A DNA stretch of 64,000 bases, taken from Myxococcales bacterium (GTDB lineage: Bacteria > Lernaellota > Lernaellaia > Lernaellales > Lernaellaceae). Under the pieces are notes generated by a model. It did not search any database, was not told the origin of the DNA, and worked only from the letters and a program-made list of their open reading frames with translations. A program made the position numbers and the translations under genes. Below are positions 1-64,000 of the stretch, in pieces. The DNA is taken from contig JAAYVF010000085.1 of the NCBI GenBank assembly GCA_012517325.1, positions 1-64,000 on the forward strand, given 5' to 3'. Position 1 is the first letter of the stretch, and every line of letters starts with the position of its first letter.

Positions 1-1
1 C

Positions 2-349
2 CCGTGGGATGAGCATCCGAGCGATTACTGCACGCTGGAGATCCGGACGGGCGCGACGGCGCTACGGCGCAACTACGCGGCGATTTTGGTGAAGCTGCGC
101 TCGACGGTGGCGGTTTCGGGCACGGGCGACGAGGCGCTGCATCCGGGCGTGGCGATCGTGAAGATCATCAAGGAAGACCCGACCTTGCAAGAGACTTATT
201 ACGGGATCAAACTAGAATCGAAGTCGTTGTACTCCGGCGCCGCCAATACGATTTTCAAGGAAGCCGCCACCAACGATGGCAAGGATACGGTGCCGGAAGC
301 GCAAAAGTTTGTCGGCGATCCCGCGGAAGATGTTCTCAAGGTCGATTAG
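2..349 (+). CDS. Hypothetical protein, 5'-truncated by the window edge
   Basis: The reading frame is open from the first bases of the window to a TAG stop, so this is the C-terminal 115 residues of a longer protein. A TTG at 86 is only an internal codon in this reading. The fragment has no membrane segment, no repeats and no motif I recognise, and ends in acidic, lysine-containing sequence (ending DVLKVD). Its G+C content is similar to the start of the next gene, 27 bases downstream on the same strand, so the two may be co-transcribed. Function unknown; a structural or carrier role next to the putative effector that follows would be speculation. Confidence 0.6.
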   Translation, partial: PWDEHPSDYCTLEIRTGATALRRNYAAILVKLRSTVAVSGTGDEALHPGVAIVKIIKEDPTLQETYYGIKLESKSLYSGAANTIFKEAATNDGKDTVPEAQKFVGDPAEDVLKVD

Positions 350-376
350 CCGAAACGATTCGGAAGAGGGTTCGGC

Positions 377-2362
377 ATGGAAAAGCGTTTTGTGCCGTTG
401 AAATCCGCCAAATCGGGCCAACTGGCGCCGTTGGCAAGCCCGTCCAAGAAGGAAATCGTTTCGCTCGATGCGAAACCCGAGTCGAAGACCGAGGCCGAAA
501 TCCTTGCCGAAAAACGAAGTTTGTTGAAGGAAGCCTGGCGGCCGGAGGTGGTCAAGGCGCTTTCAACCGCCGGATATTGCCGGCCCGGCGACGCCCAGGA
601 TCTGGTCGAAAACAACCGTGAAATGCTGGTGCTCAATTTCGACCGCTTGGGCGCGCCGCGCGACGAGGCCGAGAATGCCTTGCTGTGGGAACTGATCGAC
701 GAAATCTCCGAAACCGAACCCACGGTTATCGAGCATTTCCGCCGGCTCCATCGCGACCAGGCCGAACTGACCGACCGCCGCTTTGACGCCAGGTTGGCGA
801 CGCTACGCCAGAACGCACTGACGGCAAGCCGGGTCGAACCAAGCCGCTTTCAGCCGCTCCCCTCGCCGAAAAAGCAATTGGTGAGTTTGTTGCATACGCA
901 GCAATCCGAAAACCCACATTTGGTGCATCCGGATTGGTATCTGGGATTTTGGGATGATACTGAAATTCAAATAGGACATAGCGATCCAGCTAAAGTATTT
1001 CGATTGGATACCATGAATGATTTAGTACAAATTGGTGGTTTTCAACCATTCGAAATGAAAACAAAGGAGGTCATAAAAACTGTTGAAAGTAAAGATGGTT
1101 GGCAGCCGGAAGAAATTGTTGGAGTTGCATTGGTGAAAATTGGGCAAGAAAATAAAATACCACGTTTTCCGATTTATTTAACGCGGCCGATCGGGAGTCA
1201 TGCAAAAATAAATTGGAAAGCGGAAAGGATTGCCAAGTTTTACTCGCTAAATGAAACCTCCGATCAAGCTGATGTAAATTGGGACAATCTTGGCGTGTTT
1301 CCCGAAATGGATATGGTTGCACACCACATAAAAGGATCAAAAAAAAATAATAGTGAAGAAAAAGGGTTGCTATTGGTATTCAATGCATCTCGCTGGAAGA
1401 ATAATATCGATTCCGAACGGCGATGCATTGATACAAATGCCTTCGATCAAATACATATCGAAATTGAAGCCAGAAAAAGCCTGGTTTTGCGCAATCTAAA
1501 GATCACCCTTAATGGGTGTGTAATTATCGAGTTGGATTACGATGCCTTCTTAATACCTGCAGGGAAAACAATTGTCATTACTGATACTGATAAAATTTGG
1601 AAAAGTAAAAAGCATAAATTGCTTTATCAAGGCGATGACTTCGGTCCGCTCTATCCATTGAGCTATCAGCCCCAGGAAATATTGGATAGCCGGATATTAA
1701 GTACTGCCGTAGGAGAATTAGGTCAGGCATGGAACCCAAAATATGGCACGAATTGGCCGAAAAAAAATGGTATTTGGGATAATATACCGGAATTTTGGTG
1801 TACGGAATTTGCGGCATGGGCGCTTCGAGTGAGCGGTGATTTCCCTCAAATCCCATCTGTTCATAGCACTTTTGAAATGGAAGAATTCTTTAAAAAAGGC
1901 GCTAATCGACAATTCATCTCAGCGGAGGATACTAGTAACACTTGGCTTAACATTGCCAATAAGGTTCAACCAGGTGCCTATGTTGCATTGGAAAACTCCA
2001 ACCATAGTACGATATTCATTTATTGGATCGGGCCCAATGGCGCGCGACGACCTTGTAACGGGTTTTATCCTGAACTCAAGGAAATCGTTAATGATTTGGA
2101 CAATACTCAACCCAATGATGATACCAAACCTGGCAATTTCAACTCGAATTATGCACTCAATTGGTTCAAAGCAATCGGCGGCAACCAAGGCGGCAAAGTG
2201 TGCATCAGGTATTTTGCCATTGTTCGGCTGGATGCAAGCCAAAGAAGTTGGATCGACAAATTAACCAATAAAAACAAAAAAGACAAATCAGTGGTGGTAT
2301 GGTGCAAAGTGTCGCAAAGCGATCCTCTAAAAGCATATGATGGATTTGGAATAAAAAAATGA
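377..2362 (+). CDS. Putative effector with C-terminal CHAP/NlpC-like cysteine peptidase fold
   Basis: 661 residues, ATG preceded by GAAGAGGG. No signal peptide. The first ~165 codons are G+C-rich, Lys/Glu-rich and helical; from about position 890 the DNA turns sharply A+T-rich. Near the C-terminus Cys475 lies in FWCTEFAAWALR and His543 in ENSNHSTIFIYW, a Cys then His arrangement with a PGAYV strand just before the His. This resembles CHAP/NlpC-P60 peptidoglycan amidases, where Cys and His are catalytic. The stop overlaps the start of a secreted-protein gene by 4 bp. What is seen: the motif pair, the composition break, the overlap. What is inferred: a cell-wall-cleaving effector paired with a periplasmic partner. 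The family assignment is tentative because no alignment could be run. Confidence 0.6.
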   Translation: MEKRFVPLKSAKSGQLAPLASPSKKEIVSLDAKPESKTEAEILAEKRSLLKEAWRPEVVKALSTAGYCRPGDAQDLVENNREMLVLNFDRLGAPRDEAENALLWELIDEISETEPTVIEHFRRLHRDQAELTDRRFDARLATLRQNALTASRVEPSRFQPLPSPKKQLVSLLHTQQSENPHLVHPDWYLGFWDDTEIQIGHSDPAKVFRLDTMNDLVQIGGFQPFEMKTKEVIKTVESKDGWQPEEIVGVALVKIGQENKIPRFPIYLTRPIGSHAKINWKAERIAKFYSLNETSDQADVNWDNLGVFPEMDMVAHHIKGSKKNNSEEKGLLLVFNASRWKNNIDSERRCIDTNAFDQIHIEIEARKSLVLRNLKITLNGCVIIELDYDAFLIPAGKTIVITDTDKIWKSKKHKLLYQGDDFGPLYPLSYQPQEILDSRILSTAVGELGQAWNPKYGTNWPKKNGIWDNIPEFWCTEFAAWALRVSGDFPQIPSVHSTFEMEEFFKKGANRQFISAEDTSNTWLNIANKVQPGAYVALENSNHSTIFIYWIGPNGARRPCNGFYPELKEIVNDLDNTQPNDDTKPGNFNSNYALNWFKAIGGNQGGKVCIRYFAIVRLDASQRSWIDKLTNKNKKDKSVVVWCKVSQSDPLKAYDGFGIKK

Positions 2363-3780
2363 ATAAAAAGGCGAAAATGACCAAGTATTTAGTGAATTTA
2401 TCATTTATATTATGGTATGGAGTGGCTTTTTGCGGAGAAATAGCGCCTCAATATGCTCTTGGCAGTGAATCAGATCTGTTATGGTATGGGAAAAAATTCG
2501 GTTCATCGTTTGGTATAACCTCGGTTGATGATGGATATATTATAATGAATATATCAGGATGGGATGAATATCTTTCTGTTATTTCAAAAAGAGGCGATTT
2601 TCGTAGTAAGTATCGATTCGATGATAATTGGGGGTTTCAGTATTTTTCGCCCGACAATATTAATAGCGTTATTTATTTATGCGGTCAAAAAGTTGATTAC
2701 GATACGGAAATGACAAACGCTACTGCGGCAAAATACAATTACCATGAGAAACGCTTAATAATATATGATAATGAATATCCATATTATTCAACTTGTGAAA
2801 ATGTCATCGTCGGTAAGAATTCCAACGTCTATTATACTATGAAGATAATAGACATTGAGGATCCCGACGAACTGGAACTTTCATTCGCGGTTAAATATCT
2901 CAAAGATGGAAACAAACAATGGCAACACGAATATGCGATTTCCCAGTTGGATCTGGATGATGTCAAATTGCAATATATATATGTTGATAATGAAGATTGT
3001 GCTTATTATGCCGGTTCGGATCCCGCCGGCGAGACAAACGACGAATATATGCGGCACACGAATATCGTGAAATACGATTCCCTGGGTGATCAAATTTGGC
3101 AGTGGACAAGCCAGGAATATTGTCAGGCGCTTATCATCGAAGGCGATGATCGATTGAAAAATATTTATTTACTGGCCGAGTGCGAGGTTTCTTACAATCT
3201 GCCGAATATGCCTTCGCTATATACAGTGGATATGACGACTGGCAAAACGATCAACAAATGGCGCCAAACCCCGGGTCGTCTCGATTCAGGTTGGTCAAAT
3301 TCGGCAATGGCGCTGTATCCGGATGGCGGAGTGTTGGTTTTACAGGATCCTTGGAATGAAGATACGCTTTACTTGCGATTTTCGGCCTTTGATCAAAACG
3401 GACAAATCAAGGGGGAAAAGGAATTTCAATTTCCCCAATGGGCGCTGGATGGCGGCCATGCCTTTGACCTGACGATTGACCGTTACGGCAACGGCTACGC
3501 AAACATCACGGCTTGTCGAAGTGGCTATCAAGAAAACGGCAGTTGCGATGACAACACCTGGGGTTTGGTGAAAATCACGCCCGATGGCGACATCGAATGG
3601 AGCCGGCTTTTAACCGGCAACGAGCCGAGCGAGGCGAGCATCGACGACACCGACGAGTACATCATCGTCGGCTACCCTTTCGGTATTGCTTTGGGCCCCG
3701 ATCTGGCCGTCGAGGAAACCGACGACGACACCCCCATGCTCTCCGGCGACGACGATGCCGACCAAGGCTGCGGCTGCTGA
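2359..3780 (+). CDS. Secreted beta-propeller-like protein with Asp-rich, Cys-ended tail; possible immunity partner
   Basis: 473 residues; ATG overlaps the upstream stop as ATGA. Residues ~8-25 are a hydrophobic signal sequence ending near FCGEIAP. The body has repeated strands of the type 'KYDSLGDQIWQW' and 'KITPDGDIEWSRLL', typical of secreted beta-propeller or delta-60-like repeat proteins. The end is acidic (GDDDADQGCGC). DNA is A+T-rich until about 3440 and G+C-rich after, so the A+T-rich patch crosses the junction of this gene and its upstream partner. Export plus tight coupling to a putative amidase would suit a periplasmic immunity protein, but immunity proteins are usually smaller, so an ordinary secreted propeller is equally possible. 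Confidence 0.65.
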   Translation: MNKKAKMTKYLVNLSFILWYGVAFCGEIAPQYALGSESDLLWYGKKFGSSFGITSVDDGYIIMNISGWDEYLSVISKRGDFRSKYRFDDNWGFQYFSPDNINSVIYLCGQKVDYDTEMTNATAAKYNYHEKRLIIYDNEYPYYSTCENVIVGKNSNVYYTMKIIDIEDPDELELSFAVKYLKDGNKQWQHEYAISQLDLDDVKLQYIYVDNEDCAYYAGSDPAGETNDEYMRHTNIVKYDSLGDQIWQWTSQEYCQALIIEGDDRLKNIYLLAECEVSYNLPNMPSLYTVDMTTGKTINKWRQTPGRLDSGWSNSAMALYPDGGVLVLQDPWNEDTLYLRFSAFDQNGQIKGEKEFQFPQWALDGGHAFDLTIDRYGNGYANITACRSGYQENGSCDDNTWGLVKITPDGDIEWSRLLTGNEPSEASIDDTDEYIIVGYPFGIALGPDLAVEETDDDTPMLSGDDDADQGCGC

Positions 3781-4203
3781 TTCGATCGATCAATAAACAG
3801 ACTGGGTATTCTCAACGAACGCCTTTTCTCGACCCCTCAACCATACCGAACTCTTCCGGAATCTTGCCTTTGGATTTCGGCTTGCGCACCGAAAGACGAG
3901 AAAGCTTATTTGTCGCTCCGGCGGAAGAGGCTGTCGATTTTATCGCCGTCGAACCAATGATTGTCACCGACGAGATCCTTCGCTTTGATCAGATGACGAG
4001 ATAATGATTTGGACCAATGGCTCGGGCGCGATAACCTCCGTTTTGAGCGGGGCGGGTGGGGACACTCGCGCTCGTGGGGCAAACCTGCAATACGTCATTG
4101 AAATTATGGATTGGTGTACTAAGATACCGTTCAATCAACGAAACGGCCGTCGCGGAACTTTTTTCGCGCCGCGCGGTCTATTCCCAACGTGGTTACGGCA
4201 CGC
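3781..4203. other. Intergenic region ahead of the ECF sigma gene
   Basis: About 420 bases without a convincing intact gene. The only coding-like signal is a broken minus-strand frame at 3812-4025, listed separately. No clear promoter or terminator could be assigned; the stretch around 4095-4140 is A+T-richer and is the likeliest place for the sigma-operon promoter. Confidence 0.5.
3812..4025 (-). pseudogene. Possible remnant of a small basic protein gene
   Basis: Read on the minus strand, one frame ends in HLIKAKDLVGDN...DSLFRRSDK then TAA (3906-3908). The next frame continues with LSVRKPKSKGKIPEEFGM...GVR and a TGA at 3812-3814. Codon usage and amino-acid content of both pieces look protein-like, and they overlap where one frameshift would join them. 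No start codon or family was recognised. This is a weak call. Confidence 0.25.
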
Positions 4204-4815
4204 ATGGTGGATCAAGACTTTAACCGCGCGGATATCCGCTGCGTGGAACGTTTCCTGGGCGGCGACCAGCGGGCTTTCGAGGAGCTGGTCCTGCGTTACC
4301 AGCGCCGGGTTTTCAACCTGTCGCTGCGATTCGTGCGCGTGCCGGAAGAAGCGCAGGAAGTGACCCAGGAGATTTTCGTCAAGCTCTTTCGTTCCTTGGG
4401 TAGCTTTCGCGGGGAGGCGAAGTTTTCCACCTGGCTGTACATGGTTGCCGTAAACCATTGCCGTAACCGGCTCAAGTACTTGAATCGGCGGCACTATTTT
4501 ACGGGCGAATCGCTCGACCCGATGCCGGACGGCGAGGACGACGGACCGGTCCGGCAGTACGCCGCCGCGGACCCGGATCCGAACGATCGCGTGACGGCGA
4601 AGGAGACCCGGCAGGCGGTGCGCCGGGCGATCGATCAATTGAGCGACGATCACCGGGAAGCCATCATCCTGCGTGATCTGCAAGGGTTGTCCTATGAGGA
4701 GATTGCGGAAATCACCGGCCAGTCGCTCGGCACGGTGAAAAGTCGCATCCATCGAGCCAGATCGGAGTTGGCCATCTCCCTCAGGCCCTTTGTGGACGCG
4801 GAGGGGGGCACATGA
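4204..4815 (+). CDS. ECF-type RNA polymerase sigma factor
   Basis: 203 residues from the ATG; a GTG 15 bases upstream is the alternative start, and neither has a good ribosome site. Region 2 (about residues 20-90) shows the usual pattern DQRAFEELVLRYQRRVFNLS and AQEVTQEIFVKLFRSL, then FSTWLYMVAVNHCRN. Region 4 (about 140-190) shows LSDDHREAIILRDLQG followed by YEEIAEITGQSLGTVKSR, a helix-turn-helix that reads the -35 element. The gene overlaps the following anti-sigma gene by 4 bp, the standard layout for an ECF sigma held inactive at the membrane by its partner. The regulon cannot be read from the window. Confidence 0.95.
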   Translation: MVDQDFNRADIRCVERFLGGDQRAFEELVLRYQRRVFNLSLRFVRVPEEAQEVTQEIFVKLFRSLGSFRGEAKFSTWLYMVAVNHCRNRLKYLNRRHYFTGESLDPMPDGEDDGPVRQYAAADPDPNDRVTAKETRQAVRRAIDQLSDDHREAIILRDLQGLSYEEIAEITGQSLGTVKSRIHRARSELAISLRPFVDAEGGT

Positions 4816-6056
4816 ATCGCGAGCACATCGAGCAATACCTGGCCGAATACGTGGACGGCACGTTGCCGGCCGAGGACCGCGCCGCGGTCGAGGACTATCT
4901 CGAAGAGCACCCCGAAGAGGCGGAAACCGTCCGGCTCGTGCGGCGGGTGCAGCCGCTGGTCCGCGCGCTGCCCGACGCGGAATTGCCGCTCGAACTGAGC
5001 GAGAAAATCCTCGCCGCCACGACGCGGCAGCGGCGCTTTTTCCTGCGCAACCGCATTCACAAGCTGAGCACGGTTTTCCGGCTCGCGCCGGTCGTGGGCG
5101 TTTGCCTGGTGGCGATCGTCGTGGGCGTGGTGGTCGTCACGCACCTGGAAGGAACGCTGCGGAGCCCCGACCTGGCGCCCGCGCTGGAAATGGCCAAGAC
5201 CGAATCGGCCCTGCCGGCTCCCGCCGAGGAAGCGGCGACGCGCGAAGCCGTGCCGGCGGGCGGCGACCGGGCCGGACAGATCGCCGACCAGTTGGCCAAG
5301 GGCTCGACCAGCCTGGCATTGAAAGAACAGTTTGCTTCCCCGGAAACGGGGCAAGATAAGAAAAAAGACGCGAACCTTGGCCCGCGGGGCGGCGAGGTCT
5401 CGACCGAGGCGACCGGTCGCCTGGAAGGAAAATACGCCGAGGCGCCCGCGCCGACCCGCCGCGCCGTCGGCGACGCCGAGACGCAAAACGTTCCGGCAGC
5501 GGCCGGCCTGATGGCCGTGCCGCCGCCGGCGCCTTCCCGCGGCGCGGGCGGCGCCGTCGCCGAGCAGGAAAAAATGTCCAGCGACCAGTACCGCCGGCGC
5601 AACGAAATCCTCGCCAAGGAAGAGGCCGACGAGGCCAAGAGCGCTCCGGCCGCCACGGTCGTAGCGGCCGACGTGCAACGCTGGGAAGGACAATACTGCG
5701 GCGTCAAGGAGGCCGGGGTGCGGGTCGTCGTCGATCCGGGCCAGTGGTCGCAGCTCTGGCGGAACATCCACGCCAATTGCGAGCCGCAGCCGCCGCTGCC
5801 GGCCGTCGATTTCAAAACGCAGGCGGTCGTCGCGGTGTTCATGGGGATACGGCCGACCGGCGGGTTTGCGGTGCGCATTCAGGAAGTCCGGCGGGACGGC
5901 GCCAACCTGGTGGTGACGGTGCGCGAAACCGAGCCGCGCCTCGGCCAGATGGTCACCGAGGCGCTGACCCAGCCTTATTCGCTGGTCGTCGTGCCGCGCT
6001 CGCTCGAAGGCCTGTTCCTGCAACCCAACACGACCGTGCGGATCGTCAAACAGTAG
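4812..6056 (+). CDS. Membrane anti-sigma factor with C-terminal PrcB-like domain
   Basis: 414 residues. The N-terminus (HIEQYLAEYVDGTLPAEDR) matches the helical anti-sigma domain that clamps ECF sigmas, but the zinc-binding His/Cys set of zinc-finger anti-sigmas is absent. One transmembrane segment at about residues 91-110 puts the remainder outside the cytoplasm. A long Ala/Glu/Pro-rich linker leads to a folded end (about 290-414) with VVVDPGQWSQLW, AVVAVFMGIRPTGGFAV and YSLVVVPRS, which resembles the PrcB C-terminal domain known from surface proteins. The layout suggests that this outer domain senses an envelope signal and releases the sigma factor. Its 3' end overlaps the converging Fe-S gene by 11 bp. 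Confidence 0.85.
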   Translation: MNREHIEQYLAEYVDGTLPAEDRAAVEDYLEEHPEEAETVRLVRRVQPLVRALPDAELPLELSEKILAATTRQRRFFLRNRIHKLSTVFRLAPVVGVCLVAIVVGVVVVTHLEGTLRSPDLAPALEMAKTESALPAPAEEAATREAVPAGGDRAGQIADQLAKGSTSLALKEQFASPETGQDKKKDANLGPRGGEVSTEATGRLEGKYAEAPAPTRRAVGDAETQNVPAAAGLMAVPPPAPSRGAGGAVAEQEKMSSDQYRRRNEILAKEEADEAKSAPAATVVAADVQRWEGQYCGVKEAGVRVVVDPGQWSQLWRNIHANCEPQPPLPAVDFKTQAVVAVFMGIRPTGGFAVRIQEVRRDGANLVVTVRETEPRLGQMVTEALTQPYSLVVVPRSLEGLFLQPNTTVRIVKQ

Positions 6057-7215
6057 GCTTGCCCATCCAGAACCGGCGCGGTGAGGCGTAGGCGGGCAAA
6101 GTGTTGGCGACGATGCCCCGCAAGAGCAGCCGCGTGCGCTCTCCCAACCGGTCCGGCACCGGCCGCCCGATCGCTTCCGCCACCAGCTCCAACACGTGCC
6201 GCACCGGTTTGCCGAGGCCGGTCGCCCCTTGCAGGCTGCCCAGGGTCAGGTAGCAGCCCGTGCAATAGGCGCCGACCTGTTCGCCGCCCGCGCGAAAATA
6301 TTCGAGCGACGGCAGCGAGACGGCGCGCAGCAGGTCGCCGGCCGACTGGCGCGGCGCGGCCGCGGCGATGCCGCAGCAGTAGCCGCTCGCGGCGGTGTGC
6401 GGCGGGTTGACCGGTTCCACGCCCAGGCGCCGCAGCAATTCGCGCACGCTGCCGGTCAGCGATTCGCCGAGCAGCCGGCCGTGGCAACTGTCGTGCACCA
6501 GCAGCGATCCGGTCAGGTAGCGGACCGGTTGCAACTCGCCCCGGTCGAGCCGCTCCAGCAGGTAATCGGTGAAGTAGACCGTGGGAAAATCGAATCGGGC
6601 GCCGAATTTTTCCGGCAGGATGTGCCGGAACATGTTGAGCCCGGCGGGGCAGACGAACACCATCCGGCGAATCGATTTGCCGGCGTAGTATTCGGTCAGG
6701 CGTTCGGCGATGCGCCGCACCACGTCGGGCAGGCCCATCCGGTAGTACATTTCGCCGCAGCAGAGCGCGAGGCTGCCGGCGATGGTCAGGTCGTCGAAGA
6801 CGCCCGATTGCGTCAGGTAGGCGCTGGTGATCAGGTTGCAGCCGGGGTAGAGCACGTCGCCTTCCGGCTCGGCGCGTTCCCATTTCTCGACCAGGTCCCG
6901 TTCGTCGGGCGGCAACCGGTCCAGGATGTAGGTGCGGAAATTGGGCGTACGGGTCGGCAGCAAAAATTTCGCCCGCTCGGGCAGGCCGTGCGCCAGGTAG
7001 TTGCCGTGGAATTTTTCCAGGATGCGGTCGTAGGGTTTGGCGCCGTACCGGCAAAACAGGTTGCAGGCGGCGCACGAGATGCAGCCGGCGTCCAGCCGCG
7101 GGGTCGCCTCCCCGGCGTCGAGCCGGCGCATTTCCGCGCCCGCGTCCGCCAGCGACAGCTTCAGGTAAACGCAACGGTTCAGGCATTCTCCGCAATAGCG
7201 GCAATCTCCGGCCAT
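6046..7215 (-). CDS. (Fe-S)-binding CCG-domain oxidoreductase subunit (GlpC/HdrD-like)
   Basis: 389 residues; the ATG at 7215 is preceded by GGAGGG on the minus strand, so the longer open frame upstream is not used. Two [4Fe-4S] ferredoxin-type clusters are visible at the N-terminus (CRYCGECLNRC and CISCAACNLFC). They are followed by two cysteine-rich CCG modules with LYPGCNL, CCGEMYY, HDSCHGRL, YCCGIAAA and YCTGCYLTL. This is the plan of glycolate oxidase/GlpC and heterodisulfide-reductase-like electron-transfer subunits. No FAD-binding partner is adjacent. It sits 14 bp downstream of pyruvate kinase and is probably co-transcribed with it. Substrate unknown. Confidence 0.88.
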   Translation of the reverse strand: MAGDCRYCGECLNRCVYLKLSLADAGAEMRRLDAGEATPRLDAGCISCAACNLFCRYGAKPYDRILEKFHGNYLAHGLPERAKFLLPTRTPNFRTYILDRLPPDERDLVEKWERAEPEGDVLYPGCNLITSAYLTQSGVFDDLTIAGSLALCCGEMYYRMGLPDVVRRIAERLTEYYAGKSIRRMVFVCPAGLNMFRHILPEKFGARFDFPTVYFTDYLLERLDRGELQPVRYLTGSLLVHDSCHGRLLGESLTGSVRELLRRLGVEPVNPPHTAASGYCCGIAAAAPRQSAGDLLRAVSLPSLEYFRAGGEQVGAYCTGCYLTLGSLQGATGLGKPVRHVLELVAEAIGRPVPDRLGERTRLLLRGIVANTLPAYASPRRFWMGKPTV

Positions 7216-7229
7216 CGGCCCTCCTCGCG

Positions 7230-8645
7230 TCAGGTCGTGCCGACCTCGTGAACGTGAATCAGGTTGGTCGTTCCCGGTTTGTTGAACGGCAACCCGGCGA
7301 CGACGATGATGCGGTCGCCCGGCGCGGCGAATCCGCCCTCGATCAGCAGCCGGTCGGCCAGGCCGAAAATTTCGTCGGTGCGGGCGAGCGCCGGCGCCTG
7401 CCGGGGGATGCAGCCGAAATACAGCGCGCCCAGCCGGCTGATTTTTTCGCAGGAGGTCAGGGCGATGACCGGCACCGGCGGCCGCCGCTTGGCCAGCAGG
7501 CGCGCCGTCGAGCCGCTGTGGGTATAGGCGACGATCGCCCGCGGCTGCAGCGCCTCGGTCATGGCCAGCACGCCGTTGATGACCGCTTCGGCCACGCCGG
7601 GCAGGCCGGCGTCGCCGGCCGGCGCCGTTTGCAGCGCGGCCAGCGGTTCGGTTTCCTGGGCGATCGCGGTCATCATCCGCACCGTTTCCAGCGGATAGCG
7701 GCCGGCCGCGGTCTCGCCCGAGAGCATGACGACGTCGGCGCCGTCGAGAATGGCGTTGGCGACGTCGGAGGCCTCGGCGCGCGTCGGGATGGGCGAGGTG
7801 GTCATCGATTCGAGCATCTGCGTCGCCACGATGGCCGGTTTGCGCAGCCGCCGCGCCGCCGCGAGAATCCGCTTTTGCAGCGCGGGCACCTTGGCGACGC
7901 CCACCTCGACGCCCAGGTCGCCGCGCGCCACCATCACGGCGTCGGCGGCCTCCAGCACGCTTTCGAGATCGGTCAGCGCCTCGGGGCGTTCGAGCTTGAC
8001 GATGATCGGCAGTTGCGCCTGGTGCGCCAGCAAAAAGTCGCGCAGGGTCTTCACGTCGCCGGCCGAGCGCACGAACGACAGCGCGATGAAGTCGCAGCCC
8101 AGCCGCACGGCGCCCAGCGCGTCGCGGTAATCGTGTTCGGTCAGCGTCGGCATGTGCAGCGGCACGCCGGGCAGGTTGACGCCCTTGCGGTCCGACAGCG
8201 GTCCGCCGCGCACGACGCGGCAGCGCACATCGCCCTGCCGGATTTCCTCGACGCGCAGATGCAGGTAGCCGTCGGCCAGAAAGATGTCGCCGCCGGGACA
8301 CACCGCGTCGGCCAACTCGGGATAATCGACGGTCAGGCGGTGACCGGAGCAGGGGCCGTCGCCGGCGGCCAGCACGATTTCGTCGCCGTCGTCGAGTTGG
8401 ACCGGACCGTCCGGAAAGCGGCCGAGACGGATTTTCGGGCCCTGCAGATCGGCGACCACGGCCAGCGGGCGCCCGATGGCCCGTTCGGCGGCGCGCACGG
8501 CTTCGACGCGCGGCCGTTGCGCGGTTTCGTCGCCGTGCGAAAAATTGATGCGGGCGGCGTCCATGCCCGCGCGGGCCAGTTCCTCGATCATGCCGGGCCG
8601 GTCGGTCGCCGGGCCCAGGGTGCAGAGGATTTTCACGAACCTCAT
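7230..8645 (-). CDS. pyk: Pyruvate kinase
   Basis: 471 residues, the normal length. It converts phosphoenolpyruvate and ADP to pyruvate and ATP in glycolysis. The ATG at 8645 has GGAG eight bases upstream; a longer upstream frame lacks a start signal. Family motifs are present: KILCTLGPATDRPGM at the N-terminus, INFSHGDET, VVADLQGPKIRLG, IIVKLERPEAL with the catalytic Lys, VARGDLGVEV, and PAIVATQMLESM with the Glu/Ser/Met signature. The C-terminal third forms the alpha/beta regulatory domain (AIVAYTHSGSTARLL). It is divergent from lolA and followed closely by the Fe-S protein gene. Confidence 0.97.
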   Translation of the reverse strand: MRFVKILCTLGPATDRPGMIEELARAGMDAARINFSHGDETAQRPRVEAVRAAERAIGRPLAVVADLQGPKIRLGRFPDGPVQLDDGDEIVLAAGDGPCSGHRLTVDYPELADAVCPGGDIFLADGYLHLRVEEIRQGDVRCRVVRGGPLSDRKGVNLPGVPLHMPTLTEHDYRDALGAVRLGCDFIALSFVRSAGDVKTLRDFLLAHQAQLPIIVKLERPEALTDLESVLEAADAVMVARGDLGVEVGVAKVPALQKRILAAARRLRKPAIVATQMLESMTTSPIPTRAEASDVANAILDGADVVMLSGETAAGRYPLETVRMMTAIAQETEPLAALQTAPAGDAGLPGVAEAVINGVLAMTEALQPRAIVAYTHSGSTARLLAKRRPPVPVIALTSCEKISRLGALYFGCIPRQAPALARTDEIFGLADRLLIEGGFAAPGDRIIVVAGLPFNKPGTTNLIHVHEVGTT

Positions 8646-8768
8646 CGTTCTCGCTCCTTTTTCTGCCGTGAAGGTAGGCTGTCTCGCCGGCGGGCGATTG
8701 TCAACCAAGCACCGTGACCGGCGGCGCGCTTTTTGTTACAGTGAGCCGTTTTCGTAAGGAGATCCTGA

Positions 8769-9425
8769 ATGCGAAAAATGTTCCCGTGGACGATCTTGTT
8801 GCTGCTGGCGGCCCTGCTCGCGCCGGCCGCCGCCGACCCGCTGACCGATCTGATCGGCGGCATCCAGGCCCGCTACGGTAAGGCCAAGGACCTGACGGTC
8901 GATTTCGTGCAGACCACCGTCGTCAAGCAACTGGGCAACCGCGAAAAGCGCGCCGACGGCGTCATCTACCTGGCGCGGCCCGACAAGATGCGGTGGGTCT
9001 ACAAGACCGCGCCGGCCAAGGAAATCATCACCGACGGCACGAGCCTGGTGATTCTCTACGTCGAGGAAAAGAAGGCGTACCTCAGCAAGAGCCAGGGCGG
9101 TTACAACATCGCGCTGCCGATGTCGATCCTCTCGGGCGAGGTGGACGTGAAAACCCAGTACACGCCCGAACTGCTGCCGGACGAGGGCGGCAAGGCGCGT
9201 TTGAAGCTGACGCCGAAGAAGCCGCTCGGCTTCAACTACCTGGTGCTGCACATCAACCGGCAGGGCTTCCTGGTCGAGCGCATCGACACGGTCGACGCGT
9301 ACGGCAACCTCAACAAGATCGAACTGAAGAATCCGCGCTTCAATACCGGCCTGTCCACCGGCCTGTTCTCGTACGCGCCCAAGCCCGGCATTGAAATCAT
9401 CGACGCCCCGATGATGGACCTGTAA
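8769..9425 (+). CDS. lolA: Outer-membrane lipoprotein carrier protein LolA
   Basis: 218 residues with a signal peptide (about 1-22, LLLLAALLAPAAA). LolA shuttles lipoproteins released by LolCDE across the periplasm to the outer membrane. Typical features are YGKAKDLTVDFVQT, DGVIYLARPDKMRWVYK, ITDGTSLVILYV, and a C-terminal strand region with LVLHINRQGFLVERIDTVD. The ATG is preceded by AAGGAG. Its presence fits the ten or so lipoproteins in this window. The following acyl-CoA synthetase gene starts 24 bp downstream and is probably co-transcribed. Confidence 0.93.
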   Translation: MRKMFPWTILLLLAALLAPAAADPLTDLIGGIQARYGKAKDLTVDFVQTTVVKQLGNREKRADGVIYLARPDKMRWVYKTAPAKEIITDGTSLVILYVEEKKAYLSKSQGGYNIALPMSILSGEVDVKTQYTPELLPDEGGKARLKLTPKKPLGFNYLVLHINRQGFLVERIDTVDAYGNLNKIELKNPRFNTGLSTGLFSYAPKPGIEIIDAPMMDL

Positions 9426-9449
9426 GCGCTTCGCAAAGGAGTCCGCACC

Positions 9450-10841
9450 TTGCCGGAATCGGATCTGCGCCCGTTGTTCGATCCCGCCCGCGTCATTTTC
9501 GTCGGCGCTTCGGAAACCAACCTGTTTTCCGCCGGCATCGCCCGCTACCTGATCGGCCACGGCTACGCCGACCGGCTGACGATGGTCCGGCCCGGCGCGG
9601 GAACCGTCTTCGGCCGCCCGGCCTATCCGACCGTCGCCGCCGCCGCGGCCGCCGGGCCGTTCGACCTGGCGATCGTCGCCATCCCGGCGCCGGCCGTGGG
9701 CGAGGCGCTGGCCGAACTCGGCCGCATCGCTTGCCGGCTGGCGATCGTCGAAAGCGCGGGCTTCGCCGAGAGCGGGCCCGAGGGCGCGGCGCGGCAGGCC
9801 GGCCTCAAGGAGCTGATTCGATCCGCCGGGATCCGGGTGCTCGGTCCCAACTGCGTCGGCGTGGTCAACACCGCCAACGGTTTCGCGTCCACCGAGGTGC
9901 AGCCCGAGAGCCTGGTTCCGGGCGGGGTGGCGCTGATCGCCCAGAGCGGCATCTTCGGCTCGATTCTGCTCGATGCGGCTCCGGCGCGCGGGCTGCGGTT
10001 GTCCAAGGCGATCACCATGGGCAACCGGCTGGACCTGGACGAAGCCGACTTTTTGAATTTCCTCGCCGACGATCCGGAGACGCGCGTGGTGGCGATGTAC
10101 CTCGAAGGCGTGGCGGACGGGCCGCGCTTTTTGCGGGCGATGGAGCGTTGCACGGCGCGCAAACCCGTGTTCGTACTCAAGGGCGGGCGGACGGCGGCGG
10201 GCGCCAAGGCGATCGGCAGCCACACCGCCAGCCTGGCGGGCCGCGACGCGGTTTTTTCCGGCGCCTTGCGGCAGGCGGGCGGCCGGCGGGTCGAAAACCT
10301 GGAGGAACTGCTGGACGCGGCGCTGGCCTGTTCGCTTTGCCCCGCGCCGGCCGGCCCGCGCGTCGGCCTGGTCACCACTTCCGGTTCGCAAGGCATTCTC
10401 GCGGCGGACGTGCTGACCTCGCGCGGCCTGCAACTGGCCGAACTCGACCCGGCGACGCTGGCCGCGTTGCGCGCCAAGGTGCCGCCGTGGGTGCCGTTGG
10501 GCAACCCGCTGGATTTCGGCCCGTCGGGATTGTTCGCCGAGGGAGTCGCGGCGCAACTGGCCGATCCGAACGTCGACGCGCTGCTGCTGCTGGTGACGAT
10601 TCCGTGGGGTTCGATCCGGCCGGCGGTCGAGGCGGGAATGCCGATGTCGGCCCTATTGGGCGAGCCGGAAATGCTGCGCGCGGCGGCGCGGCGCAAACCG
10701 ATTCTTGTCTCGCATCTGGGTTTTCCGCCGTTTCTGTCCCGGATGCGCGCGGCGTTCGGCGATTTTCTGCCGATTTATCCCGATTCCGAGCGCGCCGCGC
10801 GGGCGTTGTCGTATTTGGCGGGGTTCAGAAAATCATCGTGA
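9450..10841 (+). CDS. ADP-forming acyl-CoA synthetase, alpha-type (CoA-binding) protein
   Basis: 463 residues from a TTG start with AAGGAG eight bases upstream. Residues ~1-130 form a Rossmann-like CoA-binding domain (ARVIFVGASE, VLGPNCVGVVN). The next two flavodoxin-like succinyl-CoA-ligase domains carry ALIAQSGIFGSIL, KAITMGNRLDLDEADFL and SHTASLAGRDAVF, where the His is the phospho-histidine of the family, then VGLVTTSGSQGILAAD. Enzymes of this family make acetate (or another acid) and ATP from acyl-CoA, ADP and phosphate. The ATP-grasp beta portion is missing here and no beta gene is adjacent, so a partner must be elsewhere or the protein acts in another way. The 3' end overlaps the converging barrel gene by 17 bp. 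Confidence 0.85.
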   Translation: MPESDLRPLFDPARVIFVGASETNLFSAGIARYLIGHGYADRLTMVRPGAGTVFGRPAYPTVAAAAAAGPFDLAIVAIPAPAVGEALAELGRIACRLAIVESAGFAESGPEGAARQAGLKELIRSAGIRVLGPNCVGVVNTANGFASTEVQPESLVPGGVALIAQSGIFGSILLDAAPARGLRLSKAITMGNRLDLDEADFLNFLADDPETRVVAMYLEGVADGPRFLRAMERCTARKPVFVLKGGRTAAGAKAIGSHTASLAGRDAVFSGALRQAGGRRVENLEELLDAALACSLCPAPAGPRVGLVTTSGSQGILAADVLTSRGLQLAELDPATLAALRAKVPPWVPLGNPLDFGPSGLFAEGVAAQLADPNVDALLLLVTIPWGSIRPAVEAGMPMSALLGEPEMLRAAARRKPILVSHLGFPPFLSRMRAAFGDFLPIYPDSERAARALSYLAGFRKSS

Positions 10842-11430
10842 GCCGCAGGCCGCCGGCGAAGTAGCCGTAGGCGCCCGCTTCCTGATCACGATCCTGTTGG
10901 TTGCTGTATTCGAGGTTCGATTTCAGGTAGCCGGCCTTGCCGAAAAGGCCCACCGTGAACGCATCGGCGATCACAAAATCGACGCCGAGGCCGCCGAGGC
11001 CGCCGAAGGCGTGGGCGTCGTTTTGATCCTTCAGGGTTTTCCGGGGGCCTTCCCATTCCGACTTGTAGCGCAGGAAGGACGCCGCGCCCTGCAGGGTGAG
11101 GTAGGGGATCACGTAGCGGGTGTTCCAATTGAAACGCGGGCCGATGCCGCCGATGAAATGCGAGGTGGAGATTTCGCCGGTTTCGTCCTTATCGGCCTGT
11201 TCGTGAAGGCTGTAGAGCGTATCGGCCTCGATGGCGAGCCAGTCGATCACGCCGTAGGCCAGGGTGACGCCGTACGCGATATCGCCGCCGAGCATTTGGC
11301 CCAGTTCGCCGTTCATCGCGGCAAAACCCACCTCGGGGGCGATGATCATGTCGCCTTCCTGCACCGCCCAGGCGGCGGCGCCGGCCGCCAGCACCAGTAG
11401 ACACGCCAAGCCGATCGCATATCCGCGCAT
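10825..11430 (-). CDS. Outer-membrane beta-barrel protein 1
   Basis: 201 residues with a signal peptide (residues ~1-22, LACLLVLAAGAAAWA). The mature protein alternates short amphipathic strands and polar turns, such as GVTLAYGVIDWLAIEADTLY and GGIGPRFNWNTRYVIPYLTL. It ends in LRLTMIF, with the terminal Phe that BAM recognises in barrel proteins. Length and strand count suit an 8-stranded OmpA/OmpW-type barrel. It is the last gene of a three-gene minus-strand run of such proteins. Specific cargo or role unknown. Confidence 0.75.
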   Translation of the reverse strand: MRGYAIGLACLLVLAAGAAAWAVQEGDMIIAPEVGFAAMNGELGQMLGGDIAYGVTLAYGVIDWLAIEADTLYSLHEQADKDETGEISTSHFIGGIGPRFNWNTRYVIPYLTLQGAASFLRYKSEWEGPRKTLKDQNDAHAFGGLGGLGVDFVIADAFTVGLFGKAGYLKSNLEYSNQQDRDQEAGAYGYFAGGLRLTMIF

Positions 11431-11431
11431 T

Positions 11432-12067
11432 TTACCACCGCAGGTTGAGCCGCAGGGTCACGCTGACGCCGTTCATCGCGGCGTCGACGATGTCCTTTTG
11501 GAAAATATAGTAATAGCGGACGCGCAGGCCCAGATCGAGCCGTTCGAGCGCCGCCTGACCCGTTTCCCAGATCGTGTAGTCCGCGCCGGCGCCGAGGTTG
11601 ATGGTGAAATCGACCTCGTCCTTTTTCTTGCCTTCAATGGGTTGAAAGATCAGGTACGTGGCGCCCAGGCCGCCCGAGATGTACGGATGCAGCCGCCGGC
11701 CCTCGAAAACGTAGCCGGGATTGAAAGCGGCGTGGTGCATAGCGATGTCGAACAGGGTGGAGTCGTCGCCGTCGGTGACTTTTTCCTTTTCGTCGTCCCA
11801 ACTGAAGGCCTCGCCGCGCGCGGCGCAATAGATGTAATTGATTTCGCCGACCATGTTGCGCGCCCAGTTGAAATCGAACAGTTGAAACAGGGTGCCGCCG
11901 AACGCCGGCGCCGGGTCGATGTCGATGTGGCTGGCGTGGCGATCGTAGGCGAAGAGCCAGAGATAGCCGCCTTCCGCCGCCGTGTTCATTTTAAAGTCTT
12001 TCGCCTGGGCGACCGCCGTGAAGAAGAGCAGCGTCCACAAGCATAGCGCGGCGATTCGATGTCCCAA
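11432..12067 (-). CDS. Outer-membrane beta-barrel protein 2
   Basis: 211 residues from a TTG at 12067; GAGGTG lies eight bases upstream on the minus strand, and the signal sequence (HRIAALCLWTLLFFTAVAQA) begins directly after. The longer open frame would place the signal sequence internally, so it was rejected. Strands such as FTINLGAGADYTIWETG and LDLGLRVRYYYIF alternate in barrel fashion and the protein ends in LRLNLRW, again an aromatic terminus for BAM. It is one base from the next barrel gene and 17 bp downstream of the third, so they form an operon. Confidence 0.72.
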   Translation of the reverse strand: MGHRIAALCLWTLLFFTAVAQAKDFKMNTAAEGGYLWLFAYDRHASHIDIDPAPAFGGTLFQLFDFNWARNMVGEINYIYCAARGEAFSWDDEKEKVTDGDDSTLFDIAMHHAAFNPGYVFEGRRLHPYISGGLGATYLIFQPIEGKKKDEVDFTINLGAGADYTIWETGQAALERLDLGLRVRYYYIFQKDIVDAAMNGVSVTLRLNLRW

Positions 12068-12084
12068 TTCCTTGTCACCTCGGT

Positions 12085-12639
12085 TCAAAAAGTGAAGGCC
12101 AGCGTAAACAAGCCGCTGAACATTGTAGCGGAATCGAAATGATCGGCAAACAGGTAGGAATAGCGGCCGACGGCTCCGAACGAGACGTGGTCGGTCAATA
12201 CCGCTTCCAGCCCGATGCCGCCGATCAGGCCCGGATCGCTTTCGTCCTCGAGCGGAGGGTCCAGGCTGATGATGTAGTAGTTGGCGCCCAGCAGCATGTA
12301 GGGCTGGATCAGGTCGGTCAGGACGTTCCAGCGGAAGCAGGTGACGATTTCCTGGGCGGTCATGGTGTTGTCGTGGTTGCGGTCGGTGCGCACGCGCATT
12401 TCGCTCGACAACAGGCCGAATTGAATGCCGGCGTGATCGGTGATGCCGTAGTTGAGCAGGGCGCCGGTGAGCAGGGCGGTCGGCGTGTCGAAACGGCTGG
12501 TGCGCTGGTGTTCCATCTGCGGCCACAACGCGCCGACGTTACCCAGAATGCTGACGCGGCCGCCGCGCTGCGCCCGGGCCGGCAGCGGGGGCAACAGCAG
12601 CAGCAACACCAGAAAAAAAAGCCATCGCCGGGCGCGCAT
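12085..12639 (-). CDS. Outer-membrane beta-barrel protein 3
   Basis: 184 residues; the ATG at 12639 is preceded by AAGGTGG. Signal peptide at residues ~1-23 (LFFLVLLLLLPPLPARA). Barrel-like strands include FDTPTALLTGALLNYGITD and MLLGANYYIISLDP, and the end is FTLAFTF with the aromatic BAM signal. It heads the three-gene barrel operon. A loop (DRNHDNTMTAQE) resembles a small acidic calcium-binding-like turn but is too short to call. Function unknown. Confidence 0.72.
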   Translation of the reverse strand: MRARRWLFFLVLLLLLPPLPARAQRGGRVSILGNVGALWPQMEHQRTSRFDTPTALLTGALLNYGITDHAGIQFGLLSSEMRVRTDRNHDNTMTAQEIVTCFRWNVLTDLIQPYMLLGANYYIISLDPPLEDESDPGLIGGIGLEAVLTDHVSFGAVGRYSYLFADHFDSATMFSGLFTLAFTF

Positions 12640-12723
12640 TCCACCACCTTGAACGGTTTGTCGGCCGCAGGAAACTTATTCACCCTAATACCCCTTGGCG
12701 CCGCGCCTCGTCAACCGGCGGGC

Positions 12724-12753
12724 TTGTCGCGAGCGCCGCCGGACGGCTATCAT
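12724..12753 (+). promoter_or_regulatory. Probable sigma-70 promoter of the YhaM-like gene
   Basis: -35 TTGTCG (12724-12729), 18-base spacer, -10 TATCAT (12748-12753). Transcription would start about 17 bases ahead of the ATG at 12777, leaving a short leader with AAAGGGG as ribosome site. Confidence 0.4.
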
Positions 12754-12776
12754 GGCCGGGCTAAAGGGGTCGCCAG

Positions 12777-13823
12777 ATGAAACATTTATGGCTGGAAACG
12801 ATCGGCGAAGGCTCGCCGGTCGAGGGAACCTACTATCTCCGCGCGAAAAGCACCGGCACCACCAAGGCGGGTAAGCCCTACCTCTCGCTGGTTTTCAGCG
12901 ACGGCAGCGGCGAGATGGAAGGCCGCCTGTGGGACAACGCCCTCGATTATGAGGGTCGCGCGGCGGCGGGCGATTTCGTCTTCATCCGCGCCCGCGGCAA
13001 AATCTGGCAGAGCCAGGTGCAACTCGATGTTTCGCACCTGGAAACGGTGCCGCGCGAATCGGTGAACGTCGATTATTTCCTGCCGGCCTGTCCGCGCGAC
13101 CGCGAAGCCTACGCGCGCACGGTGAACGAACTGATCGACGGCCTTGCGGACGAATCGCTGCGCCGCCTCTGCCGGGCGCTGCTGGACGATCCCGAACTCG
13201 GCCCGCGCCTGAAAGCGGCCCCGGCCGCCACCGGCGTGCACCAGGCCTACGTCGGCGGCCTGCTGGAGCATGTCTGCTCGATGATGCTGCTGGCCGACAA
13301 GATTTGCACCCACTACCCGGCGCTCGACCGCGACCTGTTGCTGACCGGCGTGCTCTTTCACGACCTGGGCAAGATCCGCGAAATGGCCTACGAGTACGCT
13401 TTCGATTACACCGACGCCGGCAAGCTGGTCGGCCATCAGGTGTTTGGCGTGCAGTACCTCGACCGCCTGGCGGCCGAACTCGGCGACTTTCCGCCCGAGC
13501 GGCTGATGCTGCTGGAACACCTCATCCTCTCGCACCACGGGCGGCCCGAGTACGGCGCGACCAAAATTCCGATGTTCGCCGAGGCCCTCGTGCTGCACTA
13601 CATCGACAACCTCGACGCCAAGGTCTTCGGCTTTCTGGAGGCGGAGGCCGAATCGGGGCAGGGCAACTGGTCCGAGCGCAAGTGGTATCTGGAGACGGCG
13701 GCCTACAAAGTGCCACGCGAAACGCCGGGCTATTCGTTCCGCCTGCCCGGCGCGAAGCCGGCGGGCAAGGCCGAACGCGCCAAGGGCGGCGAGACGAACG
13801 AACTGCCGCTCTTCAAAAAGTGA
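12777..13823 (+). CDS. OB-fold/HD-domain hydrolase, YhaM-like 3'-5' exoribonuclease
   Basis: 348 residues. The first ~95 residues form an OB-fold nucleic-acid-binding domain (KSTGTTKAGKPYLSLVFSDG, FIRARGKIWQSQVQLDV). The HD phosphohydrolase domain follows, with metal ligands in VGGLLEHVCSM, GVLFHDLGKIREM (the HD pair) and LILSHHGRPEYG. This domain order is that of the YhaM/CBF1 family of 3'-5' exonucleases that trim RNA or single-stranded DNA. The C-terminus is Lys-rich and ends LPLFKK. It is followed 3 bp later by a HAD phosphatase gene. Confidence 0.85.
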   Translation: MKHLWLETIGEGSPVEGTYYLRAKSTGTTKAGKPYLSLVFSDGSGEMEGRLWDNALDYEGRAAAGDFVFIRARGKIWQSQVQLDVSHLETVPRESVNVDYFLPACPRDREAYARTVNELIDGLADESLRRLCRALLDDPELGPRLKAAPAATGVHQAYVGGLLEHVCSMMLLADKICTHYPALDRDLLLTGVLFHDLGKIREMAYEYAFDYTDAGKLVGHQVFGVQYLDRLAAELGDFPPERLMLLEHLILSHHGRPEYGATKIPMFAEALVLHYIDNLDAKVFGFLEAEAESGQGNWSERKWYLETAAYKVPRETPGYSFRLPGAKPAGKAERAKGGETNELPLFKK

Positions 13824-13826
13824 GCC

Positions 13827-14528
13827 ATGCGCGCGGCGGTTTTCGACGTCGATCGGACCTTGCTGGACGGGATGAGCGGCTTTCTCTTCGCCCGCCACCT
13901 TTGGCGGACCGGCGCGCTGCCCTGGCGCGGGCGCTGGCGTTCGGCGAAAGCGATGGTGCTTTACCGGCTGGGCCTGGCCGGACCGGAAATCATCATTGCG
14001 GCCGGGGCGACCTGCTGCGCGGGACTGACGGCGGCGCGGACCGAAGAGTTGGCGGACGCGGCGGTGGCGGCGACGATGCGCGGGCGATTTTACCGTGAGG
14101 CGCTGGCGGCCGTCGCGGCCCATCGTGAACGGGGCGACCGGGTGCTGCTCGCTTCGGGTTCCAACGTCTTCGTGGCGCGGGCGATCGCCCGCGCGGCCGG
14201 CGCCGAGGACGCCGTGGGCACCGATTGCCTGCGGTCGGACGGCCGGTTGCTGGCGACGATGGCCGGGCCGGCCTGCTACGCGGAAGGCAAACGCGAACTG
14301 GTTTCGCGCTGGCTGGCCGAACGCGGCCTGACGCCGGCCGAAACGATCGTCTATACCGACAACGGCATCGATCGGCCGTTGCTCGAGGTGGCCGGCGAGG
14401 TCGTGGCGGTGAACCCGGACGCCGACCTGGCGCGGTTGGCGGCGGCGCGGGGCTGGCGCACGGAGCGCTGGGAGACGCCGGTCGATCCGCGCTACCGGCG
14501 CACGGGTACCAGTTGGCCGTTGCGCTAG
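13827..14528 (+). CDS. HAD-superfamily (subfamily IB, PSP-like) phosphatase
   Basis: 233 residues. Motif I is FDVDRTLLDG (nucleophile Asp then Asp+2), motif II is LLASGSN, and the distal acidic motif is VYTDNGIDRPLLE, slightly altered from the usual GDSxxD. The helical cap between residues ~15 and 90 fits HAD-IB enzymes such as phosphoserine-phosphatase-like proteins. The likely reaction is hydrolysis of a small phosphomonoester in the cytoplasm; the substrate is not visible. It lies 3 bp after the YhaM-like gene with only a weak ribosome site, so it is probably translationally coupled. Confidence 0.85.
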   Translation: MRAAVFDVDRTLLDGMSGFLFARHLWRTGALPWRGRWRSAKAMVLYRLGLAGPEIIIAAGATCCAGLTAARTEELADAAVAATMRGRFYREALAAVAAHRERGDRVLLASGSNVFVARAIARAAGAEDAVGTDCLRSDGRLLATMAGPACYAEGKRELVSRWLAERGLTPAETIVYTDNGIDRPLLEVAGEVVAVNPDADLARLAAARGWRTERWETPVDPRYRRTGTSWPLR

Positions 14529-14557
14529 CGTCAGGCGCCCGACGGGCGAAAAGCGTC

Positions 14558-14586
14558 TTGCCTCTCGCCTCGCCTGTCTCTACAAT
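14558..14586 (+). promoter_or_regulatory. Sigma-70-like promoter of the PAS-receiver gene
   Basis: -35 TTGCCT (14558-14563), 17-base spacer, -10 TACAAT (14581-14586). It lies 30 bases ahead of the ATG at 14617, which has AAGGGGA as ribosome site. Confidence 0.5.
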
Positions 14587-14616
14587 CGAAGGATATTTCA
14601 GTAAACAAGGGGAACC

Positions 14617-15705
14617 ATGAAGAGCAGGCGCGTATTATGGGCGGCAATTCTGATCGTCCTCCTGGCCGCGATTCATGTCGGCTTTTACCAATACATCACC
14701 CACCACATCACTCTGCTGGCCTGGGATGAAGAGGCGAACGTCGATCGCGCGTTGCGCCTGCGCCTGGGGCTGCAAGCGCCGGTGCTCTTCGACCTGGGGG
14801 TGATCGGCATCCTGCTGATCGCGGTGGTGCAACTGACCAACCGGGCGCGCGAAGCGCAAAAACTGCGCGATCACAATGCCATGCTGCGCAAGGCCCTGGA
14901 AAAGGAACGCTCCCTCAGCGGCCCCGAAAGCCGCGTCCAGGCCATTTTCGACCAGGTTCCCGCCGCGCTGGTGCTGTTCGACGCCGAGGGCCACCTGCTC
15001 ATGGCCAACCCCAAGGCGATCAACCTGCTCAACCTCGACGACCGGCTGATCGGCGACATCAAGTTCGCCGACCTGCTGCCGCCCCAGGCCATCATCCGCT
15101 TCGCCGATCTGTCCCGGGCGCTGGCCGAGCGCGGGCCGCAGTCGATCCGCATCTCGCTGAACCAGAACAAGGGCATCGACTTCGAGGCGCGGTTGCGGAT
15201 GGCGTCGTTCGTCAACCAGAAAAACGGCGAAAACCTGGTCGTCGGCACCGTCGAGCCGATCGAGGAACCCGAACCGGAAGACGCGCCGGAAATGGCCGAT
15301 CGCCCAGCGGTGCTGGTCGCCGACGACGAGGAACTGCTGCGCATCCTGATGAAAAACATGCTGATCCAGATGGGCTACCGGCCGCTGCTGGCCCGCGACG
15401 GCCAGGAAGCGGTGGAACTGTTCACCGCCCACCGGAAGCACATCGCCGCCGTCATTCTCGACATGGTCATGCCGCGCCTGGACGGTCCGGAAGCCGCCGA
15501 GCGGATTCGCGCCCTGGCGCCGGCCATGCCGATACGCTATTGCAGCGGCCTGACGCAACTGCCCAGCCACGCGCCCGAGGATCAGCGCGACCGGCTGGTG
15601 CGCAAGCCGTTCAGCATCGAGGATTTCAAGATCGCCCTGCAAACCGTTCTGGAAGAGCGCCCGGAGGGCGCCGCGCCCGCCGATGATACCGCGCCCAAAC
15701 AATAG
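14617..15705 (+). CDS. Membrane-anchored PAS domain-receiver protein without kinase domain
   Basis: 362 residues. Two transmembrane helices (about 6-27 and 54-73) flank a short ~25-residue loop. A short coiled-coil (75-100) leads to a PAS domain (about 105-215; IFDQVPAALVLFDAEGHLLM). A complete receiver domain follows (230-345) with Asp236/Asp237, phospho-acceptor Asp282 in VILDMVMPRLDG, Ser310 and Lys330 in RKPF. There is no HisKA/HATPase between PAS and receiver, so a separate kinase must phosphorylate it, or the PAS signal is read differently. The 3' end overlaps the following lipoprotein gene by 23 bp. Confidence 0.85.
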   Translation: MKSRRVLWAAILIVLLAAIHVGFYQYITHHITLLAWDEEANVDRALRLRLGLQAPVLFDLGVIGILLIAVVQLTNRAREAQKLRDHNAMLRKALEKERSLSGPESRVQAIFDQVPAALVLFDAEGHLLMANPKAINLLNLDDRLIGDIKFADLLPPQAIIRFADLSRALAERGPQSIRISLNQNKGIDFEARLRMASFVNQKNGENLVVGTVEPIEEPEPEDAPEMADRPAVLVADDEELLRILMKNMLIQMGYRPLLARDGQEAVELFTAHRKHIAAVILDMVMPRLDGPEAAERIRALAPAMPIRYCSGLTQLPSHAPEDQRDRLVRKPFSIEDFKIALQTVLEERPEGAAPADDTAPKQ

Positions 15706-16216
15706 ACGCCGCCCGGCGCCGTGGCTGCTGGGCCTTTGCCTGCTGCTGGCGTTGGCCTGCTCGTCGTTGAAACGCGAGGTGCGCGACGAATACGCGCCAT
15801 GGCGCGAGGTGCGCGAGGGCGGCCTCGAATGGCGCGCGCCGGAACGCTTCGTCCGCAAGGATCTGGCCTCGTTCGTTCTGTATCAGCCGGCAAGCGAGAG
15901 CCCGGCTTTGCCGTTCGTCGGCGTCGGCAACCTGGACCGGCTGCCGGCGGGCCAATCGGCCGCCGACCTGCTGCAAAGCTTCCGCCCGCGCCGCCCTGAC
16001 GAAGCGGCGCGCAATCAACCGGCCGAAGCGACCGTCGCCGGCCGTCCGGCGCGCGGTTACGAATCCGCGGACGCGCAGATGCACGGTTGGACGTTCGTCA
16101 TCGAGGAAGCCGGCAAACCGCGCGCGGTGCTGTTGATCGGCGTGCCGGCCTACTGGTCGAGCGAACGGGCCGGCGCCTTCCGCGACGTGATCCTCGCTTC
16201 CGTCCGACTGCTCTGA
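15683..16216 (+). CDS. Lipoprotein of unknown function
   Basis: 177 residues; the Arg/Pro-rich start is followed by a hydrophobic stretch and the lipobox LALAC (Cys at about residue 26). The mature part has a compact alpha/beta pattern (LASFVLYQPASE, GWTFVIEEAGKPRAVLLIGV) and ends near the last strand/helix (RDVILASVRLL). Ser at +2 after the Cys suggests outer-membrane targeting by the E. coli rule. It overlaps the upstream PAS-receiver gene and is followed 8 bp later by another secreted protein gene. No family recognised. Confidence 0.65.
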   Translation: MIPRPNNRRRPAPWLLGLCLLLALACSSLKREVRDEYAPWREVREGGLEWRAPERFVRKDLASFVLYQPASESPALPFVGVGNLDRLPAGQSAADLLQSFRPRRPDEAARNQPAEATVAGRPARGYESADAQMHGWTFVIEEAGKPRAVLLIGVPAYWSSERAGAFRDVILASVRLL

Positions 16217-16224
16217 GGCCGCCG

Positions 16225-16728
16225 ATGAACCGCCGTTTCCTGCCGTGGCTGCTTTGGCTGTTACTGCCGGCGATCGCGCTGGGCGCCGCGCCCGTCGATC
16301 CCGCCGGGCGGTTCCTCGGCACGTGGGAAGGGCCCGCCAACGTCTACGACGACAGCCAGGTCATGAAACCGACCAACGTCAAAGTGATCGTCAAACCCGC
16401 CGACGGCCGGCCGGGCGAATATGTCGTCGAGCTGACCCTATTCGGCGACAAGCTTTCGCGGTTCACCCACTGCCGCCTGCGCCAGGAAGACGAACTGCAG
16501 GTGCGCGACGAGGTGCGGGTGGATCTGCGGCGCGTCCGGGTGGAGGGCGTGCTCAAGTCGCGCCGCCCGGACCGGATCGAGGAAGGGTACGTCCTGTTCA
16601 ACGTCGAGACGGCCACCGGCGCGTTCCGTCCCTATTACGTGATCAAGTTCGCCGCCAAGCGCCTGCCGGCCGCCCCGCCGCCGCCCGTCACGCCGCCGCC
16701 GGTTCCCGGAAAAACCGATGGATCGTAA
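16225..16728 (+). CDS. Secreted hypothetical protein
   Basis: 167 residues; signal peptide ~1-22 (LPWLLWLLLPAIALGAAP). The mature domain is all-beta in pattern, with FLGTWEGPANVYDD and YVVELTLFGDKLSRF, reminiscent of small lipocalin-like periplasmic domains. The end is a Pro-rich tail (PPPPVTPPPVPG). A longer in-frame extension upstream was rejected because it would bury the signal peptide. It overlaps the start of the sulfatase-fold gene by 11 bp. Function unknown. Confidence 0.65.
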   Translation: MNRRFLPWLLWLLLPAIALGAAPVDPAGRFLGTWEGPANVYDDSQVMKPTNVKVIVKPADGRPGEYVVELTLFGDKLSRFTHCRLRQEDELQVRDEVRVDLRRVRVEGVLKSRRPDRIEEGYVLFNVETATGAFRPYYVIKFAAKRLPAAPPPPVTPPPVPGKTDGS

Positions 16729-18649
16729 GGCGAATCGGTTTCGGCCGACCGAACTGGAATGGCAAGCGGCGCTGCTGGCGCTCGGCCTGGCGGTGGCGCT
16801 CGGGCTGATCGACGGCCTGCGCCAGGCGGCCGCGCAAGGCTACGCCGGGCACCTGTATTGGCGGGCCCTGGCCGCCGCCATGCACCGCGCCGCCCCCTGG
16901 GCCATGGCCGGCCTGATGCTCGCGGCCGCGCAGGTCTGGCTGTTGCGCGTTCTGCTCGTGCACCCCAGACGGATCGGGCTCGTGCTGGTGACGGGTTGGG
17001 TCGCCGGGGCGCTCTTGCTGTCGGGATTGCCGCCCGCCCTGCAAACGCTGACGGCGCGGCTACCCCGGGAAAAACTACCCGTGTTCGCCGCTGACCCGGC
17101 CTCGATGGCGGCGTTTCTGCAAAAAATCGTCGGCGCGCTGCTGATGCCCGACCGGCTCTGGATCGCTTTCGCCGACCAGCCCGCGCTCTGGTTGCTGCCA
17201 CTCGGCCTGCCGCTCGTTCTGGGACTGCTGGCGGGCATCGCGCCACTGCTCGTGCTGCGCCGTTGGTCGGCGGTCGAAACGGCGGCGAAACCGCGCTGGT
17301 GGTTCTGGGGTTTGTGGGTCGCGGCGGTGCTGGCGCTGCTCAACGCGCCGCGTTGGCTGACCGAGACCACGCGTCCCGGCGGCGACAACCGGCCGGACGT
17401 GATTTTCATCAGCATCGACACGCTGCGCCGCGACGCGGTGGGCGCCTACGGCAATCCGGCGGGGTTCACGCCGAACCTCGACCGGCTGGCCGCGCGCGGC
17501 GTGCGCCTGGTTGATCTGCGCGCGCCGTCGAGTTGGACGCTGACCTCGCACGGCGCGATGCTGACCGGCCGCTATCCGTGGTCGCTGGGCCTGCGCACCG
17601 TGGCCGACGCGCTGCCGCCGAGCGCGCGGACGCTGGCCGAGGAACTGGCGGCGCGAGGCTACGACACTTACGGGGTGGTCACGCACCTGTTCGTCGACGC
17701 GCCGTACGGCTTCGGCCAGGGCTTCGACCGAATCGACCACCCGAGCAGCGAACGCGCCGGCGACACCGTGGCGCTGGCCGAACGTTGGCTGGCGAAGCGG
17801 CGCGCGAACGTGCCGGCGTTTCTCTTTCTGCATTTTTACGATCCGCATTGGCCCTATCGCCCGCCGGCCGACGTGCCCGACCGATTGCTGGCCGGCACGA
17901 CCGAGGCCGACCGGCGCGAGGTCGACCGCCACCACGACGCGTTCGAGCTGATCGACGCCCTGCGCGGCGGTCCGCCGTCGCTCACCGCGACGGCCCAGGC
18001 GCTCTACCACGCCGAAATCTGGGCGGTGGACCGGGAACTGGGCCGGTTGTTCGACCGGCTCGACCGCGCCGGCCGCCCGGCGATCGTCGTGGTCACCGCC
18101 GATCACGGTGAGATGTTCGGCGAGCACGACATGTACGGTCACGGCATGACGCTGTTCGAGGACGAAATCCGCGTGCCGGGCCTGCTGGCGGGCCCCGGCA
18201 TCCCCGCCGGCCGCGCGATCGAGGGCCCGTGCAACACGGTCGATCTGTTTCCGACCCTGCTGGGATGGCTCGATCTGCCCATGCCGCCGGGGCTCGACGG
18301 CCGGAACCTGGCCGCGGAAATGCGGCTCGATCAACCGTTGCCGTGGCGCTGGGTGGGTGGCGAAAACGCCTCGCTGACCAAGGTGCCGGTGCGCTACGCC
18401 ACCGACAACCGCTGGAAGTGGTTCAGCGGGATGTCGCAGGAAATCAAGAAAAAGCCGGTCGAATATCCGGCGGCCTGGTATCGCCTGGCGGACGAGCCCG
18501 GCGAGACGATCAACCATTTCGGCGAGCCGGATGTGCCGCGCCTCGACGAACTGCTGCCGCGGCTCTTCGCCGCGCAGGGCCGCGGCGACGCCGTCACCAT
18601 CAGCCCCGAACAGCGCGACAAACTCCGCCAATTGGGATATTTGCCGTAG
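16718..18649 (+). CDS. Membrane sulfatase/alkaline-phosphatase-superfamily hydrolase
   Basis: 643 residues. The N-terminal ~220 residues contain about five hydrophobic helices; the rest is a sulfatase-fold domain facing the periplasm. It starts RPDVIFISIDTLRRDAVGAYG (metal-binding Asp pair), then SSWTLTSHGAMLTGRYPWS at the catalytic position, and later VVTADHGEMFGEHDMYGHG with metal ligands. The catalytic site has Thr/Ser instead of the Cys-x-Pro-x-Arg that becomes formylglycine in true sulfatases. A phosphatase, phosphodiesterase or phosphoethanolamine-transferase activity is therefore as likely as sulfate removal. It overlaps the previous gene by 11 bp and is probably coupled to it. Confidence 0.85.
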   Translation: MDRKANRFRPTELEWQAALLALGLAVALGLIDGLRQAAAQGYAGHLYWRALAAAMHRAAPWAMAGLMLAAAQVWLLRVLLVHPRRIGLVLVTGWVAGALLLSGLPPALQTLTARLPREKLPVFAADPASMAAFLQKIVGALLMPDRLWIAFADQPALWLLPLGLPLVLGLLAGIAPLLVLRRWSAVETAAKPRWWFWGLWVAAVLALLNAPRWLTETTRPGGDNRPDVIFISIDTLRRDAVGAYGNPAGFTPNLDRLAARGVRLVDLRAPSSWTLTSHGAMLTGRYPWSLGLRTVADALPPSARTLAEELAARGYDTYGVVTHLFVDAPYGFGQGFDRIDHPSSERAGDTVALAERWLAKRRANVPAFLFLHFYDPHWPYRPPADVPDRLLAGTTEADRREVDRHHDAFELIDALRGGPPSLTATAQALYHAEIWAVDRELGRLFDRLDRAGRPAIVVVTADHGEMFGEHDMYGHGMTLFEDEIRVPGLLAGPGIPAGRAIEGPCNTVDLFPTLLGWLDLPMPPGLDGRNLAAEMRLDQPLPWRWVGGENASLTKVPVRYATDNRWKWFSGMSQEIKKKPVEYPAAWYRLADEPGETINHFGEPDVPRLDELLPRLFAAQGRGDAVTISPEQRDKLRQLGYLP

Positions 18650-18740
18650 GCCTTCGGCGCGTCACGAGCCGGCCGCGATTGACACCCCCGCCCGATCTGG
18701 AGTGAACTGAATCGACTGAATGGGGGCGATGGAGGAACCG

Positions 18741-19508
18741 ATGAAAATGAAATTATTCTGGATCCTGTTTTTGACGCTTGCTAGCTTGGCGTTTCTGGCT
18801 TTCGCCTGCTCCGGCGACGACGATGACGACGACAACGACGACGACAACCTCGGTGACGACGACACCGGCGACGAAAACGCCGACAACCTGTGCGACGAGA
18901 CGACGACGGTCCTCGCGGGCGCCGACACGGTCAGCGAACTGGTCGGCATCTCGGCCGACGACCTGCTCGACACCACCGGCGGCGGTTTCACCACGGCGGC
19001 GGATTATTCCGGCGACACCTCGTTTCTGACCCAATCGCCGGCGGGAACCGCCACCGATCTGACCGTCACCATCGCTTACAACGGCGGCGAAATCCGGCAG
19101 ATCGAATCCGTGCCCGCGGCCGGCGACGACGAGAGCCAGAGCGAGATCGGTTGGGATTGCCGGCACCGGCTGGAGGTCGAGGTGACCCTCGGCTTTGCGA
19201 CAGCCGACGGCGCTTTCGCCGAAAGTTGGTCGGCCGTGCTCGCGCAGGCCCTCGCCGACGATCAGGGCAATCTCGCCGCTCCGACCCTGGCCGGCGAATT
19301 CGATCCGTTGTCCCTGACCGGCAGCTTCGAAATCCTTTCCATCGAAGGACCGACGCCCGACGCGGTGACCGGCGCGCTTGCCTCGACCGCGGTCGATCCT
19401 TACGTGGGCGGCCTCGATATTCTCGTCGAGCAATCGCAGGGCGTCGGCGACGAAGGCACCGTCAGCCAGACGCGCCACGTCGCACTGGCCTGGGGCGGGT
19501 ATCAATAA
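18741..19508 (+). CDS. Lipoprotein with poly-Asp linker
   Basis: 255 residues from the ATG at 18741, which has GGAGG five bases upstream; an ATG 21 bases earlier is less well placed. The hydrophobic signal ends in the lipobox LAFAC, directly followed by a run of about 25 residues that is mostly Asp and Asn. The remaining ~200 residues are Asp/Ala/Thr-rich with an all-beta appearance (DLTVTIAYNGGEIRQIE). Asp-rich spacers after the lipid anchor recur in this window and look like a lineage habit. No family recognised. Transcription ends at the large hairpin at 19592-19665. Confidence 0.7.
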   Translation: MKMKLFWILFLTLASLAFLAFACSGDDDDDDNDDDNLGDDDTGDENADNLCDETTTVLAGADTVSELVGISADDLLDTTGGGFTTAADYSGDTSFLTQSPAGTATDLTVTIAYNGGEIRQIESVPAAGDDESQSEIGWDCRHRLEVEVTLGFATADGAFAESWSAVLAQALADDQGNLAAPTLAGEFDPLSLTGSFEILSIEGPTPDAVTGALASTAVDPYVGGLDILVEQSQGVGDEGTVSQTRHVALAWGGYQ

Positions 19509-19530
19509 TGGGGAATGGCGAATGCGGAAC

Positions 19531-19557
19531 GTAAGAGCGGCTTAGCAGCCGCGATAC
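19531..19557. repeat. REP-like palindromic repeat, copy 1
   Basis: 27 bases beginning GTAAGAGCGGCT and containing the perfect inverted repeat GCGGCT-TAGC-AGCCGC. It is 26/27 identical to 46005-46031. The second copy starts with GTAG, the 5' tetranucleotide typical of REPs mobilised by RAYT transposases. Confidence 0.7.
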
Positions 19558-19591
19558 CGCTCATGCCGCAAGGAATAATGGGGAATGCGGA

Positions 19592-19665
19592 ATGAGAAAT
19601 AAAAAACGGGGACATGAACCAAGTCACGCTGGGCGTGACGACTTCGTGTACCCGTTTTTTCTCAT
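19592..19665. terminator. Long bidirectional hairpin/terminator between convergent genes
   Basis: Left arm ATGAG...AAAAAACGGG (from 19592) pairs with CCCGTTTTTTCTCAT (19651-19665). The loop holds a second perfect hairpin, GTCACG-CTGGG-CGTGAC (19623-19639). The A-run on one side and T-run on the other would serve as an intrinsic terminator for both converging transcripts. Confidence 0.7.
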
Positions 19666-19715
19666 TTTAATCGATTACCTGAATCAGTAATGAGAGAAAC
19701 GGTACTAACGGAAGG

Positions 19716-20513
19716 TCATTCTTCCTCCCGCTCCTCTTCTTCTTTTTCGCCGCCGGGTTTCCAATTCGCGCCTTTGTGATGGTACGTCACCGCCGGGCCG
19801 CCGGTGAGCACGAGGGCGCCCGGCTCGAAGGCGAAGGTCGGCGCGGGCCAGTTGCGCAGAATGCCGCGATCGATCGGCTCGGCGTACGGATTGCGCGAGC
19901 CGCCGAAGAAATCGACGATCGTTTCCGGCGCGCCCTTGCCGCCGAATTGCAACGGCGCCCAATCCAGCCGCAAACCGCCCGAAACCGTCGACTGCCAGCG
20001 CGGTTCCGAGCCGGTGTGTCCGAAGCCGCCCAGGCGCAGCCCGTAGCTGCGGCCCGGATCGTCGGTCCAGTAGGCGTCGCCGATCCAGGCAAACGCCGAA
20101 CCGCCGACGCTGTAGTTGGTGATTTCGCCCTCGCTCAGACGCGTCGCGTAATCCACGCCGGCAAAACCCGACAACCACCCGAGGCCGAGCCGCGGCCGCA
20201 AGACGGCGTTGCCGTCGATGTCCTGCCGGAAACCCAGCGCGCCGTTGAGGCTGCAATTGTCGACGGCGACGGTCAGGTCCACGCCGTCCTTGATTCCCTT
20301 GCGCAGATAGACGCCGAAGTTGGCGACCAGACCGCGAAAGCCGACCGGTCGAATCTTGCGGCCGACGTAACCGAACGAACCGAAACCGCCGACCTCGAAT
20401 TCCTCCACCTGGGCGATACCGGTCGGCTCGATCGGCAGATAAGTGGGGTTGCAGGCCGCCGCGAGCAGGGTCAGCCCGCCGATAATGAGTAGATTTCTCA
20501 ATAAAATGCGCAT
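19716..20513 (-). CDS. Lipoprotein of unknown function, Gly/aromatic-rich
   Basis: 265 residues. The signal sequence ends in lipobox LAAAC (Cys at ~20), then NPTYLP. The mature protein is rich in Gly and aromatic residues in alternating strands (FGSFGYVGRKIRPVGF, LAVDNCSL, YGLRLGGFGHTG), which suggests a beta-barrel or beta-sandwich at the outer membrane. The C-terminus is a charged Glu/Lys tail, not an aromatic BAM signal. The ATG at 20513 was chosen because the TTG 12 bases upstream has no ribosome site. A promoter is visible at 20541-20569. No family recognised. Confidence 0.65.
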   Translation of the reverse strand: MRILLRNLLIIGGLTLLAAACNPTYLPIEPTGIAQVEEFEVGGFGSFGYVGRKIRPVGFRGLVANFGVYLRKGIKDGVDLTVAVDNCSLNGALGFRQDIDGNAVLRPRLGLGWLSGFAGVDYATRLSEGEITNYSVGGSAFAWIGDAYWTDDPGRSYGLRLGGFGHTGSEPRWQSTVSGGLRLDWAPLQFGGKGAPETIVDFFGGSRNPYAEPIDRGILRNWPAPTFAFEPGALVLTGGPAVTYHHKGANWKPGGEKEEEEREEE

Positions 20514-20540
20514 TTTCACGACCAATGATGAGCTAGTCTG

Positions 20541-20569
20541 TTGATACCATGAATATTTTCCCCTGCCAA
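20541..20569 (-). promoter_or_regulatory. Sigma-70-like promoter of the 20513 lipoprotein gene
   Basis: On the minus strand: -35 TTGGCA (20564-20569), 17-base spacer, -10 TATCAA (20541-20546), about 28 bases ahead of the start codon. Confidence 0.4.
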
Positions 20570-20603
20570 GCAGTACCTTGAAAAGACAAGCGCCCGCTTT
20601 CAG

Positions 20604-20627
20604 TTTTTCATCGCGCCTGATGAAAAA
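20604..20627. terminator. Symmetric hairpin TTTTTCATC / GATGAAAAA
   Basis: Nine-base stem TTTTTCATC (20604-20612), loop GCGCCT, GATGAAAAA (20619-20627). It has A- and T-rich arms on both strands, so it could stop transcription in either direction between the promoter at 20541-20569 and the structured region at 20752-20955. Confidence 0.3.
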
Positions 20628-20751
20628 TCCGCGAGAAACAACCGTCCATTTCGGACCGGCCTTTCCGCAACTCCATGAGAATAAAGAGAAACATCTTTTG
20701 GCACCGCGTTTGCACCCATGGTGAGGCGTACATTCGTTCTTTCATAGCTTG

Positions 20752-20960
20752 CTGAGGGCTTTCGCCGATACCGCTGATCTGCCGGAGACGGCAGACCGAA
20801 GGCCCTCAGTTCTCTCGGGCCCATCGCCCTCGATTGTCGAGGGTTTATCATGCCCGCGAGGACACCTGCTCACGGTGTCCTCAAATTGCCCGGCCTTCTA
20901 GGTGACCCTATCAACTGTCTCTAAGCTAGCGGTGGATCCCAACCGGATCCGCCGCCCCGC
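20752..20960. ncRNA. Candidate structured RNA, unidentified
   Basis: A stretch without a plausible gene in which inverted repeats follow each other almost without gaps. A 13-bp stem (20752-20764 with 20797-20809) encloses a 7-bp stem closed by a GAGA (GNRA-type) loop (20778-20795). Then come CCCTCGA-TTG-TCGAGGG (20827-20843), a 9-bp stem GAGGACACC/GGTGTCCTC (20858-20882), and an 11-bp stem GCGGTGGATCC/GGATCCGCCGC (20929-20955) followed by a T-rich stretch. I compared it by eye with RNase P RNA, tmRNA, SRP RNA and cyclic-di-GMP riboswitches and saw no match. It could be a trans-acting RNA or a leader of the gene at 21103. Strand is uncertain; plus is favoured by the final stem plus T-rich tail. 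Confidence 0.4.
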
Positions 20961-21102
20961 CTTTATTTATTGGTTGACGGACCGCCGCGTATCGATCGTT
21001 ATCTTCATGTACGGCGGCAGGTTCTTGATTGCCTGAAAGCCTGCCATCGGGTACAAAGAGCGAAAGAAAAGAAAAAACAAACTGTTCGGGGAGAATCGTA
21101 CG

Positions 21103-21828
21103 GTGGGCGGCTACATCGACATGCACACGCATCTGCTGCCGGGTTTCGACGACGGGGCCAAGGAGGCGGCGGAAAGCCTGGAAATTCTCTTTCAGGCCCG
21201 GCAGGCCGGCTTCGACGGCATCGCGGTGACGCCGCACGTCATGGTCGGCGTTTACGAACCCACGCGCGCCGCCGTCGACGAAGCGATCCGCCTGCTGCTG
21301 GAACGCACCCGGTTGGAAATGCCCGGCCTGGTGCTGCACCCGGGCGCCGAATACTACCTGGACGATCATTTCTACCAGCGCCTCGAAGCGGGGCGGATCG
21401 ATCCGCTGGCCGGCGGCACGCACGTGTTGGTCGAATTGCCGCTGCTGAAGCTGCCGCCGCTGACCAAGGAGTTCGCCTTTCGCATCCGCATCAAGGGATT
21501 CGTGCCGATCCTGGCGCACCCGGAGCGTTACGCCGACGTCGGTCGCGAGCCGCGGCTGGCCGAGATGCTGACGCATGCCGGCTATCGCCTGCAGATCAAT
21601 CTCGGCAGCCTGACCGGCATGTACGGCCGCAAGGCCCGCAAGGCGGCCGAATGGATGCTCAAGCACGAGTTGGTCGATTTCGTCGGCTCCGACGCGCATA
21701 CGCCCAAACAAGCGATGGAAGCGTTCGGGGCCGGATTGGAGGAACTACGTGAGCTGGTCGGCGAGGCGGAACTGGATCGCCTGTTGATCGCCAACCCGGC
21801 CGAAGCGCTTGGAGGCAAGGAAACATGA
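21103..21828 (+). CDS. PHP-family phosphotyrosine phosphatase (CpsB/YwqE-like)
   Basis: 241 residues from a GTG with GGGGAG nine bases upstream. PHP metal ligands are clear: DMHTHLLPGFDDGAK, VTPHVM, HPGAEYY, ILAHPERY and VGSDAHTP. These are the motifs of manganese-dependent tyrosine phosphatases that act on bacterial tyrosine kinases controlling capsule and exopolysaccharide export. No tyrosine kinase lies in the window. The gene overlaps the GspE-type ATPase by 4 bp (ATGA), so it heads an operon with a secretion ATPase and a glycosyltransferase, consistent with a surface-polysaccharide or pilus role. Confidence 0.85.
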   Translation: MGGYIDMHTHLLPGFDDGAKEAAESLEILFQARQAGFDGIAVTPHVMVGVYEPTRAAVDEAIRLLLERTRLEMPGLVLHPGAEYYLDDHFYQRLEAGRIDPLAGGTHVLVELPLLKLPPLTKEFAFRIRIKGFVPILAHPERYADVGREPRLAEMLTHAGYRLQINLGSLTGMYGRKARKAAEWMLKHELVDFVGSDAHTPKQAMEAFGAGLEELRELVGEAELDRLLIANPAEALGGKET

Positions 21829-23453
21829 GCGAACCGATTGCCGACTTCGATTTCGGACCCTATCAGGTCGACCCGGAAAGCGTGCGGCTGTTGCCCCAGA
21901 TGTTCTGCCTGACGCACGACGTGATCATCCTGGGGCGGGTGGAAACCGGCGACCGCGATCCGGTGGTCGTGGGCCTGGCCGATCCGAACGACCTGGACAC
22001 GCTCGACGCGATCAGCCGCGTGATGCGCGGCCGGCGCGTGACGCCGATCAAGGTGGCGGGCGAAAAAATCCAGAAGGCGCTGGCCTATGCCTACGGCTTC
22101 GACAAGGTCGTCGATCCGCCGCCGGGCGTACCGTCGCCGCCGCAGGAACTGGAGCGCGAGGTCATCCTGGGCGCCGAGGCGCCGGCCGAGGGCGACGCCG
22201 GCAAACAAAAGAGCATCCATTCGGCGCAGCTCGACCGCGAGGACGACACGCCGATCAAGCGGCTGGTCAACGAGGTTCTGATCACCGCCTTGCGCCGCGG
22301 CGCCACCGACATCCACATCGAGAATTTCCGGTACGAGACGGTGACGCGCCTCAAGGTGGACGGGCTGTTGCAGCGCGTCCGTTCGCCGATCAACAAGGCG
22401 AACGTCGAGGAGGTCGTCAACCGCATCAAAATCGTCTCGCGGCTCGACATCAGCGAAAAGCGCGCGCCGCAGGACGGCCGGTTGACCTTGCCGGTCAACC
22501 AGGGCGGCAACCTGTACGAGGTGCCGTTCCGCGTGTCGATCATTCCGGGCCCGTGGGGCGAGGACATCGTGCTGCGCATTCTCGACAAGTCCATGGCGCC
22601 GATCGACCTGGAACTGTTGGGCTTCACCAGCGGCGACCTGGACAACTTCAAGCGGCTGATCGCCAACCCGCAGGGCCTCATTCTCAACTCGGGCCCCACC
22701 GGTTCGGGCAAGACGACGACGCTCTACGCCAGCCTGAAGCACATCCGCAATCCGCAGATCAAAATCCTCTCGGCCGAGGATCCGATCGAATACGACATCG
22801 AGGGCGTCTGCCAGAAACAGGTCGGCCCGAAACTCGATTTCGCCGATCTGGCGCGCGCCTTCCTGCGCCACGATCCGGACGTTTTGCTCATCGGCGAAAT
22901 CCGCGACGCCGAAACGGCCGACGCTGCCGCCAAGGCCGCGCAAACCGGCCACCTCGTGCTGTCCACCGTGCACACCAACGACGCCGTTTCGGCGATCTCG
23001 CGCCTGGCCGGCCTGGGCCTCGAGTACGACATCGTTTCCTCCATCCTGCTGGGCGTGCTCAGCCAGCGCCTGGTGCGCCGCGTCTGCCGGCAGTGCGCCG
23101 CGCCGTTGCTGCCCAACGACCGCCTGCGCGCGCTGTTCGGCCGGGCGGCGGCGGGCCTCGACCTGGTGCAAGGGCGGGGTTGCGAGCACTGCCATCAGAC
23201 GGGCTATCGCGGGCGCATCGGCTTGTTCGAACTGTTCATCGTCGACGATGAACTGCAGCAGCACATCCAGATGGAGACGCCGCTGCCGGAAATCCAGCGC
23301 CTGGCTATCGCCAAGGGGATGACGCCGCTGGTCCTCGACGGGCTGCGCAAGGTCGCGCACCAGCTCACCACGCTGGAGGAAATCGTCCGGGTCGTGCCGT
23401 ACCGGCAGATCGCCGCCAATCTGCGCGACGCGCCCGCCAAACCGGCGGCCTGA
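21825..23453 (+). CDS. Type II secretion / type IV pilus assembly ATPase (GspE/PilB family)
   Basis: 542 residues. A short N-terminal MshEN-like domain (DPVVVGLADPNDLDTLDAI) precedes the ATPase core. The Walker A motif is GPTGSGKTT with Lys296, then EDPIEYDIEG (Asp box), VLLIGEIRDAETA (Walker B) and LVLSTVHTNDA (His box). A tetracysteine zinc site is present (CRQC and CEHC, about 415-450), diagnostic of GspE/PilB rather than the retraction ATPase PilT. The protein powers pilus or pseudopilus assembly from the cytoplasmic side of the inner membrane. No other pilus or secretion genes are in view, so the machine it serves must be encoded elsewhere. Confidence 0.93.
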   Translation: MSEPIADFDFGPYQVDPESVRLLPQMFCLTHDVIILGRVETGDRDPVVVGLADPNDLDTLDAISRVMRGRRVTPIKVAGEKIQKALAYAYGFDKVVDPPPGVPSPPQELEREVILGAEAPAEGDAGKQKSIHSAQLDREDDTPIKRLVNEVLITALRRGATDIHIENFRYETVTRLKVDGLLQRVRSPINKANVEEVVNRIKIVSRLDISEKRAPQDGRLTLPVNQGGNLYEVPFRVSIIPGPWGEDIVLRILDKSMAPIDLELLGFTSGDLDNFKRLIANPQGLILNSGPTGSGKTTTLYASLKHIRNPQIKILSAEDPIEYDIEGVCQKQVGPKLDFADLARAFLRHDPDVLLIGEIRDAETADAAAKAAQTGHLVLSTVHTNDAVSAISRLAGLGLEYDIVSSILLGVLSQRLVRRVCRQCAAPLLPNDRLRALFGRAAAGLDLVQGRGCEHCHQTGYRGRIGLFELFIVDDELQQHIQMETPLPEIQRLAIAKGMTPLVLDGLRKVAHQLTTLEEIVRVVPYRQIAANLRDAPAKPAA

Positions 23454-23462
23454 GCGAAGCCG

Positions 23463-24602
23463 ATGGGAATCGCCGGCAAAAAAATTCTGCTGACGACCAC
23501 GCACCAGAACATCCGTTCCGGCGGCAGCATCCAGTTGTCGCAGCTGGCGCGGGCGCTGACGGCGGCCGGGGCGCGCGTCGAGGCGCTTTTCAATTACCGG
23601 GCCGGCGCCGACCGCGAATCGTCCAACCTGACCGCGCTGGAACAGGCGGGCGTTGCGGTGCGGTTTCTGCGCTTCAACCGCTGGTACCACCCGGCGCAGA
23701 TCTGGCGCCTGCGCGACTGGCTGCGGCGGGGCGCCTACGACATCGTCCATACGCACAAGGGAAGCGATTTGTCGCTGGTGCTGCTGGCGGGTGCGGGGCT
23801 GCCCATTCCGTGCGTCGTCAACACGCGCGGCGTCAATTTCCGCCTGGGCCTGAACCGCTACAAGTACCGCAGCCGGCGGCTGGATCGCATCATTGTGGTC
23901 AGCCAGGACAGCCGGCGCGTGATGGTCGATTGTGGCGTGCCCGCCGATAAAATCCGCGTGATCTACGGCGGCGCCGACACCGAACGCTTCCGCCCGCTGC
24001 CGGCCGAGCGCGCGCCGGTGCGCGCCGAGTGGAGCATCCCGCCCGACGCGCTGGTCAGCGTCGTGGCGGCCAACCTGGTGCGGCAAAAAGGCCACGGCGA
24101 CTACCTGGAAGCGGCAGCGGCGCTGCGCGCCGCGCATCCGGAACTATGGCACGTCTTCGCCGGGGGCGGCGATCAGGCCCCCTGGCGCGAACGGGCCGCC
24201 GAACTGGGCGTGGCCGACCGGGTGATTTTCGCCGGCTTCCGCCGCGACATGGAACGCGTCTACGCGGCGGCCGATCTGTCGGTGATGCCCAGTTTCGCGG
24301 GCGAGGGCGTTTCGGGCGTCCTCCGCGAGGCGATGGCCTGCGGCTTGCCGGTCATCACCACCGACGTCGGCGGCAACGCGGAACTGGTGCGCGACGGCGA
24401 AACCGGCCTCGTGGTGCCGATCCGGCAACCGGCGGCGCTGGCCGGCGCCCTGCAGCGACTGGTGGTCGACCGCGAACTGGCCGCACGGCTTGCGGGCGCG
24501 GGGGCGGCGCTGGTCCGGTCGCAATTTTCGGTGGCGCACCGGATGGAACGGATTCTGGCCCTTTACGAAGAGGTGTTTCGCGACAAGGGGCTGCCTTTTT
24601 AA
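23463..24602 (+). CDS. Glycosyltransferase family 4 (GT-B fold)
   Basis: 379 residues, two Rossmann domains. The N-terminal half begins KKILLTTTHQNIRSGGSIQ, with a glycine-rich acceptor-side loop. The C-terminal half has VSVVAANLVRQKGHGDYLEA, HVFAGGGDQAPWRE and the nucleotide-sugar-binding pattern GEGVSGVLREAMACGLPVIT (Glu-x7-Glu). Family members transfer sugars in lipopolysaccharide or exopolysaccharide synthesis at the inner face of the inner membrane. It is 9 bp after the GspE-type gene and 18 bp before addB. Acceptor and donor are unknown. Confidence 0.9.
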   Translation: MGIAGKKILLTTTHQNIRSGGSIQLSQLARALTAAGARVEALFNYRAGADRESSNLTALEQAGVAVRFLRFNRWYHPAQIWRLRDWLRRGAYDIVHTHKGSDLSLVLLAGAGLPIPCVVNTRGVNFRLGLNRYKYRSRRLDRIIVVSQDSRRVMVDCGVPADKIRVIYGGADTERFRPLPAERAPVRAEWSIPPDALVSVVAANLVRQKGHGDYLEAAAALRAAHPELWHVFAGGGDQAPWRERAAELGVADRVIFAGFRRDMERVYAAADLSVMPSFAGEGVSGVLREAMACGLPVITTDVGGNAELVRDGETGLVVPIRQPAALAGALQRLVVDRELAARLAGAGAALVRSQFSVAHRMERILALYEEVFRDKGLPF

Positions 24603-24620
24603 AACCGGAGGCCTCGCGGC

Positions 24621-27600
24621 ATGCCGAGCGGCGAAGCGACGCGATTCGAATGGTCCTTCTTCGACGACTTTCACGCTTGCGTGGACGCTTTCGTCGACGA
24701 GGTGCTGGCGCGGCGCGGGCGCGGCGAGCGCACGCCGATCGTCGCCCTGGTCGGCTCCAATCCGCTGCGCCGTCAATTGCAGGAACTGCTGCTGCGCCGG
24801 GGCGGCGGCGTCTGGGGTGTCTGGTTGCCGACGTTTCGCGACCTGGCCGCCGCGCTGGGCCGGCCGGCGTTGCTGCGCCGCTCGCTCCGCCCGGTGCCGC
24901 CGCTGTACCAACCTGCCTTGCTGGCGCGCCTGCTACGCGAACGCGCCGTTTACTTCGCGCCGGTCGGCCGTTACGACGGCTCGCCCGAGGCGCTGCTGGC
25001 GACCTTCACCGACCTGGAGGAAGCCGGCTGGTCGGCGTGGCCGCTCGCCGCGCCGGGCGCCGACAAATTGGGCGAGTTGGCCGGGTTGTTCGACGAATAT
25101 CGCCGGGAACTGACGCGCGATTTTTTCACTCCGCAGGACGAAATAAACCAGGCGACCGCCGCGGCCGCCCGGTTCGCGGCCCACTTCGGGACCGGTGAGC
25201 TGCACGTGGTCGGCGTCTACGACGTCAACGCGCTGCAGGAAAAATTGCTGACGGCCATCGCGCGACACGCGACGGTCCGCTGGTGGGTGCCGCGGGTGTT
25301 GGCGCCGCCGCCGTTCCTGAAAAAAGCCGGCCTGCCGCCGGCCGAGCCCTGGCGGCCCGACCCGGAGCGGCTGCGTATTTGGTCCTGCCCGTCCGAAACC
25401 GCCGAGGCGGAAACGATCGTGCGCGAGGCGCGCCGGTTGCGCCGCGCCGGCGTCGCCTATCACGAGATGGGCGTGATCCTGCGGCATCCCGACCTCTATG
25501 CCGACTTGTTCGCCGAGACCTGCCGCCGCGCCGGCGTGCCCTATCGGTTGGCCGGCGGGCAGACGCCGCTCGAAGCTCCGGCGTGGCGCGCCGTGCTGCG
25601 CCTGTTGGGTTTGATCGGCTCGCCGCTGGGTCGGACGGAAGTCATGGCCTTTCTGGCGGCGGTCGAATTGCCCGCGACGGACGACGGACGGGAGACGCAG
25701 CCGCTTTGGGATCGCGTTAGTCGCCTGGCGCGCATCAGAAAGGGCGACGACTGGCTGCAGCGGCTCGAGCAATTCGCCGCCGGGAAGGCGTCCGAGGAAG
25801 AGCGGCGGGCGGCGCGCGCGCTGAGCGAGGCGTTCGCGTTTTTGCGCGCGGCCCTGGACGATCTGGCCGCGGCGGCGGATTTTCGCCGGGCGACCGCGGC
25901 CCTGACGCGGCTGATCGAACGATTCCTCAAGCCCGATGAGCACCGCGCCGAACTGCTCGAGCGTCTGGCCGAACTCAATACGATCGACCGCGCCGGCCTG
26001 CCGTTCGACGCAGGCTATTTCCGCGGCCGGGCCGACGAATTGATCCTGAGCCTGAAAGAAGAGGCCGGCGACGAAGCCGGGCTGGCGATCGTCGGCTGGA
26101 CCGCCGCGCGCGGTCTGCGCTTTCGCATGGTTTTCGTACCGGGCTGCGTCGAATCGCAGATTCCGCAGCCGCCGCGCCAGGATCCGTTTCTGCTCGACGG
26201 CGAACGGCTCGAAATCTGCCGCCGCGCCGGCCGCCCGCACGCCTTGCCGATCACGGCCGACCGCGCGGTCGAGGAAGGGCGCGTCTTCGACCTCGTCTGC
26301 CGCGTGGCCACCGAACGGCTGGCGCTTTCCTTTCCGCGCCTCGATCCGGCCAGCGGCAAGCCGCGTCTGCCCAGCCACCTGTTGCTCGGCCTCGCCGGCC
26401 GGGCGCTCGGCGAAACCCTGACCTACGACGACCTGCCGCGCCGGCAACCGTTGGTCGAGGTCATGCCCGCGGGCCGCTTCGCGCCGGTCGATCCGGCGTC
26501 GGCGCTGGACGATGACGAGCGCGACCTGGGCGCGATGATCGAACTGGCGAAAGCGGACCCGGCGGCCCCCATTTATTATCTGCGCGCGGCGCGCGCGGCT
26601 TCGTTCGAGCGCGTCTGGCGGCGGCAGCAAAGCCGCTGGGCGGAAAAATACGTCACCCGGCACGAGGGGTTGTGCGAGTCGGCGGCGGCGCGCGCGAAGC
26701 TGGCCGCGTGGGCCGGCGGCAAGGACGCCTGGTCGGTGACTGAACTGGAAAACTACGCGCTTTGTCCGCGGCGGTTTCTGCTCACGCAAATCCTGGCGTT
26801 GCGCAGCCCCGACGATCCGGAACTGGTCGTTTCGCTGCCGGCGGACCGGCGCGGCCGGCTGTTTCACAAGGTGCTGGAAAAAGCCGCGGCCGATCCCGCC
26901 CGGCTGACGCCGCCCGAACTGGATCGCCTGATTGCCGACGAATACGAGCGGTTGGCGGCGGAAAACCTGACCGGCGGCGGGGTGCTCGATGAGGCGGAGC
27001 GCGAGCGGCTGGCGGCGGGCATTCGCGCTCTGCTGTCGTTCGCCGCGCGGCAAAGCGAAGGCTACACGGTGCAATCGGCCGAGCGGGAACTGACCGCCGA
27101 AATCGCCATCGGCGAGCGGACCGTCGCGCTGAAGGGGCGGCTGGACCGGCTCGATCGCGACGCCGAGGGCGGCTGGCGGATCGTCGACTACAAGACCGGC
27201 AAAGCCCGGCGCCATTTCGACGGCAAACCGCCGAAAAACGACGATTTCAACGCGGGCTGCACCCTCCAGGTGCCGCTTTACCTGCTGATGATGCTCGGCG
27301 CGGGGCCGGAACCGGCGGCGGTCCGCCGGGCGGCTTACTGGTTTCTCAAAAACAAGGACGGCGCGATCGATCCGACGGCCGTGGAAATGACGGCGGACTT
27401 TGTCGCGCGGCACGGCGACGAGTTGCGGCAGGTGATCGCGGGGATCGTCGGCGGCATCGGCGCGGGGCGCTTCGTTCCCCGGTCCGACCTGCTGAAAAAC
27501 GACGACAACGCCTATTGCCGGCATTGCGATTTTCAGGTGATCTGCGACCCGCGCGGCCGAGCGCGGCTCGCCGCCAAACCCGGTGAGCAATACTGTCCTT

Positions 27601-27632
27601 GGTTGCGCCTCGTGGGGCGGATCGATGAATGA
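24621..27632 (+). CDS. addB: AddB-like iron-staple nuclease subunit (PD-(D/E)XK)
   Basis: 1003 residues; ATG with GGAGG nine bases upstream. It works with the downstream helicase in double-strand-break end processing. The N-terminal helicase-like half lacks a usable Walker A (VALVGSNPLRRQL), as in AddB-type proteins where this part recognises DNA rather than hydrolyses ATP. The C-terminal nuclease has RGRLFHKVLEKA, GRLDRLDRD and WRIVDYKTGKARRH (Asp and Lys of the catalytic set). Its Fe-S staple is Cys715 in ALCPRRF plus Cys966/Cys969/Cys975 in CRHCDFQVIC. It overlaps the addA start by 8 bp. Confidence 0.85.
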   Translation: MPSGEATRFEWSFFDDFHACVDAFVDEVLARRGRGERTPIVALVGSNPLRRQLQELLLRRGGGVWGVWLPTFRDLAAALGRPALLRRSLRPVPPLYQPALLARLLRERAVYFAPVGRYDGSPEALLATFTDLEEAGWSAWPLAAPGADKLGELAGLFDEYRRELTRDFFTPQDEINQATAAAARFAAHFGTGELHVVGVYDVNALQEKLLTAIARHATVRWWVPRVLAPPPFLKKAGLPPAEPWRPDPERLRIWSCPSETAEAETIVREARRLRRAGVAYHEMGVILRHPDLYADLFAETCRRAGVPYRLAGGQTPLEAPAWRAVLRLLGLIGSPLGRTEVMAFLAAVELPATDDGRETQPLWDRVSRLARIRKGDDWLQRLEQFAAGKASEEERRAARALSEAFAFLRAALDDLAAAADFRRATAALTRLIERFLKPDEHRAELLERLAELNTIDRAGLPFDAGYFRGRADELILSLKEEAGDEAGLAIVGWTAARGLRFRMVFVPGCVESQIPQPPRQDPFLLDGERLEICRRAGRPHALPITADRAVEEGRVFDLVCRVATERLALSFPRLDPASGKPRLPSHLLLGLAGRALGETLTYDDLPRRQPLVEVMPAGRFAPVDPASALDDDERDLGAMIELAKADPAAPIYYLRAARAASFERVWRRQQSRWAEKYVTRHEGLCESAAARAKLAAWAGGKDAWSVTELENYALCPRRFLLTQILALRSPDDPELVVSLPADRRGRLFHKVLEKAAADPARLTPPELDRLIADEYERLAAENLTGGGVLDEAERERLAAGIRALLSFAARQSEGYTVQSAERELTAEIAIGERTVALKGRLDRLDRDAEGGWRIVDYKTGKARRHFDGKPPKNDDFNAGCTLQVPLYLLMMLGAGPEPAAVRRAAYWFLKNKDGAIDPTAVEMTADFVARHGDELRQVIAGIVGGIGAGRFVPRSDLLKNDDNAYCRHCDFQVICDPRGRARLAAKPGEQYCPWLRLVGRIDE

Positions 27633-30600
27633 CCGGCGGCCCATCCCGGCCGATCAACCGGCGCGCGAGCTGGCGACGCGGTCGCGCGACCACGCCCTCT
27701 GGATCGAGGCCGGCGCGGGCACCGGCAAAACCACTCTGCTCGTCGCCCGCATTCTGTCGTTGCTGACCGACGCGGAACGGCCGCTGCGCCTCGCGCGGCT
27801 GGCGGCCATCACCTTCACCGAAAAGGCCGCCGGCGAACTCAAGGTGAAAATCCGGCAAGAACTGGAAAAGGCGCTCGCCGCCACGTCGGAGGACCGCCGC
27901 GAGTTGTTGACGCAGGCGCTGCGCGACCTGGAAACGGCGGCCATCGGCACGCTGCATTCGTTCGCCCGCCTGCTGCTCGCCGAGTTGCCGGTGGAAGCGG
28001 GCATCGATCCGCGCGCCGAGGTGCTCGACGAGGCGGCGTTCAACCGGCTGCTGGCCGAAACCTACGACGAATGGTTCGACCAGCGGATTCGCGATCCCGA
28101 GGCGGCGCCGATCCTGCGGTGGTATCTGCGCGAGCGCGAATTCCGGCAACGTCGGGACGATTGGGATTACGTGTGGCGGCTGGCGAACGAAATCTGCCGC
28201 AATCCCGACGAACTGCTCGAGGCCGAACCGCCCGCGACCGATTTCACCGCGATGCTCGCCGAACTGCGCGGCCTCGCGGCGGCGGCGCTGGAGCACGCGC
28301 GCCGCTTTTGCGGCGACCCGGAGAACGAAGGCTTCCGGCAAGTGGCCGATTTCGCGGCGGCGCTGGACAATCTGCCGTCGCCGGACGAGCGCGAGGCGTT
28401 TCCGCCGGCGGTGGATGCGCTGCCGGACTTTCATTTGGGCAAGGGCAAGGCCGCGGGCTGGCGCGACGGCGGCAAGGACGAGAACAAGGAATTCCGCGCG
28501 CGGTTGAAGGCGGCGCGCGCGACCTTGCGGCAAATCGTCCGCGAGCCCGAGATGCGCCGGTTGTTCGAGCTGGCTCGTCAGTTCGGCCGGCATTTCCTCG
28601 CCGTGAAGCGCCGGCGGGGCCTGCTCGATTTTCAGGATCTGCTGCTCTTGGCCGGCCGGCTGCTGCGCGAAAACAAAGCGGCGCGCGCCTATTTTCAGCA
28701 GCGTTTCGACGCGCTTTTGATCGACGAGTTCCAGGACACCGACCCGTTGCAGGTGGAGATCGCCTTTTTTCTCGCCGAGGACGGCGCCGTGGCCGACCGG
28801 GTCGAGGACGTGCGGCTCAAGCCCGGCAAGCTGGTGGTCGTCGGCGATCCGAAGCAATCGATCTACCGGTTCCGCCGCGCCGACATCGAGGTTTACGAAA
28901 AAACCCGGCGGGCGCTGCTGGCCGGCGCGGAACCGACGCACATCGCCGTCAATTTCCGCTCGGCGCCCGGCATCATCGATTTCGTCAACGCGGTCTTCCC
29001 GCCTCTGATGAAGCTCGATCCGGCGATGCCCGTCAGCCCGGATTACGTGCCGCTGGTCGCCGGCCGCCGGGACGCGCCGGACGGTGCGGGCGTGATCGTG
29101 CTGCAAGGCGATCGGCCGGCGGAGGACGGCGCGAGCGCGCGGGCCTACGAATTCGCGGCGGTCGCCGCGTGGATTCGCGCGACGCACGCGGCCGGTCTGC
29201 CGGTTTACGACAAGGACGCCGGGGCCGAGCGCCCGCTCCGTTGGCGCGACGTCGCCATCCTCGACAGCCGTGCGTCGAAATTTCTGGGCCTCGAGCAGGC
29301 GTTGCGCCAGGCCGGTGTGCCGTATCGGCTCGAGGGCGGCAAGGTGTTTTACCGGCGCGAGGAAATCGCCGCGGCCGTCAACGGCCTGACGGCGCTCGAG
29401 GATCCCGACGACCGCCTGGCGCTGGCGCAGTGGCTGGGCAGCGAGCTGGTCGGCTTTGCCGACGAGGATCTGCTGCTGCACGTGCTGGGGCGCGACGACC
29501 GCGAACTGCGCTACTTCGGCGATGTCGCGCAGCCCGGCGACGAGATCGGTGAAATGCTGGCGGCCATGCGCGCATTGCACGCGGCGCGCAACCGCGTGGG
29601 CTGCCTGGCCACGGTGCGCGGCCTGTTCGACCTGGTGGGCGCGCTGCCCACCGCGTTGACGCTGCCGCACGCCGAGGTGGCGGTCGCCAATCTGCACAAG
29701 CTGCTGGCCGCGGCGCGGGCCGCCGACCGGTCGCGGCTGACCTTCGGCGAGTTCGCCCGCGAGTGGGCCGCGGCTTATCGCGAGGAGCGCGAGGAAGCCG
29801 ATTTCGCCATCACCGAGGACGCCGACGACGTGGTGCGGATTCTCACCATCCACAAGGCGAAGGGCCTCGATTGGCCGGTGGTGGTTGCGCTCGAACTGAA
29901 CGTCGACTTCCGGGCGGCGCAAGTCTCGCCGGTCAAACTGTTTCGCCGGGCGACGGGCGAACTGGGGCTTTGCGTCGCCGACAACGTGCGGACGGCCAAT
30001 TACGAGCGGATGAAGCGGGAGGAGGCGGGCTTCGGCGAGGCCGAGCGCATCCGTCAGTTGTACGTCGCCCTGACGCGGGCTCGCGATTACCTCGTGCTGC
30101 CTTTTTTCCCGAAATACGGGCGCGGCAAAAATCGGTCGGTGGAGAAACCGGTCGGGTTCGCCGAGTTTTTCCAACGGGCCGGTATGCTCGCCGAGGATTT
30201 CACCGTGCGCGCACTGGCCGGCGCGCAATGGAAAACCGTCGCGCTGGATGGTCTGAAACGCGCCGATCTGCCGCGTTGGGAATTGCCGGCGCTGGTGGCC
30301 GAAGGCGGCTTGTCCGCGGCGACGAAAGAGCTGGTGGAGGAATGGCTCGCCCGCCGTCGCCCGCCGGCGGCGGCGGAGGTTCCGGCGGCGCCGGCCCTGG
30401 TTTTCGAAAGCCCGAGCCGCCTCGCCGCCGAATCGCCGGCCGCGCCCGCGACGCGTTCCGCCGGCCTGAAAATGGGCCTGGCGTTTCACACGCTGATGGA
30501 ACGGCTGGACCTCGACGAACCGCTGGGCTGGGGACGAACGGCCGCCGAGGTCGCCGTCGAGTACGAATTGTCTTCGCGCGAAACCGCCTGGCTGCGCGAA

Positions 30601-30924
30601 TGGCACGAAAACCTGCTGCGCCTGCCCTCGTTCGCCAGGGTGATGGGGGCGCGCGTCTGGCGCGAGGCGCCGTTCGTCTGGCGCGATCCGGACGGCACGG
30701 TCTACAGCGGCAAAATGGATCTGATCGCCGAAAAAGACGGCGCGGCGGTGATCCTCGATTACAAGACGGGCCGGGTCGCGCCCGAGCAACTGGGGCAGCG
30801 CGTGGCGGAATACCGGCGGCAGGGCGAGATCTACCGCGCGGCCGTGCGGGAACTGCTCGGCTGCGAGAACGTCACGATGGTCTTTTGCTTCGTCAGCCTC
30901 GGGCGGGAAGTGGTGCTGGAGTAA
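27625..30924 (+). CDS. addA: AddA/RecB-type UvrD-family helicase-nuclease
   Basis: 1099 residues. The ATG at 27625 lies inside the end of addB; the longer frame would start within addB without a ribosome site. Helicase motifs: IEAGAGTGKTTLLVARIL (Walker A, ~residues 26-40), LIDEFQDTDPLQ (motif II), VVGDPKQSIYRFRRAD (motif III), ILTIHKAKGLDWPVVV (motif V) and QLYVALTRARDY (motif VI). The C-terminal nuclease domain has SGKMDLIAEKDG and VILDYKTGR, with catalytic Asp and Lys. With AddB it unwinds and resects broken DNA ends for RecA loading. No RecC or RecD homologue is nearby, which supports an AddAB-type complex. Confidence 0.92.
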   Translation: MNDRRPIPADQPARELATRSRDHALWIEAGAGTGKTTLLVARILSLLTDAERPLRLARLAAITFTEKAAGELKVKIRQELEKALAATSEDRRELLTQALRDLETAAIGTLHSFARLLLAELPVEAGIDPRAEVLDEAAFNRLLAETYDEWFDQRIRDPEAAPILRWYLREREFRQRRDDWDYVWRLANEICRNPDELLEAEPPATDFTAMLAELRGLAAAALEHARRFCGDPENEGFRQVADFAAALDNLPSPDEREAFPPAVDALPDFHLGKGKAAGWRDGGKDENKEFRARLKAARATLRQIVREPEMRRLFELARQFGRHFLAVKRRRGLLDFQDLLLLAGRLLRENKAARAYFQQRFDALLIDEFQDTDPLQVEIAFFLAEDGAVADRVEDVRLKPGKLVVVGDPKQSIYRFRRADIEVYEKTRRALLAGAEPTHIAVNFRSAPGIIDFVNAVFPPLMKLDPAMPVSPDYVPLVAGRRDAPDGAGVIVLQGDRPAEDGASARAYEFAAVAAWIRATHAAGLPVYDKDAGAERPLRWRDVAILDSRASKFLGLEQALRQAGVPYRLEGGKVFYRREEIAAAVNGLTALEDPDDRLALAQWLGSELVGFADEDLLLHVLGRDDRELRYFGDVAQPGDEIGEMLAAMRALHAARNRVGCLATVRGLFDLVGALPTALTLPHAEVAVANLHKLLAAARAADRSRLTFGEFAREWAAAYREEREEADFAITEDADDVVRILTIHKAKGLDWPVVVALELNVDFRAAQVSPVKLFRRATGELGLCVADNVRTANYERMKREEAGFGEAERIRQLYVALTRARDYLVLPFFPKYGRGKNRSVEKPVGFAEFFQRAGMLAEDFTVRALAGAQWKTVALDGLKRADLPRWELPALVAEGGLSAATKELVEEWLARRRPPAAAEVPAAPALVFESPSRLAAESPAAPATRSAGLKMGLAFHTLMERLDLDEPLGWGRTAAEVAVEYELSSRETAWLREWHENLLRLPSFARVMGARVWREAPFVWRDPDGTVYSGKMDLIAEKDGAAVILDYKTGRVAPEQLGQRVAEYRRQGEIYRAAVRELLGCENVTMVFCFVSLGREVVLE

Positions 30925-30972
30925 AATCGCACCCGGATGAGAAAATAGCAGTTTAATCGTCGGGGGCATCCA

Positions 30973-31370
30973 ATGGGAAGTTCATATACCGTATTGATTT
31001 ACCACATCGTCTTTAGCACGGTCGGTCGTTATCCTTTTTTTAACGGACAAAATCCGCCAGGCCATGTTTGAATTCTTTTCCGGAATCTTGGCAAATCGGA
31101 AGGCATCGCTTCTCGCCGGCGGAGGCATTGAAGATCACGTGCATCTCTTGGTAAAGAGTAAACCTCAAGTATCACTTGCCGATCTGGTTCGCGATGTCAA
31201 AGCGAATTCATCGCGGTAGCTTCGTGAATCTTTTTTGGAAAACGATAACTTCGCCTGGCAATCAGGATATAGCGCGTTCACGGTGAGCCTGTCCGAGTAC
31301 AATCGAGTTAAAAAATAGATAGCCAATCAGGAAAACCATCATCGGATTCAATCGTATTCGGATGAAATGG
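30973..31370 (+). pseudogene. Degraded IS200/IS605-family (Y1-type) transposase
   Basis: The frame from ATG at 30973 reads MGSSYTVLIYHIVFSTVGR, the typical start of IS200-like TnpA, and ends prematurely after a one-base frameshift near 31045-31060. The next frame continues KIRQAMFEFFSGILANR, then GGIEDHVHLLV (the His-hydrophobic-His metal motif) and SLADLVRDVKANSSR. A TAG follows where a Trp is usual. It continues with FAWQSGYSAFTVS and ends VKK-TAG-IANQENHHR, where TAG sits at the Tyr of the usual Y-I-x-x-Q helix. The gene is therefore dead by one frameshift and two stops. A hairpin array begins 28 bases downstream. Confidence 0.85.
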
Positions 31371-31397
31371 CTTGCTTACAAATATGCGACGGAGAAT

Positions 31398-31536
31398 CCA
31401 GGGGCTCCCGCCTTTGGCCAGGATCGCCAAGGCAATCGGTCGCCCGCTTGTGGCGGGCTTTCATGGAACCTGCCTGGCAGGTGTCAGAGCGTCGCCCTGT
31501 AGGGCGACGGTCATAGCCAGGGGCGTGAGCCCCTGG
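31398..31536. repeat. Palindrome array, copy A (next to the dead transposase)
   Basis: A 139-base run of hairpins: CCCGC/GCGGG (31443-31457), ACCTGCC-T-GGCAGGT (31468-31482), CGTCGCCC-TGTA-GGGCGACG (31490-31509) and CCAGGGGC-GTGA-GCCCCTGG (31517-31536), preceded by an imperfect one at 31398. Its reverse complement aligns along its length with 55818-55956, sharing GACCGTCGCCC and similar end blocks. It looks like a REP cluster or non-autonomous element of the adjacent transposase type. Confidence 0.75.
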
Positions 31537-31553
31537 AAATCCAAATAAAATTG

Positions 31554-32267
31554 CTACGCCGCGGCGATCTCGTGATGGCGGCCGTTGTTCATCATGGTTT
31601 GGAAGCGGCGCGCCATTTCGTGATCGGGATGCTTTTCCAGCACCGCCTGCCAGAGCAGGGAAGCCTGCTGGCGATTGCCGGACTGGTAGTGGCACAAGGC
31701 GAATTCGGTCTGCAGGTCGGGGTCCTTGCCGTTGATGGCGATGGCCGCTTCCAGTTCGTGGATCGCGTCCTTGTAACGGCCCAGGCGGCGGTAGGTGGCC
31801 GCGAGTTTCCGCTTCAGGTCGGGCCAGCCGGGCCGCAGTTTGGCGGCGTGTTCGTATTCGACCAGCGAATGCTCGTAAAGCTGGATCGCGAAATAGGCGT
31901 CGCCGGTCACCATGTGGCGTTCGGCGAGGTGCACCATGTTCAGGCGGCCGGGGTAGGGCACGTTTTTCTTCAGGTTGGCGAGCAGTCGGCTGGCCTGTTC
32001 GTACTGGCCCATGTCGTTGAGCAGGACGGCCAGGTTCAGCCGCGCCTCGAGGTACTGCGGGTTGAGCGCGATGGCATGGGCGTAGAGCTTGATGGCGTCG
32101 GTGAACTTGCCTTGCTGATGATAGATCGTGCCCAGTTTGCCGTGCATTTCCGGCCACTCCGCATGACGCTGAACCACTTTGGTGAAACATTGCTCGGCGA
32201 CGCGATAATCGCCGCGCGAAAAAGCCTCTTTGCCCTGTTCCACTAAAATCGTGGTTTCGAGGTCCAT
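31554..32267 (-). CDS. Tetratricopeptide-repeat protein
   Basis: 237 residues from the ATG at 32267, with AAGGAGAG upstream; no signal peptide. At least five TPR units are visible, for example AFSRGDYRVAEQCFTKVVQR, GKFTDAIKLYAHAIALNPQY and GRYKDAIHELEAAIAINGKD. TPRs form a protein-binding superhelix. The start overlaps the upstream lipoprotein stop as TGATG, so translation is coupled and the two probably act together with BamD in envelope biogenesis. The partner is unknown. Confidence 0.85.
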   Translation of the reverse strand: MDLETTILVEQGKEAFSRGDYRVAEQCFTKVVQRHAEWPEMHGKLGTIYHQQGKFTDAIKLYAHAIALNPQYLEARLNLAVLLNDMGQYEQASRLLANLKKNVPYPGRLNMVHLAERHMVTGDAYFAIQLYEHSLVEYEHAAKLRPGWPDLKRKLAATYRRLGRYKDAIHELEAAIAINGKDPDLQTEFALCHYQSGNRQQASLLWQAVLEKHPDHEMARRFQTMMNNGRHHEIAAA

Positions 32268-32794
32268 CAAGACTCTCCTTCTTGAGTGGCCGGCGGCTCG
32301 GGTGTGGCGGGCGCCGATTCCGCCGCTGGGCCGTCCGGTTTTTTCGCCGGACCGTCCAGCCCTTGGTAAATCAACCACTTGGCAAACAGCCAGGAACCTT
32401 CCTTTTTCAGCAGGAAGTGGTCGACGCCTTCGATGGTCTTGCTCATTCCATTGGGAGTGGTCAGCACCATGCGATATTCCTGAACGACCCTGGCCAGGTC
32501 AGCCTGCTCGAATTGGACGTTGCGCGCGTACGCCTGGTAGTGGATCGACCGCAGTTGCCGGAACAGTTTTTCCATTTCGGCGCGCGGATCGTAATCGGGG
32601 CGAGCTTTGACGTAGTCCGGGGCGATCAACCGCATGTACCCGTCAAGATCGCGGTTGTTGAGCGCGGCCTCGCGGGCGTCCAGCGTGCGGTCGACGCGGG
32701 CGCGGTCGTCGGCGCAGCCGGCCGCGACCAGCCAGAGCATCACCGCCAGCGCGGCGAGCGGTTTATTGCAACGTACCCAGCAACTTGTTTGCAT
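32267..32794 (-). CDS. NTF2/SnoaL-like lipoprotein
   Basis: 175 residues; signal sequence with lipobox LVAAGC (Cys at ~27), Ala at +2. The mature domain (about 30-145) has DARVDRTLDAREAALNNRDL-type helices and strands ending LLKKEGSWLFAKWLIYQG, the pattern of small NTF2-like alpha+beta folds. A Pro/Ala/Glu tail follows. The gene starts inside the 3' end of bamD (32-bp overlap) and its stop overlaps the TPR gene start, so three genes form a coupled minus-strand operon. Function unknown. Confidence 0.7.
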   Translation of the reverse strand: MQTSCWVRCNKPLAALAVMLWLVAAGCADDRARVDRTLDAREAALNNRDLDGYMRLIAPDYVKARPDYDPRAEMEKLFRQLRSIHYQAYARNVQFEQADLARVVQEYRMVLTTPNGMSKTIEGVDHFLLKKEGSWLFAKWLIYQGLDGPAKKPDGPAAESAPATPEPPATQEGES

Positions 32795-33524
32795 CGGAAG
32801 CGTATTTCCCTTCCGGATATTTGCGGACCAACAGCTCCAGGTACCGCTTGGCTTCGGCGCGCTCGTCCAGTTCGACCAGGCAGCGCGCGCCGTAATAGAG
32901 CGCTTCTTCGTAATAGTCGGTGTCGGAGTAGAGCCGGATGATGCGCTCGTAACGCTTGAAGGCGGCGTAATATTCGTCGTCGCGCCAATAGTGTTTGGCG
33001 ATATACCGCTCCCGCTTGGCCAGATCGTTACGGACCTCGCTCAGGCGGAGGCGCGATTCGTTGTAGTACTCGCTGTCGGGGTAGCGCGAAACCACCGTGG
33101 AAAATTGCGCTTCGGCTTTTTGGGTGGCGGTCAGATCGCGGTCGATCGACAGTTTTTGTTTGTAGCCGCACATGCCGCTGCGAAAGAGCGCATGGTCGAT
33201 TTTCGGGTGATTGGGATGCCGTTTGGCGAAGGAATCGTAGGCGGCCTCGGCCTCGACCCATTGCCGCTTCATGAAATGCGCGTCGGCGATGCCCAACTCG
33301 GCATCGGTGACATAAAGCGAGAAAGGATAGAGGTCGATCAGCGCCTCGTAAGCGTCGATGGCATCCTGATAGCTCTTGCCCGTGTACTTGTTTTGCCCGT
33401 ATTCGTAGATTTGCTGGGCGGTCATTTGATCGAATTTCGGTCCGCACGCGCCGGTCAGCAGCATGAGAAGAAGGACCGTTGCCGCTAGGAAATAGGGCAT
33501 GAATCGGGTCCGGCTCGGTTTCAC
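32763..33524 (-). CDS. bamD: BamD-like outer-membrane assembly lipoprotein
   Basis: 253 residues from a GTG at 33524 that has GGAG six bases upstream; an ATG at 33536 is the alternative but lacks a ribosome site. The lipobox is LTGAC. The mature part has five TPR-like helical pairs, with the BamD/YfiO signature pattern: YEYGQNKYTGKSYQDAIDAY, SLYVTDAELGIADAHF, RDLTATQKAEAQFSTVVSRY and AKRERYIAKHYWRDDEYYAA. BamD is the essential lipoprotein of the BAM complex that inserts beta-barrels, such as the three encoded at 10.8-12.6 kb. A strong promoter lies at 33555-33584. Confidence 0.88.
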   Translation of the reverse strand: MKPSRTRFMPYFLAATVLLLMLLTGACGPKFDQMTAQQIYEYGQNKYTGKSYQDAIDAYEALIDLYPFSLYVTDAELGIADAHFMKRQWVEAEAAYDSFAKRHPNHPKIDHALFRSGMCGYKQKLSIDRDLTATQKAEAQFSTVVSRYPDSEYYNESRLRLSEVRNDLAKRERYIAKHYWRDDEYYAAFKRYERIIRLYSDTDYYEEALYYGARCLVELDERAEAKRYLELLVRKYPEGKYASDANKLLGTLQ

Positions 33525-33554
33525 GTTTCTCTCCATAAATGCATTTCGGGTTAT

Positions 33555-33584
33555 GTTATAGGGGTTTAGAACACAATATGTCAA
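33555..33584 (-). promoter_or_regulatory. Strong sigma-70-like promoter of bamD operon
   Basis: On the minus strand: -35 TTGACA (33579-33584), 18-base spacer, -10 TATAAC (33555-33560), 30 bases ahead of the start. Confidence 0.65.
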
Positions 33585-33663
33585 GTATATTCTGCGATTA
33601 TTTTTTAGTTGCCTGATTTCTCTATAAAAAGGCGACGTTACAAAAAACGCAGATTTTGGCCTT

Positions 33664-34896
33664 TTATTCCTGGATTGTTCCTTCCTCTAATAAAGAAACC
33701 GCCGTCAAGGCGATATTGCCCGCCAATTCAATCGATTCGGGCGAGAGAATCTCGGCCCGATCGCCGCTGGTATGCACTTTGGTCGCCGGCGCGCCGGAAA
33801 ACATCAGGGTCACCGTCGATAAACCCGCCTCCAGCAATGGTATGTGATCGGCCTCGCCGCCGACCAACCGGCTGAGTTTTTTCGGCGCGACCCCGCACCG
33901 CCGGCAAGCCGCTTCCGCCAGGGCGACGGCCTTGCGCGGCAGGGATTCTTTTTCCTTTCCCGGTCCCGATCCGGTGGCCAACCAGATTTTCGTGCCGCCG
34001 CCGACGCCTTCCCAATTAAGGTGATAAGCCTCGCGCCACGGCGAACGGATGTCGAGGTTCTGCGCGTAATGCAGCGCCCCCGCCAGTCCCAGTTCCTCGG
34101 CACCGGTCCAGACGATCCGCACCGCCACGCCGTCCGGCGGTTCCGCCGCGAGCGCGCGGGCCGTTTCCATCAAGACACCGCAAGCGGCCGCGTCGTCCAT
34201 CGCGCCGGGCGATTGGTTGGTGACCTTCATCGTGAGCAGCACAACGGCGCAGACTTCCGCCGCCAGCCACAGCACCCACCAGACGAAACCGATCTTGCCC
34301 AATAGCCACGCGGGCCAGATGAGGCCGGGCGCGGTCAGCAACGGCAGCAGGAAAACGCCGAGCGCGAAAACGATCGAACACGTCGCGCGCGTCACGATGG
34401 ACATGTTCTGGCTTTTCGAATCGGTGTGCGCCGAGAACACCAGGCGCCGGCGCACCGGCCCCTTGCAGGGCAGGTCCGCGATGATGTTGGCGCTGCGCAA
34501 CTGCAAGGAAGCTTGGGGGACGAACCGCGCGTGGAAGGAATAGGCGGCGCGATTGTCGCTCAGTTTTTCGGCGGCCGCGCGACGGTAGGTGTTCCACAAA
34601 TGTTGGGCGATCAACGGAATGAGCAGGCCGGCGAGTGCGCCGAAACGCGGCCAGGCCGATAAGGCCAGCCGGTGCAGCAGCAGCATGACCAGGCCGATCG
34701 CCAGGAGGTTTTTCAGGATTCCAAAGGACAAAGCGGGGAAAAATCGGAAAGGCGAATTTTCGGTGGCAATCCCCGCTTTGGCCATTTCTTCCTGAATATA
34801 ATCGCGTCCGCGGATTTCGCCCGGAGTGCCGACAAGACGTGGAAAAGATAATGATGTCGAATAGTTATACGCTTGCTTGGCATCGAATTTTCGCAC
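33664..34896 (-). CDS. Membrane M28-family metallopeptidase with helices inside the catalytic domain
   Basis: 410 residues from a GTG at 34896 with AGGAGG just upstream; the longer frame lacks a ribosome site. Zinc ligands of the M28 aminopeptidase family are visible: His157 in SAHTDS, Asp234 in PGAMDDAAACG, Glu267/Glu268 in TGAEELGLAGA, and His375 in KVHTSGDR. Four hydrophobic helices (about 58-80, 85-101, 170-190, 195-222) interrupt the fold. The last two lie between the first and second metal ligands, where soluble M28 enzymes have only a short loop. The active site is therefore held close to the membrane. Substrate unknown; a peptide released from the envelope is one possibility. Confidence 0.82.
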   Translation of the reverse strand: MRKFDAKQAYNYSTSLSFPRLVGTPGEIRGRDYIQEEMAKAGIATENSPFRFFPALSFGILKNLLAIGLVMLLLHRLALSAWPRFGALAGLLIPLIAQHLWNTYRRAAAEKLSDNRAAYSFHARFVPQASLQLRSANIIADLPCKGPVRRRLVFSAHTDSKSQNMSIVTRATCSIVFALGVFLLPLLTAPGLIWPAWLLGKIGFVWWVLWLAAEVCAVVLLTMKVTNQSPGAMDDAAACGVLMETARALAAEPPDGVAVRIVWTGAEELGLAGALHYAQNLDIRSPWREAYHLNWEGVGGGTKIWLATGSGPGKEKESLPRKAVALAEAACRRCGVAPKKLSRLVGGEADHIPLLEAGLSTVTLMFSGAPATKVHTSGDRAEILSPESIELAGNIALTAVSLLEEGTIQE

Positions 34897-34963
34897 GGCA
34901 CCCTCCTTTGACAACCAAACAAAATAGCGCGTGACGAATCTAAAGTACACTGTGAATTTCTTA

Positions 34964-34992
34964 TTGACATCAAGGGTGCGTTTCACTATCGT
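34964..34992 (+). promoter_or_regulatory. Sigma-70-like promoter of the small lipoprotein gene at 35045
   Basis: -35 TTGACA (34964-34969), 17-base spacer, -10 TATCGT (34987-34992). The leader to the ATG is about 45 bases with AAGGAG at 35031-35036. Confidence 0.55.
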
Positions 34993-35044
34993 TTCTGCGT
35001 CTACGGCTATGCTCCATTAAACCTTTGACGAAGGAGTCAATGAG

Positions 35045-35290
35045 ATGCGGACGTTTCTTACCTTGATGTTCGTGTTTGTGCTGGCGATCGGCTTTGTTGC
35101 TTGCCAAAAAGTGACCGAGCCCGTCGCGCCGTCCCCCGAGGCGATGCCGGCCGCTCCGGCCCCCGAAATGGCCCCGGCTGCTCCGCCCCCGCCGGCCCCG
35201 GCTGCTGAACCGATGGCCCCCGCTGCCCCGGATCCGGCCGCTCCGGCTGCTGGCGCTGCTCCGGCCGCTCCGGCCCCGACTGGTAAGTAA
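35045..35290 (+). CDS. Small Pro/Ala-rich lipoprotein
   Basis: 81 residues. The signal sequence MRTFLTLMFVFVLAIGFVAC ends in a lipobox Cys, followed by QKVTEPV and then ~55 residues made almost only of Pro, Ala, Met and Glu. Such low-complexity tails are extended and often span or contact peptidoglycan, as a spacer. A good promoter and ribosome site suggest high expression. It is paralogous in plan to the next gene. Confidence 0.75.
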   Translation: MRTFLTLMFVFVLAIGFVACQKVTEPVAPSPEAMPAAPAPEMAPAAPPPPAPAAEPMAPAAPDPAAPAAGAAPAAPAPTGK

Positions 35291-35302
35291 TCACGTTTAC
35301 CT

Positions 35303-35376
35303 CTAGCCAATATAGGCTAGTTGACGGATTACGGTTTGCAAACGGGATTGAGGGGTCGTGTCATGCGACCCCTCAA
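35303..35376. other. Two hairpins between the small lipoprotein genes
   Basis: CTAGCC/GGCTAG (35303-35320, 6-bp stem) and TTGAGGGGTCG-TGTCATG-CGACCCCTCAA (35348-35376, 11-bp perfect stem). Neither is followed by a T-run, so they look more like mRNA-stabilising or attenuating structures in a joint transcript than full terminators. Confidence 0.5.
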
Positions 35377-35408
35377 GTTGATAACTAAAAGGAATGGAGG
35401 ATAACCGC

Positions 35409-35666
35409 ATGAAACGTTTTGTGGTGATTCTAACCGTCGTGCTCTTCGCTTTCAGCACCTTCGCCATCATCGGCTGCGCTAAAAAGGAAGAACCGACTCC
35501 GATGCCGATGCCGATCAAACAGGAAGTCAAACCGGCTCCGACTCCGGAACCCACCCCTGCTCCTACCCCCGAGGTAGTGAAGCCGGTCGAACCGGAAAAA
35601 CCCGCTGGCATCGTGAAGAAAGAGAAGGCGGAGAAACCCGCTGGTTTGAAGAAAAAGGGCAAGTAG
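35409..35666 (+). CDS. Small Pro/Lys/Glu-rich lipoprotein
   Basis: 85 residues from ATG with GGAGG eight bases upstream. Signal and lipobox (FSTFAIIGC), then AKKEEPTP and a tail of Pro-Thr-Pro-Glu repeats, ending in Lys-rich AEKPAGLKKKGK. The basic end could bind peptidoglycan or lipopolysaccharide. Followed by a clear intrinsic terminator. Function unknown; probably works like the preceding gene's product as an envelope spacer. Confidence 0.75.
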   Translation: MKRFVVILTVVLFAFSTFAIIGCAKKEEPTPMPMPIKQEVKPAPTPEPTPAPTPEVVKPVEPEKPAGIVKKEKAEKPAGLKKKGK

Positions 35667-35691
35667 TCCTTTACAGACTGTCGATAAAAAA

Positions 35692-35717
35692 GGGTGCCTC
35701 GATCGGCGCCCTTTTTT
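35692..35717 (+). terminator. Intrinsic terminator after the lipoprotein pair
   Basis: GGGTGCC-TCGATC-GGCGCCC stem-loop (35692-35711) followed by six Ts and preceded by an A-run. Confidence 0.85.
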
Positions 35718-35729
35718 CTTTGGGGCCGG

Positions 35730-36320
35730 ATGTTGCTTTCCGAACTGGATCGGCAACTTTTTTTAGCAATCAACACCCGGTGGACCGCCGCGTGGTTGGA
35801 TCGGTTGTCGGTGGCGCTTCAGAATCCGTGGTGGTTGTGGTTTCCCGTCGCTTGCCTGGCCGGGTGGCTGTTCGTCCGCAATCGTGAAAACGATCGACGC
35901 TTTCTGTTGTTGCTTGCCGTCGCCGTCCTGCTGACCGATGTGTACTGCGCCCAAATTCTGAAGCCGCTGCTGGCGCGCCCACGGCCGACCGTCGTACTGA
36001 CGGGCATTCGGGCGCTGGTCGGCTGGAAGCACGGCAATGGCCTGCCGTCCAATCATGCCGCCAACCTGGTCGCCGCGACGATCGTGATCGGGGCGTATTA
36101 TCGCCGTTGGTTGGCGCCGATGGCGCTGGTATCATTGCTGGTCGGCTATACGCGAATTTACGTCGGCGTGCATTACCCGTCGGATGTGTTGGCGGGCTAC
36201 GCCGCCGGCCTGTTCCTGGCCGGATCGTTGCTGGTTTTTTTCCCGCGGATCGAGGCCGGATGGGATCGTCGGCGGAATGAAAAAAATCATCCGTCAGGCC
36301 GAGTTAGCAACCATATTTGA
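35730..36320 (+). CDS. PAP2-family membrane phosphatase
   Basis: 196 residues from the ATG at 35730; the upstream frame runs through the terminator and was not used. About five transmembrane helices. The three-part acid-phosphatase signature is present: KPLLARPRP, PSNHAAN and GYTRIYVGVHYPSDVLAG, in which the His residues form and resolve a phospho-enzyme. Homologues dephosphorylate undecaprenyl pyrophosphate, phosphatidylglycerol phosphate or lipid A. Recycling of undecaprenyl pyrophosphate would fit the nearby murG/murJ/mraY genes but cannot be shown. Confidence 0.88.
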   Translation: MLLSELDRQLFLAINTRWTAAWLDRLSVALQNPWWLWFPVACLAGWLFVRNRENDRRFLLLLAVAVLLTDVYCAQILKPLLARPRPTVVLTGIRALVGWKHGNGLPSNHAANLVAATIVIGAYYRRWLAPMALVSLLVGYTRIYVGVHYPSDVLAGYAAGLFLAGSLLVFFPRIEAGWDRRRNEKNHPSGRVSNHI

Positions 36321-36662
36321 AAGGCGAGATGAAGTTTGAACGGCCTGTGGATAAATTGGGGATGAATCGGAAGATCGCCGTGACTTTGGCGGATGCGGCG
36401 ATAAAACGTCAGAAATAATCAGTATCAAGAATGATTAGCAGGAAAAAGAGGCGGCAAAGCGACCTTCTCAGAGGATAAGTTGCTGATATTATAAGGCGAT
36501 TTTTGAATATAAAGCGAAAAAAGACGGATTTTTTATCGGGGCGTGAAGGGGATTCCGGCGGAAAAATCGGTTGCCGGCCGGACCCGCCGAGCGACTGACG
36601 TTTTGTCCACAGATTTATCCACAGGTCGATCGTTTAATCAGGCGATTGCTTGGAGAACCGGG
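36321..36662. other. Intergenic DnaA-box cluster, candidate replication-related region
   Basis: 342 bases without a gene. Perfect consensus DnaA boxes are found at 36346-36354 (TGTGGATAA, minus) and 36615-36623 (TTATCCACA, plus); they lie within 13-bp exact inverted copies (36344-36356 and 36613-36625). A near-consensus box TTGTCCACA lies at 36603-36611. Between them is an A+T-rich stretch (36480-36537, with TGATATTATAAGG and TTTTTTATC) that could unwind. No dnaA, dnaN, gidA or parAB is in the window, so this may be an origin, a DnaA-titrating site or a DnaA-regulated promoter. Confidence 0.45.
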
Positions 36663-38207
36663 TTGAATCAGACCGATTCGAAAAGAACGATTTCCACGAC
36701 GATCGCCGGTGTCGGCATGGTCTTGATTTCGGTATTGCTGCTTTATTCACGTAGTACGGATTTGCAGCTTTTCGCCGATGATTTCATTTCCTGGGCCTCG
36801 ATGAAAACCATGCTGCCCGAGCCCTGGTGGAAACTGTTCGTCACGCTGTACAACCCGGAATTCTACCGGCCGCTCGATCATCTGCTGATCCGCGCCAACC
36901 TCGTGCTTTTCGGCGGCGAACCCATCCTCTACCGGTGGTTTTCGATCGCCGGCCACCTGTTGACGATTCTTTTCGTTTATTCCTTTGCGCGTCGCTGGCA
37001 ATTCACCCGGCCGGTCGCGCTGTTCGCGGCGGCCTATTTCGGGCTCAGTCACGCCAACGCCATGGCGGTGTTGTCCAACGATGCCGCCAGCCAGATTTTT
37101 TCGACTTTCTTCGGTTCCCTGACCTTGCTGTGCCTGATGCGGAAAGAACCGGAAACGCCCGTTCACCCCGCCTGGTATTTCATCGGGGCGCTGGCGCTGG
37201 CCGGCTCGCTGCTCTGGAAGGACGCCGGCGTCAGTTACCTGCTGCCGACGGCTTTGCTGATTTGGCGCGAGTGGCGGTCCACCGCGCCGGAGCGGCGCCG
37301 GCGAATGATCGTTTCCGCGGCCGTTCCCTTTGCGGTGATTCTGAGTTTGTATTTCGCCTTTCGCGTTCATGCCGGCGCCGTCTCGCCGAAATTTTGCGGC
37401 CCCGGCCGATACGATCTCTGTCCCGGTTTGAATGCGCCGATGAACCTGTTTTTCTTTCTGCTGGGACTGCTGACCCCGGTCGGCAGTTCGATCGTGGTTT
37501 TGCGCCTGCAGCAATGGTGGTTCCTGGCGCTTTGGATCGCGTTTTGTCTGGGCGTCCTGGGAACGATGATCGGCGGCTTGTACTTGCGGTCGCGAAGCCA
37601 TCCCGAGGATCGTCGCCGCTTTCGCTGGCTTTACGCGCTGCTGTTCCTGTTGATGTTGCCCGATATTTTCATTCGCCAGGTCAGCGAGCTTTATATCTAT
37701 CGCCCCAATACCTTGTTCGCGATTCTCGCCGGAGCCGGTTTCGCCGCCTTGCTGCAATTCTTTTATCGCCGGCAAAATTATATACGCTGGTTTTTGTTGG
37801 TGTTGTTTTACGGTGTCATGATCTGGAGTCAGGTCGAGTCGGTCCATCACAAGACATTGCGTCTACGGACCAACGGTATCCTGGCCCATCAACTGATGAT
37901 AGAGATTATGTCTCAATATCCCAAGTTGGAGAGCCGAACCATTCTGACCAGCAACCGAGTTCCGGGCCCGGCGCCGCTTTATTCCATCTATTACATGGAA
38001 GGTATTTATGTTCTTGGTGGCGGTAAAATATTCGAGTATTATTACGGAGTAAAGCCGGATAAATATGGTTATTATCCTTTTGCCGAGCTGACGAAGGCCA
38101 TCGCCAACGTGCCGGGGAAGAAACTGATTTTGCTCTTTCGCCGCAATCATGTTCTGGCGGCCGTCAGCGATGGTCCGGAGAATCCGTTCCGCAATACGCC
38201 TCCTTGA
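36663..38207 (+). CDS. Polytopic membrane protein, glycosyltransferase-C-like
   Basis: 514 residues from a TTG at 36663 with GGAG seven bases upstream; an in-frame extension to 36543 would pass through the DnaA boxes and is not supported. About ten to eleven transmembrane helices. The first periplasmic loop has LFADDFISW and EFYRPLDHLL, an acidic-loop pattern like that of GT-C enzymes (ArnT/PMT-like), which use polyprenyl-phosphate sugars. The C-terminal ~110 residues are soluble and hydrophilic. The specific reaction is not visible; a sugar transferase for surface glycans is the best guess. Confidence 0.65.
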   Translation: MNQTDSKRTISTTIAGVGMVLISVLLLYSRSTDLQLFADDFISWASMKTMLPEPWWKLFVTLYNPEFYRPLDHLLIRANLVLFGGEPILYRWFSIAGHLLTILFVYSFARRWQFTRPVALFAAAYFGLSHANAMAVLSNDAASQIFSTFFGSLTLLCLMRKEPETPVHPAWYFIGALALAGSLLWKDAGVSYLLPTALLIWREWRSTAPERRRRMIVSAAVPFAVILSLYFAFRVHAGAVSPKFCGPGRYDLCPGLNAPMNLFFFLLGLLTPVGSSIVVLRLQQWWFLALWIAFCLGVLGTMIGGLYLRSRSHPEDRRRFRWLYALLFLLMLPDIFIRQVSELYIYRPNTLFAILAGAGFAALLQFFYRRQNYIRWFLLVLFYGVMIWSQVESVHHKTLRLRTNGILAHQLMIEIMSQYPKLESRTILTSNRVPGPAPLYSIYYMEGIYVLGGGKIFEYYYGVKPDKYGYYPFAELTKAIANVPGKKLILLFRRNHVLAAVSDGPENPFRNTPP

Positions 38208-38224
38208 GAAAATCCTCTTTTTCT

Positions 38225-38253
38225 TTGACACCCTCCGGGGGGATTGCTATAAC
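38225..38253 (+). promoter_or_regulatory. Strong sigma-70-like promoter of the 38325 lipoprotein
   Basis: -35 TTGACA (38225-38230), exactly 17 bases, -10 TATAAC (38248-38253). The -10 is identical to that of the bamD promoter. The leader is about 65 bases with GGGAGG before the ATG. Confidence 0.7.
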
Positions 38254-38324
38254 TGATCCGGCTTTGCCCAATAGTCGGGACTGCCTGTGTAACAAATCAA
38301 AATACCTTTTGGGAGGTAAATCGC

Positions 38325-39776
38325 ATGAAGTTATCGACAAGGTTAATGGCGCTCTTTGCCTTCGTTCTCGCCATGTGGTTCATCGCCGGTTGCGATGAAG
38401 CCGAGGACGCGGCCGAAGACGCTCTGGAGGAAGCGACGGGTTACGAGTGGATTCTGAATGAAGACGACTTTGCCGATGAAACCGGTGTGTCTACCCCGGA
38501 AGACTGGCAATTCCTCTTCGCGGTGAATTTGAAAGACGCCGAGACGGCGCAGTTGATCGATCAGGATTTCGAAGTCGATCTGAGCGTGCTCGAGGATCTG
38601 GGCCTGGGCTTCGGCGACATCGAATCGCAGGTCATCATGGCGCACGCGACCGCGACGCCCGCCGGCGATCCGGGCCTGCGTTACGCCAACAAGATTCTCT
38701 TCCAGGACGGTAAGGTAATGCTCGACGGCGAAAGCATCGAGAAACTCGGCGCCAGCGTCGGTTCCTCGGGCGCCGGTTGGTACGTGGCGTACCTGTCCCT
38801 CGAAGCCGTCGGCTTCGTGAAGGGCACCGTGACCGATTGCGACGGCAATCCGCCCGCCGCCGACAACATCCTGGTTCTGGCCTCCGATGGTCCGTTCTTC
38901 ACCTTCGCCGCCGATGACGGCACCTGGGCCGTGCCCAGCCGCAACGGCAAGCCGGCCGCCGTCAACTTCGACGCCGGCGACTGCGCGGGCTCCAGCGAAG
39001 CCCCGATCACCGATCCGGCCGACGATCCCAATGAAAAAGATCCCGGCACCGAACCCGAAGACGATCCGCTCGAAGACGAGACCAACGTGATCGACGACGG
39101 CGAAACCGACCTGGGCGGCGACGACGGCGTCAATCCGCCTCCGGCCGGCGGCGGCGACAACTTCGATTTCGAAACCGGCACCACCGACGGTTGGTACTTC
39201 GCGGGTCCGGAAGGCTGCTTCGGCGTGTACAACGGCAATTACAGCGACCTGTTCCCGGGCGGCAGCGAGCAGTATTACGGCTTCATCACCTCCGGCGGCA
39301 GCGACAATCCGTCCTGCACGGTGACGCGGACCTTCACGGTTCCGGCCGGCGCGACCAAGTTCGTGGTTTCCTACAACTTCATTTCGCAGGAATACGAGGA
39401 GTGGATCAACTCCGCGTACAACGACATCTTCACCGTCATCATCCAGGGCGAGACGGGCTACGTCATCCATCGCACGATCAACGACGTGGCCTTCGAAGGC
39501 GCCTGGACCGATCTGGGCCTGGCGATCGGCAACATCGACAGCAGCGCCGACGCCACCTACAACCCGACCGGCGCGATCTTCGACGGTCAGTTGAATTGGG
39601 GCGGCAGCGATGCCAGCACGCCGCGCGGCCCGGGTGACACCCAGAGCAGCGCGGGCCGCGTGGCCGAATACCCGGTCACCGCGGGCGCGACGATCACCGT
39701 GTTGATCACCGTGAGCGACGTGGCCGACCGGATCTACGACTCGGCCGCGACCATCGATTACGTGGCGTTCGAATAG
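38325..39776 (+). CDS. Large acidic lipoprotein with C-terminal choice-of-anchor-like beta domain
   Basis: 483 residues; signal and lipobox FIAGC, then an acidic DEAEDAAEDALEEA stretch. With Asp at +2 the E. coli rule would keep it in the inner membrane, but lineages differ. A middle region (about 165-205) looks like a carboxypeptidase-regulatory-type beta-sandwich (VKGTVTDCDGNPPAADN), followed by a Pro/Asp/Glu linker. The C-terminal ~190 residues are all-beta, with FVVSYNFISQEYEEW and YNDIFTVIIQGETG, resembling anchor-type surface domains. It has a strong promoter and terminator, so it is probably an abundant surface protein. Function unknown. Confidence 0.75.
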   Translation: MKLSTRLMALFAFVLAMWFIAGCDEAEDAAEDALEEATGYEWILNEDDFADETGVSTPEDWQFLFAVNLKDAETAQLIDQDFEVDLSVLEDLGLGFGDIESQVIMAHATATPAGDPGLRYANKILFQDGKVMLDGESIEKLGASVGSSGAGWYVAYLSLEAVGFVKGTVTDCDGNPPAADNILVLASDGPFFTFAADDGTWAVPSRNGKPAAVNFDAGDCAGSSEAPITDPADDPNEKDPGTEPEDDPLEDETNVIDDGETDLGGDDGVNPPPAGGGDNFDFETGTTDGWYFAGPEGCFGVYNGNYSDLFPGGSEQYYGFITSGGSDNPSCTVTRTFTVPAGATKFVVSYNFISQEYEEWINSAYNDIFTVIIQGETGYVIHRTINDVAFEGAWTDLGLAIGNIDSSADATYNPTGAIFDGQLNWGGSDASTPRGPGDTQSSAGRVAEYPVTAGATITVLITVSDVADRIYDSAATIDYVAFE

Positions 39777-39799
39777 ACTTCGCTTCGTCGAAGCGTCCA

Positions 39800-39832
39800 A
39801 GCCCGGGGCCGCGAGGCTCCGGGCTTTTTTTT
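39800..39832 (+). terminator. Intrinsic terminator
   Basis: AGCCCGGGGCC-GCGA-GGCTCCGGGCT stem-loop (39800-39825) followed by a run of seven further Ts; it ends the 38325 lipoprotein transcript. Confidence 0.9.
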
Positions 39833-39887
39833 ATCCGTCATTGCCGCCGGCTTTCTTCAATTGATTCGCCGCGGGCCGGGAAAGGGA

Positions 39888-40682
39888 TCAGAGCAAATCG
39901 GCGAATTCGCGGGAGAGGCGGCGGAACAAGAGCAAGCCGAAGAGGAACACCAGCAGCGAGAACACGCCCAGGTAGAAAACGGTCCACAGGTGCGGGACTT
40001 CGTTGCTGAGCAGCGCCGCCCGATACGCGCTGATCAACGGGGTCAGCGGGTTGATGTAGAACAGAAGCTTCAGTTGATCGGGAATCAGCCGCAGCGGATA
40101 GATGATCGGCGTGGCGAAGAACCAGAGCGTCAGCACCGCCGAGATGACCTGGCCGACGTCCTTGTAAAACACGTGCAGCGAGGAGGCGATCAGGCTCAAC
40201 CCGAGGGTGAAAACCAATTGCAGCGGAAAAATGAAGAGCAATCCGAGGGCCCAAAAGTAGGGCGGTTCGCCGACGATCACCAGAATGACGATGAAGATGG
40301 CCAGGGCGATCAGTTCGTGCAAAAAGCTGGAAAGCAGCACGTGCATCGGCAAAAGGATGGTCGGAAAACGGACCTGTTTGACCAGATCCTTGTTTTCGAG
40401 AATCACCGTGCCCGATTTTTGCACCGCCTCGGAAAAGGCGATCCAGGGCAGCATGCCGGCGAACAGGAAAACGCCGTAGTTGGCGGTGCCGGCGTTGCCG
40501 CCGATGTTGACCTCGAGGATGTAACCGAAAACGAACGTATAAACGAGTATTTGCAGCAGCGGGTTGATGACCGACCAGAAGAAGCCGCCGAAACTGGCGC
40601 CGTAACGCTTGCGCAGATCGAGCATCACCAGGCTCCAGAGCAGCCGGCGGTGCGTGAGCAAATCGGCGAAGATCAGACTCAT
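39888..40682 (-). CDS. ABC-2-type polysaccharide/O-antigen export permease
   Basis: 264 residues; ATG at 40682 (another ATG at 40700 is possible; neither has a good ribosome site). Six hydrophobic helices in the ABC-2 pattern: a cytoplasmic start LLWSLVMLDLRKRYGASFGG, then FFWSVINPLLQILVY and FRRLSREFADLL at the end. This matches Wzm/TagG-like permeases that export lipid-linked polysaccharides with a Wzt/TagH ATPase. No ATPase gene is adjacent on either strand, so the partner is elsewhere. Confidence 0.87.
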   Translation of the reverse strand: MSLIFADLLTHRRLLWSLVMLDLRKRYGASFGGFFWSVINPLLQILVYTFVFGYILEVNIGGNAGTANYGVFLFAGMLPWIAFSEAVQKSGTVILENKDLVKQVRFPTILLPMHVLLSSFLHELIALAIFIVILVIVGEPPYFWALGLLFIFPLQLVFTLGLSLIASSLHVFYKDVGQVISAVLTLWFFATPIIYPLRLIPDQLKLLFYINPLTPLISAYRAALLSNEVPHLWTVFYLGVFSLLVFLFGLLLFRRLSREFADLL

Positions 40683-40869
40683 CGGCGCGGAATATAACAT
40701 AGAAAAAGCGTTTTCGCCCCCTGGTCATTCGCGCGGCGACAGGCGAAAAAATCGCACTTTTTCCGGCGGCGATTGTCTAACCGGATGATTCACCGGGCGG
40801 CATTTGTCTTGAGTACCGGATGGGCTGGTGCTAAGCTTTGCCGACTTCCAAACGGCATTGAAGGTGCGC

Positions 40870-43800
40870 ATGCGTTATGTGCTTACCGGCGGCGGTACGG
40901 GCGGCCATGTTTACCCGAATCTGGCGATCGCCAGCCAACTGGCCGGCCACGATCCCCAGGCGGAATTTCTTTATATCGGCGTGAAGGATCGCGCCGAGGC
41001 CGACATCGTGCCCCGCTACGGCATGCCGATCCGCTTCGTGCCCTCGCGCGGGATGCCGACCAGCAAGTTCTCGCCGGCGATGGTCGTGTTTTTGTTTTCC
41101 CTGCTCGTCGGCACGCTCAAAGCGGCGGCGCTGCTGCTGCGCTTTCGGCCGCGCCTGGTGATCGCCACCGGCGGCTACGTCAGCGCGCCGACGCTGTTGG
41201 CGGCCCGGCTCCTGCGGCGCCCAGTGCTGGTGCACGAGCAAAACGCCTACCCCGGGCTGGTCAACCGCACCTTCGGCCGCATCGCCCAGCGGGTATGCGT
41301 CAGCTTTCCCGAGAGCCTGGCGCACTTCGGCCACAACGGCAAACTCGTCGGCTACCCGGTGCGGCCCGCGATTCTCGCCTTGCGCGAACCGGCGAGCGAG
41401 GAACAGCGGCGCCAATGGAAGCGTGAGTTGGGCGTCGATCCGGATCGCCGCTTGATTTTGATCACCGGCGGCTCGCTGGGCGCGCGGTCGATCAACCGCG
41501 CGGTGGCGGCGCTGCTGCCCGCGCTGGCGGCCGACGCCGAACTGCGCCGGCGCGTTTTCGTGCTGCACGGGGTCGGCCGGTTCGCGGGGCCGGAATACGA
41601 CGCCGCCGCCGACACGGTGGCCCGCCTGAAGGCCGTCGGCTTCGACGAGGATGCGGCGCGCGATTTCTACCGGCGCGAGCGCTATCTGTACGAAATCGAG
41701 AAGTGGCTGCGCGTCGCCGACGTGATCGTCTGCCGGGCGGGCGCGGGATCGCTGGCCGAGACGGCGGCGGTCGGCGCGCCGGCGGTGGTGATTCCCAAGA
41801 GCGGCCTGCCGGGCGACCACCAGGTGAAAAACGCCGAGACCATGGCCGCGGCGGGCGCCTGCCTGGTCATTCAGGAGCACCGGGAGACGGTGGACGGCAA
41901 GCCCGGCGACGCGGTCGACCCCGAGCGCCTGCTGGCCGCGATCCGCGAACTGATCGACCTGAGCCCGGAAGCCCGCGCCGCGATGCAGGCGGCCGCCGCC
42001 CGTTTCGTCGTGCCCGATTGCCTCGAACGGATTCAAAGCGAAGCCGATGCGCTGCTGGCCCCGCCCAAGCCGCAAGCCGAAAAAATCCGCCGCCGCCGCA
42101 CTTACCTGATCGATCCGCAGGGCCGCCGCGCGGATTTGCTGTACGACCGCAACCGCGTCGGGACCGGCCGCTGGGACGACACGCGGTTCGCCGTCCCCGG
42201 CTTGCACCGCCGTCATTTCTGGCTCAAACGCGTCGGTCGGATGGTCGACGGCGCGGTCGAGGAAACCTGGACCGCGATTCCCCGCTCCGCGCTGTCGTTG
42301 CGCCGTGGCGCCGCGGCGCCGGCGCCGCTGGACGGCCCGACGCCGCTGAGTCCCGGCGATCGCCTGGTGCTGCCGGGCGGCGCGGAACTCGAATTCAACG
42401 GTGAATGGATCGAGGTTTCGCGCGAGAGGTCGGAAAAAGGCGTCGTCGAAAATGTGTTTTCGCAGGGCGTCGGCACGTTTTTCGCCAAGGGCCTGGGCTT
42501 TTTCCGCGAGGCATTCCTGGGCCGGTTTTTCGGCGCCGGCAGCATTATGGACGTGTTTGCGGTGGCACTCAGCCTCGCCAACCTGATGCGCGAGGTCGTG
42601 GCGGAAATGGCGCTGGAGAACGCGTTTCTGCCCTCGTTCCTGTTGTTTTATCACCGCAGTGAGGACAAGCGGCCCGCCTGGCGGCTGGCCTGGCAGGTGT
42701 TCAACGTCTTTTTCGTGCTCTCGTCGCTGTTCACGGCCGTGGCGATCGTCACCTGCCCGTGGTGGATTCATTTCGTGGCCCCCGGTTTCGTCGAAAAGGG
42801 ATTGATCGACAAGACCGTCGCCATGACGCGCCTGATGTTCCCGTTCCTGATTCTGATGAGCGTCAGCGCGTTTCTCGGTACGCTCCTGCAGGCCTTCGAC
42901 CGGTTCGGGCCCAACGCGTTTTCGCCGGTGCTCTACAGCCTGGGCTTGCTGTTCATCGTGCCGATTCTCGAACCGCTCTTCGGCCTGTACGCCCTGGGCG
43001 TCGGCGTGCTGGTCGGCGGCGTACTGCAGATCGTCTTTCAGATGTTCTTCCTGCTGCGGCGCGGGCTGCGCGAAAAGATCGCCTGGAACGAATACCGGCC
43101 GCGCCTGGCCAACGAGCCCGGCGTGAAAAAGGTGATGTCGCTGTCGGGGCCGGTTTTCCTCGACGCCATCCTCAACAAGATCAGCGGCGTCGTCGACAAG
43201 ATCCTGGCGACCCCGCTCGTCGCCGGCTCGGTCAGCGCCCTTTATTTCTCGCGCCTGCTGGTGGTGTTTCCCTTCAGCGTGCTGGCGATGAGCGTCAACC
43301 GCGTTTTCTTGCGCGACCTCTCGGGCGTCGCCGCGACCAGCGACAGCCGGCAGTACCGCGACATGTTGCAACAGGGGATCGAGGCCACGTTGCTCCTGAT
43401 GATCCCCACGACCGTCCTGCTGATCGCCCTGGCGACCCCGCTGGTGCGGTTCGTCTTCGAGGGCGGCAAGTTCACGGCGCAGGGCACGGCGATGACCAGC
43501 CTGGCCCTCGTCTGCTATTCGCTGGGCCTGCTCGGTTGGTCGCTGACCTCGCTCTACAGCCGCGTCTTTTCCAGCCAGCTCGACACCCGCACCAGCATGC
43601 TGACCAACGCCGGCAGCGTCGTGGTCTACCTGATTTTCGCGGTAATCCTGGTCCGGACGCCGCTGCGCCACGCCGGCCTCGCCCTGGCCACCAGCCTGGC
43701 GTTTACCTTCAACACGGTCTGGCGGCACGGCATCATCTCGCGGCGGCTGGCCGCCGACGGCTTCCCGCTGGACATGCGCCGCCTCGCGCCGACCTTTGTC

Positions 43801-44802
43801 AAGACGCTGACCGCCAGCCTGGTGATGACCCTGGTGGTGCTGCTGTTCTTCGCCACGCCCAAGGCGGGGGCGGGCTTCTGGCGCAACGCCTGGAGCTTCA
43901 TCGTGCCCTCGACGATGGGCCTGGCGATCTTCGTCGTGTTCGCCTACCTGCTGCGGATCGGCCCGCTCTTGGACATGCTCAACTACTTCGCCGCGCGGCT
44001 GGGCCTGGGCCGGCCGTTCGGCGGCGCGCCGGTGGTCGTCGCCAAGAGCAACGGCAACGTGCGCCTGCTGGCGGCGGGGGCGCTGCTGGCCGAGGCCGAG
44101 CGGCGCGAGTTCGACGCCGAGGAACTGGCCATCGTGCGCCAGCGGCTGGAGAGCTACCTGCACCACGACGACTGGTGGATCCGCAACATCGGCATCAAGC
44201 TCATCGGCGTGCTGAAGCTGACCGACTGCATCGACGTGCTGGTCGACGCGATCGAGGCCAAGGTCGACCGGCGGCCCTGGTATTTGCGGCGGCTGACGGG
44301 ATTCGGCCGCGACGTCGGCTTCGTGCGGCGCAACAGCCTGACGAGCCTGGTCGAGGTCGACCACTTCGACGCGCGCGTGCGGCGGGCCATCCTGGTTTCG
44401 CTCCGCGATCCGTATTACGAGGTGCGCCAGTACGGCCTGCGCGCGCTGCTGGCGTTCGCCAACCCCTTGCGCGGCGACGCCGAAACGCTGGCGGCCGTCG
44501 AAAAATTGCTGTTCGACCGGCATTTCGAGGTCGTTCCGGTGGCCGTGAAGGCCTACGCCGAGCTGGCGACGTCGCCGGGCGCCCACGAAAAACTGTACCC
44601 GCTGCTCGACGATCCGCGCTGGCCGATCCGCACCGCGGCGGTGGACGGTTGCCGGCGGCTGTTCGATCGCGGTCTGGTGCCCGATCCGGCGGCGTTGCGG
44701 CGGGTGCTGTCGCGGACGCTGCTGGCCGGGGAGATGATCGAGCCGATTTCGCCCATCAAGCGGGCCGTCAAGCAGGCGGTTGCCGGACTGCCGGAGGAAT
44801 AA
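40870..44802 (+). CDS. murG-murJ: MurG-FHA-MurJ-HEAT fusion: lipid II synthase joined to lipid II flippase
   Basis: 1310 residues from the ATG with AAGGTG upstream. Residues 1-395 are MurG, which adds GlcNAc to lipid I: GGGTGGHVYPNLAIA at 7-21, HEQNAYPGLVNR at 122-133, TGGSLGARSIN near 199-209, CRAGAGSLAE at 288-297 and DHQVKNA at 316-322. Residues ~408-516 resemble an FHA domain (RVGTGRWDDTRF, LHRRHFWL, LSPGDRLVLPGGAELEF). Residues ~525-1045 are MurJ, the MVF-family flippase with about 14 helices: LGFFREAFLGRFFGAG, with Arg546, Asp561 and Arg574 at the positions of E. coli Arg24, Asp39 and Arg52, and Lys540 for Arg18. Residues ~1060-1310 are HEAT-like helical repeats. One open frame with no internal stop; mraY follows after one base. 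Confidence 0.93.
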   Translation: MRYVLTGGGTGGHVYPNLAIASQLAGHDPQAEFLYIGVKDRAEADIVPRYGMPIRFVPSRGMPTSKFSPAMVVFLFSLLVGTLKAAALLLRFRPRLVIATGGYVSAPTLLAARLLRRPVLVHEQNAYPGLVNRTFGRIAQRVCVSFPESLAHFGHNGKLVGYPVRPAILALREPASEEQRRQWKRELGVDPDRRLILITGGSLGARSINRAVAALLPALAADAELRRRVFVLHGVGRFAGPEYDAAADTVARLKAVGFDEDAARDFYRRERYLYEIEKWLRVADVIVCRAGAGSLAETAAVGAPAVVIPKSGLPGDHQVKNAETMAAAGACLVIQEHRETVDGKPGDAVDPERLLAAIRELIDLSPEARAAMQAAAARFVVPDCLERIQSEADALLAPPKPQAEKIRRRRTYLIDPQGRRADLLYDRNRVGTGRWDDTRFAVPGLHRRHFWLKRVGRMVDGAVEETWTAIPRSALSLRRGAAAPAPLDGPTPLSPGDRLVLPGGAELEFNGEWIEVSRERSEKGVVENVFSQGVGTFFAKGLGFFREAFLGRFFGAGSIMDVFAVALSLANLMREVVAEMALENAFLPSFLLFYHRSEDKRPAWRLAWQVFNVFFVLSSLFTAVAIVTCPWWIHFVAPGFVEKGLIDKTVAMTRLMFPFLILMSVSAFLGTLLQAFDRFGPNAFSPVLYSLGLLFIVPILEPLFGLYALGVGVLVGGVLQIVFQMFFLLRRGLREKIAWNEYRPRLANEPGVKKVMSLSGPVFLDAILNKISGVVDKILATPLVAGSVSALYFSRLLVVFPFSVLAMSVNRVFLRDLSGVAATSDSRQYRDMLQQGIEATLLLMIPTTVLLIALATPLVRFVFEGGKFTAQGTAMTSLALVCYSLGLLGWSLTSLYSRVFSSQLDTRTSMLTNAGSVVVYLIFAVILVRTPLRHAGLALATSLAFTFNTVWRHGIISRRLAADGFPLDMRRLAPTFVKTLTASLVMTLVVLLFFATPKAGAGFWRNAWSFIVPSTMGLAIFVVFAYLLRIGPLLDMLNYFAARLGLGRPFGGAPVVVAKSNGNVRLLAAGALLAEAERREFDAEELAIVRQRLESYLHHDDWWIRNIGIKLIGVLKLTDCIDVLVDAIEAKVDRRPWYLRRLTGFGRDVGFVRRNSLTSLVEVDHFDARVRRAILVSLRDPYYEVRQYGLRALLAFANPLRGDAETLAAVEKLLFDRHFEVVPVAVKAYAELATSPGAHEKLYPLLDDPRWPIRTAAVDGCRRLFDRGLVPDPAALRRVLSRTLLAGEMIEPISPIKRAVKQAVAGLPEE

Positions 44803-44803
44803 C

Positions 44804-45919
44804 GTGCTGTACCTATTTTCCCATTGGCAGGCGCTGCACGGCCACGTCACGACGCTGAACCGGCTGCTGGGCTACATCACCTTTCGGGCGGGCGTCGCGG
44901 CGGTGCTCGGCATCCTGCTGACGCTGCTGTTCGGCGGCCGGATGATCCGCTGGCTGCACCGGGCCGGCATTCACGACACGCCCCGCGATTACGGGGTGAT
45001 GAAGGTCAACGACAAGAAGGGCACGCCGCAGATGGGCGGGTTGATCTTTGCCCTGGTCACGCTCGTCGTGGCGCTCCTGACCTGCGACCCGACCAACCGC
45101 TTCGTGCAGATCATGCTGCTGTCGCTGCTGTGGTTTACCTCGATCGGCGCGGCCGACGACTACCTGAAAATCGTCGTGCACCGCAACGCCGACCTCGGCC
45201 TGTCGCGTCTGGAAAAGCTTTTTTTCCAGGGCCTGTTCGGTCTGCTGCTGGCGCTGGTCTGCTATACCCCGAGCCTGTCGCCGCACGAGGCGCACCTGAT
45301 CGGCCGGTTCACCCTGCCGTTCATCAAGGGGACGATCCCGCTGTCGATCCTTTATCTTCCCTTCGTGGTGCTGGTGGTGATCGGCATCAGCAACGCCATC
45401 AACCTCACCGACGGCATGGATGGGCTGGCGACGGTGCCCTCGATTATGACGGCGCTGGTCTACGCGATCTACGCGTACATTCTGTCGCACGCCAAGATCA
45501 GCAGCTACCTGTGGTTCGACCAGGTGAAGGGCGCGGGCGAGGTGGCGGTGTTTCTGGCGGCGCTGTTCGGGGCGCTGGTGGGTTTTCTCTGGTTCAATTC
45601 GTACCCTGCGACGGTGTTCATGGGCGACACGGGCAGCCTGGCGATCGGCGGCATGCTGGCGACGGCGGCGGTGCTGATCAAGCAGGAATTTCTGTTCGTA
45701 CTCGCCGGCTTTTTGTTTTGCGCCGAATTCGTTTCCTCGGCGATCCAGGATCGGCTGGGGGTGAACCGCGGCGGGCTGGGGATGCGCATCTTCGCCCGAG
45801 CACCGTTGCATGACGCCTTCCGCCTGCGCGGCATGGCCGAGCCGAAGGTCGTCGTGCGCCTCTGGATCATCGCGGGCATCGCGGCGATGATCAGCCTCCT
45901 GGCGCTCAAACTGCGGTAA
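44804..45919 (+). CDS. mraY: Phospho-MurNAc-pentapeptide transferase (MraY) with altered HHH motif
   Basis: 371 residues from a GTG with GGAGG six bases upstream. MraY moves phospho-MurNAc-pentapeptide from UDP to undecaprenyl phosphate, making lipid I, the substrate of MurG. Ten helices and the core motifs are present: KKGTPQMGGL (71-80), ADDYLKI (117-123), NAINLTDGMDGLAT (197-210), FMGDTGSLAIGG (272-283) and EPKVVVRLWII. The usual Pro-x-His-His-His-Phe loop is PLHDAF at 334-339, so only the first of three His remains. The start lies one base after the MurG-MurJ fusion stop, and coupling is near certain. It could be a lineage variant or a paralogue. Confidence 0.93.
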   Translation: MLYLFSHWQALHGHVTTLNRLLGYITFRAGVAAVLGILLTLLFGGRMIRWLHRAGIHDTPRDYGVMKVNDKKGTPQMGGLIFALVTLVVALLTCDPTNRFVQIMLLSLLWFTSIGAADDYLKIVVHRNADLGLSRLEKLFFQGLFGLLLALVCYTPSLSPHEAHLIGRFTLPFIKGTIPLSILYLPFVVLVVIGISNAINLTDGMDGLATVPSIMTALVYAIYAYILSHAKISSYLWFDQVKGAGEVAVFLAALFGALVGFLWFNSYPATVFMGDTGSLAIGGMLATAAVLIKQEFLFVLAGFLFCAEFVSSAIQDRLGVNRGGLGMRIFARAPLHDAFRLRGMAEPKVVVRLWIIAGIAAMISLLALKLR

Positions 45920-46004
45920 TCGACTCCTTGCCGGCGATCCGTGGCGCTCGCGAATGCCGCCGAATTTTTTCCCTCACCCCGGCTTCGCCGACCGCATGTC
46001 CACG

Positions 46005-46031
46005 GTAGGAGCGGCTTAGCAGCCGCGATAC
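46005..46031. repeat. REP-like palindromic repeat, copy 2
   Basis: GTAGGAGCGGCTTAGCAGCC and seven more bases, with the perfect stem GCGGCT-TAGC-AGCCGC and 5' GTAG. One mismatch to 19531-19557, 26 kb away in the same orientation. Confidence 0.75.
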
Positions 46032-46191
46032 AAACCCGCGCCGTCTTTCCTTTCGCAAGCCGGAAACCACGCGAGATTGTACCCTCACCCCCGACCCTTC
46101 TCCCATGCAAGGGCGAGGGGCGAAACTGCTTTCCCTTCTCCCTTCGTGGGAGAAGGGCAGGGATGAGGGGGAAAACGCCTACCAACCCGTC

Positions 46192-46272
46192 ATGCCGAAC
46201 TCGTTTCGGCATCTCGGCTTCAGACCCTGAAACAAGTTCAGGGTGACGGATCGGTGTCGTTCAGGGTGACGA
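46192..46272. repeat. Tandem hairpins with short direct repeat
   Basis: ATGCCGAA-CTCGT-TTCGGCAT (46192-46212) and CCCTGAA-ACAAG-TTCAGGG (46225-46243), then TTCAGGGTGACG twice (46237 and 46260). This resembles the widespread intergenic 'CCTGAA...TTCAGG' palindromes of many bacteria. Confidence 0.6.
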
Positions 46273-46473
46273 TTGGTGTCCGCTCGACATGGCCATCGAT
46301 CCGGAAGGATCGAAGATCATGGCACCCCGAAAAGGATCGCATCCTTCGAGGCGGCCAAGGGATTCCGCGAAAGGCGGCCACTTGATATGCAATCGCATTG
46401 CGGGCGACTTTTTCCGTGGTTTAAAAAACCGCCGCGACCACGCGAGAAAATCCATCATCGAAACACATTTTTA

Positions 46474-46502
46474 TTGCTCCGGTAAAACGTCTGCACTATG
46501 CT
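46474..46502 (+). promoter_or_regulatory. Probable promoter of the DUF2914 gene
   Basis: -35 TTGCTC (46474-46479), 17-base spacer, -10 TATGCT (46497-46502), 26 bases ahead of the ATG. Confidence 0.4.
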
Positions 46503-46528
46503 GAGACCGCCTAGGGAGTGAATTCATC

Positions 46529-46930
46529 ATGCACAAAACGTTAATTCTATCATTGTTGGTACTGGGTGTCGTTTTCGGCCTGGCGCAAGCGGCCGGCGTC
46601 GAATGCGTGTCCATCGTTTTTTGCTCGCGGGTGGAAGACCGCGAGCCGGTCGAGCCGGCGACGCAGTTTTCCGCCACCGACGAATGGGTCTACTGCCATA
46701 CGGTCATCAACAACCCGGGCGGTCCCACCGAGATTCACCACGATTGGTACTACCAGGGCTCGCTGATCACCCGCAACACGCTGTCGATCGGCACTTCCCA
46801 GAATTGGCGCACCTACTCGGCCAAGCAGATCAGCCCGGCCTGGGTCGGCAAGTGGGAAGTGGTCGTGAAAAACGCCTCCGGCGCGGAAATCGGCCGAGCC
46901 GGATTCGAGATCAAGCCGGTTCAGGAATAA
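46529..46930 (+). CDS. Secreted DUF2914-domain protein
   Basis: 133 residues; AGGGAG before the ATG. Signal peptide ~1-22 (LSLLVLGVVFGLAQAAG). The mature domain follows the DUF2914 pattern: EWVYCHTVINNPG, IHHDWYYQGSLITRNTLSIG, NWRTYSAKQISPAWVGKWEVVV, then GAEIGRAGFEIKP. Such small beta domains occur alone or attached to envelope regulators and sugar-processing proteins. Function not established. It ends ~100 bp before the YfhO-like gene. Confidence 0.82.
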   Translation: MHKTLILSLLVLGVVFGLAQAAGVECVSIVFCSRVEDREPVEPATQFSATDEWVYCHTVINNPGGPTEIHHDWYYQGSLITRNTLSIGTSQNWRTYSAKQISPAWVGKWEVVVKNASGAEIGRAGFEIKPVQE

Positions 46931-47030
46931 CCTGTTTTCACGCAAACGTTTACAGCAGGCTTCATCCGTGGTTTGATGCGGCGGATCCGACTACCTTCGC
47001 GACGAACCGCGATCCCGTGCGGGGAGGCCG

Positions 47031-49337
47031 ATGCCGGCAACCGAGCGGAAAAACCGGGCGATTCACCTGCTGGCCGTGCTGGCGATCACCGCCTTTTTCG
47101 GCTGGCACGCGGTGCGGCACGCGGTGCCCGTCGGCCTGGCCGGGCCGCAAAGCGACGGCCTGACGCAGGGCCTGCCGAAGCTCGTCTTTTACGCCGATGA
47201 ATTGCGGGCCGGCCGCTTTCCCACCTGGGATCCGTGGGTCGGCACCGGTTCGCCCGATTACCCGGTTCGCCATCATCCCGTCTACCCGTTCACCTGGCTG
47301 ACGGCGCGCCTGCTGCCGCCCTGGCTGGCAATGCTCGCCGATTACTGGCTCGCGTTCCTGTTTCTTTATGCCTTCGCGTTCCGGTTTTTTCACCGCGCCG
47401 AGGCGACCGCGCCGGCCGCCGCCGCCGGAGCGCTGGCACTGGCCTTCGGCGGCCTGCAACTGCACTACCTTTTCTACCCGTATTTCAGCCAGACCATGGC
47501 CTGGATCCCGCTGGTGTTTTTGGCTTTGGAAGGGTTGATCCGGCGACCGGACGGTCGCTGGCGCGAAGTCGCGGCGGGCGCGGCGGCGCTGGGGCTGATG
47601 CTGCTGGCGGGCATGTTCAATTACGCGGTGTACACGCTGCTGGCCGGCGCGGCATGGGTGCTGTTCCAGACCTGGGATCGGCGGCCGCCGGTCGGGCGTT
47701 GGGCATCTTGCTGGCTGCTGGCGTTGGGGCTGGTGGCGATCGGCTTTCTGGCGGGCGCGGCGCGCTGGCTGCCGTTGCTGGACGGCATGGAGCGGTTGCG
47801 CGGCGGTTATGCGCAATGGGACGCCTTTCAGGCGCTGCTGACGACCCCGGCGCGATTTTTCGGTTCGTTCGCGCCCGGCGCCTTCAATGATTACGGTTTC
47901 CGGCGCGGCGCGACGATCCTGTCCTACGGCCTGACCGCCTGGACTCTGGCGGCTTCGTTCGCCGTTTTCGGCCGCAAATCGCGGACCGACTGGTTCTGGC
48001 TGGCGGTGCTGGTGATCGGCCTGGCGACCACGACCCGGACCCCGTTGGCGCACGGGTTGTTCGATTACCTGCCCGGTTACGGCTCGTTTCATCCGGCGCG
48101 GTACTGGTGCGTCGGCGGCCTGGCGCTGCTCTGGTTGACCGTGCGCGCCCTGGGGCAGGTCGCGGCGGCGCCGGACGCGCGGCGGTTGCTCGACCTGGCG
48201 GCGGCGCTGGCGGCGGTCTGGATGATCCTGGGTTTTGCCGCCACCCCGGTGTTTCGCGCCGGCGCCTGGAAACACCTATTGCCCGCCGCGATTGGCCTGG
48301 GCGGCCTGGCGGCGGCGTTTTTCCTGGGCCGCAAACTCGGCGCGGGCCGGACGGCGCTGCTGCTCGCGGCGGTGTTGGCGCTCGAAGTATACGGCCGCGC
48401 GACGGTCTCGGCCGAACGCATCGACACACGCCGCCTGTACCGGTCGACGCCGATCAGCGAGGCGTTGAAGGCCGTGGCCGATCCGTACCGCGTTTTGCGG
48501 ATCGGCGATCGCTGGAATTGGGTGCGCGACGGCCGGCTCTACACGCAGGAGGCGTTGAAGTACGACCGCATCGAGGACCTGCACGCCTACAGCTCGATGA
48601 TCGATCCGAATTTGCGGGAACTCGTCGGACTGTACCAGGAAGGGCGGCAGGCCGAGCTGAATCCCTTCGACACCGGCGCTTCCGTGCAGCCGTTTCTCAC
48701 CGACAAGCCGCTGCGAACCGGCTTCGCCGACGGCATCAACGCCCGCTTCATTCTTTCGCAACAGGCGCTGAAAACCGACGAACACTTCCGGCTCGCCGCC
48801 GAACACGGCGGGCTGTTCCTCTACGAAAACGCCGGGGCGATGCCGCGCGCGTTCGTGCCGCGCGAGACGCCGCTGATCGCCGATCCGCCAGCGGTGCTGA
48901 ACCGGCTGCGGCAGGGCATCGATTGGCATCGGCAGACGATCGTTTCCGGCCTGCCCGGCGATCACCCCACGCTGTACCCCGACGACGGCCCGCCGGCCGC
49001 GGTCGCAACCCTGCGCCGCGTCGCCAATCGACAGACGTACCGGGTGAATTCACCCGCCGCCGGCTACCTGGTGGTGACCGACCTCTTCGACCGCGATTGG
49101 CAAGCGACGGTGAACGGCCGGCCCGAGCCGATCCGCCGCGCCGATCTGGCGTTTCGCGCGGTGCCGATTCCGGCCGGCGAGAGCGAGGTGGATTTCATTT
49201 ACCGACCGGCGGCTTTCGCGCAGGGCGCGCGGCTCAGCCTGGGCGCGGCGGCGCTGCTTTTCTTGATGCTGCTCGCGGGTGGCCTCAGGGACCGAGTTCG
49301 AACATCCGGAACGAGTAAGGCTCCAGCGACACACTGA
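47031..49337 (+). CDS. YfhO-family polytopic membrane protein
   Basis: 768 residues, ATG with GGGGAGG upstream. About a dozen transmembrane helices in the first ~470 residues, with a periplasmic loop FPTWDPWVGTGSPDY that is typical of YfhO/GT-C proteins. A soluble region of ~260 residues follows, in which VVTDLFDRDWQATVNGRPE and AVPIPAGESEVDFIYRP form the characteristic beta domain, before a final helix. YfhO homologues are linked to glycosylation of lipoteichoic acid in Firmicutes; here a lipid-linked sugar transfer to a surface polymer is the likely class. The 3' end overlaps the converging lipoprotein gene by 53 bp. Confidence 0.82.
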   Translation: MPATERKNRAIHLLAVLAITAFFGWHAVRHAVPVGLAGPQSDGLTQGLPKLVFYADELRAGRFPTWDPWVGTGSPDYPVRHHPVYPFTWLTARLLPPWLAMLADYWLAFLFLYAFAFRFFHRAEATAPAAAAGALALAFGGLQLHYLFYPYFSQTMAWIPLVFLALEGLIRRPDGRWREVAAGAAALGLMLLAGMFNYAVYTLLAGAAWVLFQTWDRRPPVGRWASCWLLALGLVAIGFLAGAARWLPLLDGMERLRGGYAQWDAFQALLTTPARFFGSFAPGAFNDYGFRRGATILSYGLTAWTLAASFAVFGRKSRTDWFWLAVLVIGLATTTRTPLAHGLFDYLPGYGSFHPARYWCVGGLALLWLTVRALGQVAAAPDARRLLDLAAALAAVWMILGFAATPVFRAGAWKHLLPAAIGLGGLAAAFFLGRKLGAGRTALLLAAVLALEVYGRATVSAERIDTRRLYRSTPISEALKAVADPYRVLRIGDRWNWVRDGRLYTQEALKYDRIEDLHAYSSMIDPNLRELVGLYQEGRQAELNPFDTGASVQPFLTDKPLRTGFADGINARFILSQQALKTDEHFRLAAEHGGLFLYENAGAMPRAFVPRETPLIADPPAVLNRLRQGIDWHRQTIVSGLPGDHPTLYPDDGPPAAVATLRRVANRQTYRVNSPAAGYLVVTDLFDRDWQATVNGRPEPIRRADLAFRAVPIPAGESEVDFIYRPAAFAQGARLSLGAAALLFLMLLAGGLRDRVRTSGTSKAPATH

Positions 49338-52002
49338 CCCGCCATTTGCCGTTGTCGCGGCGAATCGCGGCGGTCGGTGCCGCGGGCGACGCTTCCCCCA
49401 AATTGACTTCCCGCAGGCCGCAGGTCGCGGCCAACCCGTACAGCGACGGATCGGCGACGAGGTCGGTGTTGATCGTCGCGGCCGAGGCGTTGGCGACCAT
49501 CAGGGCGATTTTGTCGGCGGTCGGATGGCGCCAGGCGGCGCGCAGCACCGGCGGGGCGGTATAAGTGCCGGAGTGGTAATAGTGCGGCCCGACGATCGAC
49601 GAGTAGAAGTTGTAGGAATAGGCGATCGGCGCGGGTTCGGGATCGAGCTCCGGCGGCGCCTCCATGCGGCCCTTGGTCAGGTAGGCGCCCGCCGCGGTAT
49701 CGACGCGCAGGTGAATGGCCCGGTGCAGAAAATCGAGCTTGGCCGGGTCGGCATGTCGCGTGGTCGATTCGCCGTACCAATGCCGGCCGGTGTTGTACTC
49801 GTTATACTGGATCCAGCCCGTCTGGAAGGCGCAGGCCGCAGCCGCGCCCTTGCAGGCGACGAGCGGATCGAGCGACGGCAACCAGTCGACCGGCGTGTTG
49901 AAGTAGATCAGTTCCACCACGCCGCCCCAGATGTATTCCAACGCCGTGATCCAATAGAACACGTCGCCGAACGAATAGCTGGCCTGGATCTTGCCGCCGG
50001 TGCGCAGAGTGCCGTTGTGGTGGTGCAGGTACTGCATCAGCGGCACGTCCGTCGCGTTGCCTTCCATGAACCACTTGTCGGGCACGTTGAAAACCGGCGG
50101 ATCGGAATCCTTGACCTTGCTGCGGATCGGCCCGACGCCGGCGCCGCCCAGGTGCCAGAAATCGACCAGATCGACGTAGGGCTCCGAGACGTTTTCCGCG
50201 CCGTAACGGAAGCCGCGCGGATTGGGGGTGCCGCGCGGCAGGCTCAGGTTGTCGCGCACGCTTTGAATCAGCCAGCGGCCGGAGCCCGAGGGATGCCCGT
50301 TATCGAAGTTGGCGAAGCTGTCGAACGAGTCCCAGAGGATCACTGAAAAACCGAGGTCGAAGTACAGGCCGTCCAGCGGCGGATCGAACTGGTTGACGAT
50401 CAACGCATCGCGCCAGCGCCAGAAATTGCCGACGAACGGATCGGCCGGGTCGAGCGTGTAGACGAAGCCGTCGGTGATCTTGTCGTAATAGACGTAGCCC
50501 GTCGGCCGGCCGGACGCGCCGATCAACAGGTGCTTCCAGAACGAGCCGTGCGGATCGTAGGCGTTGTCAAAGCGGGTGAAGAATTGATTCCAGCCGGGCA
50601 TCTTCGATCCGACCATCAGATCGTAATAGAACGGCATGGCGTAGTCGCCCTGGCCGCGGGCCTGCTCGAAATTCTCCCGGGCCTTGCCGGCGAACGGCAC
50701 CCAGAACGCTTCGTCCCAGCCGCCCTGGACGAAGCAGTTGTAGTTTTTCGGGGCCGGCACGCCCATCGGATGAAAATCCCAGCCGAACACGTACAACAGT
50801 TTGGCGTTGGGGGAATCGCCGACCAAGGCGTCGTGAAACGCCTTGATCCACGGCCGCTGATCGACCCGCGACGACAGCCCGAAGATGCTTGCGCCGACCT
50901 TCTCGTAAAACTCCCGCTCGCCCGCGTCCCGCCCGGCGATCGGATCGGCCGCCCATTCCTGCTCGTCGGACCACTCACGGTACCGCTCCGCCGCTTCATA
51001 CCACGTTCCCTTGTCGAGCCACCGCAGCACGACGGGATAGCCGATGTCGAAGGCGTCGGTTCCCTCGTCGTCGTTGACGTCGGGATTGTAGTGGTCGACT
51101 TCCCACGACAGGATCAGGCCGTCCTTGGCGGCGGCCGGCGACCCGCTGCGGTCGTCGAGGCGGAACGACTTGGCGCCGAACGACGGATCGGCCGTGTACA
51201 GCAGCATGCCGCCGACGCCCTCGTGCAGGTAGGCGACCATCTGCGTCATCGAAACGTGGCCCAGCGGATACGCGAAATCGCGCAGGATCGCCAGGTTGTT
51301 GGCGATTTCCTCGGACAGCCGGGCCCGGGGATCGCGCAGGAGCGCCCCGCCTTCGAGCGAGATGAGGTATTGATCCGCGGTGCCGTCGCCGTCCAGGGGC
51401 AGCAGGCCGGTCAGAATCGGATAGCGCAGAAGGCGAATCAGGTGGTCTTGTTCCAGCGAAACCTGGGCGGTGATTTGGACCTCGGGCGAATCGGGCGTCA
51501 GTTCCCAGGCCGCTTCGACCGTCGGCCAGTCCGGCGCCCCGTCCCAAAGCAGCGTGACGCGGTTGCTTTCCTGTTCGATGAGCGGCGTGATGACCGGGCA
51601 TTTCATCGTCACGGTCTGATAAACGCCGAGCGGGCCTTTGATCAGTTCGTCGATCTCGAAAGGCGGGACGGCCGTAATGACTTGATTCGGGTCCAGCAGC
51701 GCCAGAGGCGGATCCTGGCGCAGATCGTTGATTTCGCGCACTTGCCCGGTGGTTTCGTCGAAAACGATTTCGATCGAGCCGTTACTCAGGATGACGGGTT
51801 CGTCGCCCTCCGGTTCGGGAAGCATCAATTGCGGTGGAACCCGAATGGAAAGCCCGGCGGTAGCCGTCGGGGAGCGATAGTCCGGTGAAAAATCCGGCGC
51901 GCCCGCTTGGTCGGAAAGGGTGGCCGGCAGGTCGTCATTCCCGCAACCGGCCGCCGATAAAATCAGGATGCACCAAAAAATCCAAATTTTGGCCCGAGCC
52001 AT
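49285..52002 (-). CDS. Large lipoprotein, DUF6259-like putative glycoside hydrolase
   Basis: 905 residues from the ATG at 52002 with AGAGGA upstream; lipobox LSAAGC. The N-terminal third is beta-rich, with substrate-domain-like strands (EIVFDETTGQVREINDL). The central part looks like a (beta/alpha)8 barrel: KLLYVFGWDFHPMGVP, DPPLDGLYFDLGF with an Asp at a likely catalytic strand end, and LMQYLHHHNGTLRTG. A beta-sandwich ends the protein (KWRVSVSLEPYSFRMFEL). This plan resembles DUF6259 proteins, suspected glycosidases. Gly-Asn-Asp-Asp after the Cys suggests outer-membrane placement is possible. It probably degrades an external polysaccharide. Confidence 0.7.
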   Translation of the reverse strand: MARAKIWIFWCILILSAAGCGNDDLPATLSDQAGAPDFSPDYRSPTATAGLSIRVPPQLMLPEPEGDEPVILSNGSIEIVFDETTGQVREINDLRQDPPLALLDPNQVITAVPPFEIDELIKGPLGVYQTVTMKCPVITPLIEQESNRVTLLWDGAPDWPTVEAAWELTPDSPEVQITAQVSLEQDHLIRLLRYPILTGLLPLDGDGTADQYLISLEGGALLRDPRARLSEEIANNLAILRDFAYPLGHVSMTQMVAYLHEGVGGMLLYTADPSFGAKSFRLDDRSGSPAAAKDGLILSWEVDHYNPDVNDDEGTDAFDIGYPVVLRWLDKGTWYEAAERYREWSDEQEWAADPIAGRDAGEREFYEKVGASIFGLSSRVDQRPWIKAFHDALVGDSPNAKLLYVFGWDFHPMGVPAPKNYNCFVQGGWDEAFWVPFAGKARENFEQARGQGDYAMPFYYDLMVGSKMPGWNQFFTRFDNAYDPHGSFWKHLLIGASGRPTGYVYYDKITDGFVYTLDPADPFVGNFWRWRDALIVNQFDPPLDGLYFDLGFSVILWDSFDSFANFDNGHPSGSGRWLIQSVRDNLSLPRGTPNPRGFRYGAENVSEPYVDLVDFWHLGGAGVGPIRSKVKDSDPPVFNVPDKWFMEGNATDVPLMQYLHHHNGTLRTGGKIQASYSFGDVFYWITALEYIWGGVVELIYFNTPVDWLPSLDPLVACKGAAAACAFQTGWIQYNEYNTGRHWYGESTTRHADPAKLDFLHRAIHLRVDTAAGAYLTKGRMEAPPELDPEPAPIAYSYNFYSSIVGPHYYHSGTYTAPPVLRAAWRHPTADKIALMVANASAATINTDLVADPSLYGLAATCGLREVNLGEASPAAPTAAIRRDNGKWRVSVSLEPYSFRMFELGP

Positions 52003-52039
52003 TCGGTCCTCTTCTTCCGCCCCCGAAGCCTGCCTGATT

Positions 52040-52067
52040 ATTGTATCCGATTTGGCGAAAAAGTCAT
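52040..52067 (-). promoter_or_regulatory. Probable promoter of the 52002 lipoprotein gene
   Basis: On the minus strand: -35 ATGACT (52062-52067), 16-base spacer, -10 TACAAT (52040-52045), about 38 bases ahead of the ATG. Confidence 0.4.
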
Positions 52068-52119
52068 CCGGGGTTTTCACGGAAGGATCACGAATTTTAA
52101 CGCGTTGCCGCGCCGGCGA

Positions 52120-53790
52120 TCAGACCTTGACCCGGAATTCGTCCCAGGCGCGGCGTTTGAGCCAATCCTGGTGCTTCGGGTGCGCCACGGAAATCAGGCT
52201 GCGGATGAAACGATCCTGACTCATGGCGTTGATCTTGGCGACGCCGTATTCCGTCACCAGGAAGAAATGCGCGTTCCGGCAGGTGCCCATCAGGTCGGGC
52301 CCGACCATGCTGATCGGCGTACCCTGCGGCAAAAACGGCATGACCGACGACCGCTCCTCGCCCTCCGGCGTCTGGTGCAGCGACTTCAGGCAGAGATAGG
52401 CCACGCCGCCGCGCGCCAGGCCGCGGATGATCATCGCCGCGCCGCCGACGCCCGAGTAGTGGTTCTTGTCGCGGCCAGCCGAATTGACGTGCCCCTGGAA
52501 GTCGATGCCCAGGATGTTGTTGATGCCCAGGCCGCCGTAGAAACCCTCGGGCAACACGACTCGCGACGCCGGCGCGAACAGCACGTTCGGGTTCTTGTCG
52601 AGCCGCTGGTAGAAATCGCTGCTGTCCTCGGCCAGGCTGAAGGTGCACACCAGCTTGCCGTCGAGCGGCCGCCGCGTGCCGTCCTTTTCGATCCAGTGCG
52701 TCCCGGCGATCTTGCCCGCCTCGAACAGATCCAGGGTGAACGGTTCGAGCATTTCGGTGTAGCTGCGGCCGGTCCAGTTCGAGTCGCGCATTTTTTTGAT
52801 CGCCAGCACGCCCGTGCCGCCGATGCCGACCTGCACGGCGCGGCCGTAAGTCAGGTCGCGGTGCATTTCCATGTGGTTGACGAGGTTTTCGGCGATCTTC
52901 ACCTCGACCTCGGAGGGGTTGTCGAAGCTGTGCGGCGGCAGCGCCGGCACGCGGGAATCGTCCTCGACGACGAACAGCCGCCCGGCCAGCGCCGCTTCCT
53001 TGAAGCGCTCGACCGGCAGGGTGTTGGGCGCCTCGGGCATCCCGTAGGTGAAGGGGTAATTTTTGTTGATGTACAGCAGGATTTTCGTGGTCGGATTGCG
53101 GAAGGCCAGTTCCAGCATGTCGCTGGTGGCGCCGTTGGCGACGCCGTGGCTCATTTCGCCCTTTTCGTCGGGCGGCGTCATCACGGCCACGAACAGATCG
53201 ATGTTCAGCTTGCCGTCGTCGTCGAAGGCCATCGCGTCCACCGCCTCGGGGAAGTGGACCGACTGCATGTTGATGATGTCCAGGCGGCTCTTGTTGCGGC
53301 CGACGAAATCGGGATAGAGCAGGCGGGTGATCGTGTTGGCGGGGATCACCATGTTCTCGGCCGCGCCGATGAAGGCCGAGACGAAATGGATTTGCCGTTC
53401 CTGCAATTCGCGGAAGTGCTCGACCAACTTGTTGAGGCCTTCGACTTTTTTCGTGATGGTGTTGGCGCGCTGCGCCAGGTTTTTGAACATCGAGGAGGTG
53501 AAGCCGCCGCCGTTGCCGTTGCCGCCGACCAGGCCGTTGAACAGGCCCTTGCTGCTCAGGGCGTCGCCGATCAGCAGGCGGTAAGGCCCCATGAACAGCG
53601 CCTGGCGAAAGGCGATGTCCCGCAGGTCTTCCTGCTGGATGTAATCCCATAGTCCCTTGTAAAACGCCGACGGCTCGGAAGTGGCGAAGCCCGAGGCGAT
53701 CTTCATGCCCGAGTGGACCGTGGCCTTGTACGCGTCTTCCTTGGGAATGAATCGATCGGCGAAATATTTCGGATACCGGTACTCACTCAT
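52120..53790 (-). CDS. Acetyl-CoA hydrolase/transferase family protein
   Basis: 556 residues from the ATG at 53790, with GGAGGGG upstream. It has the two-domain plan of class I CoA-transferases such as acetyl-CoA hydrolase and 4-hydroxybutyrate CoA-transferase: HSGMKIASGFATSEPSAFYK near the N-terminus, then LVVEDDSRVP, VQVGIGGTGVLAIKK and GFYGGLGINNILGIDFQGHV. The end has GTPISMVGPDLM and VTEYGVAKINAMS, the conserved C-terminal block. It would exchange or hydrolyse a short-chain acyl-CoA in the cytoplasm. The gene has a strong promoter with duplicated palindromes downstream of it, so it looks regulated. Confidence 0.85.
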   Translation of the reverse strand: MSEYRYPKYFADRFIPKEDAYKATVHSGMKIASGFATSEPSAFYKGLWDYIQQEDLRDIAFRQALFMGPYRLLIGDALSSKGLFNGLVGGNGNGGGFTSSMFKNLAQRANTITKKVEGLNKLVEHFRELQERQIHFVSAFIGAAENMVIPANTITRLLYPDFVGRNKSRLDIINMQSVHFPEAVDAMAFDDDGKLNIDLFVAVMTPPDEKGEMSHGVANGATSDMLELAFRNPTTKILLYINKNYPFTYGMPEAPNTLPVERFKEAALAGRLFVVEDDSRVPALPPHSFDNPSEVEVKIAENLVNHMEMHRDLTYGRAVQVGIGGTGVLAIKKMRDSNWTGRSYTEMLEPFTLDLFEAGKIAGTHWIEKDGTRRPLDGKLVCTFSLAEDSSDFYQRLDKNPNVLFAPASRVVLPEGFYGGLGINNILGIDFQGHVNSAGRDKNHYSGVGGAAMIIRGLARGGVAYLCLKSLHQTPEGEERSSVMPFLPQGTPISMVGPDLMGTCRNAHFFLVTEYGVAKINAMSQDRFIRSLISVAHPKHQDWLKRRAWDEFRVKV

Positions 53791-53898
53791 CACGCAATGC
53801 CCCTCCGCGACACCTTTTTTCTTCGGGCGAATCGGCGATCTGGTTGAATATTGATCGCTCGCTGGTCGTTTTCCCCAGCCCAAAGTCCCTGCCTACCG

Positions 53899-53964
53899 TT
53901 CAATATTGAATTACTCAATATTGTACAGTTGAGTAGAATAGTATATCTTGCCAAATGTTGTCAA
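53899..53964 (-). promoter_or_regulatory. Promoter and candidate operator of the CoA-transferase gene
   Basis: On the minus strand: -35 TTGACA (53959-53964), 18-base spacer, -10 TATTCT (53935-53940). Just downstream of the expected start of transcription lie two TCAATATTG words at 53900-53908 and 53915-53923, spaced 15 bp; the first is part of the palindrome TTCAATATTGAA. A third related word, GAATATTGATC, lies at 53846-53856. The placement fits a repressor operator. Confidence 0.6.
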
Positions 53965-54469
53965 CTTGTCTTTTTATTAACGGCAAAAACAGTATTTACT
54001 TATAATATCAATATGTTGGGTTGATCGCAGAGAATAATACAACAGAAGATTTTCGAAATTTTTTTCGACTGTGAAAAATGGAGCGCTTCACACATTGAAA
54101 TCGTTTTCATCTTTCACAAGAAATTTCCGCAGGGAAGACTGGGTTATAGCCAATTCCGCAACACTAGTAGCCGGACAATCACCAAACCTGGGAAGAAAGT
54201 CATTGTCGGACCAAAATGAGTGACCTTTGCATCTTGTTTGAATTTTTTTGGCAGATTAGAAAAGTTCTCCTCTTGGTTGCCGACGTCATTCCATCCATCG
54301 GTTCGACCCTGGGCTATTTGCCTTCGTCGTTTCCTGAAATGGGAGACTGGATGGCTGGCCATTGTATGTAAAGGCTGAGAAGAAAGCTTGAAAGCGCCGG
54401 TATTTCTAGGGAGTAAAGGCTCATTTGAAGGACCTCATAAAGAAATGTTTTTATCGGAAATACTTTAGA
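53965..54469. other. A+T-rich intergenic region
   Basis: About 500 bases of low G+C DNA with no convincing gene on either strand. A 72-codon open frame at 54144-54362 (minus) has no ribosome site and no protein-like composition. Nothing else recognisable. Confidence 0.55.
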
Positions 54470-54497
54470 TTGACAAATAAATAGAATAAGGTAGAAT
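54470..54497 (+). promoter_or_regulatory. Sigma-70-like promoter of the 54525 lipoprotein
   Basis: -35 TTGACA (54470-54475), 16-base spacer, -10 TAGAAT (54492-54497). Transcription would begin ~20 bases before the ATG. Confidence 0.6.
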
Positions 54498-54524
54498 ATA
54501 CATGATAAGAAAGGCAGTCATTCC

Positions 54525-55625
54525 ATGAAAAACCTTGTTATTCTTTTTCTTTCAATAGTTCTCTTGGTGGGCTGCGGTCCGCACCAAGACACTCCCACGA
54601 TAAACAAAACAACGCCAATGAAAAATTCGTCTTTAAAAGCCGATCGAACGCCGCGGCCGGCGGCTTCAGGCTCGGTTCCCGATGAATACCGCAAGCCACT
54701 GCTGGACCGGTTCATGGACGTGGCGACCGACGAGGAATTTTTTCGGATTTTTTCCGCGGTTCAACCGGTGAAAAAGGTCGATTTTCCGCACCCCGACGAA
54801 GTATTTACGGTTTCCAACGCCTGCGCGATTCTGTACGGCAATCCCGTCAAAGGCCCTTTGAAAATCAAGGTGTTCGAAAGCGAAAAGCAAATCACGATCA
54901 ACGGTTTTCCGCTCTTTGTCTGGGATGGCGTAACCCCGAGTCCGGGTAGTTTTCACACCGAATTATCGAACTTTGTCCAAACTTATCGGAGAAACCATGG
55001 AGACGTGGCGGCACAACAGCAAGCTGCCTATGAGGAGCAATTTAAAATTATTCAGGAAAAAGCGAATTCGATACCCAATTATTCCGACGAGGCCTGGGAA
55101 GCGTTCATCAGAGCCGAGCTTGACAAAATGGATCTGCCCGGAAAGTGGATTAAAGTGTACCCAACCACATTATTTGGCTTGTATAATCCTTGTCCCAATC
55201 GACAATTTCCTCGCCTCCGCGTCAATTATCGGCTTGATTTTTTAGAACCTGATTATGAATTTCGCTCAGAATTGCATCATTCCTGGGACCAAATTGTCGA
55301 AAAATGCGGCCGATTGACCAGCCCTTCGGAATCGGAAATAACCGAGGAACGGCAAGAAGAATTTAATCACTATCGAAAATTTCTTCCTGAATCGTTTCAG
55401 GAACGGTCGAAAGAGAGGCCGCAAGGGATCATCGCCACCAATTTCCAAATCAAGCTGGCTGATGATGCTTGTGAGTTGATCGATACCTATGCCAAAGTCG
55501 CGGCCGAACCGGCCGACTCGAAACGGGATCGCTTTCGGCGATTGGTAAAAGAAATCACTAATCCGCACCATATCCTGCTCGACGCCGAGGCCGTCCGATT
55601 AGCTAATGGGATTTTAAAGAGGTAA
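54525..55625 (+). CDS. Lipoprotein of unknown function in A+T-rich island
   Basis: 366 residues; lipobox LLVGC (Cys at ~17). The mature protein is hydrophilic, Glu/Arg/Lys-rich and mainly helical (QAAYEEQFKIIQEKANS, DEAWEAFIRAELDKMDLPG), with a strand-rich middle (ADDEVFTV-like, LRVNYRLDFLEPDYEFRSEL). Base composition is clearly lower in G+C than neighbouring genes, and the flanks are A+T-rich with repeats, so recent acquisition is likely. No family recognised. Confidence 0.6.
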   Translation: MKNLVILFLSIVLLVGCGPHQDTPTINKTTPMKNSSLKADRTPRPAASGSVPDEYRKPLLDRFMDVATDEEFFRIFSAVQPVKKVDFPHPDEVFTVSNACAILYGNPVKGPLKIKVFESEKQITINGFPLFVWDGVTPSPGSFHTELSNFVQTYRRNHGDVAAQQQAAYEEQFKIIQEKANSIPNYSDEAWEAFIRAELDKMDLPGKWIKVYPTTLFGLYNPCPNRQFPRLRVNYRLDFLEPDYEFRSELHHSWDQIVEKCGRLTSPSESEITEERQEEFNHYRKFLPESFQERSKERPQGIIATNFQIKLADDACELIDTYAKVAAEPADSKRDRFRRLVKEITNPHHILLDAEAVRLANGILKR

Positions 55626-56326
55626 ATGGAAAATGAAATTTAATTTTTTCACTGCACTCCAAAAACGATTCTATAGCACCCATTAGTCATTTCTTGGTTT
55701 CACGAACTGACGAACCCTAAGCAATCACCGCATCCTTGAGGAGGCCCCAAGGCCGTCTCGCAAAGAGATGACGAATCGGTGCTGGATTGACGCGACCCAA
55801 TGCCACGATTCTCTATCCCATGGGCTCCCTCCCATGGCTACGACCGTCGCCCGATGGACGACGGTCGAACACCCGCTCAAGCGGGTTTGAAAAAAGTCCG
55901 CCGCTAGCGAGCGGCCGATCGCTTTCGCGATCCTAGCCAGAGGCGGGGGCCTCTGGATATTGATCCGTGTACGATAAATCATTCCAGGCGCTTCAAGATA
56001 TTTCGCTTCTCTTGAAAAAGCGGAACAAAGCAAAGTAAAGAAATGACTAATCGGTGCTCTAATCTGATTGAGCCTCCCTTAAAATCAGTAGCGAGGCTGG
56101 TCGATCGGGGATTGGCGTCAGTGGCGTCGTTTCGAACGGGTTTACGAGTCAGGCGATCAGCCATTCCGGGGAATCGTGCCGGAAGATCGACGACACCCTT
56201 GACCGTTGGCGCAAGGAAAATCCGGAACGAACCATTCTGCTCGGTCTGCTTCGGCAGATTATTCTTCAATCCCGTCCGGCGGGTTCGGTCGTCACGGTCG
56301 AATAAGCGGCAAGGCCGGCCGCCGGC
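55626..56326. other. Intergenic region with hairpin array and possible gene remnant
   Basis: About 700 bases. It contains the palindrome array at 55818-55956. From 56080 to 56305 one plus-strand frame lacks stops and ends in a protein-like stretch (KIDDTLDRWRKENPERTILL...SVVTVE, TAA at 56303-56305), but it has no start codon and is probably the tail of a lost gene. The word AATCGGTGCT occurs twice (near 55773 and 56049). Confidence 0.45.
55818..55956. repeat. Palindrome array, copy B (inverted relative to copy A)
   Basis: Six consecutive hairpins in 139 bases: CCATGGG/CCCATGG (55818-55837), ACCGTCG/CGACGGT (55843-55865), ACCCGC-TCAA-GCGGGT (55871-55886), CCGCT-AGCG-AGCGG (55901-55914), GATCGC-TTTC-GCGATC (55917-55932) and CCAGAGGC-GGGG-GCCTCTGG (55937-55956). 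It aligns with the reverse complement of 31398-31536 with conserved end blocks, but no transposase gene is next to this copy. Confidence 0.75.
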
Positions 56327-58423
56327 TCAATCCTCGACCAGTTGCACCCATTCGAGTTGCAGCAGGGCGTAGACCAGACGGGCGCTGCGCGCCGGGTCGA
56401 GCGGGCTTTTCGCGAACAGTTCGGAAACCCGCTTCTTGCCGTCGATCATCGCCACCAGGCGCCGTTCGCGCTGGTCCGACAGCAGGCTCCCCAGGTCGAA
56501 ATCCAACGTCACCGGGGCCAGGATGTAGGTGGACATCTCGTCCAGGATCGCTTCCACTTCCTCGGCCGACGCGCTTTCCTGCAGGGCGTGGAGGATCAGG
56601 CGCGGCAAGTCGAGGTTGAGCGGCGGCAGATCGATCTCCGGCTTCAGGTCGCGTTCGAACTGATAGCGGCCCTCGCGCCAGGCGAAAAGCGCGTAGAGCT
56701 TGTTTTCCATCTGCCCCATCAGCGTTTCGAACAGCTCGTGGGGCGAAAGCAGGTTGGCGCCGAGCAGCACCTCGCCGAACGGCCGGCCGCTCTGGTGCGC
56801 GGCGGCCAGCAGCCGGTCGCGTTCCGCGGCGGTCAGGCGGCCCTGGCGAACCAGGATTTCGCCCAGCGCGAACGGGCCGGGCCGGTTCGACAACACCTGC
56901 ACCGGCATGCCTTGCGACAGATAGATGAATTCTTCCTCGTCGCCGTGCTGCAGGGACAGGCAGCCGGTGGCCTTGCCGAGAAACAGGTAATGCAGGAAGC
57001 GGCCCAGCGGCATTTCCTCCAGGTCGCCGGATTCCTCGACCACCGTCTCCAGGTCTTCCACCGGCTCGGTGCCGGCGGCGGCGCCGGGGCGGCTTTCGTT
57101 GCGGGCGCGGTGGGCCACGGCGTCGTCGAGGCGGAAGAACAGATCGCCATCCTTGAAGCGGACCAGGCCGAACAGCAGGAACAGGTAGAGCACCTGGAAG
57201 GTGCGGGTGAAGCCGAGGTCGGCGTCGGCGATGATCTCGCCCAGCGTCCGTTCGCCGTCGACCAGTTCGAGCAGTTGCAGTTCGCGCGCGGTGACGTGCA
57301 GATCGAAGGCCGACAGCTCGGGATGCGGCGCTTTTTCCACCACGGCGTTTTTGTTGAGGTACAGGCGGTCTTCCAGTTTCGCCAGGGTGTAATGCCGCGT
57401 GATGCCGTTGACCAGCACCGACAGGATGTCCTGTTCGATCGGGATCATTTCGGCCGGGTCGTCGGTGTCGGGCAGGAGCGCGTACGACCCTTCCTTCCAG
57501 CGGAACGCCGAATTGATCTTCCGGCGGGCCTGGATCTTGAGCATGGTCGCCAGTTCGGCCGGCGTGACGTGACCGCCTTCGACGAGAATTTCGCCCAGCC
57601 GGCGGCCCGACTCCCGCGCCGCGCGCAGGCAGCGCTCCAGCGCGAGGGCGTCCAGGGCCCCGCGGGCGACGAAGAGCTGGCCGAGGGCGTCGTCGGCGAT
57701 GAAGTTGGAGCGGATCATCCGCGGCAGGCCGTCGCGCAGGCGGATTTCGCGGATTTCGTTGAACTCCCGGATTTGCAGGATGCCGTTGTAATGTTGCTGA
57801 TACAGGCGCAGTAAAAGTTCGGGCAACAGCAAGGGCCCGAGCCGTCCGGCGGCCGGCAATTCGGCCTCGACGGGGGCGGGTTTGACCGGCGCGGGCTTGG
57901 GCGCATCCGCCGGTTTCGGCGCCGCGGCCGGTTTTTCCGCCGGTCGCGGTTGCCGCGGCGGTTCCGGTTTGGGCGGTTCCGCTTTGGGCGCGGCCGGCTT
58001 GGGCGCCGGCTTGGGGGCCGCCGCCGGACGGGGATGGGAACCGGGTTGCAGCAATTCGTCGATCGTCGCGATGAAATCCGCCGGCTCGAGCGGCATTTCC
58101 AGGTAGTCGTCGGCCTCGAATTTGGTGCGCGCCTCGAGGCCGAATTTCGATGAACGCTTGAAGGAAGAAAGCAAGACGATCTTGATGTGCGAGGTCTGGG
58201 GATCGCCTTTCAAGCGCTTGCACAGTTCCATGCCGTTGACGTCCGGCAGCAGCACGCCGATCACCATGGCGACGGTGCGCGGCCCCTCGAGCAGATCCAG
58301 CGCCTCGCGCGCGGATCCGGCTTGGCCGACGTCGAAACCTCGTTCGATGTGCAACACGGTGGCGAGACGTTCGGCCAGGCCGCGATCATGGAGCGCTACA
58401 ATCACATGTTTCGGTTTGTTCAT
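56327..58423 (-). CDS. Receiver-like protein with two DUF4388 (PATAN) modules; phospho-site is Gly
   Basis: 698 residues; its ATG overlaps the stop of the upstream gene (ATGA). Residues ~5-120 have the receiver fold, but the phospho-acceptor position is Gly56 (MVIGVLLPDVNG) and the conserved Lys is Met (EMPLEP), so it cannot be phosphorylated normally. A Pro/Ala/Lys linker (~130-190) leads to two DUF4388 units (~195-330 and ~455-600) with HYNGILQIREFNEIREIRL and GKATGCLSLQHGDEEEFIYL. Each unit is followed by the helical tail that mediates protein contacts. It is the last gene of a four-gene operon. Such proteins act in motility, polarity and surface signalling in myxobacteria and cyanobacteria. 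Confidence 0.85.
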   Translation of the reverse strand: MNKPKHVIVALHDRGLAERLATVLHIERGFDVGQAGSAREALDLLEGPRTVAMVIGVLLPDVNGMELCKRLKGDPQTSHIKIVLLSSFKRSSKFGLEARTKFEADDYLEMPLEPADFIATIDELLQPGSHPRPAAAPKPAPKPAAPKAEPPKPEPPRQPRPAEKPAAAPKPADAPKPAPVKPAPVEAELPAAGRLGPLLLPELLLRLYQQHYNGILQIREFNEIREIRLRDGLPRMIRSNFIADDALGQLFVARGALDALALERCLRAARESGRRLGEILVEGGHVTPAELATMLKIQARRKINSAFRWKEGSYALLPDTDDPAEMIPIEQDILSVLVNGITRHYTLAKLEDRLYLNKNAVVEKAPHPELSAFDLHVTARELQLLELVDGERTLGEIIADADLGFTRTFQVLYLFLLFGLVRFKDGDLFFRLDDAVAHRARNESRPGAAAGTEPVEDLETVVEESGDLEEMPLGRFLHYLFLGKATGCLSLQHGDEEEFIYLSQGMPVQVLSNRPGPFALGEILVRQGRLTAAERDRLLAAAHQSGRPFGEVLLGANLLSPHELFETLMGQMENKLYALFAWREGRYQFERDLKPEIDLPPLNLDLPRLILHALQESASAEEVEAILDEMSTYILAPVTLDFDLGSLLSDQRERRLVAMIDGKKRVSELFAKSPLDPARSARLVYALLQLEWVQLVED

Positions 58424-60585
58424 GGCCGTTTCCTGAAGACCGATCGCGTTTTATCGTCTTTCTCTTTTTTCAGCCGTTGTTCGGTATAGTGGAGATCGCG
58501 TTTGTATTCGGTGTTGTGCGGGTCCAGGGCCAAGGCATTTTTAAAATACCGCAGCGCGCCCTCGTCGTCGTCCTGCCGGTTTTTCACCCGGCCCAGCAAG
58601 GACATCAGTTCGGCGTTTTCGGTGTCCAACAGCAGCGCCTGCTTGGCGGCCTGCTCGACGTCCTCCCAGTTCAGATTCGGCGCATCCAGAAATTTGAACA
58701 TGGCCCAGGCCAGCTTGGCGCGGTATTCGCTTTTTTTCGGTAGCAGTTCGGCGGCGCGGCGAAACGACTCGATCGCCGGCCAATAGGACTGCTTTTCCAT
58801 CGCCATCAGGCCTTCCTGATAGGCCAGCGCCGCCTGCTTCTCCTTGTCCGCCTCCTCGGGAGGTTCGCCGGCGCCGGCCTTGGCTTCCGGTTTGGGGGCG
58901 GCATCCAAGCCCAGCTTGCGGGCGTAGTTGCGGCGGGCGCGCGGATCTTTCAGCGTGTCGTACGCGTCTTTCAGGCGCCGGCTGACGGTTTCGGCCATGT
59001 TGCGCACGCGCTGCGGCGCCTTGAGGGTGAAAACGTCGGGATGGAACTTCCGTTCCAACTGCACGTAAGCCTGATGCAGCGCCTCCGGTTCGACGTCGAG
59101 CTTGACGCCGAGCAGGTCGAAGTAGTTCAGGTCGTCCATCCGCACGAAGAAGCTTTTCAACTCGCGGCACTGCTCGCGGAAGCGCGGATCGGCTTCCGGT
59201 TCGTCCGCGGTGGGCGGCACCTGGGTCCGGTAGGATTCGAGGTCGGGATGCGTTTCGACCGCGGCCAGACGCACTACATCGAGGCAGACCAGCGCGCCGG
59301 TCAACCGCAAGGCGGCCATCAGCCCGAGCGGGCTTTCGCCGGCCGCCTCGCCCAGGGTGCGCCGGCCGTCGGCGGCGGCCAGCAATTCGCGCTCGTCGGG
59401 CGTCAGGTGAACGCGCGCCGCGGCCACCTCCCGCGCTTCGCCGAGAAACAGATGGAGATCCTTGTTGGCGGCGTAGTCGGCCTCGAGCGGCGCGGCCGCC
59501 AGGTGTTGCCGGTAACCGTCCAACACGGCGGCGAAGGTTTCGCATTCGAAGGTGGTCGCCTCGGCCGGGTATTTTTTATCGCGATGCAGGATGAAATGGC
59601 CGGCGGGCCAGGCGAAACAGCGGGCGATCTTGCGCCGCGTCTGCTGCACCAGGTGATAGTAGAGATCTTCGGAGGAGAGCACACCCATCTGGGTGATGAT
59701 AGTGCCGAATTTGCGGCCGCTTTCGGCCATCTGCACGGCGGCGTTTTTGTATTGTTCCTCGGTGAGGACTCCATCGGCCAGCAGCATGCGGCCGAGGTGT
59801 TCGTCGGGCAGGGTGGATTGGACGAAAACGATCTTGCCCTCGACGAAATAGACGTGCTTCAACTCGTCGCCGTGTTTGAGTTCCAACAGGCCGCCGAACC
59901 GTTCGCGACCAAGTTTAGCCAACAATCGGCCCAGCAGCCGGGGCTCGAACTCGCCTTGCTCGCCGAGCGGTGGTTCTTCCCGGCTCGGGGCCGCGGCGAC
60001 CGGTGGTGCTGGCGGCGTTTTTTCCGTCTTCGCCGCGGCGGCCGGTTTTTCGGCCGGCGGGGCTTGCGACGGTTTTTCGGCTTTCGCCGCGGCGACCGGT
60101 TTTTCGGCCGGCGGGGCCGGCGGCGCAGGTTCGGGCGCGGCGGCGGGCGGTTCCTTCGTTTCCGGTTTCGGCGCGGCCGCGCGCGGGCGCAACGGGGCGC
60201 GCGTCTCCGGGACGCCGATCAACTGGTTGATTTTTTCGACCAGGTTGATCAGCGGAAACGGGCGGGAGAAGTAGGCGTCGGCCTTGAAGCGGGTCAGCGC
60301 GTCGCGTTCCATCGCTCGGCTCTGGTAGATTTTCGAGACGATGATAACGCGCACGCCCCAGGACTCGCCTTGTTCCTTGGCGATTTTTGAAACCTGCAGG
60401 CCGTTGATGCCCGGCAGCAGCACCTCGACGATCACCAGGTCGTGATTGTTCTGGCCGAAGAGCCGCAAACCTTCCTGGCTACCGGAAACGGCTTCGACGC
60501 GATAGCCCAGGCGCCCGAGCACCTCGGCCAGCTCCTGGCGTTCCGCCTCGTCGGGCTCGATGAGCAAGATGGATTTGGCCGCCAC
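58420..60585 (-). CDS. Receiver-DUF4388-J-domain-TPR protein; phospho-site is Glu
   Basis: 721 residues from a GTG that directly follows the upstream stop, with GGAGGTGGAG before it. The receiver (~5-120) has Glu54 in place of the phospho-Asp (LVIVEVLLPGING) and Arg for the conserved Lys (SRPFPL), a possible permanently 'on' form. An Ala/Pro/Lys/Glu repeat linker (~130-215) precedes one DUF4388 module (~220-345). A J-domain (~480-550; YFDLLGVKLD, KFHPDVF with intact HPD) can stimulate DnaK-type chaperones. TPR repeats end the protein (~590-705; YWPAIESFRRAAELLPKKSE, DDEGALRYFKNALALDPHN). Confidence 0.87.
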   Translation of the reverse strand: MAAKSILLIEPDEAERQELAEVLGRLGYRVEAVSGSQEGLRLFGQNNHDLVIVEVLLPGINGLQVSKIAKEQGESWGVRVIIVSKIYQSRAMERDALTRFKADAYFSRPFPLINLVEKINQLIGVPETRAPLRPRAAAPKPETKEPPAAAPEPAPPAPPAEKPVAAAKAEKPSQAPPAEKPAAAAKTEKTPPAPPVAAAPSREEPPLGEQGEFEPRLLGRLLAKLGRERFGGLLELKHGDELKHVYFVEGKIVFVQSTLPDEHLGRMLLADGVLTEEQYKNAAVQMAESGRKFGTIITQMGVLSSEDLYYHLVQQTRRKIARCFAWPAGHFILHRDKKYPAEATTFECETFAAVLDGYRQHLAAAPLEADYAANKDLHLFLGEAREVAAARVHLTPDERELLAAADGRRTLGEAAGESPLGLMAALRLTGALVCLDVVRLAAVETHPDLESYRTQVPPTADEPEADPRFREQCRELKSFFVRMDDLNYFDLLGVKLDVEPEALHQAYVQLERKFHPDVFTLKAPQRVRNMAETVSRRLKDAYDTLKDPRARRNYARKLGLDAAPKPEAKAGAGEPPEEADKEKQAALAYQEGLMAMEKQSYWPAIESFRRAAELLPKKSEYRAKLAWAMFKFLDAPNLNWEDVEQAAKQALLLDTENAELMSLLGRVKNRQDDDEGALRYFKNALALDPHNTEYKRDLHYTEQRLKKEKDDKTRSVFRKRP

Positions 60586-62754
60586 CTACTCCACCTCCAG
60601 TTTCGTCAATTCCTGGCGCGCCCGCGCGTTGTCGGGGTTGTACTGCAACGCCTGTTCGAAACTGGCGCGCGCCCGGTCGCGGTTGCCGGTCTGCAAATGA
60701 ATGCGGCCCAGGAACGTGTAGGCGCTGTCGAGCACCGGATTGATGCTGATGGCTTTTTCGATCAGATCGCGACCCTGGGCGACGACGGCGGCGTCGTCGG
60801 GCGCGGCGAGGAACGTGGCCCAGCCGAGATAGGCGGAATATTCCGCTTCCTTCGGGCTGAGCGCCCGGGCCTCGGCGAAGTGGCGCTTGGCCGCTTCGAA
60901 ATCGCGCCGGTGCAGGGCGTCCTCGCCGTGCTGGAATTCCAGTTCGCTCTTGACGAGGTTGGCCATCGAAGCGGTGACCTGGCCGGCCTCGGCGACCTTG
61001 GTCTCGTCTTCCTCGCCGCCGAAGAAGTCGTCGAGTTTCAGCGATTCGTCGTCGGCAGCCGGGGCGGTGATTTCCTCCTCGATTTCCCATTCGATGTCCG
61101 GCGTGTCGACCGCTTCCGCGGCTTCGGGCGCGGTTTCGCCGAAGAAGTCGTCGGCCTCTTCCGGCGGTGCGGGCGCGGCCGGAGCGGCCGGTTCCGGCGC
61201 CGCCGGGGCGGGAGTCGCCGCGGCCTGGCCGAACAAGCGCGCGTCGTACCGCTGGCGCGACTGCGGATCGAGCAGGGTCTCGTAGGCCTGGGTCAGCAGG
61301 CTGAAGATCTGATCGCATTTCGCGCGCAGCGCATCGTCGGCTTGCGCGTAAAGATCGTACGGCCGCAGTTCCTTGACCAGGCCGTGGTAGGCGGTGCGGA
61401 CTTGCAGGTCGCCGGCACCGGCCGGCAGGCGCAGCAGGTCGTAGAAGGTAAGCGAATCCAGACCGTCGAAGAGCTGTAAAATCTGGTTGCGGAATTGGTG
61501 CATTCGTTCGCTGACGGCGGCGCCGCGGTCTTCGTGCAGCCGCCGCACTTCCTCCTGTTTCTTTTTCTTGTCGGCGACGTAGGCTTCCTGTTCCTGCAGA
61601 CTGCGGTCGCCGAATCCCGGGTCGCCGATGAAGCGGATCACCTCGATCAGCAGCAGGTAGTAGAGGATTTGAAACGTTTCGGAGAGGCTGAGATTGCTCA
61701 GAGCCACGATCTTGCCGACGGTGCGTTTGCCGTCGATCAATTTGTAGAACTTGGCTTCGTGGGGGGTGAGCAGCATCTCGCCGCTATCCACCAGCGAGCC
61801 TTTCACGCGGCGCAGGCGCTGGTTTTTATATTCGTTGAAGTAGCGCTCCAGACGCGACAGGTTGTAAAAGCGCTTGATGCCCTCGAGCGTCAGGCGCAGC
61901 GGCGCCGTGTCGAGTTGCACCGATTCCGACAGCTTGAAGGAACCGGGGCGGAATTCGTATTCGCCTTCGTCCCAGGCGAAAACGCGCAGGATCTTTTCGC
62001 GAATCTGCGCCTGCATGGCTTCGTAAAGCTGATGCGGCGTAAGAATGCCCATTTCCAACAGCACGTGCCCTTGCTGTTCGCCGGTTTGCACCATGCGTTC
62101 CAGGCTGGAGTTGTATTGCTCGTCGCTGATCACGCCGCGTTCGACCATGAAGCGGCCCAGCGATTCGTTGGCCAGGTTCGAGGTGACGAAGATCGGCGAG
62201 CCCTCGCGCAGGTAGATCACCTTGCTGATCTGCTCGTGCGAAACGCGCAATGCGCCGGTGCGGTGGTATTTGTGCAGGTAAAAGAGCAGGCGGGGGAACG
62301 GCGTTTCGCTCAGCAGGCCGCTGGTGCGCAGGGTGCGCTTGGTTTCGGCCGTTTTCCCGGCCTCGGCGGTTTCCCGGGGCGCGGTTTCTTCCAGCAGTTG
62401 CTGCAGGATCTTGTCGAGTTCGCCGACGTTGACCGGCTTTTCGGAATACGCGTCGACGCCCATCTTGGCGCGCGACTCGTACTGTTCCTTGAATTGCCGG
62501 TAGACCTTCGACAGCAGCACGACCTTGACGGTCTCGCCGCCCGGCAGCTTGCGCGCCCGCTGGCAGACCTTGAGCCCGGTCAGGCCGGGCAGCAGCGCGT
62601 CGAGAATCATCAGATCCGGCTGCAGTTGGCTGAAGGCCGCGAGCGCGTCGTTACCGTTTTTCACCCAGTGGACCTCGAAATCCTTGCCCGTCAGAAAGTC
62701 GTTCAGGACTTCGAATTCCGCGTAATTGCTCTCGCCCACCAAAACCTTTCTCAT
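60586..62754 (-). CDS. Response regulator with DUF4388, degenerate J-domain and TPRs; intact phospho-Asp
   Basis: 722 residues from the ATG at 62754, with GGAGGACGA upstream and a 4-bp overlap with the previous gene. The receiver keeps Asp52 (LMILDALLPGLTG) and Lys (SEKPVNV), so it can be phosphorylated. DUF4388 follows at ~165-300 (HRTGALRVSHEQISKVIYLREG). A J-like domain (~455-530; FYDLLRLPAGAGDLQVRTAY) lacks the HPD tripeptide (ELRPYD instead), so it probably binds but does not activate a chaperone. TPR-like helices close the protein (LHRRDFEAAKRHFAEARALS, DRARASFEQALQYNPDNARA). Its plan matches the next gene, a likely duplicate. Confidence 0.87.
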   Translation of the reverse strand: MRKVLVGESNYAEFEVLNDFLTGKDFEVHWVKNGNDALAAFSQLQPDLMILDALLPGLTGLKVCQRARKLPGGETVKVVLLSKVYRQFKEQYESRAKMGVDAYSEKPVNVGELDKILQQLLEETAPRETAEAGKTAETKRTLRTSGLLSETPFPRLLFYLHKYHRTGALRVSHEQISKVIYLREGSPIFVTSNLANESLGRFMVERGVISDEQYNSSLERMVQTGEQQGHVLLEMGILTPHQLYEAMQAQIREKILRVFAWDEGEYEFRPGSFKLSESVQLDTAPLRLTLEGIKRFYNLSRLERYFNEYKNQRLRRVKGSLVDSGEMLLTPHEAKFYKLIDGKRTVGKIVALSNLSLSETFQILYYLLLIEVIRFIGDPGFGDRSLQEQEAYVADKKKKQEEVRRLHEDRGAAVSERMHQFRNQILQLFDGLDSLTFYDLLRLPAGAGDLQVRTAYHGLVKELRPYDLYAQADDALRAKCDQIFSLLTQAYETLLDPQSRQRYDARLFGQAAATPAPAAPEPAAPAAPAPPEEADDFFGETAPEAAEAVDTPDIEWEIEEEITAPAADDESLKLDDFFGGEEDETKVAEAGQVTASMANLVKSELEFQHGEDALHRRDFEAAKRHFAEARALSPKEAEYSAYLGWATFLAAPDDAAVVAQGRDLIEKAISINPVLDSAYTFLGRIHLQTGNRDRARASFEQALQYNPDNARARQELTKLEVE

Positions 62755-63659
62755 TCGTCCTCCGCGGGATCCCACAGACGATGGACCAAAGCGGCCGCCA
62801 GCAGCGGCACGAGGATTTCGTGATGGCCGATGAGGCGGATTTCCCGGCCGCCGGCCGCGGTCGGGCCGGGATCGTCGGGCGGCCGCGACGGCGCGGCGCT
62901 TTCGAGATCGGCGCAAATCAGACCGCGCGCTTCGCGGCCGGCGCGGCGCGCGGCGTCCAGGGCCCGCCGAAACACTTTCGGCAACCCGACCGGATCGCCG
63001 ATGTTCAGGTGCGCGCCGCCGGCCGATTCGCCGGCGAGTTCGGTCAGCCGCGCGAAATCGCGCGCCGCGACGGCGCTCGGAATGGCGACGCTGTCCGACT
63101 GCGGCGGCGCGCCGTGCACGGTGACCGGCACCCGGTAACGATGGCAGGAAGCCAACACGCTGTAGCGGGCGTAGGACAAGGATTGCGTACCCAGGTAAGT
63201 CGTCGCCGCCCGGCCCAGGCCGCCGTCGTCTTGCTGCGCGGCCTCCAGCATCGCCGCCAGCGCCGCGCCGATGTCGCGGTCGGCCGCGGCCGGCGATCCG
63301 GTGAAGCCGGCGGCCGCCAGCGCGAGTTCACGCCACAGATATTCGCCGTTGACGCTGACCGCGGTGACGATGCCGCGTTCGACCAGATCCGCGAGGACCG
63401 GCCCCACGCCCGCCTCGACCACCGGCGCGCCCAGGGACAGATGCACCGGCCGGTGCGCCGCGCGGGCCGCGACGATCGCCGCCACCAGCTCGCGCAAGTC
63501 TCGTCCGGCCGCCATGGTCGGCAGACTGTCGAACCACTCGGCGAAACCGGCGCCGCCGCCGACCGGTTGGGCCGGCAACGCCGGAAGGCCGCCACACCCG
63601 GCGCAGGGATTTTGGCGCGACGCCGCGTCAAGCTGGAAGGAATCGCCGGTTTTATCCAC
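62751..63659 (-). CDS. Deoxyhypusine-synthase-like protein
   Basis: 302 residues from a GTG with GGAG seven bases upstream. N-terminal CAGC motif (~19-22) of unknown use. The core follows the deoxyhypusine-synthase-like fold: VHLSLGAPVVEAGVGPVLADL, RGIVTAVSVNGEYLWRELAL, YRVPVTVHGAP, DFARLTELAG and HLNIGDPVGLPKVFRRAL. In the family these segments bind NAD and the amine substrate. The catalytic Lys region is not obvious by eye, so activity is uncertain. First gene of an operon with three receiver-DUF4388 proteins, overlapping the next by 4 bp, and probably part of the same signalling unit. Confidence 0.5.
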   Translation of the reverse strand: MDKTGDSFQLDAASRQNPCAGCGGLPALPAQPVGGGAGFAEWFDSLPTMAAGRDLRELVAAIVAARAAHRPVHLSLGAPVVEAGVGPVLADLVERGIVTAVSVNGEYLWRELALAAAGFTGSPAAADRDIGAALAAMLEAAQQDDGGLGRAATTYLGTQSLSYARYSVLASCHRYRVPVTVHGAPPQSDSVAIPSAVAARDFARLTELAGESAGGAHLNIGDPVGLPKVFRRALDAARRAGREARGLICADLESAAPSRPPDDPGPTAAGGREIRLIGHHEILVPLLAAALVHRLWDPAEDE

Positions 63660-63781
63660 GGTTTCGCTCCGTCCGCCGTTCGGTTAGGCCGAGCCGATCG
63701 ACGGCGCACGATCCTGGCTGATCGGACACAAATCCACCGAGAACCCGCGTAAGTTCTCCGCAAGTAGCCGATAATCCGTAA

Positions 63782-63810
63782 AAAGTACTAGCGCGGCGAA
63801 AGACTGTCAA
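63782..63810 (-). promoter_or_regulatory. Sigma-70-like promoter of the four-gene signalling operon
   Basis: On the minus strand: -35 TTGACA (63805-63810), 17-base spacer, -10 TACTTT (63782-63787). It lies ~120 bases ahead of the GTG at 63659, leaving a leader that contains AGAAC/GTTCT arms near 63741-63758. Confidence 0.5.
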
Positions 63811-63824
63811 ACGATAGTTGCCGG

Positions 63825-64000
63825 CTAGCGCAAACGGCCGATGGCAAAGGTGACGCACAGCCGCAACAGGACCGGGCGGTCCATGGTCACGGTAAATTTG
63901 CCGTAGGGATCGTCCAGGTCGAATTCCGGCTTGAGCAGCGGGAAATCGGCCCGCAATTCGCCGCCGATCGCGCCGGTATGCATCTGGTGCAGATAGCCGA
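63825..64000 (-). CDS. Hypothetical protein, N-terminus beyond the window
   Basis: The last 57 residues of a minus-strand gene are visible, running off the right edge. They read GYLHQMHTGAIGGELRADFP and end VLLRLCVTFAIGRLR with TAG. Codon use is normal for the window. The fragment is too short to assign a family. Confidence 0.5.
   Translation of the reverse strand, partial: GYLHQMHTGAIGGELRADFPLLKPEFDLDDPYGKFTVTMDRPVLLRLCVTFAIGRLR

Follow-up and report, generated by a model that had tools for sequence, protein, structure and literature searches.

The window analyzed here, a stretch of 64,000 nucleotides from a Myxococcales bacterium, carries on its plus strand a gene in which a MurG-type glycosyltransferase and a MurJ-type flippase share one reading frame, with mraY starting directly behind it. 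MurG completes the cell-wall building block lipid II, and MurJ flips lipid II across the membrane. Reading of the sequence gives a single stop-free frame, and the motif GAAGG stands just 5' of its ATG. The features of the locus are the following.

40870-44802, plus strand: MurG-FHA-MurJ-HEAT fusion gene, ATG at 40870, TAA at 44800-44802, 1310 codons
40870-42060, plus strand: MurG domain of GT28 fold, residues 1-397, active-site residues kept
42067-42438, plus strand: probable FHA-like middle domain, residues about 400-523, from a profile of 26 homologous middle regions
42439-43998, plus strand: MurJ domain, MOP-superfamily flippase, residues about 524-1043
44047-44799, plus strand: HEAT-repeat C-terminal region, residues about 1060-1310, homologous to the MurG-HEAT tails of other phyla
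44793-44798, plus strand: Shine-Dalgarno-like GGAGGA of mraY, within the last codons of the fusion
44804-45919, plus strand: mraY, GTG start one base past the fusion stop, TIGR00445 259.7 bits

The divergent neighbor at 39888-40700 (minus strand) encodes an ABC-2 polysaccharide-export permease (PF01061) that is 72-73% identical in G001 and G002, the two other genomes of the family that were examined; an open reading frame at 38325-39776 (plus strand) has a match to a choice-of-anchor L domain (NF038133, 41 bits).

A preliminary description of this DNA had reported the uninterrupted 1310-codon frame, and its reading of MurG and MurJ in that frame is confirmed by Pfam and NCBIfam matches. The order of MurG, a middle region of about 130 residues, and MurJ also stands, but the fourth region, the HEAT repeats, had been overlooked, and the description included neither the FHA-like identity of the middle region, the mraY partner, and the fusion in reversed order, nor the altered charges in TM8. 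Because the genome is a draft of 134 contigs, it is conceivable that an assembly or frameshift error joined two genes. However, full-length fusion frames are found in both G001 and G002 (70 and 68% identity), and with the 28 further genomes described below that have collinear intact frames, the fusion is present in more than a single assembly; these orthologues in independent genomes rule out such an error, and the chance that it accounts for the gene is negligible. In the three orthologues of the family dN is lower than dS in the MurG, middle, MurJ, and HEAT regions, indicating that all four domains are under purifying selection. The sequences thus indicate that the synthase-flippase fusion is real, conserved, and recurrent.

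In the MurG domain, Pfam identifies Glyco_transf_28 at residues 4-143 (E 9.5e-35) and Glyco_tran_28_C at 196-383 (E 1.6e-22), with scores of 120 and 81 bits that exceed the Pfam cut-offs. The preliminary description had placed all MurG landmarks in the frame, and alignment to the E. coli (1f0k) and Pseudomonas (3s2u) enzymes bears this out: the catalytic and UDP-GlcNAc-binding residues His13, Asn125, Arg165, Ser202, Glu297, Gln318, and Asn321 are present, and they are invariant or nearly so in an alignment of 31 rows. The domain resembles standard MurG (TIGR01133; PF03033/PF04101; E. coli 1F0K) in its fold, in the GGTGGHVYP and HEQN motifs, and in the nucleotide-binding residues, but it differs in being fused to MurJ, in belonging to a separate HEAT-linked clade, and in its score with the NCBIfam model TIGR01133 (231.9 bits), which is about 18 bits short of the 250.25-bit equivalog cut-off. 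Because that cut-off is missed, it is named MurG-type, on the basis of its fold, its residues, and its uniqueness in the genome, and is not a curated equivalog. It is predicted to transfer GlcNAc to lipid I.

An AlphaFold2 model of residues 1-1056 was generated with an alignment from which MurJ-only rows, which had aligned onto MurG, were left out; it has a pLDDT of 83.6 and a pTM of 0.63. Because of this pTM and of the linker, which is modeled with low confidence, the model serves for the folds of the domains and not for how MurG and MurJ are arranged relative to each other. In Foldseek comparisons its MurG part matches 1f0k with a TM score of 0.82 on the target, and its MurJ part matches the solved MurJ structure 7waw with a TM score of 0.92 on the target.

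The MurJ domain, which is predicted to flip lipid II, matches the Pfam MurJ family at residues 552-993 (E 4.3e-83) and scores 283.2 bits with NCBIfam TIGR01695, above the 235.55-bit equivalog cut-off. The preliminary description had called it a complete MurJ-type flippase with the cavity charges. This holds for Arg546, Asp561, and Arg574, which align with Arg24, Asp39, and Arg52 of E. coli MurJ (the TM1 and TM2 charges) and are kept in the window's family, but not for TM8, where E. coli Arg270 and Glu273 align with Leu796 and Val799 and an arginine, Arg795, lies beside them. When 47 MurJ domains are aligned, an arginine at the position of residue 796 is kept in all MurJ-first fusions and in nearly all unfused rows, whereas it is absent in 11 of 11 MurG-first rows; the eight MurG-first rows from outside the window's family have an arginine at the position of residue 799 instead, so that in MurG-first fusions the arginine is displaced by one or three residues from the Arg270 position. 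The segment concerned, residues 795-799, lies at 43252-43266 of the window, and the TM8 arginine is out of register in every MurG-first fusion examined. Arg270 of E. coli is presumably equivalent to Arg255 of Thermosipho africanus MurJ. The R255A mutant of the latter is non-functional (PMC6465408). The loss of this arginine from its usual register is therefore the main caution about the flippase half. In summary, relative to MurJ/MviN (TIGR01695; PF03023; 7WAW, 6CC4), the fold, the score, and the equivalents of Arg24, Asp39, and Arg52 are alike, but the fusion adds MurG and the FHA-like domain at the N terminus and HEAT repeats at the C terminus and has Leu and Val at the Arg270 and Glu273 positions.

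A profile search of the window's genome gives a single match for Glyco_tran_28_C and four for the MurJ family, the fusion at 284 bits and three others at 54, 37, and 33 bits. The latter are Wzx-like or, in the case of L003, a MOP protein of no assigned class that scores below the MurJ cut-off, and redundant copies of MurJ elsewhere were ruled out on these grounds. No separate complete murG or murJ, which the preliminary description had named as an observation that would count against the fusion, was found in the rest of the genome, and the fusion is very likely, as judged from these searches, the host's sole MurG and sole full MurJ. The displaced TM8 arginine, seen across the MurG-first clade, together with the presence of three further MOP-superfamily proteins in the genome, could nevertheless mean that the MurJ domain is no ordinary lipid II flippase, having a regulatory role or another substrate, and that a different MOP protein flips lipid II; the O-antigen flippase Wzk is reported to be able to stand in for MurJ (PMC4990322). 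This is improbable, given that the Arg24, Asp39, and Arg52 charges are kept, that the domain is under purifying selection and scores over the MurJ equivalog cut-off, that the MurJ-first fusions retain the TM8 arginine, and that the alternative proteins are Wzx-like or well below the MurJ cut-off.

The middle region of the window's protein has no Pfam match when searched alone, but a profile of the 26 middle regions searched against the PDB gave six matches, all six of them to FHA domains (Ki-67 twice, Dun1, EmbR, KIF13B, and afadin), with weak E values of 0.012-0.35, and one homologue matches PF16697, the FHA-like YscD domain (E 2.3e-6). An AlphaFold2 model of the domain is beta-rich and of low confidence; FHA domains are among its top Foldseek matches, which, with a weak model, are not significant. 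The residues of the phosphothreonine site (GR, S-R-x-H, and N) are not conserved in the middle-region alignment, and the window's family retains only the RxH. We describe the region as FHA-like, with a probable role in docking. In four MurG-first fusions (L165/L189, L168/L190, L226, and L228) the linker, about 40-60 residues in length, is too short to accommodate it.

The C-terminal region matches PF13646 (HEAT_2) with 39.2 bits (E 8.5e-10) when the tail is searched as a fragment, as compared with a cut-off of 27.7 bits, and with 26.1 bits, just below that cut-off, in the full protein. In other phyla the HEAT tail accompanies MurG; therefore, in the fusion the MurG domain is separated from its customary tail by the FHA-like domain and MurJ. 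The termini of MurJ lie in the cytosol, and the added domains are consequently expected to be cytosolic in both orders of fusion. Mycobacterial MviN, a MurJ with a pseudokinase domain that is bound by FhaA, is similar in having extra cytosolic domains and in the involvement of an FHA domain, but FhaA is a separate protein that binds phosphorylated MviN (PMC12599244, PMC11898655), whereas the FHA-like domain of the fusion is part of the chain and lacks the usual phosphothreonine-binding residues.

The model has low-confidence segments on both sides of the FHA-like domain, and the sequence is compatible with proteolytic cleavage of a precursor to give MurG and MurJ, in which case the fusion would couple expression only. 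This appears quite improbable: a simple operon would achieve the same coupling, the HEAT tail, which is associated with MurG elsewhere, stands beyond MurJ, and inspection by eye reveals no internal start with a ribosome-binding site near the MurJ boundary. The last observation also led to rejection of the idea that MurJ is translated on its own from within the gene.

The pairing of the fusion with mraY is syntenic in G001 and G002, where mraY is 76% identical. In a typical dcw cluster, murF is followed by mraY and then murD, and ftsW is followed by murG and then murC. The dcw cluster of the window's own genome, examined on contig C121 (positions 1-16000), contains rsmH, a class B PBP gene, murE, murF, murD, ftsW, murC, murB, and ddl in otherwise standard order; the rest of the pathway is there, but no murG or mraY was found in it. 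There is no room for either, since a 4-base overlap joins murF to murD and about 12 bases separate the ftsW domain from that of murC. Both genes are located at the window locus instead, which indicates that the dcw mraY and murG are relocated or replaced by it.

A scan of named genomes revealed the MurG-first order also in Candidatus Aminicenantes MAGs (L051-L055), and a search of 142 genomes of the class around L051 yielded further examples. In all, MurG-first frames were examined in 28 Candidatus Aminicenantes-type genomes, at least three of them cut by contig ends (L055, L223, and L227), in addition to the three in the window's family. The reversed order, MurJ-MurG-HEAT, occurs in six genomes (L074, L076, L077, L172, L177, and L229), and the pairing in either order in more than 30 of the genomes examined. 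In both orders, mraY adjoins the 3' end of the fused gene wherever there is enough downstream DNA to score. MurG-HEAT without MurJ is found in Latescibacterota, Gemmatimonadota, Delongbacteria, Fermentibacteria, Myxococcota, and Acidobacteriota MAGs, with mraY on its 3' side in most loci that have enough DNA; a separate MurJ is a direct neighbor in L066 and L056 (MurJ, MurG-HEAT, MraY) and in L200 (MurG-HEAT, MraY, MurJ). The pairs of MurG-HEAT and mraY (L056, L059-L081, L163-L175, and others) span several phyla and are distinct from the standard genes in trees; no description of them was found in the openly available papers searched.

In phylogenetic trees, the HEAT-linked MurGs form one clade (support 98), which includes two members without HEAT in the same frame (L070 and L071), and the MraYs that adjoin HEAT-linked MurG also form one clade (100). 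Two classmates of the window's organism, G003 and G005, fall outside both of these clades; their MurG, MraY, and MurJ are of the standard kind. In the MurJ tree all MurG-first domains form a single clade (100/99), supporting one origin for this order, whereas the MurJ-first domains lie elsewhere among unfused MurJs; in the MurG tree the MurG-first clade is not recovered, yet the tests do not reject it (p-AU 0.2 and 0.23). A constraint that unites every fused MurJ in one clade is rejected both with 47 rows in a careful tree (p-AU 2.5e-35) and with 66 rows in a quick tree (p-AU 6.4e-4). Because the MurJ tree rejects a single clade for both orders, the sequences indicate two or more separate fusions of MurG with MurJ, in opposite orders. 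The same tree led to rejection of a common origin for the two orders, although an identical result would be expected if MurJ had been replaced within one ancestor that was already fused. The MurG-first fusions represent a MurJ lineage in which the TM8 arginine no longer occupies its standard position. The simplest account of these trees, leaving donor and direction aside, is that horizontal transfer brought the module into the window's family, where the standard genes were lost; we read this as the replacement of standard murG, mraY, and murJ by a module for the membrane steps.

The explanation that is very probably correct is that the locus encodes a bifunctional lipid II synthase and flippase, supplied by MraY, in place of the ordinary genes. 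That MurG and MurJ form one chain with both folds, that the genome has no further full copy of either, that the gene is coupled to mraY and conserved, and that the fusion arose twice can be read from the sequences themselves; the two activities, the roles in docking, and a tighter or direct transfer of lipid II are predictions from them. The host would use one membrane protein of 1310 residues for both the synthesis and the flipping of lipid II. MraY, the product of the next gene, would form lipid I, and the MurJ domain, tethered in the same chain as the MurG domain, would collect lipid II in the inner leaflet and flip it. The FHA-like domain and the HEAT tail would face the cytosol, where they most likely provide sites for docking, with MraY or Mur ligases as possible partners, and the whole unit would have taken the place of ordinary murG, mraY, and murJ in the window's family.

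Within this explanation, direct hand-over of lipid II from MurG to MurJ is plausible. An alternative that departs from it only in this last step, and to which slightly less than an even chance is assigned, is that the fusion provides stoichiometry and co-localization only, lipid II passing from MurG into the membrane, where any MurJ would catch it by affinity and the attached one would have no privilege. Evidence from E. coli supports an affinity gradient for the passage of lipid II, the separate MraY, MurG, and MurJ proteins passing lipids down such a gradient in vitro (PMC9046198), and the model of the fusion shows a long linker with little order. However, the same pair has been fused twice in opposite orders and MurJ sometimes adjoins unfused MurG-HEAT, suggesting that proximity itself is selected, although this does not tell proximity from transfer. 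A stronger version of the bifunctional reading, that MraY and the fusion constitute a dedicated assembly line with obligate coupling, evolved at least twice, in which the cavity is rewired for substrate from the attached synthase, is tentative and on balance doubtful.

No published MurG-MurJ fusion was found in the openly available papers searched, in agreement with the preliminary description. The natural Mur fusions listed in PMC6420597, which are MurE-MurF (in Bordetella), MurB-MurC, MurG-MurC, MurC-Ddl, and MraY-MurG, similarly combine two steps of peptidoglycan precursor synthesis in one chain, but none includes a flippase, whereas here synthesis at the cytosolic face is joined to transmembrane transport. 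E. coli data reviewed in PMC10216114 support a recruitment of MurJ that requires the synthesis of lipid II, and the question on which this fusion bears is how lipid II reaches MurJ after its synthesis by MurG and whether these proteins come into contact. A one-to-one natural fusion that arose twice, in opposite orders and linked to mraY, is evolutionary evidence for the proximity of the three steps, and it offers one polypeptide in which the synthesis, transfer, and flipping of lipid II would be measurable together, so that a direct connection of the two processes, synthesis and flipping, becomes testable. If the coupled assembly line were true, MurG and MurJ would be expected to work as neighbors in bacteria generally.

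Follow-up and report, generated by a model that had tools for sequence, protein, structure and literature searches.

Can three receivers that carry Asp, Glu and Gly at the phospho-acceptor position, and that are encoded side by side, be read as one signal-responsive, one permanently mimicking and one insensitive protein made together? This is what an earlier note proposed for three genes in the DNA studied here, a 64,000-nucleotide stretch ("the window", meaning its whole length) on contig 85 of a genome of 134 contigs and 5.25 Mb. We find that reading half right: the distinct fixed states are there, but a phosphate-responsive member is unsupported.

Four genes run head to tail on the minus strand: D (62751-63659), C (60586-62754), B (58420-60585) and A (56327-58423). 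An ATGA overlap joins the stop codon of D with the start codon of C, another joins the stop of B with the ATG of A, and the GTG start of B directly abuts the TAG stop of C with no gap. We read D-C-B-A as a set of translationally coupled genes. A search for a sigma-70 promoter or a terminator marking the operon found none scoring above shuffles. The coordinates first given for the genes were right except at one end: the start of C moves to the ATG at 62754, giving a 722-aa protein. The TTG at 62916, the start of C in the open reading frame list, was rejected and contributes just a 54-residue extension.

C, B and A (hereafter "the trio") each begin with a receiver domain (62389-62754 in C, 60217-60576 in B, 58049-58405 in A, all on the minus strand like the other domains given here), and all three pass the PF00072 gathering score of 30.2 bits, with 49.3, 46.4 and 40.1 bits respectively. 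The receiver is followed by DUF4388, which we take to be the Pfam name for the PATAN domain; PF14332 scores above its cut-off once in C (61870-62322), once in B (59506-59955) and twice in A (57395-57847 and 56576-57031). The Pfam plan of C and of B (721 aa) is Response_reg, DUF4388, DnaJ and TPR, and that of A (698 aa) is Response_reg and two DUF4388 domains, so the receiver-plus-DUF4388 plan once proposed for all three is shared in the N-terminal half but not in the C-terminal half. The DnaJ domain of B (58924-59127) has an HPD motif in the window copy and the DnaJ-like domain of C (61243-61446) has none; counted by genome, the J region has HPD in two of six for B (B of G002 and G006 being fragmented) and in none of seven for C, the single HPD of the G006 frame sitting far upstream of C. 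No DNA-binding output domain was found in A, B or C by the Pfam scan, and a fold search with B gave nothing beyond receivers and TPRs among the 50 matches listed.

The first gene, D, encodes a deoxyhypusine-synthase-like Rossmann protein. In the window it has no Pfam match above cut-off, its best sub-threshold match being deoxyhypusine synthase, and PF01916 is below cut-off in all six D proteins scanned. Foldseek matched the D model to deoxyhypusine synthases and ArgZ with E about 1e-7 to 2e-7 and TM 0.5-0.6. The window copy looks degenerate, and a search of viral contigs for D found none.

The three-residue pattern depends on correct registration of the receivers, and here the original assignment was borne out. 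Both pairwise alignment to solved receivers and a joint alignment place Asp52 of C (codon 62599-62601), Glu54 of B (60424-60426) and Gly56 of A (58256-58258) in the phospho-Asp column. The same alignments put Lys106, Arg108 and Met110 in the switch-Lys column, and the acidic-pair columns hold Glu8-Ser9 in C, Glu10-Pro11 in B and Leu11-His12 in A. The AlphaFold model of B is a five-strand, five-helix receiver in which Glu54 lies close to where beta-3 (E50-55) ends. A mis-registered phospho-site is ruled out by three pairwise alignments, the joint alignment and the predicted structure of B.

We then read five anchors (DD1, DD2, D, T and K, in that order) in 90 receiver domains from DUF4388 neighbourhoods of seven genomes (G000-G006). 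These are our sample of the phylum, which the class-level kinship of the window to G006 suggests is FEN-1099, known as Candidatus Lernaellota or Podoxiota (PMC13248872, PMC11382960). The window strings are E-S-D-S-K in C, E-P-E-S-R in B and L-H-G-S-M in A. Across seven genomes C reads ESDSK in four and DSDSK, EADSK and EHDSK in one each; across six, B reads EPESR twice, EPESQ, EHESK, ENESK and EVESK, and A reads LHGSM twice, SSSSL, EHASQ, DHASL and DHSSQ. The phospho-site is thus conserved by class, as Asp in 7/7 C orthologues, Glu in 6/6 of B, and Gly, Ala or Ser, all small and neutral, in 6/6 of A, and these counts exclude both orthologues with Asp in all three genes and random substitution in each genome. 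The Lys/Arg/Met series claimed for the switch position is correct in the window, but the position is not fixed in B (Lys in three genomes, Arg in two, Gln in one).

The D-C-B-A order is kept in six of the seven genomes (G000, G001, G002, G004, G005, G006). Besides D, the genes flanking the trio are gmhA in some genomes and otherwise unrelated ones. Contig 88 of G004 breaks off within A, and the end of contig 50 carries a stretch fitting the missing part. The seventh genome, G003, has C split between two contigs without an adjacent B: the gene after C looks on visual inspection like an FAD oxidoreductase, and the best-scoring match to B is 23% identical, identity being at most 32% among all matches listed. 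In a tree of the 71 receivers linked to DUF4388, for which the five pocket columns were blanked, C (support 100/99), B (100/100) and A (98/87) fall in separate clades. The A clade reaches 99/95 when it includes L203, an A-like protein of G003 that is more distant and has Ser at the phospho-site. The tree does not show a recent tandem triplication. Topologies that unite the genes in one clade survive testing (p-AU 0.53 for B+C, 0.155 for A+B+C), and the deep forks are unsettled in this tree.

How much weight can phospho-site invariance bear? By itself it is an ordinary feature: invariant receiver columns number 30 out of 118 for C, 29 out of 117 for B (Glu54 being one of this 25%) and 12 out of 117 for A. 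Columns that are all Glu in B number three of 117, two of them being DD1 and the phospho-site, and those confined to Gly, Ala and Ser in A number four of 117. Because the pocket states are conserved by gene over six genomes and two families, they look selected, or at minimum anciently fixed.

Conservation of Asp in C would suit a phosphate-responsive protein, but the rest of its pocket does not. A "pseudo-receiver", as defined in PMC12632262, is a receiver without key phosphotransfer residues, and judged by sequence this description fits all 19 trio members (seven C, six B, six A), so that A, B and C are all pseudo-receivers: DD2 is acidic in none of the 19, and none has the full DD1/DD2/Asp/Thr-or-Ser/Lys set. 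The narrower aspartate-less class of PMC4395418 takes in B (6/6) and A (6/6) but not C (0/7), which retains an acidic DD1, Asp, Ser and Lys in every genome. At DD2, C has Ser in five of seven genomes, Ala in one and His in one. The review that defines pseudo-receivers describes DD2 of receivers as a direct metal ligand that is always acidic, and puts non-acidic DD2 in about 80% of pseudo-receivers (PMC12632262). Since this ligand is absent from C, its Asp probably does not act as an ordinary phospho-acceptor, and the description of C as "signal-responsive" is unsupported. The position after the conserved Ser/Thr (T+1), as a rule Ala or Gly in receivers, also departs in C, where it is Lys, Ser or Thr; in the phylum's canonical DUF4388-linked receivers it is Ala in 11/11. 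C still has Asp, Lys, Ser and one acidic residue, so weak or acetyl-phosphate-driven labelling would be possible; loss of DD2 may lower phosphorylation without abolishing it.

The trio has kept another part of the receiver mechanism. Ser occupies the T position, and Tyr or Phe occupies K-3, in 19/19 trio receivers. This Ser/Thr plus Tyr/Phe coupling pair (Y-T) is present in 11/11 canonical receivers and in 7/40 other DUF4388-linked pseudo-receivers (Fisher p 5e-10 for trio versus others, ignoring kinship). By clade, every member keeps the pair in 3/3 trio clades versus 0/8 other complete clades, the eight having been grouped by the author post hoc with the tree already seen. Because the pair is kept in all 19 trio members versus 7/40 of the others, its retention suggests a switch moved by binding instead of phosphate. 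The K+2 residue is Val in 7/7 C proteins and Phe in 6/6 B proteins; A has Leu, Val or Phe there. In CheY, Val at K+2 biases towards active and Phe towards inactive conformations (PMC12632262). Should this rule extend to the trio, plain "on" would not describe B, nor plain "off" C.

Loss of phosphotransfer residues is common among DUF4388-linked receivers of this phylum. Among the 71, 11 have the full canonical set, 59 are pseudo-receivers and one truncated row was set aside, so pseudo-receivers make up 59/70 (19/19 in the trio and 40/51 elsewhere), compared with about 6% of bacterial receivers as given in PMC12632262. All these counts exclude the 40 of 109 DUF4388 frames that gave no receiver match, and the anchor alignment may be wrong in rows from distant clades (the QWD group, L206, L217). 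The same neighbourhoods hold 19 receiver rows without DUF4388, three of them truncated; of the 16 complete rows, 13 are canonical. Three tandems of adjacent receiver genes (L167, L181, L190), each with one DUF4388 gene, keep canonical DD/D/T/K residues in all nine receivers, so the residue loss in the trio is not general to receiver clusters in these genomes. The phylum-wide excess suggests that DUF4388 output tolerates or favours phosphate-free control. One other clade is all-Glu at the phospho-site (4/4: L162, L175, L187, L200), with Gly replacing Ser/Thr.

A B profile at E 1e-40 matched 25 of 386 sampled genomes, seven of them from the phylum. At the out-of-phylum loci examined, six distinct DUF4388 proteins have a receiver, which is canonical in four of them and degenerate in two; no Asp/Glu/neutral set was seen at these loci. 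When C was searched against contigs of 84,980 species genomes, the only relative matching over most of its length among the 80 loci listed was L059 (G006), the other 79 matching the receiver part of the query alone.

We favour, with a probability of roughly 0.6, the reading that the trio are co-translated, phosphate-independent binding modules with three anciently fixed pockets, likely binding each other or shared partners. Ordinary histidine-kinase phosphorylation would switch none of these receivers. Partner binding would reshape the alpha4-beta5-alpha5 face, and the pocket residue would fix the resting shape: Asp and Lys without a metal ligand in C, Glu in B, a small neutral residue in A. 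The Asp-Lys pair of C could have a structural or dimerisation role, as in GlnR and RamR, where Asp is described as serving dimerisation, not phosphorylation (PMC12632262). The Glu of B would be a built-in bias and A a blank, and A, B and C would most likely bind each other or common partners via their DUF4388, J and TPR parts.

Alternatively, phosphate might still matter. The proposal that C responds, B is constitutively on and A is insensitive, all in a fixed ratio with B and A as a baseline for reading phosphorylated C, draws on the constancy of Asp and Lys in C (7/7), of Glu in B and of a neutral residue in A (6/6 each), and Glu does mimic phospho-Asp in some regulators (PMC4395418). A permanently mimicking B is possible, but Glu at this site often fails to activate alone (PMC4395418, PMC12632262), Phe occupies K+2 of B in all six genomes and its switch Lys is gone in three of them; C lacks DD2 throughout, and T+1 is bulky in the window's family. 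We consider this proposal quite unlikely. Should C instead be a true if weak receiver, charged by a small-molecule donor or an unusual kinase through its remaining DD1 Glu/Asp, with B and A as decoys, its retained acidic DD1, Asp, Ser and Lys would be explained, but the direct metal ligand described in PMC12632262 is replaced in 7/7, and we rate this as highly improbable.

Neither need the pocket mean anything: the receivers could be inherited fold spacers under relaxed constraint, with DUF4388, J and TPR alone as working parts. The phospho-site does drift among orthologues in several other DUF4388-linked clades (e.g., N/D/T/A/S/D and N/S/E/D/D/D/A), the A receiver has few invariant columns, and the best match to the B profile begins past the receiver, at model position at least 168, in 17 of 18 out-of-phylum genomes. 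The trio itself shows no such drift in C Asp, B Glu or A Gly/Ala/Ser; it keeps the Ser/Tyr pair in 19/19, and a quarter of the columns in the B and C receivers are invariant over two or three families. These points make relaxed constraint doubtful.

Returning to phosphate-independent binding modules, a fuller version can be sketched, which we offer tentatively and think unlikely to hold as a whole. The three proteins would form one phosphate-free complex in which Asp-type, Glu-type and blank receivers sit at three inactive-active balance points, partner binding moves the Ser/Tyr switch, and the DUF4388-J-TPR tails relay to a motor or assembly machine. Within the favoured reading itself, and speculatively, the trio might regulate a type IV pilus-like motor in the manner of the PATAN response regulators of Synechocystis, where PATAN binds PilB (PMC10519157, PMC7690835). 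A pilus link is suggested at family level only, by this likeness and by another clade of DUF4388 pseudo-receivers, which has a T2SSE-family ATPase 735-816 bp away (measured between matches) in 6/6 genomes holding that clade. Among the neighbours of the trio that were inspected, no pilus or chemotaxis kinase gene was recognised.

Pseudo-receivers and aspartate-less receivers are known from bacteria (e.g., FrzS, ChxR, GlnR and BldM/WhiI), and like the trio they keep the receiver fold but have lost catalytic residues (PMC12632262, PMC4395418). Glu is reported as the commonest substitute for the phospho-Asp (26%), followed by Asn, Ser, Gly and Ala (PMC4395418). Phosphate-independent receivers have a precedent in BldM/WhiI heterodimers (PMC12632262), and the FrzS pseudo-receiver binds SgmX in pilus control (PMC12632262, PMC11580455). 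How bacterial pseudo-receivers switch was called a mystery in a 2025 review (PMC12632262). Unlike these examples, the trio has three pocket types in one coupled run, each fixed within its clade. Such a natural Asp/Glu/neutral set on related plans would make the role of the pocket residue approachable by swaps among co-expressed proteins.

The cyanobacterial PATAN regulators (PixG, PilG, TaxP2, PixE, LsiR) combine a receiver with PATAN, as the trio does if DUF4388 is PATAN. They differ in that PATAN is N-terminal there (PMC10519157), whereas the receiver comes first in the trio, and in the J and TPR parts of the trio's B and C. CmrRST of Clostridioides difficile is an operon whose normal and atypical receivers are thought to cooperate, according to PMC12632262, but it includes a sensor kinase as well as a response regulator that is otherwise normal, and the trio's run has neither a kinase nor a canonical receiver. 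Pseudo-receivers themselves are thus already known, and we judge the apparently new element to be a co-translated set with three fixed pocket types.

D, the deoxyhypusine-synthase-like first gene of the minus-strand D-C-B-A run (62751-63659), probably encodes a pseudo-enzyme in the window's genome, judging from its sequence, because the motifs GAHVVKVG and YRPLTNVV and the HVA-GTDV-H stretch are absent from this copy, while being present in its relatives (alignment A2) and retained in the D copies of two phylum genomes (G001 and G002).

The D family is contained in 136 of the 386 sampled genomes. Of the seven phylum genomes, five have a gmhA-like SIS gene beside D, as do three of the six out-of-phylum loci checked (loci with both genes: L032, L033, L035, L036, L037; L251-L253), and the D family may be a widespread gmhA partner.

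B, a receiver plus DUF4388 pseudo-receiver gene of the same run, is split into separate frames in each of two genomes (on contigs G002:C248 and G006:C6), with unknown bases in the broken G002 copy, and a single G006 frame holds both D and C. We regard the broken and fused frames as probable assembly errors.

Other DUF4388 pseudo-receivers occur elsewhere. One clade, whose phospho-site is Asn, Gly, Ser or Pro, is present in six genomes (G000:C75, G001:C8, G002:C385, G004:C156, G005:C146 and G006:C1; loci L164, L177, L185, L213, L222 and L232), and in every one of them it adjoins a T2SSE-family (PilT-like) ATPase. Another is all-Glu at that site (4/4: L162, L175, L187 and L200), and its conserved Ser/Thr is replaced by Gly. 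Three canonical receiver genes, one with DUF4388, also stand side by side in a cluster kept in three genomes (L167, L181 and L190).
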